The notes under the pieces: generated by a model
Told to the model about the DNA's origin: nothing
The model's input: the letters and a program-made list of their open reading frames with translations, nothing else
The model's database searches: none
IMG/VR virus record: IMGVR_UViG_3300025674_000456
Location: 1-22,071 of that record
Source of the DNA: a virus
Strand: one strand, 5' to 3'
Length of the DNA: 22,071 nt
Program-made: the position numbers and the translations under genes
Shown here: piece after piece, positions 1 through 22,071 of the stretch
How positions within the stretch are numbered: the first letter of the stretch is position 1
Layout of the letters: each line of letters begins with the position of its first letter

Positions 1-1
1 T

Positions 2-148
2 GCTCATAGAATTGGCCAAGGGGCTCAAGTAACTTACATAGATCTAATCGTTAAAGATACCATTGATGAAATGGTATTACATAACTTAGAAAACAAAATT
101 GAATTATCTGCTAAGACTCTTGGGGAACAGGTTCAGAAGTGGCTTTAG
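2..148 (+). CDS. SNF2-type DNA helicase/ATPase, C-terminal end (partial)
   Basis: This open frame enters from the left edge and ends at TAG 146-148, giving the last 48 residues. It begins with AHRIGQ, the motif VI arginine-finger signature of SNF2-family superfamily 2 ATPases, followed by VTYIDLIVKDTIDE. That matches the usual SNF2 pattern after motif VI, where a strand is followed by a 'T-I-[DE]-E' helix. The family translocates on or remodels DNA with ATP; in phages it usually sits with replication or recombination genes. It is the only plus-strand gene here, so the early or replication module probably lies to the left on the opposite strand. Its last 38 bases overlap the convergent nuclease gene. 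The family call is strong for such a short piece; the role in this phage is inferred. Confidence 0.85.
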   Translation, partial: AHRIGQGAQVTYIDLIVKDTIDEMVLHNLENKIELSAKTLGEQVQKWL

Positions 149-851
149 TCTCATGATATCTATGAACTCTTTCTAACCATTTTTCTTCATACTCACTTAA
201 TCTAGCTTCATTCATTTTAAATTCTTGATACAGTTTATCTTTAGTACAAACACAAATTAATCCTTGAGTGATAGGACCATACTGTTTTTTGTGGGCCAAT
301 GAATAAGCTGCAATTTGATAATAATAATCTTCAACGTATTCTTCTCTTTTAGGTTTATTAGATTGTTTAAAGTCTATGATAGTAGGTTGATCATCATATA
401 ATCCTACAACGTCTGTAGCACCTGCCCATAATTCATCATAAGCCAAACTAACTTCATTACCATATACTATTTTTAATTTACCTAAATTGTTTACAATCTC
501 GTGAGCCATGAGTCGTGCTTCGGCACCTTCTGGAGATAAGTTTAAGTAACCTACACCATCTATATAATTCTCTAATACATAATGCATTTCGGTACCACGT
601 GTAGCTGCTTGATTAGTAATACGTTGTGCTTCCTGGTAACCTACTCTTTGTCGCCATTTATCTAGTGAAGCTTTCTTTTCTTCTGATTGTGTAGCAGATA
701 GAATAGTAGTTACAGAGGGAATCTTTTTATCTCCTACATTGTAGGTCCGTGATCCGTCTTCCTCTTGTCGTGTATATTTCTGATAGTCGTATTTATTTTC
801 TCGTTTGAGATCAGTTATAAAGAATTTATTTTCTTGTTTTATAAGACGCAC
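111..851 (-). CDS. PD-(D/E)XK exonuclease, MGME1/Cas4-like
   Basis: This 246-residue protein has the layout of single-strand exonucleases of the PD-(D/E)XK superfamily, close in style to mitochondrial MGME1. The parts are: PSVTTIL near residues 45-51; RGTEMH at 85-90; E133 in GNEVSLAY; D147 in AGATD; D160 and K162 in IIDFKQSNKPK; and Q179 in DYYYQIAAY. The D-x12-D-x-K spacing followed by a Q-x3-Y helix is the expected active site, and the FKQSNKPK stretch recalls MGME1's catalytic strand. The likely role is trimming of DNA ends in replication or recombination. It is the last gene of the minus-strand run, 8 bases after the holin-like gene, and its 3' end overlaps the opposing helicase gene. 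The fold call is firm; preference for single-stranded DNA is inferred. Confidence 0.85.
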   Translation of the reverse strand: MRLIKQENKFFITDLKRENKYDYQKYTRQEEDGSRTYNVGDKKIPSVTTILSATQSEEKKASLDKWRQRVGYQEAQRITNQAATRGTEMHYVLENYIDGVGYLNLSPEGAEARLMAHEIVNNLGKLKIVYGNEVSLAYDELWAGATDVVGLYDDQPTIIDFKQSNKPKREEYVEDYYYQIAAYSLAHKKQYGPITQGLICVCTKDKLYQEFKMNEARLSEYEEKWLERVHRYHETKATSEPVPQES

Positions 852-859
852 AAGGTCTT

Positions 860-1069
860 TTAATTTATTTTAAATACCAGTGCAACAATTATTCCAATCA
901 TAGTGGTTAAAATAAAAGCAGTAGAAGCAAGCATAATTCTCTCTAATCTATGAACATCATCACGAATAGCATCAATTTTTTTATTTGTTTCTTCTTGCAT
1001 AATTCTACAAAGCCTCTCATGGTCATCGATTCTTTGATGAGCTAATAAATCTTTACTATCTTCTTGCAT
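860..1069 (-). CDS. Small coiled-coil plus C-terminal membrane-anchor protein, holin/XhlA-like
   Basis: This 69-residue protein has a charged, heptad-like helical part (about residues 5-45, many E, D, K, R with I, L at intervals) and one hydrophobic span (about 46-66, LASTAFILTTMIGIIVALVF) ending in a short KIN tail. The arrangement of cytoplasmic coiled coil and single C-terminal membrane helix is that of XhlA-type accessory holins and of some spanin or membrane-adaptor proteins. Its ATG overlaps the stop of the large internal virion gene by one base (TAATG), so it is probably translated by re-initiation late in infection. That timing fits lysis. No endolysin is recognisable in the window. 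Holin is the preferred reading, not a proven one. Confidence 0.5.
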   Translation of the reverse strand: MQEDSKDLLAHQRIDDHERLCRIMQEETNKKIDAIRDDVHRLERIMLASTAFILTTMIGIIVALVFKIN

Positions 1070-3657
1070 TATCTACCAAACAAATTTAGAGTTTGTGCTA
1101 ATTGCATTCTGTCTTGGCCTTGTGTTTCACCAGTTAAAGGTAAAGAAGATGGAGTAACTTGTGGTAGAGGCACTGCAGTATTCATTGGAGAAGTGCCAGT
1201 AGGATTCATTGGTTGATTTAATTCAACTGGGATTTGTGGTTCGTTAGCTGGATTAAAATCACTTAATTGTTCTCCGTAAAAATCATTATCTGGTAATTGA
1301 CCTTTAAATATTTTTTCATAGTTTGATTGATTAGTTTTAATATGTTGTTGAACCATTGAATTTTGGTCTTCATCAATTAATCCTTCAGAAACTAATCCAG
1401 TACCAAGTTGAGACATTAATCTTGAAAATTGTCCAAAATCTTTAGGAGTGCCTTTAGTACCATTAATTAATAAATTCATTAACTTAGGGTTTGTAAATAT
1501 TCTAGATAATGCATAAGGTGCAACTACAAAAGCACCCGCAGTTCCTGGATCAATAACTCCACCACCAGCTAAAGCAACAGAGCCTAATTGTGTTAATGCA
1601 CCAGCTTCTTTTAATTGAATAAAGATTGTACCTCTTCCTCTTTTAGCTCCTGGAGCACTAATAGCTCCATCTGCAAATTTAAGAGCTTGAGTAAACTCTT
1701 CTAAATTTTTTGCTTGTGATCTAGTTAAAAAAGATGGGTCTGCGATAAGATCTTTAAAATCTTTTTCAACAAAGTTTCTAGCTTTACTTGCTACTAAATA
1801 AATATACTGATCTCTTAATTCAGTAGAATCATTTATAAATCTTTTAATAAATTGTCCTCTTATTGCATCTTTTAATATATTGGCTTCTTCTTTAGGTAAT
1901 AATCTTCTACCTGCTCCTTTAAGTCCGTCTACAATTCCTGTATCTGTCATATCTAATTTATTAAAGAAATCAGTAGCAATATCATTTTTACCTTTAACTA
2001 GTATTTGATCTAGGATGGCTTTTTGGCCAGTATCATATTTTGCAATTTTTGAAAATATACCTGTATTATATAAAGGACCACCCATTTGAGTTAATTGAGA
2101 TAATTTATTATATTCTGCTCTTAATACTGGTGGCAAATTAGCTTTATCTAATTCTGCTTTTAATATTTTTTGAAGTTTTCTACCAACAGTTTGGTACTCT
2201 GGAGAACCTCCTTTTTGTGCGAGGTTTCTACTTAGTTGCCTGTACTCATTCATAACCTCATCTACTGTAGATGTTCGATTCATTGTTTTTAAATCATTTA
2301 CTAAATCAACTGCATCTTGGACACCTGCCTTTTGTTTAAATCTCTCTAATCTTCTTGCTTCTGCATTTAGTGTTGAAAATAAACTCATACTGTTTTCTGT
2401 TTCTCTAGTTGTAGAATTCCATACATAATTTTTTCTAACACCATTCCAAGATAAATCTATTCCATAACCTGGTTTTGGAATAATGTTACCATTAGTAACT
2501 TGTTCAGTTGCTTCTTTAATAGCAGGCATTAATTTTTCATAACCTTGAGTTAAAATTCTATTATATGCAATATTACTATTAGTAACCGCTTGTTGTATTT
2601 GAACACCTACTGTCCCTGGATCTAATAAACCTTTTTCAACACCGTTCATTGTTGTTTGAACAAACTCATCCATAGCACCTAGTAACCCTAATCTAGATCC
2701 TTGTGCTGCATTTAACATTCTACCACCACCAAAGAAAGATGCTCCTATAATACCTTCTAAAGTATCAATCATATTATTTTCTGTAACTAAAGCTGGAGTT
2801 AAAGTACCTTCTTCAACTCTTTTAAAAAAATCTGCTCCTCTTTCTTCTATTAAATAATCTACTCTTTTTTTAGCTAACTCTGGATTTTTTAATACTTTTG
2901 CTTGTTCTTCAGTTAATTGTGATCCAATTTTTGTTTGTGTTTTAGCAATTAAATCATCAGTAATTTTTTCACCTGCAGCAGCTTTTTCTAATAAACTATA
3001 ATAAGCTTTTTGTCTTGAAATTGTTTGAGCTGCAGCTCTACCACCTTTAATCATTTGAATTTTTTGTCCTGCAACTTTGTTATAAACTTTACCTAAAGCA
3101 CCCGCCATACCAAAACCAAGCACTTCACCAAATCCCCCTTGGAACGCGCCTCTTGCTACTTCTTTTACAATATCTTCTTTTGGATCAAATGCTTGAGCAA
3201 TACCTGCACCGGTACCACCCCCGATTGCTGCCCCTGTTGTAGCTCTTCCTATTTTACCTACAGTGTTTGCAGATATATTTAAAAGAGGTCTTGCTAATCT
3301 AGCTACTCTTGCAGCCATAGTTGCGGTTAATGCTAAAGAGGATCCTCCAGAAAAAGGAGCTAAAGCTGCACCAGCAATACCTCCAGCAATAGATAAACCA
3401 ACCTCAGTAACTATTCTTTTAAATGTGGGAGAGGCTAAAAAAGATTCAGTGTCTTTATTATATTTACCTTTTTGTGCTTCTGATAATATTTGATCTGGTG
3501 TTAAAAAAACTCTACCTTCATCTATATCTTGAATACCAGTTTTTTCATCATCAAGATTTCTTGCTTGTAAAAATGTATCAATAGCAACCTGTTCTTGTGG
3601 AGTAGGTGCATCTCCTTTTATTTCGAATGTTTGTCCTGCTACTACAATCTCTGCCAT
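1069..3657 (-). CDS. Large internal virion / DNA-ejection-type protein
   Basis: This is the largest protein of the window (862 residues). The N-terminus (about 1-34, MAEIVVAGQTFEIKGD then PTPQEQ) looks like a short beta module; a charged linker follows. Residues about 84-157 are rich in Gly and Ala and hydrophobic (GLSIAGGIAGAALAPF, TTGAAIGGGTGAG), as in segments that insert into membranes. The rest is mostly charged amphipathic helix, with a second Gly/Val-rich apolar patch near 720-740 and a Pro/Gln-rich end. Long helical proteins with apolar patches next to other internal proteins are typical of podovirus core or ejection proteins (T7 gp15/gp16, P22 gp16/gp20). No catalytic motif such as a transglycosylase site was found. 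It lies 3 bases after the 284-residue gene. The role is inferred from size, composition and context. Confidence 0.55.
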   Translation of the reverse strand: MAEIVVAGQTFEIKGDAPTPQEQVAIDTFLQARNLDDEKTGIQDIDEGRVFLTPDQILSEAQKGKYNKDTESFLASPTFKRIVTEVGLSIAGGIAGAALAPFSGGSSLALTATMAARVARLARPLLNISANTVGKIGRATTGAAIGGGTGAGIAQAFDPKEDIVKEVARGAFQGGFGEVLGFGMAGALGKVYNKVAGQKIQMIKGGRAAAQTISRQKAYYSLLEKAAAGEKITDDLIAKTQTKIGSQLTEEQAKVLKNPELAKKRVDYLIEERGADFFKRVEEGTLTPALVTENNMIDTLEGIIGASFFGGGRMLNAAQGSRLGLLGAMDEFVQTTMNGVEKGLLDPGTVGVQIQQAVTNSNIAYNRILTQGYEKLMPAIKEATEQVTNGNIIPKPGYGIDLSWNGVRKNYVWNSTTRETENSMSLFSTLNAEARRLERFKQKAGVQDAVDLVNDLKTMNRTSTVDEVMNEYRQLSRNLAQKGGSPEYQTVGRKLQKILKAELDKANLPPVLRAEYNKLSQLTQMGGPLYNTGIFSKIAKYDTGQKAILDQILVKGKNDIATDFFNKLDMTDTGIVDGLKGAGRRLLPKEEANILKDAIRGQFIKRFINDSTELRDQYIYLVASKARNFVEKDFKDLIADPSFLTRSQAKNLEEFTQALKFADGAISAPGAKRGRGTIFIQLKEAGALTQLGSVALAGGGVIDPGTAGAFVVAPYALSRIFTNPKLMNLLINGTKGTPKDFGQFSRLMSQLGTGLVSEGLIDEDQNSMVQQHIKTNQSNYEKIFKGQLPDNDFYGEQLSDFNPANEPQIPVELNQPMNPTGTSPMNTAVPLPQVTPSSLPLTGETQGQDRMQLAQTLNLFGR

Positions 3658-3660
3658 ACA

Positions 3661-4515
3661 TTACTCCGTTATAATTTTAATTGCACCACTTTTTGTTGTT
3701 TCATAACCAACTGGTGTAGTAAAATCTATAAATTGTCCAACACCACCAGACTTTTCTAATATCTCAATTGCACTTGTAATATTTCCACCAGTTTTTTCAG
3801 AGATGTCTTGAGCTGCTCCTAGATATTTTTCTAACGATTCTAGTTTTGCTTCAAAAACTCTTTCTGTGTCTCCTACTTGTGGAATCAATTCTTTAATTCT
3901 TTCTCTTTCTTGGTCAGATACCTGTGCACCAGAAATTGCTTGTGTTAAGAAAATTGTTGCTTGATCTATTTTAGTTTTAAAACCAGCATATTGTTTTGCG
4001 TAATCAGTTCCAGCAGCCTTACCTAAAAATCCTCTAATTCTATTTAAATCTCCTGGACCAACTGGTTTTCCTAAATTTACATAATCTGTTGCAATATCAG
4101 ATAACAAACCTCTTGTTCTTTGATAGCCTCTTCTTTCTTTTAATTCTTCAGCTGTTGGCTTAGATACGACTGTTATTTTCCCATCCCCATCTATTTGTGC
4201 AACAGTTCCCGTAGGTAAGTTATATGATTTTAATTCTTGGTCCGATAATGTTCTAACACCTTTAGTAGCTTTTTTTTCTTCAACCGCTAAAATAGTTGAA
4301 GGTAGTTTTCCAATTCCTTCGCCTAATGCAGATAATGCAGGAGCAATTCCTTTTCCTTTTGCTTGTAATAAAGGTGCTGCTAATGTAGATGCATAAATAG
4401 CTTTTTCTTTAGGAGTTAAAGAACTAAGCCCTCCTGTTTGAAAATGTTTTACTTTTGGTTTTAAAGATTTAAAATATCTATCTTTAAATAATTTTCTAGT
4501 TAATACTTCATCCAT
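3661..4515 (-). CDS. Putative internal virion protein with FQTGG motif
   Basis: This protein has 284 residues. After a basic N-terminus comes KHFQTGGL (about 23-30), then an Ala/Leu-rich segment (about 37-65, IYASTLAAPLLQAKGKG) that could associate with a membrane or pack as a helix. The C-terminal half is charged helix including FLTQAISGAQVSDQERERI (about 189-207), a segment style I associate with marine podovirus structural proteins lying just before the large internal protein. No enzyme motif is visible. It is separated by 3 bases from the 862-residue gene downstream and by 2 from the Gln-rich gene upstream, so the three probably act together in the ejected core. The function is inferred from position only. 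Confidence 0.45.
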   Translation of the reverse strand: MDEVLTRKLFKDRYFKSLKPKVKHFQTGGLSSLTPKEKAIYASTLAAPLLQAKGKGIAPALSALGEGIGKLPSTILAVEEKKATKGVRTLSDQELKSYNLPTGTVAQIDGDGKITVVSKPTAEELKERRGYQRTRGLLSDIATDYVNLGKPVGPGDLNRIRGFLGKAAGTDYAKQYAGFKTKIDQATIFLTQAISGAQVSDQERERIKELIPQVGDTERVFEAKLESLEKYLGAAQDISEKTGGNITSAIEILEKSGGVGQFIDFTTPVGYETTKSGAIKIITE

Positions 4516-4517
4516 AG

Positions 4518-5357
4518 CTACCTCGGTTGCATTAAGTTATAAGCGGCATAAGCCCCTAATCCTGTTCCTGCTGCTTGAGCTAATGGATTAGCACCGGGAG
4601 CCGTGGTTGCTGTTAATGTACTCTGTGTTGTTGGTAAGTTAGTCATAATACCTTTTAAGAATTCAATTCTTTGATAAGGTTCGTATGCTCTTTGTAATGC
4701 AGTCTGTCTTTGAGCCTCAAGAGCTTGTTGGCCGATACCTCTTTGTAGAGCACCTGCTTGTAATTGTGCTTGAATATCTGCAAGACCCATTGCTTGTTGT
4801 TGAGCACCCATTTGACCTAAAGCTTGTCCAGATGCTAATTGTTGAGCTCTTTGTTGTTGAGCTGCACCTAATGCAGTTTGGAATCCTTGAGCTTGCGCTT
4901 GACCAATCTGAGCTAATCTAGCTCTTTCTAATTCTGCTTGAGCAATACCTTGTCTACCACCACCAAATGCACCAGATTGAACAGCTTGAGCACCTAATTG
5001 ATTTTGTGCCATCTGTGCTTGTCTTGTAATTTCATCAGTTACATAAGATTGATATGGATTAAAAAATTGTTGAATGTTTGGAGCTTGTAAACCTTGTTGT
5101 AATGCACCAATACCTGCTTGCACTGTACCTGCACCAACACCAGTTTGACCTGCTTGTTGAATAGCTTGTTTTTCAATTGCAGAAATAGGAGCAACTTGAA
5201 TACCAGGTAAAGATACTGGAGAAGCTGCTAACTTAGCTGCTTGATCATATAAGGATAACTTACGTGCCTCAACGCCTGGTGCTTCTCTTGCTATACTTGT
5301 TTGTGTTCCTGAAGCAGTCTGTCCCCCAGAGTCACCACCACCAAAAATAAAACTCAT
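4518..5357 (-). CDS. Gln/Ala-rich putative internal core or ejection protein
   Basis: This 279-residue protein is extremely rich in Gln, Ala and Gly. It starts with a Gly/Ser-rich head (MSFIFGGGDSGGQ) and continues as long Q/A helix from about 60 to 225, containing FFNPYQSYVTDEI (98-110) and SGAFGGGRQGIAQAEL (128-143). It ends in YEPYQRIEFLKGIMTNLP (225-242) and an Ala/Gly tail with an apolar stretch (LGAYAAYNLM). The NPYQ...YEPYQ framing of a Q/A-rich helical body suggests a coiled or helical-bundle virion component. The gene begins at a one-base TAATG overlap with the GNAT-like gene and has a good ribosome site at 5366-5372. Its place between other internal-protein candidates supports a virion core role, inferred. 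Confidence 0.5.
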   Translation of the reverse strand: MSFIFGGGDSGGQTASGTQTSIAREAPGVEARKLSLYDQAAKLAASPVSLPGIQVAPISAIEKQAIQQAGQTGVGAGTVQAGIGALQQGLQAPNIQQFFNPYQSYVTDEITRQAQMAQNQLGAQAVQSGAFGGGRQGIAQAELERARLAQIGQAQAQGFQTALGAAQQQRAQQLASGQALGQMGAQQQAMGLADIQAQLQAGALQRGIGQQALEAQRQTALQRAYEPYQRIEFLKGIMTNLPTTQSTLTATTAPGANPLAQAAGTGLGAYAAYNLMQPR

Positions 5358-5818
5358 TAATTAATCTCCTTTGTATATAAATATCTTTTAACACCCCAAC
5401 CTTTAGTCTTTAAAAAAGACTGCCAACCAGGTCTTGCATGTACAGCAATTCTTTTACAATTATTTACTCTTGCTGCTTTTTCTATTGTATCAGCAAGTTC
5501 GTCTTGCCACAATTCCCTCTTCTCTCCTTTAAGAAGTAAAACTTCGCATTGAGAAAAATTAGGAAGAACCATAATTCTTAAAACACATACACCAAATACT
5601 TTATATTGAATACCATCATCAGAACCAAACATCATATATAAACCAAACTTACCTTCCATGATGTATTTTTTTAAGTCTTCAATACTCATCGGCTCACCAT
5701 CATATTTAAGACCTTCTCTCAACATGAACTCTACCAAGTTCCAATACTCATCTAACATAGATGGTAGGATCTCAAGAACCTGTACGTCTTTTTCTATTTT
5801 AGTTTGTTTTGCTTGCAT
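5357..5818 (-). CDS. GNAT-like protein (T7 gp13-type internal virion or acetyltransferase-like)
   Basis: This 153-residue protein has an alpha/beta order matching the GNAT fold: an N-terminal strand (VQVLEILPS), a helix, FGLYMMFGSDDGIQYKVFGVCVLRIM as beta 2-4 (about 58-83), a central strand CEVLLLKG (91-98), a long helix ELADTIEKAARVNN (107-120), strand KRIAVHARPGW (122-132) and a closing FLKTKGWGVKRYLYTKEI. Small GNAT-fold proteins in this position are known from T7-like phages (gp13) among the internal virion proteins. The classical Q/R-x-x-G-x-G/A acetyl-CoA loop is not clear, so catalytic activity is doubtful. It overlaps the upstream 311-residue gene by 20 bases and the downstream Gln-rich gene by one. 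The fold call is moderate; activity is uncertain. Confidence 0.5.
   Translation of the reverse strand: MQAKQTKIEKDVQVLEILPSMLDEYWNLVEFMLREGLKYDGEPMSIEDLKKYIMEGKFGLYMMFGSDDGIQYKVFGVCVLRIMVLPNFSQCEVLLLKGEKRELWQDELADTIEKAARVNNCKRIAVHARPGWQSFLKTKGWGVKRYLYTKEIN
5366..5372 (-). promoter_or_regulatory. Ribosome binding site inside the GNAT-like gene for the Gln-rich gene
   Basis: AAAGGAG on the minus strand lies 8 bases before ATG at 5357, within the last codons of the GNAT-like gene. With the TAATG overlap this lets the Gln-rich protein be made both by re-initiation and by direct ribosome entry. Confidence 0.7.
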
Positions 5819-6734
5819 TGACTAAATCGTAAATTCTTTTAAATTTTTTTTGTTGATCATAAAAGAAGTCAGCTCCAGCTTTTCTCATGCTTTTAAAACT
5901 TTTTGGATCTGCTCCAGATAAAATACCTGCACCTAATACTGCATCTGCACGAGATACAAATTCACCATCAGCTAACTGAGCTAACATTGTGTCTTCATCT
6001 TTATCTCCATTACCGGCACCGTCTTCTACATAGCCTTGTGCTCTTACATAATTGTTATGATCATTTTCGTCATGATCTGTTTTAGATGGTAAATAGTTTA
6101 CACCACCATGATTATATTTTTTAACTATCTCCGCTAGTCCACCTTGGTTTGCATAAAACATATTTGAACCATATACTTGCTCTCTTGTAGGCATCGTGTT
6201 TGTAGCTGGTACAAAAGCACCTTCTAATTTAGCAGCTTGTTCTTCATAAGCTTTTCGATAATCCTCTTCTGTAAACGGTGGTTCAGGAGCTTCTTCTTCA
6301 GGTGCTAATAATGGTAATACAGTTGAAGCTATTAACGCACTTTCAAGTGGTTTCTTTTTTGCTTTTTCTAATATTGCTTTAATACCTGTTGGAGCTGCTT
6401 TATCAACAGTAGCACCACCTCCTCCTACTATTACTTCGGATGTTGGAGAACTTTCCGCTATTTGAGCTACTACATTTGGATCCATGAATTGTTTACCATA
6501 AGTTGCTGCTTGTGGAATAGTTTTTAAACCTTGAGTTGCTCCATAAGTTGCTTGTGATCCACCAATACCTAGTGAAGATAAAGGTGCTCCTTGAAATGCT
6601 TGTACGCCTCCAAGTTGACCTAAACCATATGCACCCCCTCCTATAAGAGCTGCATCTTTTAAAGCAGTTCTGGTTGATTTTCCTCTAAGTTTTTGTACGC
6701 CAAATGTGGCTAATGCTAATGTAAATGGATCCAT
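5799..6734 (-). CDS. Putative virion-associated protein with LADGEFVSRADAVLGAG motif
   Basis: This protein has 311 residues. The N-terminal half is Gly/Ala-rich with apolar stretches (ALIGGGAYGLGQLGG at 29-43, ALIASTVLPLLAP at 133-145). It is followed by an acidic Pro-rich linker, GG motifs (NQGGLAEIV at 197-204, NHGGVNYL at 208-215), and a segment dense in Asp, Glu, Asn and His (about 219-249). Near the C-terminus is LADGEFVSRADAVLGAG (254-270), a motif I recognise as recurrent near tail or internal genes of marine phages, then a basic helix. Nothing catalytic is seen. It is the first gene after the glycosyltransferases and opens the block of internal proteins. The acidic segment could bind divalent cations. 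The role is otherwise unknown. Confidence 0.45.
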   Translation of the reverse strand: MDPFTLALATFGVQKLRGKSTRTALKDAALIGGGAYGLGQLGGVQAFQGAPLSSLGIGGSQATYGATQGLKTIPQAATYGKQFMDPNVVAQIAESSPTSEVIVGGGGATVDKAAPTGIKAILEKAKKKPLESALIASTVLPLLAPEEEAPEPPFTEEDYRKAYEEQAAKLEGAFVPATNTMPTREQVYGSNMFYANQGGLAEIVKKYNHGGVNYLPSKTDHDENDHNNYVRAQGYVEDGAGNGDKDEDTMLAQLADGEFVSRADAVLGAGILSGADPKSFKSMRKAGADFFYDQQKKFKRIYDLVNASKTN

Positions 6735-6769
6735 AGTCTATTTCTTTAATTATAGACAATATTACCATT

Positions 6770-7663
6770 TTACTTAGGTAATATCAACTCGTCAGCAAAT
6801 CGTCCTTCATACTGATGTTCACCAATATGAGCAATAGGATCATCGATAAAGGCGTAACATTTACCCCCTATATCTCTCCATAATTTACAGAAAGAAAAGT
6901 CTTCTCCTAAGTAAGTTTTTTCTACTGGATCATGAGTAGTATCAAAGAAGTTCCATAGATGAGGCATCGTAACATACTGACCATTTATAACTGTTTTTTG
7001 TACAATGTTTTTGTCTGGGTATTTTTCAATCATTTTAGTAAAGACAGATCTTTTAATTAACATACATCCAGTTGGACTATGGGTTACTTCAATAACTCCT
7101 CTATCAACATCTACGTTATCATTATTAGGTATCTTCATTGGGTAAGTATGTAAAGATTTTCTTATATCATCCGCATTTTTAATTTTACCTTGTTTCATTT
7201 TGTCATAAGCTTTGTCCCAACGTAATGTTTTTAATGGATAAGGTATAGAGATTACATCTTTATCTCTTTCAATCATTTTAAATATAGACTCTGCATTAAA
7301 TAAAATATCTGAATCAACAAATAATAAATGAGTCATAGGGGAACTTAAAAACGAAGATACACATAGATTTCTTCCTTGAGTAACTAAAGAAGATTTCATT
7401 ATTTGAAAAGTTACATCTACATTTTTTTGAAAACAAAGTTTTTGAAACTCTAATAAACCTTGTGCATAATGAATAGAGCAATCACTATGAACAGGTGTTG
7501 CAACAAATACAGAATAAGGTGCTTTATCTAATTCTAGTTTAAAAGGTTTATTATTATTTTTCCATAATGGTGTAATATTTTTTTGATAAGGCTCTGAGTT
7601 TACTTTTAGTTCTTTTAAAGTTTGATAGGTATCTGGATTAACATAAGTTTTATTTTCTTTCAT
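6770..7663 (-). CDS. GT-A type glycosyltransferase (family 2/Anp1-like)
   Basis: This 297-residue protein opens its catalytic domain with VFVATPVHSD (52-61), then IMKSSLVTQGRN (88-99), then THLLFVDSDILF (111-122). D117 and D119 form the DxD motif that holds the metal and sugar nucleotide in GT-A enzymes. YPLKTLRWD (142-150), SPTGCMLIKRSVF (196-208) and GEDFSFCKLWRDIGGKCY (253-270) follow, the last matching the acceptor-side 'ED' helix of family 2-like enzymes; H279 and H283 come after. It presumably transfers a sugar to a phage or host acceptor in the cytoplasm, since no signal peptide or membrane span is seen. The gene overlaps the GT-B gene by 14 bases, so the two probably act in sequence. 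The donor and acceptor are unknown. Confidence 0.75.
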   Translation of the reverse strand: MKENKTYVNPDTYQTLKELKVNSEPYQKNITPLWKNNNKPFKLELDKAPYSVFVATPVHSDCSIHYAQGLLEFQKLCFQKNVDVTFQIMKSSLVTQGRNLCVSSFLSSPMTHLLFVDSDILFNAESIFKMIERDKDVISIPYPLKTLRWDKAYDKMKQGKIKNADDIRKSLHTYPMKIPNNDNVDVDRGVIEVTHSPTGCMLIKRSVFTKMIEKYPDKNIVQKTVINGQYVTMPHLWNFFDTTHDPVEKTYLGEDFSFCKLWRDIGGKCYAFIDDPIAHIGEHQYEGRFADELILPK

Positions 7664-8579
7664 TGATAGCTCCTTTTAAGAAACTTTCCCATTCCATTCC
7701 CTTTTTATGCCAATTATAAAATCTTTTATAAAACTTTTGTTGTTCTTCTAAGTGATTTTGTATAAAATCTTCGTGCAAATAATTAGCTGCAACTTCGATA
7801 GCTGCTGCCGTAGCTATAGCCATAGTTTCATAATTTTTATTATAATTAATATACACTGGCCACTCTGCACAAGTTTCATAGAGTGCACCAAAGTTATTAG
7901 TAATTACATGAACTCCTGCTGCTAATGCTTCCATAGCAGATACACAAAAAGTTTCTTCAAAAACACTAGGATAAACATACATATCATATTCATTCATATG
8001 TTCTAAAATATATTCGTTTGGTTTGTAACCAATATAGTTTACATTAGGTAATTGTCTTGCTTGTTCATATAAAGGTTTAAACTGATCATCATTTTGTTGT
8101 TTAAAAGCATCTCCATATACTTGAGTAGAACTGTAAACATCTAAAGTAATGTTAGGATTTTTTATTTCTTGCATTGCTCTTAAGACAACATTCAATCCTC
8201 TCCAAGGTGTGTTGTGATGTAATATTTTTATAGGTTCACCCTTTTTATATATTTTTCTTTTGGGAAAATTGTTTACTCCGTTTTTAATTACTGTAGATCT
8301 TTCAGTTGGTATATCAAAGAAGTATCTAAATTTTTCATAATTCCAATGACTATTAAATACATACCAATCATATTCTTTGTGTCTTGCTTTGTTACCAAAA
8401 AACTCTTGAAGGTTAGGTTGATCCCAAGAATTCTTTTGCCATAATATATTTACTTTATTAGGATCAATTGGAACTTTACCAGGAACAGAAGTACATATTT
8501 GTACTTGATCGAGTAACTCTTTTGGAACATGCTTATGCAGCATTTCCATTTGTATTTCAGTAGCACCTCTTGGTTTCAT
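7650..8579 (-). CDS. GT-B type glycosyltransferase (family 4-like)
   Basis: This protein has 309 residues. The C-terminal Rossmann domain carries the family 4 signature: ILHHNTPWRGLNVVLRAM (119-136), NVNYIGYKPNEYILEHM (179-195), then YVYPSVFEETFCVSAMEAL (201-219), where E209 and E217 give the EX7E motif. AAGVHVITNNFGALYE follows. The N-terminal acceptor domain is short (about 100 residues, with YVFNSHWNYEKF at 73-84), so it is smaller than typical bacterial family 4 enzymes of 350-400 residues. No signal peptide is seen. Its start overlaps the oxygenase gene upstream by one base (TAATG), and its end overlaps the GT-A gene by 14. The family call is strong; the substrate is unknown. Confidence 0.82.
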   Translation of the reverse strand: MKPRGATEIQMEMLHKHVPKELLDQVQICTSVPGKVPIDPNKVNILWQKNSWDQPNLQEFFGNKARHKEYDWYVFNSHWNYEKFRYFFDIPTERSTVIKNGVNNFPKRKIYKKGEPIKILHHNTPWRGLNVVLRAMQEIKNPNITLDVYSSTQVYGDAFKQQNDDQFKPLYEQARQLPNVNYIGYKPNEYILEHMNEYDMYVYPSVFEETFCVSAMEALAAGVHVITNNFGALYETCAEWPVYINYNKNYETMAIATAAAIEVAANYLHEDFIQNHLEEQQKFYKRFYNWHKKGMEWESFLKGAINERK

Positions 8580-9091
8580 TAATTTCTTTTATTTATAAAT
8601 AAATTTATGGTTAATCTTCCGTTTTCTATTGAATCACCATGATGTCCATAACCTTTATGATTATAGTTTCCATCATACATAATAAACCTGTTGCTAACAA
8701 ATTTTATATCATTAATCAAGTTTTTATTATCATCAAATAAATATGTCCCTGAATTTAAATTAGTTTCAGATATATATATTAAAGCAGCCAAATCATCAGG
8801 ATCTTTATGAATCCAGTCTTTAGGATTATCTTCTTCTAATCTTAAATGAATAAATGATCCAATTTGCCAAACTCCATGATCTAATAATTTTTTTTGATGT
8901 ATTAAAGATGTAATGTATTCGTGAAAGATAGGGTTAGTTGTACCTAAAAACCTACTTCTCAAACCCGGCCAATAACTTTTTTGATTTTCTAATTTTTCAA
9001 ATTCTTCTGAAGAATAAAGTTTAATTTTTTTTATTTCTGGTAGAATAAAATTTAAATTAGGAAAAAAGTTTTCTTCCTGTATTAATTTCAT
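8579..9091 (-). CDS. 2OG/Fe(II) oxygenase-like protein (DUF6445-like)
   Basis: This 170-residue protein starts with WPGLRSRFLG (41-50), characteristic of DUF6445-type members of the double-stranded beta-helix oxygenases. The metal site is visible: DWIHKDPDD gives H95 and D97 of the HxD motif, GNYNHKGYGHH gives distal H145, and GRLTINLF gives R159, which would bind the 2-oxoglutarate carboxylate. Strands AALIYIS, SGTYLFD and NRFIMYD lie in the expected order. The family is expected to hydroxylate a small molecule or protein side chain using O2 and 2-oxoglutarate; the substrate is unknown. It overlaps the glycosyltransferase gene by one base and the 65-residue gene by four (ATGA), linking hydroxylation and glycosylation in one coupled run. 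Confidence 0.75.
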   Translation of the reverse strand: MKLIQEENFFPNLNFILPEIKKIKLYSSEEFEKLENQKSYWPGLRSRFLGTTNPIFHEYITSLIHQKKLLDHGVWQIGSFIHLRLEEDNPKDWIHKDPDDLAALIYISETNLNSGTYLFDDNKNLINDIKFVSNRFIMYDGNYNHKGYGHHGDSIENGRLTINLFINKRN

Positions 9092-9285
9092 TCTTTTGTT
9101 TTTGCGCCCATTGTAACTTTAGTAACTTTGATTTCGAGGTCTTGTCTAAAGTCATCCACAGTAGTGTCAGTATTGGGGTCAGCAACATCAGAATCAAAAT
9201 CAGCTTTGCTAGCATATATCTTTCCCGTTCTTTTGTTTTTAATAATTTCTTTTGCTTCCGCAGGTATTTTAACTAATTCACTCAT
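9088..9285 (-). CDS. Small conserved marine-phage protein, unknown function
   Basis: This 65-residue, mostly polar protein contains KNKRTGKIYASKADFDSDVA (17-36), then DTTVDDFRQDLEIKV (40-54). I recognise this kind of short protein from cyanophage and pelagiphage structural regions but know of no function for it. No membrane span, signal peptide or metal motif is present. It sits 2 bases after the 42-residue basic protein and overlaps the oxygenase by 4 bases. The tight spacing on both sides and the clean reading frame support it as real. Confidence 0.6.
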   Translation of the reverse strand: MSELVKIPAEAKEIIKNKRTGKIYASKADFDSDVADPNTDTTVDDFRQDLEIKVTKVTMGAKTKE

Positions 9286-9287
9286 AA

Positions 9288-9416
9288 TTATCTTCCTTGT
9301 TTGTTGTACTTCTTATAACTCCTTTTCTCGTTTTTGTTAAGTCTTTTTTTGTGACGACCTGGCCTCTTAGGAGGTTTCTCTCTAGGGACGTAGTGTACAA
9401 ATTTTTGTTTAGCCAT
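9288..9416 (-). CDS. Very small basic protein (42 aa), conserved style in marine phages
   Basis: The frame runs from ATG (bases 9416-9414) to TAA (9290-9288). It encodes a 42-residue protein with about half its residues Lys, Arg or His. It starts MAKQKFVHYVPREKPPKRPG, continues with RHKKRLNKNEKRSYKKY and ends NKQGR. The pattern of an aromatic start, a Pro-Lys hinge and a Lys/Asn tail resembles tiny proteins seen in cyanophage and pelagiphage tail regions. The charge suggests binding of DNA, RNA or an acidic partner. The start overlaps the upstream oxygenase stop by 8 bases (ATGGCTAA), and the stop lies 2 bases before the next gene, which supports a genuine gene in a place that would otherwise be one of the larger gaps. 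The function is unknown. Confidence 0.7.
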   Translation of the reverse strand: MAKQKFVHYVPREKPPKRPGRHKKRLNKNEKRSYKKYNKQGR

Positions 9417-9978
9417 TATGCAATCTTACATTAAATGAAATAGATATTCTAGCTTTCTCTTCTTTATGGGGCATTACCATATGCTTAAAATAAGAAGGAA
9501 AAAGAATAAAGATATTATTTTTTGGTTTTATACTATAATGATGAAAAAAATCATTATCATTAGATATATAAGAACTTATATCTGAAAAAACTGAAATATC
9601 TGTATTATAGAATAGTAATTCACCCCCTGTTTCCGTAGTATCTATATAATAAACTCCAGAAAAATGAGAATTAGGATGAATATGAGCTATATTAAAATTA
9701 TCTTTATAATTTTCATTTATCCACAAATTACATAACTGTATATTCTTAGTTTTTATTTCATAATGTTTATTTAAAGTTTCAACACATTTTTCACCAATTG
9801 TTTTTAAAATAAATTCATTAACGATATCATGAGATTGAAAACCACCACGATTAGTAATAACTCTACCTTTATTTAAATTTTTATTTATTTGTAATTCTTT
9901 AATAATTTCTTCTTTTAAATTATTATTTATAAATTCTTCTACAATAATAGATTGAGTAAAAATTGTATGTTTAGCCAT
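9409..9978 (-). CDS. 2OG/Fe(II) oxygenase-like protein (TIGR02466/2OG-FeII_Oxy_5 style)
   Basis: This 189-residue protein follows the TIGR02466-like family. Its parts are RGGFQSHDI (44-52); NIAHIHPNSHFSGVYYI (96-112) with H99 and H101; GGELLFY; ILFPSYFKHMVMPH (158-171) with distal H166; and ARISISFNVRL (176-186) with R177 placed to hold 2-oxoglutarate. In this family the HxD aspartate is commonly replaced around the H-x-H-P-x-S segment, so the exact ligands cannot be assigned here. The base composition is very AT-rich compared with the flanking structural genes. The gene overlaps the structural gene upstream and the small basic gene downstream by the same 8-base string. The reaction is probably a hydroxylation; the substrate is unknown. 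Confidence 0.72.
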   Translation of the reverse strand: MAKHTIFTQSIIVEEFINNNLKEEIIKELQINKNLNKGRVITNRGGFQSHDIVNEFILKTIGEKCVETLNKHYEIKTKNIQLCNLWINENYKDNFNIAHIHPNSHFSGVYYIDTTETGGELLFYNTDISVFSDISSYISNDNDFFHHYSIKPKNNIFILFPSYFKHMVMPHKEEKARISISFNVRLHNG

Positions 9979-10309
9979 TTTGATCGGATCTATTTATTTC
10001 CAAAATAGATACCACAGCTGTGACTCCAGTGCTAGTATTAGATTCTAAATTAAGAATATCACTCTCTTCTAAGATAATTGGACCTTTAGCTATATTACAT
10101 ATTGTAGGACCCGTGATACTTGCATAGGCTATTTGAATAGTAGAGGTATTAGTTGCATCTGTGATGCTTGCTTTTACAACCTTGCTACCAGATTCGTTTG
10201 TCACTTGTATATTCTGTATGATCGCTCTCGAATTAGATGGAGAGGTATATACAGCTATCGCTGATGTAGTAGTCGGTGCAAAGAATGCGTTTTTATAAAT
10301 ATTTGCCAT
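9971..10309 (-). CDS. Small beta-rich virion protein
   Basis: This protein has 112 residues. MANIYKNAFFAP, then AVYTSPSNSRAIIQNIQVTN (19-38), ASITDATNTSTIQIAYASI and an end in VVSILEINRSDQNG give an alternating Thr/Ser/Val/Ile pattern expected of a beta sandwich. I recognise the 'vYT-P-nsraiIqniqvtN' opening from tail or decoration proteins of marine phages, without a known precise role. It is flanked by the 409-residue virion protein (one-base TAATG junction) and the oxygenase (8-base overlap). Gene context supports a tail or decoration component, inferred. Confidence 0.5.
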   Translation of the reverse strand: MANIYKNAFFAPTTTSAIAVYTSPSNSRAIIQNIQVTNESGSKVVKASITDATNTSTIQIAYASITGPTICNIAKGPIILEESDILNLESNTSTGVTAVVSILEINRSDQNG

Positions 10310-11538
10310 TATGTCAAATCAACCCATTTTAAAGTACCACAGATGTCATCACCATTAGATGCACCTTTAGCACATAGTGTTAATGTATCAGAAGAACCAG
10401 CAATTGTCTGTCCTAGCTGATAAGAAAAGTTAAACCCATCTTGTGCAAATTGTAAATTGTTTGCACCTTTACCAGATAAATAAGCTTGGCCTACAACCGT
10501 TCCACCTGTAATTGTTGTTGTTCCTGTTAAATCATATTCTACATTATCAGAATAACTCGTGTATGAAAATGCGGTGCTTGGTGTTGCATTGAGTCTTAAT
10601 TCTATTTGAAAATCAGAGTTAGAAATAGCTGACGCTGCAATGTCAATTGGAATAATCACTGCATATGGTCTACCAGATTTAATTCTAATCGTTGCTAAAT
10701 TATAATATGTTCCTGCTGTTGTTAAATTAACTCCGCCTAATGAAGCCGTTCCGATAGATTGACGTAATCCTTCTGGTGCATAACCTCCTTCAATCATAGC
10801 GGTTGAACATACTTGTTGCAATACTGCTGCACCTGATATAGTCCCTGTAGTTTCTATTTCATATCGGATAGGTAAGTTTGCCGTTTGCATATAAACGGTT
10901 GTTAAATCATTTGCATTTAAAAATGTATGAGCTGTAATAAATTTACCATCTATTACAAAACCAACTCTGACTGCTCCCATACCCAACCATTCATAATCAG
11001 TAAATAAAATTGTGGCCTTATCTACATTTAAAGTATATCCACTCGCACCACTACCATCTAGTTTATCACCGTTCCAAGAGGATTGAGATATTTCAGTATC
11101 TACTGCAGATCCAGTTACATAAGTACGTCTAACAATTTTTAATGTTGTACCATCAGCATAAAAGAATATTCCATTGTTTGCATCAAACGTTCCTACCTTT
11201 TGTTTAAGGTCTGCTTCTGGAGTATTCATTACAAATGTATTTAATATCAATAATGATTTACCGGGTTGATAACTCATAACTCTTTTAGATTGTCTAATAA
11301 CTTTGTCACCACTAGCTGTAGTTACATTTAAATTAACTGTAGATTTATTAGCAGTATAAGTGACTGTTCCTGATCCAGTTAAGTCTTCATCAAAGAGATC
11401 ATTCTTTGACATAACATTTTTAGAATCAAATATAGTAAGTGGATTAGAAACTCTTAATCGCCCAAATGCATCATAGGCAGTAGATCCATCTCCACCACCA
11501 ATAACTGTTGGTTCAACGTTGACATTATTACAACTCAT
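10309..11538 (-). CDS. Virion structural protein (tail or fibre component)
   Basis: This 409-residue protein begins with a Gly-rich lead and AFGRLRVSNPLTIFDSK (24-40), then SKNDLFDEDLTGSGT (44-58), GDKVIRQSKRVMSYQPGKS near 77-95 and EGGYAPEGLRQS about 250-262. This signature is recurrent in structural proteins of cyanophages and other marine phages. The rest is beta-rich, with Thr, Gly, Val and Asn and few charged helices, which suggests a jelly-roll or beta-sandwich fold. Upstream it is separated by one base from the 55-codon ORF; downstream it overlaps the 112-residue gene by one base. No enzyme motif was found. It is probably part of the tail tip or a side fibre. Confidence 0.6.
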   Translation of the reverse strand: MSCNNVNVEPTVIGGGDGSTAYDAFGRLRVSNPLTIFDSKNVMSKNDLFDEDLTGSGTVTYTANKSTVNLNVTTASGDKVIRQSKRVMSYQPGKSLLILNTFVMNTPEADLKQKVGTFDANNGIFFYADGTTLKIVRRTYVTGSAVDTEISQSSWNGDKLDGSGASGYTLNVDKATILFTDYEWLGMGAVRVGFVIDGKFITAHTFLNANDLTTVYMQTANLPIRYEIETTGTISGAAVLQQVCSTAMIEGGYAPEGLRQSIGTASLGGVNLTTAGTYYNLATIRIKSGRPYAVIIPIDIAASAISNSDFQIELRLNATPSTAFSYTSYSDNVEYDLTGTTTITGGTVVGQAYLSGKGANNLQFAQDGFNFSYQLGQTIAGSSDTLTLCAKGASNGDDICGTLKWVDLT

Positions 11539-11539
11539 A

Positions 11540-11707
11540 TTACCTCGAAATATACCAAGAAAGTCTTTCGACTTCCTGTTTTAATTCTTCTTGAAAGCTT
11601 GTATTTAATTGATCTTGAACTGTACGAATAGCTTGAGCTATCTGTCTTTGGTTTTCTTGTCTATATTCAGGAGTAGGCTCAGGAATACCTGCATTAATTT
11701 TAGCCAT
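11540..11707 (-). CDS. Small helical protein (55 aa) in the tail operon
   Basis: The frame runs from ATG (11707-11705) to TAA (11542-11540). It encodes MAKINAGIPEPTPEYR, a helix QENQRQIAQAIRTVQDQLNT, then SFQEELKQEVERLSWYISR. The Pro-rich lead followed by one long amphipathic helix with an aromatic end suggests a coiled-coil or oligomer-forming peptide, such as a chaperone or structural clip. The start overlaps the 28-codon ORF by 8 bases (ATGGCTAA), and the stop lies one base before the 409-residue virion gene. The regular amphipathic pattern and exact fit between neighbours make a chance ORF unlikely. It resembles short proteins I associate with marine phage tail regions; the role is unknown. 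Confidence 0.7.
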   Translation of the reverse strand: MAKINAGIPEPTPEYRQENQRQIAQAIRTVQDQLNTSFQEELKQEVERLSWYISR

Positions 11708-11786
11708 GTAATGCTGCTCCTCTTTCTTTAGATGAGAATCCAGGTTGTGCTCTTAATGCTTCTAATCCAAATATATCAGGTTCCAT
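11700..11786 (-). CDS. Tiny ORF (28 aa) between the nozzle-like gene and the 55-aa gene
   Basis: This short frame begins at an ATG that shares one base with the stop of the 634-residue gene (TAATG) and ends in an 8-base overlap with the next start. The protein reads MEPDIFGLEALRAQPGFSSK then ERGAALHG. Two perfect overlaps on either side, a plausible amphipathic sequence, and no other frame filling the interval argue for translation by re-initiation. At 28 residues chance cannot be excluded. No function is recognised. Confidence 0.45.
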   Translation of the reverse strand: MEPDIFGLEALRAQPGFSSKERGAALHG

Positions 11787-13690
11787 TATCCCCTCATTCC
11801 GTCAGGTTGTACATCTGCTCTAAAGGTACCAAATCTCCAGTTTTGATCTGTTGAGGTGTTTGCAATTTTTAAACTAGCAAACCTAGACCTAGCACGGGTA
11901 TCTATTTTATCAGTTGAACTATTTATTGTAAAGGGTCCAAGGGGTGAAGACACTGCTCCATCAGCAGGATAATCTCTTAAATTAATTGTTATTTGAGCGT
12001 CACCTGTTAATAATTTAAAGTCTGGTACAAATCTTCTCATACTAATAAATACTTCTCCTTCACCTAAATTAAAATCACCAGATTGTATAAATGCAGGTAT
12101 TGCTGTTTTAGCGCCTGTTGAATCCACTTCATTATTACCAATTTCATGAGCATAATATGTAGATGCTCCGTTTACATTTGTTACACCTTGTATAGTTGGA
12201 AATGTTGGTGTGCCAGTTGAATTAAATTTAGTTGCATATGGGTTGTCGTATAATGTAGCATCAGCCCAAGAGGTTCTGTCCATAGAACCTGTAGTCCAAA
12301 CATTTTCTTCATAGTTATAAGATACCACTCTATCGACTTTTTCAGATCCTGATTTAGGGTAAAACCAATTAATCTCACTATATAAATGATTTAAACCTGC
12401 GTAAACAACTTCTCCTGAATTGTAATTAATACCTAGATTATTACCTTTGTTAGTAAATACAAAATCTTCTACTAAACAAGGGAGAGCTTTTACAGTACCA
12501 TCGTATACAAAGAAACCACCTGCTTGACCCATCCACCATACAGCTCCATTAACGTATTTAATCGCATGTTGGCCAATAGCTCCACAATTACTTCCTACTT
12601 GTCTAATAGAAAAAGTAAATGGTGGACCCACAAACTGCATAACATAAGCAGCAGTATCGGTAAGTATTAAAATATAATCTTTAGCTTTAGCAGCACCTAC
12701 TATTTTAACCCCAGAGTCTAGTCTAAATGTTCCCGCAGTATTAATTGAAGTTGGTGTGTAATCTGAGATATCTTCTTGATCAGAAAATCTTATAAACATT
12801 TTATCTTGAGGATTTGCACCTCCTATTGTTGTTTGAGTTCCAAGTAAAATTAAATGTCTGTCTCTTTCAGAGACAATCGACATAACGGATTTTGTCGGAG
12901 CACCACTAACTACAGTGGCTCTTGTAGTTAATGCAGACGGATCCGAATGTATCGGACTCCATTGAAATGTTTTACCATTTTTAACTGTTGCAATAAGTAT
13001 TTCACCAAAGTGGTCTAGTGACCATGAGCCAGGATCTAATATAACAGAAGAAGTTGTTGAGGCAGAACCCCAAGTTCCTCTTGACCAAGAGCCTGTTCCC
13101 CAACCGTATCCATAAGTTTGTGATAATGGACCAACAGTTGCATATGGATTAATGTCTGCAGAACCACTTGCAGAAGTGGTTGCAGTTGCTGCCGCAGCCA
13201 TTGTAATTGTAAACGTATCCGCATCGGGTGCAGTCACAACTTGAAAAGTATTTGTTTCAAAATCAGCAGCTACATAACCAGCACCTGAAGGTGGTGTTAC
13301 ATTTGTAAATGTAAATAAGTCTCCTGCAATCAAACCATGTGCTACATAGTTTACGGTAACAGTAGCTGAAGTATCTGTGGTATCAAATGTTGCACCTGTA
13401 AGTGCTGTATCAAGAGGAGTGATATCATAAAATGAACCTTCGTAATAAATAAATAATCCTTTGTTAGTACCTAAAGCTGCGTACTTTCTGCCATCTAAAT
13501 CTGCCCAAACTAACTGTTCTCTAACAGCACCAACTAAAGTAGAACCAGTTATCTGCTCCCACCCACCAATTTTTTCTGGTAGACCATATCTAAATCTAAC
13601 AAAGTCACCATCTGTCCATTGCCCTTCGGCTCCTGTTTCTGTGACTTGTTTGTTAAATCCTGGTCTTATCTGTACGTTTGTTAAAGGCAT
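11786..13690 (-). CDS. Large tail protein, probable nozzle / P22 gp10-like stabilization protein
   Basis: This protein has 634 residues. It starts MPLTNVQIRPGFNKQ, then GQWTDGDFVRFRYGLPEKIG (23-42) and GGWEQI, and continues with propeller-like strands such as REQLVWADLDGRKYAALGTN. GLFIYYEGSFYDITP, SERDRHLILLGT and AVWWMGQAGGFFVYDGTVKA repeat the theme of short strands with aromatic and Gly turns. This style is that of nozzle or stabilization proteins that cap the adaptor in short-tailed phages (P22 gp10, T7 gp12). Such proteins are about 470-800 residues, so the length fits. It follows the oxygenase cassette after 29 bases. The assignment rests on overall style and context rather than a clear family motif. 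Confidence 0.55.
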   Translation of the reverse strand: MPLTNVQIRPGFNKQVTETGAEGQWTDGDFVRFRYGLPEKIGGWEQITGSTLVGAVREQLVWADLDGRKYAALGTNKGLFIYYEGSFYDITPLDTALTGATFDTTDTSATVTVNYVAHGLIAGDLFTFTNVTPPSGAGYVAADFETNTFQVVTAPDADTFTITMAAAATATTSASGSADINPYATVGPLSQTYGYGWGTGSWSRGTWGSASTTSSVILDPGSWSLDHFGEILIATVKNGKTFQWSPIHSDPSALTTRATVVSGAPTKSVMSIVSERDRHLILLGTQTTIGGANPQDKMFIRFSDQEDISDYTPTSINTAGTFRLDSGVKIVGAAKAKDYILILTDTAAYVMQFVGPPFTFSIRQVGSNCGAIGQHAIKYVNGAVWWMGQAGGFFVYDGTVKALPCLVEDFVFTNKGNNLGINYNSGEVVYAGLNHLYSEINWFYPKSGSEKVDRVVSYNYEENVWTTGSMDRTSWADATLYDNPYATKFNSTGTPTFPTIQGVTNVNGASTYYAHEIGNNEVDSTGAKTAIPAFIQSGDFNLGEGEVFISMRRFVPDFKLLTGDAQITINLRDYPADGAVSSPLGPFTINSSTDKIDTRARSRFASLKIANTSTDQNWRFGTFRADVQPDGMRG

Positions 13691-13719
13691 AAAATATTAT
13701 ACCTTATTTAAGTGGTAGG

Positions 13720-14196
13720 TTAAAGATAGTCTATTTCTAATATAACCATGTAATTAGTATCTGTTTGAGTATGTATTTTAAAGGGTGTTCTTCTATCAAA
13801 AATTAATACTCTATTTTCTACAGCTTCTAGTTTAGATTCTAATGTTTCAACATAACCATTCGAGCTATTAATAAAAAATACGGCTTTATTATTTAAACAA
13901 AAATTTTCTAAATCTAATCTATTAGGGATTTCTCTTTGAGATTTATTATTTGTAAAAAGACTTAATTGACAAAAATTAATTTTTTCTACTTTTAACTTTT
14001 TAATTATATCTTCTGTTATAGGTTGAAAAAAATCTGAATTTATAGATATTTTATTATCGACTTTGTCTATTATCTTGTGGGATAATATAAAAGGGTTTTG
14101 ATTAACAATAAACCATGGAAAATTAACACTACTTATTATTTTTTGTATAAAAAATAAATGTTCATTATCAATAAAGTTATTAATAACATTAAACAT
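13720..14196 (-). CDS. Degenerate 2OG/Fe(II) oxygenase homologue, probably inactive
   Basis: This 158-residue protein keeps the frame of the marine-phage oxygenase family: FPWFIVNQNPF (26-36), a segment where HxD should sit, AVFFINSSNGYVETL (105-119), AVENRVLIFDRRTPF (125-139), and a final strand YMVILEIDYL. The metal-binding positions have changed. The expected HxD reads R93-L94-D95, and the expected distal His after the FD..TP turn is F139. The expected Arg on the last strand is missing (Met/Val at about 150). It therefore looks like a catalytically dead paralogue or a binding protein that reuses the fold. It overlaps the 77-residue gene by 8 bases. The alignment is by eye and the fold call is moderate. 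Confidence 0.5.
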   Translation of the reverse strand: MFNVINNFIDNEHLFFIQKIISSVNFPWFIVNQNPFILSHKIIDKVDNKISINSDFFQPITEDIIKKLKVEKINFCQLSLFTNNKSQREIPNRLDLENFCLNNKAVFFINSSNGYVETLESKLEAVENRVLIFDRRTPFKIHTQTDTNYMVILEIDYL

Positions 14197-14422
14197 CTTT
14201 TGGTTTTTCCCCCACTACTTTACTATCGTTATGAGTAGCTTCTTGTTTTACTGCATCTGGAAATTTTTCATTAAATTGCACAACCATCCTCATTAAACAA
14301 TTGCCGAAGTGTCTTAAAGATGAAGCACTTAAATATATTTTTTTATGTTTTTTAATAATTTTAATTTCGTGATCTTCAAAATTTATATCGCAAGAGCCAT
14401 CTTTTTTTTGTTCAAAGTTCAT
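14189..14422 (-). CDS. Small unknown protein in the oxygenase cassette
   Basis: This protein has 77 residues. The N-terminal part alternates charged and apolar residues (INFEDHEIKIIKKHKKIYLS, about 14-33), suggesting short strands, and is followed by an amphipathic helix (SLRHFGNCLMRMVVQFNEKF, about 35-54) and a polar tail. No family is recognised. It overlaps the 2OG oxygenase gene by 4 bases and the degenerate oxygenase by 8, so it is probably translated with them. It could be an adaptor or partner of the oxygenases; that is only an inference from coupling. Confidence 0.5.
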   Translation of the reverse strand: MNFEQKKDGSCDINFEDHEIKIIKKHKKIYLSASSLRHFGNCLMRMVVQFNEKFPDAVKQEATHNDSKVVGEKPKDV

Positions 14423-14967
14423 TTTTTTATCCCCACATAAGGTCTTTCATCTAAATAAAAGTTTTTATTTTTTCCTTCTGCATCAACATAATGTAAAAAG
14501 CTTTGAGCCTGCCAGTCTCCTTCAAATGGCTCACGCCAGTGTAATAGTTCACAACCAAGATATATAATAGCATCTCCAGGTTTAGTTTCAACTGGCTGAT
14601 CTTCCATATAAATAGGCCATTGAGTTTCATCACTACCAATATGAACAGTTACACTTATTTCACAAGAAGGACGATCTTTATGTTTTTTTAAATCTGAATA
14701 CTTTGTGTACATTCTCCAAAAAGTATAAGTAGGTAATAATTTTTTTCCTGTTTCAAGTTCCATTAATGATTTTTTACTTAGCATAAGGGACTCCATAATA
14801 GGGTCTGCATAAAAACAGGTATCCCCATTATTATTTTGATTATGATCAAAGTTAGTTTCATTTATTCTATGTACTATTTCACAATAGTTTTGTAATAAAT
14901 TCATTTCTTCTTTTGTTAAAAAATTATTTATTTTTTTAAATTTAAAATCTTTTCCTATAATGCCCAT
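14419..14967 (-). CDS. 2OG/Fe(II) oxygenase
   Basis: This 182-residue protein has the order expected of a phage prolyl-hydroxylase-like oxygenase. LPTYTFWRMYTKYSDLKKH (78-96) leads into H96-K97-D98 (the HxD pair). CEISVTVHIGSD (102-113), WPIYM, and KPGDAIIYLGCELLHWREPF (129-148) with distal H143 follow. AQSFLHYVDAEG closes the core. The usual Arg or Lys ten or so residues after the distal His is not obvious (Q153 or Q155 lies there), as in other marine-phage members I recall with the 'LLHWREPF' turn; R145 may serve. No signal peptide is seen. The gene overlaps its neighbours by 13 and 4 bases. The family call is strong; the substrate is unknown. Confidence 0.75.
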   Translation of the reverse strand: MGIIGKDFKFKKINNFLTKEEMNLLQNYCEIVHRINETNFDHNQNNNGDTCFYADPIMESLMLSKKSLMELETGKKLLPTYTFWRMYTKYSDLKKHKDRPSCEISVTVHIGSDETQWPIYMEDQPVETKPGDAIIYLGCELLHWREPFEGDWQAQSFLHYVDAEGKNKNFYLDERPYVGIKK

Positions 14968-15548
14968 GATACTACTGAATACCTTTCTCCTGAAATTACA
15001 GGTTGTACTGAATGAGGGTATAAAAAATTACTTGGCCAAATTATAAGTCTATTTTTTATCTTTTGAATTTCTAAAGTATTTTCTCCAATAGGTGTAGCAA
15101 ACATTAAACTACCCCCTTCATAATCATCATTAATTAAAAAAATACCAGATAGAGTTCTTGGAGTTTGCAAAGAGTGGTCTACGTGAAATCTATAGTGACC
15201 TCCTGCTGTATATTTTAAAATCGAAACATTTTCTAATTTAAATATTCCAGTATTATTTACGTCTTGAAAATATTTTTTATAATAAGTTTTAAAAACAGAT
15301 GTAAGATAATTACACCAATGAACCACAGTTAAACTTTTTTCATTTATGTTAGTTAAATTCCAAATTTTTGTATTTCTAATACTTTTATCTACTTTTTGTT
15401 TATCTAGCGCTACTATTTTACCATCTTCAAAGTAAGTATTATTTTTACATACTTTAAAAAGATTTTCTAAAACTTCACTTGAAAGAACATCATCATAAAT
15501 TCTTATATAAGAATTTAACAAAATAGGGTTTGGTTTATTTATTTCCAT
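14955..15548 (-). CDS. 2OG/Fe(II) oxygenase, prolyl 4-hydroxylase-like
   Basis: This 197-residue protein has all four expected active-site positions. ILKYTAGGHYRFHVDHS (110-126) supplies H122 and D124 of HxD; LSGIFLINDDYEGGSLMF (133-150) is the strand and turn before the core. NRLIIWPSNFLYPHSVQPV (166-184) supplies distal H179, and GERYSVVSWAL supplies R189 for 2-oxoglutarate. This matches the P4Hc-type domain, in which Fe(II) is held by H-x-D...H. The reaction is probably hydroxylation of a prolyl, lysyl or small-molecule substrate. It overlaps the DUF6065-like gene by 10 bases and the next oxygenase by 13. It has the best preserved site of the oxygenases here. Confidence 0.85.
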   Translation of the reverse strand: MEINKPNPILLNSYIRIYDDVLSSEVLENLFKVCKNNTYFEDGKIVALDKQKVDKSIRNTKIWNLTNINEKSLTVVHWCNYLTSVFKTYYKKYFQDVNNTGIFKLENVSILKYTAGGHYRFHVDHSLQTPRTLSGIFLINDDYEGGSLMFATPIGENTLEIQKIKNRLIIWPSNFLYPHSVQPVISGERYSVVSWAL

Positions 15549-16273
15549 GATTTTTTATTCCAAAATTTTTCTTTATAATTATTTATTATTTTAAATTGCA
15601 GAAAAAAATTTTCTTTAGCATTTTCGATAACAGTATCACTCTCTATTTTCATTTTCCATCTCTCTCTTTTAAAAGGTATAATTTGAACATAAGGTGTTCC
15701 CATTTTAATTACTGTATCTAAAACAGGATATTTATCTCCATTTATAATAAATGGAAAATTTATCTGTGTTGGAAATGTATCCGTATCTACAATTCCAGGT
15801 ATGATTGAAAATCGATCATCAGTATTGTTAAGAGGAGGAACAAACAAACATGAATAACCCGGAGGAGTTTTTATAATCCAAGGATTTAAAATTTTATAAA
15901 AAGGTAAATCTTTATTTTTATTTACATAGGGACATTCTTTACCTAATTGTGGATAAGGGTGTTCTTGTCCATTAGAATTTAAATTCATAAAATTAAGTTC
16001 TTTTCTTTCCGATAAAATTGTACTAAAAAAACTTCCTCTTTCTCCACCTTTAACATGATTATGTATGATTCTATAATCTAATGGCGTTTTTAAAAGATAA
16101 CCAGTAGTTAAGGTATCTAAAAAAGGCATACAACCTTTTATAGTTTTAAATTCAGGAGTATGTTTTAATTTTTTAAACCAATCTGGAATATGTAATTTAA
16201 TTGGTTCTGGTAAAAGTTCTGTTCTTTTTAAATACTCTTCCTCTACCTTGAATGTTAATATTTTTTCAAACAT
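15539..16273 (-). CDS. DUF6065-like protein, unknown function
   Basis: This protein has 244 residues. PIKLHIPDWFKKL (24-36), TIKGCMPFLDTLTTGY (44-59), KILNPWIIKTPPGYSCLFVPP (starting at 127), PGIVDTDTFPTQINFPF (159-175) and MGTPYVQIIPFKRERWKM (191-208) form a set I recognise from a widespread phage family of unknown function, tentatively DUF6065. Gly, Pro and aromatic residues between short strands suggest a compact beta fold. No catalytic residues can be named. It is the first gene of the tightly overlapping run 16273-13720 and lies beside an oxygenase, so it may process the same substrate or present it; this is inferred from coupling only. The base composition is notably AT-rich. Confidence 0.6.
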   Translation of the reverse strand: MFEKILTFKVEEEYLKRTELLPEPIKLHIPDWFKKLKHTPEFKTIKGCMPFLDTLTTGYLLKTPLDYRIIHNHVKGGERGSFFSTILSERKELNFMNLNSNGQEHPYPQLGKECPYVNKNKDLPFYKILNPWIIKTPPGYSCLFVPPLNNTDDRFSIIPGIVDTDTFPTQINFPFIINGDKYPVLDTVIKMGTPYVQIIPFKRERWKMKIESDTVIENAKENFFLQFKIINNYKEKFWNKKSWK

Positions 16274-16294
16274 TTAACATTAATAACTTATATT

Positions 16295-16726
16295 TTATGA
16301 TTGTAAAGGTGATATGTATTCTATTGAGTTTGAAATTAAGTATTTTCCGAAACTTTCATTCATTGGAAAACTTACAGAAGAAGTATCAAAATTTTTTAAA
16401 AAATTACAATAATTTTGTATCTTTGTATAGTTACTATTTTCTTTACAAATACTTAACCAATTTTCAAAATGTTGAATTTCATGATTAATTACATTTTTTA
16501 ACCATTGTTCATTTTGAGGACCCATGGGTTCAGTAATATCTACAATATTATATACACCATTAGAGTATTCTACTGAAGCTGAAAATGTTCTTATTTTATC
16601 AAAATCAGAATTAGAAATTGTTACAATATCGTAATCTGAATCAATAATATTTAAATTAGATTTTTCCGCATCATCTGCAGCTACTTTAAATAAGTAATTA
16701 TCTTTAGTTGCAATTAAATATGCCAT
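16295..16726 (-). CDS. Unknown protein next to the tail fibre, possible fibre chaperone
   Basis: This protein has 143 residues. The first half looks like a small beta domain (MAYLIATKDNYLFKVA, VTISNSDFDKIR, GVYNIVDITEPMG); the second half is helical with NHEIQHFENWLSICKENS (81-98) and a C-terminal FGKYLISNSIEYISPLQ. HEIQH at 82-86 fits the HExxH pattern of zinc peptidases, but no third ligand or other peptidase motif is apparent. Position directly after the fibre gene is where tail-fibre assembly proteins usually lie, which is the preferred guess. A good ribosome site (GGAG) precedes the ATG. It is unrecognised by family. Confidence 0.5.
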   Translation of the reverse strand: MAYLIATKDNYLFKVAADDAEKSNLNIIDSDYDIVTISNSDFDKIRTFSASVEYSNGVYNIVDITEPMGPQNEQWLKNVINHEIQHFENWLSICKENSNYTKIQNYCNFLKNFDTSSVSFPMNESFGKYLISNSIEYISPLQS

Positions 16727-16737
16727 TTTCTACTCCA

Positions 16738-17976
16738 TTAAGCTTGTTCATTAGTTGTAAAATATAGACCACCGCCTACGCCAGGGTTACCGTTATATCC
16801 CTGAATTACTGCACCGTTTCCACCTGTACCGGCATCTCTAAATAATATTTGAGAATTAAAGTTTCCAATTGTTGCTCCTGGAGCATTTCCAGGGTTTCCT
16901 GGAGGAGGGGGTGAGTTTTGTGAAACCTGTCCTCCTTGTCCTCCATTAACAGTAAATAGTCCAGTCACACTTGTACTACCACCAGCACTACCAGCCTGGT
17001 TATCTGTTGGACCACCACTTCCTGGGGCTCCAACAGTATAAGAGTAAGGAGTAGATGCTGAAATAGGTCCAGAGTAAAAACCAAAACCACCTGATCCGCC
17101 CTTACTTCCAGGTACACCACCTAAGTTATTTATACGACCAGATCCACCGCCACCGCCTCCCCAGGCATACGCTTGGTATTTAGTAGCTCCTGATCCAGTT
17201 GTAAAACTTGATGAAGAGGGTCCTACGTTAAAAACTTTAGGATACATGTTGTTACCTCCTGCAGTACCAGAAGATGCAGCAGTAATTCTTCCATCTGCAT
17301 CGACAGTGATTGTTGCAACAGTGTACTCTTGAGCTGTAACTCCAGTTGCGATCAATTGAGTTGATCCAACAGAATCTGTAGCAAGTTTAGCTTGTGTAAT
17401 TGTAGATTGAGCAATGTTATTTCCTGTAACAGCAGATGCTGCTAGTTTTGCAGTAGTAACATTTGATGCTAAAATTTTATCAGTAGTAACTGCGTTGTTA
17501 GAAATTTTTGCAGCTGTAATTGCATTGTCATCAATTTGAGCAGAACCAATAGTTCCACCTAAAGTGTTTAATGCGATCTCATTTAAATTTGTTCCATCAG
17601 AATAAGCAGCAACGATTGCAGCTTCTCCTGCAGTGAAACCAGTTCCAGTTGCAGTTTTAATTGTTAAATTTGTTACTCCAACTACAGCAGATAAATCTAT
17701 AATGTAAAATTTTTCAATTCCATCTGGAATTGTTACAGTAGATGCAGTTGTTAAAGTTCCAGTAAATTTAAGAACCATATTTCTTGCATTGGATAATGCA
17801 GCGTTAGACATTGTAAGAGCTACAGTGCCACCATCAGTAAGTGCTATTGATTGATAACCTGCAATTGCTTGTTGAATTAAATTTAAATTGTTGTTTGTAT
17901 TAATACCCCATGTACCAGCGTTTTCGCCAGTGGCCATTAATTCGAGTTTTAGATCTGTTGAGTAACTAGATGCCAT
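16738..17976 (-). CDS. Tail fibre with decapeptide-repeat shaft and glycine-rich tip
   Basis: This protein has 412 residues. Residues 1-135 are an N-terminal module seen in many phage fibres (STDLKLELMATGENAGTWG, then NNLNLIQQAIAGY). A shaft of six 10-residue repeats spans 149-208. A linker EYTVATITVDADGRITAASSG (217-237) leads to the tip, where AYAWGGGGGGSG (269-280) and runs of GG, PG and GN continue to the end, ending in LYFTTNEQA. The glycine-rich end resembles receptor-binding tips built from polyglycine helices in other phage adhesins. The protein probably contacts the host surface. A strong ribosome site lies at 17986-17991. The fibre call is firm; the receptor is unknown. Confidence 0.8.
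   Translation of the reverse strand: MASSYSTDLKLELMATGENAGTWGINTNNNLNLIQQAIAGYQSIALTDGGTVALTMSNAALSNARNMVLKFTGTLTTASTVTIPDGIEKFYIIDLSAVVGVTNLTIKTATGTGFTAGEAAIVAAYSDGTNLNEIALNTLGGTIGSAQIDDNAITAAKISNNAVTTDKILASNVTTAKLAASAVTGNNIAQSTITQAKLATDSVGSTQLIATGVTAQEYTVATITVDADGRITAASSGTAGGNNMYPKVFNVGPSSSSFTTGSGATKYQAYAWGGGGGGSGRINNLGGVPGSKGGSGGFGFYSGPISASTPYSYTVGAPGSGGPTDNQAGSAGGSTSVTGLFTVNGGQGGQVSQNSPPPPGNPGNAPGATIGNFNSQILFRDAGTGGNGAVIQGYNGNPGVGGGLYFTTNEQA
17353..17532 (-). repeat. Six tandem 30-base units encoding a 10-residue fibre-shaft repeat
   Basis: Residues 149-208 of the tail fibre divide exactly into six decapeptides: DDNAITAAKI, SNNAVTTDKI, LASNVTTAKL, AASAVTGNNI, AQSTITQAKL and ATDSVGSTQL. 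Apolar residues recur at positions 5 and 10, with T or S at 6 or 7. At the DNA level the units have diverged, so the repeat is protein-level and probably old. A fixed 10-residue period with paired apolar residues is expected for a trimeric fibre shaft. Confidence 0.75.
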
Positions 17977-17985
17977 AAATTTTTT

Positions 17986-17991
17986 CTCCTA
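17986..17991 (-). promoter_or_regulatory. Ribosome binding site for the tail fibre gene
   Basis: TAGGAG on the minus strand lies 9 bases before ATG at 17976, in the largest remaining gap of the window (37 bases, A/T-rich). No convincing promoter was seen in that gap. Confidence 0.7.
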
Positions 17992-18013
17992 AATAATTAT
18001 AATTTTACCTTAA

Positions 18014-19129
18014 TCATGCTGCTAAATCAACCTCTGTCCAAACATTGTTTACCCCTAGATTAATCTCTTGCCAAGCTGTTACTTTAACTTGACCTACTGA
18101 GAAAGTAGCTGAAACTCCAGTTGGTTGAACTAATGCATTACCTGTAACTGTAACTGAACCTATAGATGAAGTCAATTCTATACCAGAAACTCCTATGATT
18201 TGCCCTGGTATTTCTTCAGGATTTCCAAGGCTACCTGTTAACTGTTGCCCTGTAACAGGCTCATTAGTAGACTGTACTAAAGTAAAATCTCCTAAAGTCA
18301 TTGTAGCTTCTATTCCAGTAACTGGAACATCTTGTCTTGTGCCACCAACTACTTGACCTATATTACTTGTTAATTCAATACCTGTTACATCTACTGTAGC
18401 TGTACCAGTGACATCTGCTACTGATCCTGCAGTAGCGTCTAATTGATCTTCTGAAGCTATTACAAAAATATCTTGGTCAATTTGAATTGAGAAAGATGGA
18501 TTTGCGTATGTAATTTGTAATGCATCTGGTGCAGTTACAGTTACATCTACATCTGTTATTGCAGTTTCGTCTCCTAAAGATGCAGTTAATTGTATTCCAG
18601 TTCCGTTAGTAGGTATTACAGAATAATTTACACCCCAACCTAAGTTTCCAAAAGTATCTCTACCCCAACCAGCACCAATTAAATATGTTGGATCAACTGT
18701 TAGTTGACCTGCAGAAGTTGTAGCTTGAGAGCCTGTTACATTAACACCAATACCAACTACTTCTTCACCAATGTATGTTTGAAGTTGTTGTCCAGTTGGT
18801 ATTAGATCTACCGAAGTACCACCAGTGGCTCCAGCGTTAGTTGCAGTTAATTGTATTCCAGTAACATCAATGTTAGCGTTAGCTGTTATTGTTACGGATC
18901 CTACAGAGTATGTAGCTTGAATTCCTGTTGGATTTGCAAATGCTCCAGATAAATCACCCCAAGCATTTTCACCCCAAGTGTCACCACCCCAACCTACTTG
19001 TAATTCAGCTGTTGCAGTAACTGAACCAATGGATGAAGTCGAACTAATACCTGATACGGTTGTACTTGCGTTACCTTGTAACCCAAATTCACCTATACCA
19101 AATGCTAGTTCTCCCCATCCATTAGCCAT
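18014..19129 (-). CDS. Repeat-built structural protein with GWG motifs
   Basis: This 371-residue protein is built from about a dozen copies of a 20-25-residue unit centred on [VP]TG-[IQ]-x-[LA]-T-x-x-[IL]-G. Clear copies are PTGIQATYSVGSVTITAN (67-84), VTGIELTSNIGQVV, VSGIELTSSIGSVTVTG and QPTGVSATFSVGQVKVTA. Trp-Gly clusters are interleaved: GWGGDTWGENAWGD (46-59) and GWGRDTFGNLGWG, plus GWGELAFGIGEFG at the start. Few charged residues and no Cys fit an extended beta-solenoid or fibre-like part. It lies just before the tail fibre gene and after a small structural gene, so a tail appendage or capsid-fibre role is likely. The tip (LGVNNVWTEVDLAA) lacks the unit and may cap it. The family has no established function that I know. 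Confidence 0.6.
   Translation of the reverse strand: MANGWGELAFGIGEFGLQGNASTTVSGISSTSSIGSVTATAELQVGWGGDTWGENAWGDLSGAFANPTGIQATYSVGSVTITANANIDVTGIQLTATNAGATGGTSVDLIPTGQQLQTYIGEEVVGIGVNVTGSQATTSAGQLTVDPTYLIGAGWGRDTFGNLGWGVNYSVIPTNGTGIQLTASLGDETAITDVDVTVTAPDALQITYANPSFSIQIDQDIFVIASEDQLDATAGSVADVTGTATVDVTGIELTSNIGQVVGGTRQDVPVTGIEATMTLGDFTLVQSTNEPVTGQQLTGSLGNPEEIPGQIIGVSGIELTSSIGSVTVTGNALVQPTGVSATFSVGQVKVTAWQEINLGVNNVWTEVDLAA
18050..19060 (-). repeat. Protein-level repeat array inside the 371-residue structural protein
   Basis: Thirteen or so degenerate units of about 60-75 bases encode the TGI-x-x-T-x-x-x-G theme. Neighbouring units differ strongly in DNA sequence, while the central TG and terminal G are kept. 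Some units lack the TG (for example PDALQITYANPSFS and SEDQLDATAGSV), which indicates drift. The unit count is by eye. Confidence 0.6.
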
Positions 19130-19146
19130 ATCATTTTAGTTCCTTA

Positions 19147-19596
19147 TTACGCAATTCTTAGAATCGCAGCAGAAGTTGTGAATGCAGGGAACTGGATTGT
19201 AAATGTTCCAGATGTTGCAGTCTTGTCTGCTCCAAAATCTAAAACAGCAACTGCTTCAGTAGTACCAGTACCACCGTCAGTAGTTGTGTTGTAAATTAAA
19301 GCACCTCTAGCTGTTAATGTAACTCCAGTGAAAGATAGATCTGAAAAACTTGTTATTGCTACAAGACCTGATACTTTCACTCCAGAATTTACCAAAGCTT
19401 TACCACCTGCAGAGTATCCTGCCGGTGAAGTTACTTCTCCAGATGATGAATAGTTAGTAGTCGATGCTCCTAATGTAGCAGTAGAAACATACATTGCTAA
19501 TTTGAATGTATCTCCACCTGCACTATCAAAATCATGCTCACCACCCATCAATTGCTTTTTAAATGAATTGCAAATTGCATTTGTTGTTATTGCCAT
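19147..19596 (-). CDS. Small virion structural protein
   Basis: This protein has 149 residues. A short helical start with FKKQLMGGEHDF leads to DTFKLAMYVSTATLGAST (29-46) and YSAGGKALVNSGVKVSG. Strands SDLSFTGVTLTARGALIYNT then AVAVLDFGADKTATSGTFTI complete a Thr/Ser/Gly-rich beta protein. The 'TFKLAlY...ArgALIYN...AVavlDfG' order is common to small structural proteins of many phages, often near fibres. No enzyme motif is present. It is preceded by a strong ribosome site (19604-19610), suggesting it is made in large amounts. It may be a tail or decoration protein. Confidence 0.55.
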   Translation of the reverse strand: MAITTNAICNSFKKQLMGGEHDFDSAGGDTFKLAMYVSTATLGASTTNYSSSGEVTSPAGYSAGGKALVNSGVKVSGLVAITSFSDLSFTGVTLTARGALIYNTTTDGGTGTTEAVAVLDFGADKTATSGTFTIQFPAFTTSAAILRIA

Positions 19597-19603
19597 AATT
19601 ATT

Positions 19604-19610
19604 CTCCTTT
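19604..19610 (-). promoter_or_regulatory. Ribosome binding site for the 149-aa structural gene
   Basis: AAAGGAG on the minus strand lies 7 bases before ATG at 19596, an optimal distance, in a 22-base gap after the adaptor gene. It suggests independent, efficient initiation rather than coupling. Confidence 0.75.
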
Positions 19611-19618
19611 AATTAATT

Positions 19619-20269
19619 TTATGGTGATGGTGAATCAACCTTAATTCTAGGTACACCATCATCGTATTCTGCACGTCTTCTTCTCCCCATTTGTTGAAGA
19701 GCAAAATTTTGTACTTCTTCAGTATACTTTGTTTGGTACAGATTGTATAGATTATCTGGTCCTTTTAAAAATCTAAGAGCTTCAGCTAATACGCCATGTA
19801 ATAGCATAGACTCTTGATAAATAGAAAGAAAAGTATTGTTAGTTGAAGTAAACTGTGGTGGATCAATTATATAATTAATTTGCACAGTGTATGCAGAATC
19901 TGGTGTAGGGGCTACAATAATATTAAAATCATCCCAATTAGCCCAATATCTAGGAAGTCCTGTTGCTCCAGAACCATTGTATTCAGATATGAAACTTGTA
20001 TCTCTTTTTTCTAAAAAAGTTCTATCACTTCCATTAATTACTTGTACAGATCTCACAATCATACAATCTGCAGGAAGACTCACGGCTCTGTTGCCACTTG
20101 TGAATGAAGAAGTAGAATATTTTCTTAAATCATCGTAATCAACTTTGCCTGCGATATCGAGTTCAACCGATCTAATAAAATTTTGAATAATTGCATCCGT
20201 TAAAACATTACTATCGACTTCAGTATAATCTCTAACTTGTGTTAAAAAACTTGCATAAGTAATAGCCAT
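19619..20269 (-). CDS. Head-to-tail adaptor-type protein (SU10 adaptor / T7 gp11-like)
   Basis: This 216-residue protein starts with a helical segment (LTDAIIQNFIRSVELDIAGK, 23-42) and continues with a beta part containing RAVSLPADCMIVRSVQVI (61-78), FLEKRDTSFISEYN (85-98), PRYWANWDDFNIIVAPTPDS (106-125) and AYTVQINYIIDPP. It returns to helices with MLLHGVLAEALRFLK and a basic tail (GRRRRAEYDD). This helix-beta-helix plan is that of adaptor proteins under the portal in short-tailed phages. It starts at a TAATG junction with the 131-residue gene. The adaptor role is inferred from plan and position. Confidence 0.6.
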   Translation of the reverse strand: MAITYASFLTQVRDYTEVDSNVLTDAIIQNFIRSVELDIAGKVDYDDLRKYSTSSFTSGNRAVSLPADCMIVRSVQVINGSDRTFLEKRDTSFISEYNGSGATGLPRYWANWDDFNIIVAPTPDSAYTVQINYIIDPPQFTSTNNTFLSIYQESMLLHGVLAEALRFLKGPDNLYNLYQTKYTEEVQNFALQQMGRRRRAEYDDGVPRIKVDSPSP

Positions 20270-20664
20270 TATGAAATCTCCACTGTTACTGAATTAATAA
20301 ATACTTTTGCTTGTCTTCTTCTATTTTGTAAAGAAGGATCCGCAGGTGTCATAGCACTAGTTCCTTGAGTAATAAAAGCAAAATCTCCTGGTAAAGTTAA
20401 ATTAGCATTAATCATTCCTTGTCCTCCAGAAGATGCAATCACACCATCGATTGATGTATTTTGTTGAAAGTCTTGTGATCTAGTATTCTTTAAAGCAACT
20501 GCATCTGCTTTATGATACGGTGGATCCAATTGTGGATGTTTAGGTTCATATTCAGATATATGAACTAAAGCACCTGTCCACTCTTTAACCATTTCTTTAT
20601 ATGGAAAAGCTTGGCCAGATCTATCGGATATAGCAAGAGATCTTCTACCGGTAGCCCAACTCAT
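20269..20664 (-). CDS. Conserved phage protein in the connector region
   Basis: This protein has 131 residues. DRSGQAFPYKEMVKEWTGAL (14-33) followed by EYEPKHPQLDPP (38-49) is a block I recognise from marine phage and prophage structural regions, without a known function. The C-terminal half is beta-like (MINANLTLPGDFAF, RRQAKVFINSVTVEIS). It has no Cys pairs or catalytic triad. The two adaptor-type genes flank it, each with a one-base TAATG overlap, so it is probably made with them and may be a small connector or completion protein. Confidence 0.55.
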   Translation of the reverse strand: MSWATGRRSLAISDRSGQAFPYKEMVKEWTGALVHISEYEPKHPQLDPPYHKADAVALKNTRSQDFQQNTSIDGVIASSGGQGMINANLTLPGDFAFITQGTSAMTPADPSLQNRRRQAKVFINSVTVEIS

Positions 20665-21359
20665 TATACACCATCTCCAAAATAAGTTTGAGGTGATATA
20701 TAAACAGAAGTTCTAGAGCCATCTTCATTTAATGCTCTTAATAACTCATCCTCATATAATTGTTTTAAAACTTGTATTCTATCTGGTGCTTTTTTTTGTG
20801 ATAAATAATAAGCAAGTCCTGCACACATACATGGTAAAAATCTATAAGCAACATCAGCAGTATTGGTATATGAACCAGCGTCCTCGATTCTATTAATCGT
20901 ATAATATTTTAAATAAGTATAAGTGGATGCATCGGGAGCTAAATACAAACTAATTGTTGGAGTTGTTTGTCTGTTCACATAATACTGTGAAGGTTGTCCA
21001 GTTGCATATTTATTAGGTAGAGCTGAATAAGCCGATCTATCTATTTTAGTTAATGAGATATCGTTTGTAGAAGATGAGTTTCCTGCAGTAGAACTTGTTG
21101 AGATATAAGCTTCTAATACATCATTAACATTTGAAGCCACATTGTAAGTTGCAGTTCCAGCAGTTAATAATTGTTCATTCAGTTCAACTTTCCAAAGATG
21201 AACGCCTCTGTTTCCCCACTCTGCAAATAAAAGATTTAAACTTCTTCTGGCACTTCTTAGATCATAACCACTATTAGTCCTGATTCCACATCTTTCATAT
21301 GCTTCCTCAATAATATCATCGATCTGAAGATCGAATGTGGTAGTTCCTGATGTTGCCAT
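20664..21359 (-). CDS. Head-to-tail adaptor / tail accessory protein (P22 gp4 or T7 gp11 style)
   Basis: This 231-residue protein opens with helices DIIEEAYERCGI (15-26) and LRSARRSLNLLFAEWGNRGV (34-53). That helical pair resembles the 'aLrklGi...a...Ln.mmaeW...Gi' start of P22 gp4-like adaptors. A beta part follows (LTAGTATYNVASNVNDVLEA, YYVNRQTTPTISLYLAPD), then helices LPCMCAGLAYYLSQKKAPDR and LKQLYEDELLRALNED. The plan is close to that of the 216-residue gene two genes on, so one may be the adaptor and the other a second ring or a paralogue. It lies 6 bases after the EF-hand gene. Confidence 0.6.
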   Translation of the reverse strand: MATSGTTTFDLQIDDIIEEAYERCGIRTNSGYDLRSARRSLNLLFAEWGNRGVHLWKVELNEQLLTAGTATYNVASNVNDVLEAYISTSSTAGNSSSTNDISLTKIDRSAYSALPNKYATGQPSQYYVNRQTTPTISLYLAPDASTYTYLKYYTINRIEDAGSYTNTADVAYRFLPCMCAGLAYYLSQKKAPDRIQVLKQLYEDELLRALNEDGSRTSVYISPQTYFGDGV

Positions 21360-21365
21360 AGTTCA

Positions 21366-22043
21366 TTACATTAAATCTTTATAGTAGTCCATAGACTTAC
21401 CTGGAATTAAATCTTCATCCTGTAAACCCATACCACTTGTTCTAGCTGCTCCGTAACCTTGAGTAGATTTCATTTCACCACCCATAGATTTTTTAGCCAT
21501 CTGTTGTTCAGTTGCTTTTTGATATAAATCTTTCATAGGAAGTTTCATACCACTTTCTTTGGATAATAAATTCATACCTGGAGAAGCAGATGCTTTTTTC
21601 TTCATCGCTTTACCAAAAGTTTTTGCTCCAATAGCTCCTAATACAGCAGCACCAAGAAAAGCTTTCATAGGTTTTTTCATCTCGCCACCCATTTTTCTTC
21701 TTTCTATAGGTTCATACGTTTCTTTTCCAGTAGGACCTTTTCTAGCTCTTTTGTCAGCAAAATCATGAAATTTTTTTAAAGTAGCAATGTCTTTTACTTT
21801 ACTCACAGTATCTTTAATTTGTTTTTTAATTTTAATTTCTTGAACACCAGCTTTACTTCTATTTTCTCCTCTTGTTCCACTATCTGCTCCACCACTTTTG
21901 CCAGCAACGGATCTTGCATCTTTCATGCTAGTAGACATGAAGTCACCTTCTCTAGCTTTAATGGGTTTCATCATTTTAAAATCTTCACCTGATATTTTAC
22001 CATCTTTGTTTTTATCTAATTTTTTTTGACCGCCTTTAAGCAT
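21366..22043 (-). CDS. EF-hand-containing basic protein near the head-tail genes
   Basis: This 225-residue, strongly basic protein has one canonical EF-hand loop at the N-terminus: D10-K-N12-K-D14-G15-K-I17-S18-G-E-D21, with Asp instead of Glu at the twelfth position. A single apolar segment (AFLGAAVLGAIGAKTFGKA, starting near 128) and two copies of MGGEMK (near 118 and 188) follow among Lys/Met-rich stretches. Related short EF-hand proteins occur next to head genes of marine phages, with no function established to my knowledge. The start is fixed by an AAGGAGG ribosome site 4 bases upstream. A calcium-sensing or DNA-contacting virion role is possible but unproven. Confidence 0.55.
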   Translation of the reverse strand: MLKGGQKKLDKNKDGKISGEDFKMMKPIKAREGDFMSTSMKDARSVAGKSGGADSGTRGENRSKAGVQEIKIKKQIKDTVSKVKDIATLKKFHDFADKRARKGPTGKETYEPIERRKMGGEMKKPMKAFLGAAVLGAIGAKTFGKAMKKKASASPGMNLLSKESGMKLPMKDLYQKATEQQMAKKSMGGEMKSTQGYGAARTSGMGLQDEDLIPGKSMDYYKDLM

Positions 22044-22047
22044 TTCG

Positions 22048-22054
22048 CCTCCTT
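22048..22054 (-). promoter_or_regulatory. Strong ribosome binding site for the EF-hand gene
   Basis: On the minus strand the sequence reads AAGGAGG, a near-perfect anti-16S match, with a 4-base spacer before ATG at 22043. It fixes the start of that gene. The bases upstream (to 22071) are only A and T apart from one C and include a TAA at the window edge, which could be the stop of the preceding gene. Confidence 0.8.
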
Positions 22055-22071
22055 ATGATTTTTTATTTTTA

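Follow-up and report, generated by a model that had tools for sequence, protein, structure and literature searches.

Marine phages commonly carry accessory genes for 2OG-Fe(II) oxygenases, so far without an explanation; the usual reading is that they serve metabolic reprogramming, and their "ferrochelatase" partner is usually read in terms of iron or heme metabolism. The closest described systems are the HTVC023P-type pelagiphages, for which the clustering of 2OG genes has been published before. Eight non-orthologous 2OG-Fe(II) AMGs and three glycosyltransferases (GTs) were reported for this group, and its ferrochelatases always have a 2OG oxygenase adjoining them (PMC9599517). The family PHROG 2954 is handled as "ferrochelatase" in marine phage papers.

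Locus and gene content

The window, by which we mean the whole stretch of DNA analysed (22,071 nucleotides, IMG/VR record IMGVR_UViG_3300025674_000456), is part of an HTVC023P-type pelagiphage, an ocean phage with a SAR11 host. By synteny and homology of the backbone its virion operon is collinear with those of HTVC023P and HTVC027P, both of which are cultured phages, and most of its genes show 38-82% identity to HTVC023P. This confirms the virion operon setting that an earlier note on this DNA had described. The four oxygenase-type and two GT genes of that note are also real and correctly placed, as judged from Pfam, PHROG, motif conservation and predicted fold. All open reading frames of the feature lie on the minus strand at the following coordinates, given from the fibre to the GTs:

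16738..17976, minus strand: tail fibre/tail protein (phrog_31104, E 2.8e-29), N-terminus conserved, C-terminus glycine-rich
16295..16726, minus strand: accessory (marker) gene of the W-type fibre module; family in 21/21 W-type loci
15539..16273, minus strand: p7084, beta-rich protein belonging to the W-type cassette; lies upstream of oxygenase A (phrog_7084, E 1.5e-40)
14955..15548, minus strand: oxygenase A, 2OG-Fe(II), PKHD/PHD-like (PF13640, E 5.8e-15)
14419..14967, minus strand: oxygenase F, PHROG 2954, predicted prolyl-4-hydroxylase fold (invariant HxD...H; pLDDT 95.9; Foldseek)
14189..14422, minus strand: small ORF of 77 aa after F, with homologues in the same place in related loci L011, L014, L016 and L068
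13720..14196, minus strand: oxygenase homologue D, probable pseudo-enzyme with catalytic residues lost (phrog_274, E 4e-11)
11786..13690, minus strand: structural ("stabilization") protein, backbone marker (phrog_3287, E 4.2e-86)
9409..9978, minus strand: oxygenase B, 2OG-Fe(II) (PF13759, E 1.2e-21; TIGR02466, E 2.7e-22)
8579..9091, minus strand: oxygenase C, DUF6445/phrog_1644-like, 2OG-type (DUF6445, E 1.7e-5)
7650..8579, minus strand: GT-B glycosyltransferase, GT4-like, backbone gene (PF00534, E 1.8e-15)
6770..7663, minus strand: GT-A-type glycosyltransferase, backbone gene (phrog_1574, E 3.5e-37; weak Anp1)

Oxygenases of the two sites

In the left cassette, oxygenase A matches PF13640 with 56.5 bits against a Pfam cut-off of 27, and its PDB relatives are the PKHD-type hydroxylase 3dkq (E 6.7e-5), PiuC and Egl nine homolog 1. 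F has no Pfam match; its H96xD98 and H143 are invariant in 54/54 relatives, and a high-confidence prediction gives it the prolyl-4-hydroxylase (PHD2) fold. The model of F (pLDDT 95.9) forms the double-stranded beta-helix of the P4H/PHD class and has 431 PDB matches at E <= 0.001, the best being PHD2 and the Pseudomonas putida P4H (Foldseek E ~1e-7, TMq up to 0.69). Both the PHD2/P4H and the PKHD/PHD classes act on proteins. The reading of the earlier note is supported to this extent, that for two of the proteins (14955 and 14419) the relatives with known structures are of the prolyl-hydroxylase type. The "well-placed Arg" ascribed to three of the oxygenases is correct; near the expected place of this 2OG-binding residue F instead has an invariant Gln, Q155, and R145, two residues past H143, is invariant as well. 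The F gene overlaps the A gene by 13 nt, and A and F are adjoining in 63 of 83 cases, mostly with an overlap.

We dropped the ferrochelatase (HemH) label for F: no such family appears among the Pfam matches of 54 members (E <= 1) or in NCBIfam, and the PDB matches listed for the F model are 2OG oxygenases. The S-SCSM1 record labels its F homologue a 2OG oxygenase; a literature search turned up no paper that corrects the ferrochelatase label.

A fifth oxygenase homologue, D (13720-14196), was missed by the earlier note. It is the fifth member of the fold in the window, with hhalign probabilities of 97.9% to A and 99.1% to C. Relatives in the phrog_274 family keep HxD...H...R; in the alignment these residues are lost from the window copy and from its 68% identical relative L006, and D is probably a catalytically dead pseudo-enzyme. 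The phrog_274 label, T4 endonuclease V (DenV), was rejected for the members tested, which match 2OG models weakly or nothing relevant, and never DenV.

The p7084 protein gave an AF2 model with pLDDT 90.2 and, in a structure search, no convincing PDB match. The best match, a dUTPase (E 4e-3, TM 0.39), we read as a chance all-beta match, and hhalign probabilities are <2% to every oxygenase profile; neither a dUTPase nor a further oxygenase is supported for p7084. Sequence profile searches of the PDB with the F, p7084, GT-A, GT-B, D and C alignments returned nothing useful.

Oxygenases B and C occupy a smaller second site, flanked by the structural gene on one side and the GTs on the other, where oxygenases are found in 15 of 49 loci. 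B matches PF13759 with 77.4 bits against a Pfam cut-off of 27. C is barely above the cut-off for DUF6445 (E 1.7e-5); in its family alignment H95 and D97 are at least 90% conserved and N134, H145 and R159 are invariant, and its profile matches those of A and B with ~97% hhalign probability.

Inheritance of the oxygenases with fibre type

Among related loci there are three mutually exclusive fibre-module types (W, L and C), each of which arranges its oxygenase cassette in its own way. The types are defined by their accessory gene, so that W-type loci all have the W marker and L- and C-type loci all lack it, and the three accessory families are mutually unrelated as far as detectable (hhalign <1%). 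The p7084 gene is present in 19/21 W-type, 0/22 L-type and 2/16 C-type loci. Fibre type changes twice on the tree of A (53 loci, one best-scoring A per locus; with all 75 A copies there are 4 changes) and twice on the tree of F (39 loci), two changes being the minimum possible for three states. A and F fall into separate clades for each fibre type. These trees cover A and F of the left cassette. Against the 2 changes on A and F, the tree of the adjacent structural gene (11786-13690) has 10 (53 loci) and 5 changes, respectively, and this gene bounds the exchanged fibre-oxygenase unit on the right. The tree of the tail N-terminal domain has 7 changes (48 loci): the first ~125 aa of the tail protein at 16738-17976 follow the backbone. 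This protein also matches Gly_rich_2 (PF21722) below the cut-off (E 2e-4).

An oxygenase is present in 40/40 loci with a fibre accessory gene, and 6 of the 9 loci that have no accessory gene have none. The tie between oxygenases and fibres that the earlier note had suggested therefore stands for the left cassette, where fibre type follows the A and F trees almost perfectly.

Possible roles of the oxygenases

Our preferred explanation, which we hold tentatively, is that the locus encodes dedicated hydroxylases within an exchangeable fibre module, that they act on the co-encoded fibre or adhesin and that the GTs are separate. The left cassette (A, F, D and the genes at 15539-16273 and 16295-16726) would be the enzyme half of such a tail-fibre module, in which the fibre region, its type-specific accessory gene and the matching 2OG oxygenases would be inherited together and swapped between phage backbones. 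A and F, which are fused in a cyanophage, would most likely make up a two-subunit protein hydroxylase. We infer that this enzyme may act while the virion is assembled, oxidising side chains of the fibre or adhesin encoded alongside it, and such oxidation could tune the folding, stability or receptor binding of the fibre. The GT-B/GT-A pair would have a separate backbone function with a substrate of its own, either a virion protein or a host surface sugar. More speculatively, each fibre type may possess a dedicated A-F pair that oxidises its adhesin, which would make post-translational oxidation part of host recognition.

It is also conceivable, if less likely, that the oxygenases have other targets (nucleotides, metabolites or host proteins) and are swapped merely by adjacency, from a hypervariable site beside the fibre. 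With 1-3 kb between the marker genes and the oxygenases, co-transfer by adjacency is possible. Consistent with such hitchhiking, the cassettes are AT-rich, the number, order and orientation of oxygenases are highly variable between loci (0 to 7 oxygenases per record), and the corresponding island of the T4-like phage Mosig also holds heme oxygenase and bilin reductase genes. Furthermore, both the F and the A families are also found away from fibres: F homologues occur in replication clusters (of the cyanophages S-ShM2 and S-E7) and distant oxygenases in some HTVC023P-type genomes, and the families are therefore not exclusively fibre-linked. Hitchhiking would, however, have to accommodate the near-complete association with fibre accessory genes, the separate A and F clades of each fibre type, and the recurrence of the fibre-A-F-D neighbourhood in Mosig.

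We consider it improbable that the oxygenases serve auxiliary metabolism by acting on host proteins or metabolites, whether in 2OG/nitrogen signalling or on a target such as EF-Tu. A role of this kind has been proposed in print for cyanophage 2OG oxygenases (PMC3037559, PMC9602691), and a P. putida P4H solved with EF-Tu is among the fold neighbours of F, but an enzyme of host metabolism would have no reason to follow fibre type instead of backbone. Should the "ferrochelatase" partner indeed be another prolyl-hydroxylase-like oxygenase, and should the whole set be passed on together with the fibre, the likely target would be the receptor-binding apparatus and not host metabolism. In that case published ecological claims on phage ferrochelatases would need rereading, for instance that PHROG 2954 is seasonally enriched.

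The glycosyltransferase pair

GT-B matches PF00534 with 57.4 bits (cut-off 26.4), and its E209-x7-E217 is invariant in 8 sequences; GT-A has a D117-S-D119 metal motif, likewise invariant in 8, and in Pfam only a weak Anp1 match. The overlaps reported earlier are real: 14 nt between the two GT genes, and 1 nt between the GT-B gene and the C gene (8579-9091). The pair is present in 20/20 backbone-seeded loci that reach this position, and also in loci whose region lacks oxygenases (6/49); phage DSL-LC04 has an oxygenase and no homologue of the GT-A family. Fibre type changes 9 times on the GT-B tree (29 loci), which is near random (shuffled mean 11.7). The GT pair is thus a fixed feature of the phage backbone, inherited separately from the oxygenases. 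The earlier note had coupled hydroxylation to glycosylation; the co-occurrence check it suggested was run and we reject the coupling because presence/absence and the tree comparison show the families to be independent. That the oxygenases hydroxylate, and GT-A and GT-B then glycosylate, the same fibre or tail proteins is very improbable, given that the GTs persist without regional oxygenases, that DSL-LC04 has the opposite combination and that GT trees do not follow fibre type, even though all these genes share one virion operon, the window has an overlap between the GT-B gene and one for an oxygenase, and both enzyme kinds occur in 43 of 49 spanning loci.

Comparison with known systems

Our searches of the open literature found no direct precedent for phage oxygenases that act on fibres. 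The study by Wittmers et al. 2022 (PMC9599517) has both the phage group and the gene families in common with the window; it differs in taking the partner for a genuine ferrochelatase and the whole set for AMGs directed at the host, and it reports no fibre linkage or fold reassignment.

Among enzymes of known structure, PHD2 (EGLN1) and the P. putida P4H (PDB 4bqy, 4j25, 4iw3) resemble the predicted fold of F, including HxD...H, and A resembles EGLN1 and PKHD hydroxylases in sequence. Identity to PHD2 and the P. putida P4H is, however, 13-18%, and F has a Gln near the position expected for the 2OG-binding Arg. Cyanophages have homologous F genes, adjoining A in S-RIM50 and fused to A in ACG-2014f (as "ferrochelatase"), but their A and F homologues are often distant from fibre genes.

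A similar arrangement outside the group is that of Mosig EXVC030M, an unrelated T4-like pelagimyophage in which a tail fibre is followed by the order A-F-D, as in the window, and by further oxygenases. It differs in the heme oxygenase and bilin reductase genes of its island, and among the ORFs tested neither p7084 nor a W, L or C accessory gene was detected. The host recognition cluster of pelagimyophages is likewise a tail-fibre island of SAR11 phages that is hypervariable and carries additional enzymes (PMC7029224); there the GTs lie inside the variable island, whereas in the window the GT pair lies outside it, in the backbone.

Oxygenase and glycosyltransferase genes of the window

The window, 22,071 bases of a virus record, has all its major genes on the minus strand, and most of its backbone genes have collinear homologues in HTVC023P, a cultured SAR11 phage (38-82% identity), and likewise in HTVC027P. 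GC content is 25-29% in enzyme-rich stretches versus 35-39% in most structural genes. Ejection/internal protein genes at 5799-6734 and leftwards diverge strongly among close relatives (L014, L016 and others), and 1069-3657, in the same region, has just 38% identity to HTVC023P. Four oxygenase-type and two glycosyltransferase (GT) ORFs are present where the earlier note had placed them; a fifth oxygenase homologue (D) had been overlooked. The letters A, B, C, D and F also stand for the corresponding genes of other genomes.

6770-7663, minus strand, GT-A gene
7650-8579, minus strand, GT-B gene
8579-9091, minus strand, oxygenase-type gene C
9409-9978, minus strand, oxygenase-type gene B
11786-13690, minus strand, structural gene (backbone marker)
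13720-14196, minus strand, oxygenase homologue D
14419-14967, minus strand, oxygenase-type gene F
14955-15548, minus strand, oxygenase-type gene A
15539-16273, minus strand, phrog_7084 protein (p7084)
16295-16726, minus strand, accessory gene of the window's fibre module
16738-17976, minus strand, tail gene

Family evidence is strongest for B (PF13759) and A (PF13640). The Pfam match of C is weak; its HxD, H and R are kept across the family alignment, and profile comparison clearly relates it to A and B. Relatives of D retain HxD...H...R, and because these residues are lost in the window copy and in that of L006 (68% identical to it), D of the window looks, from its sequence, like a maintained pseudo-enzyme. 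A 77-residue ORF (14189-14422) lies between F and D, with homologues at the same place in L011, L014, L016 and L068. For the members examined (D and S-MbCM7 L323:7543-8016 and 8018-8539), the phrog_274 / T4-GC_100 name "DNA endonuclease V (DenV)" seems mistaken: they gave weak scores to 2OG-Fe(II) oxygenase models and no match to a DenV family.

F has a predicted prolyl-hydroxylase fold and is paired with A

F carries the PHROG label "ferrochelatase" and matched none of the Pfam models. The label is traceable at least to T4-GC 615, a "Hyp. with ferrochetalase domain" cluster (PMC3037559); F-type "ferrochelatase" has been taken as iron metabolism (PMC9599517), and the family appears as PHROG 2954 in a seasonal enrichment (PMC11561400). 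The confident model of F (pLDDT 95.9) has as its PDB neighbours HIF prolyl hydroxylase 2 and Pseudomonas putida prolyl 4-hydroxylase (E ~1e-7, TM up to 0.69), and no family member matched the ferrochelatase models of Pfam or NCBIfam; on these results the ferrochelatase label is rejected. Judged by its predicted structure, F is a prolyl-hydroxylase-fold protein, and H96, D98 and H143 are invariant in the alignment of 54 relatives. In place of the usual 2OG-binding Arg there appears to be an invariant Gln, which leaves some doubt about the co-substrate. In its own record, the S-SCSM1 homologue bears the annotation 2OG oxygenase, not ferrochelatase.

With locus-edge copies left out, A adjoins F on the same strand in 63 of 83 F genes and is upstream in 57 of these, most commonly with a 13-nt overlap, as in the window. 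Synechococcus phage ACG-2014f encodes a single 362-residue "ferrochelatase" in which F (39% identity over 171 residues) is fused to A (30% over 190), with a PF13640 match in the C-terminal half. Gene order and fusion indicate that A and F are partners.

Oxygenases follow the fibre type

Typed by the accessory gene of each locus, fibre modules fall into three mutually exclusive types: W (window-like), with p7084-A-F; L (HTVC023P-like), with forward oxygenase arrays (one inverted) and no p7084; and the collar type (HTVC027P-like), with mostly inverted arrays. p7084 is nearly limited to W modules (19/21 W, 2/16 collar-type and 0/22 L loci); its confident beta-rich model (pLDDT 90.2) had no convincing match in the PDB.

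Table. Fibre-type changes on gene trees
Tree; loci; changes
A; 53; 2 (adjacent structural gene, same loci: 10)
F; 39; 2 (adjacent structural gene, same loci: 5)
Tail N-terminal domain; 48; 7
GT-B; 29; 9 (shuffled mean 11.7, minimum 10)

Retaining all 75 A copies gave four changes. Oxygenases occur in 40/40 loci with an accessory gene and are absent from 6/9 loci without one (Fisher p 6e-6, relatedness of loci ignored). The trees of A and F suggest that these oxygenases follow fibre type. Given the tree counts and this association, the swapped unit seems to extend from within the tail gene as far as the structural gene's start (13690), oxygenases included. It is possible that the oxygenases hitchhike with the fibre by adjacency, since the marker genes lie 1-3 kb from them.

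Glycosyltransferases are not coupled to oxygenases

The earlier note had proposed one hydroxylation and glycosylation pathway joining both enzyme sets. Relatives were retrieved with the backbone structural gene and with the GT genes as seeds. The GT pair is present in all 20 backbone-seeded loci having at least 5.5 kb downstream, whereas oxygenases between tail gene and GT number 0 to 6 among 49 non-redundant spanning loci (none in six); 15/49 have oxygenases at a second site (8579-9978, the place of B and C in the window). Twelve long records carry the pair once each, in the same relative place, with 0 to 7 partly scattered oxygenases (per record, not per genome, some being fragments). Conversely, DSL-LC04 has a type B oxygenase among its fibre genes, and no GT-A homologue was found there. 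The GTs are not coupled to the oxygenases, and a single pathway is unlikely.

HTVC027P (MN698241) has a second, distant GT-A homologue elsewhere (3508-4158; phrog_1574, E 2.7e-20). In L047 alone the GT-A gene is in two ORFs (14270-14977 and 15007-15234), either because the gene is broken or through a sequencing error. Five HTVC023P-type records (G027, G029, G034, G018, G010) have extra oxygenase genes well away from the fibre region.

Working model and comparison with other phages

Fold, ligands, A-F pairing, fibre co-inheritance and GT independence are computational observations. In our working model, which we consider the most likely, the fibre module would be expressed along with the oxygenases that belong to it; A and F, probably forming a complex, would oxidise side chains of the fibre encoded with them, or of its partner, while folding takes place, and the GTs would act separately. 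Glycine-rich or collar domains are present in the fibre-region proteins.

Clusters of 2OG oxygenases with "ferrochelatase", plus GTs, were already reported for HTVC023P-type phages (PMC9599517), and one cyanophage has 24 2OG genes (PMC9602691). In the literature searched we found no paper that moves PHROG 2954 into the prolyl-hydroxylase fold, nor one that describes oxygenases inherited in lock-step with fibre type. In S-ShM2 and S-E7, F lies in replication gene clusters, which counts against exclusive fibre linkage. In an independent lineage, the T4-like pelagiphage Mosig EXVC030M, by contrast, the tail fibre is followed by two ORFs, A, F, D and three more oxygenases, and these in turn by bilin genes and a neck gene. 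Immediately behind the oxygenase array (L324:7813-9049) are genes for heme oxygenase and bilin reductase, so the island takes up true tetrapyrrole genes too. Cyanophage S-MbCM7 likewise has one 2OG oxygenase immediately behind gp12, its short tail fibre gene, and another nearby.
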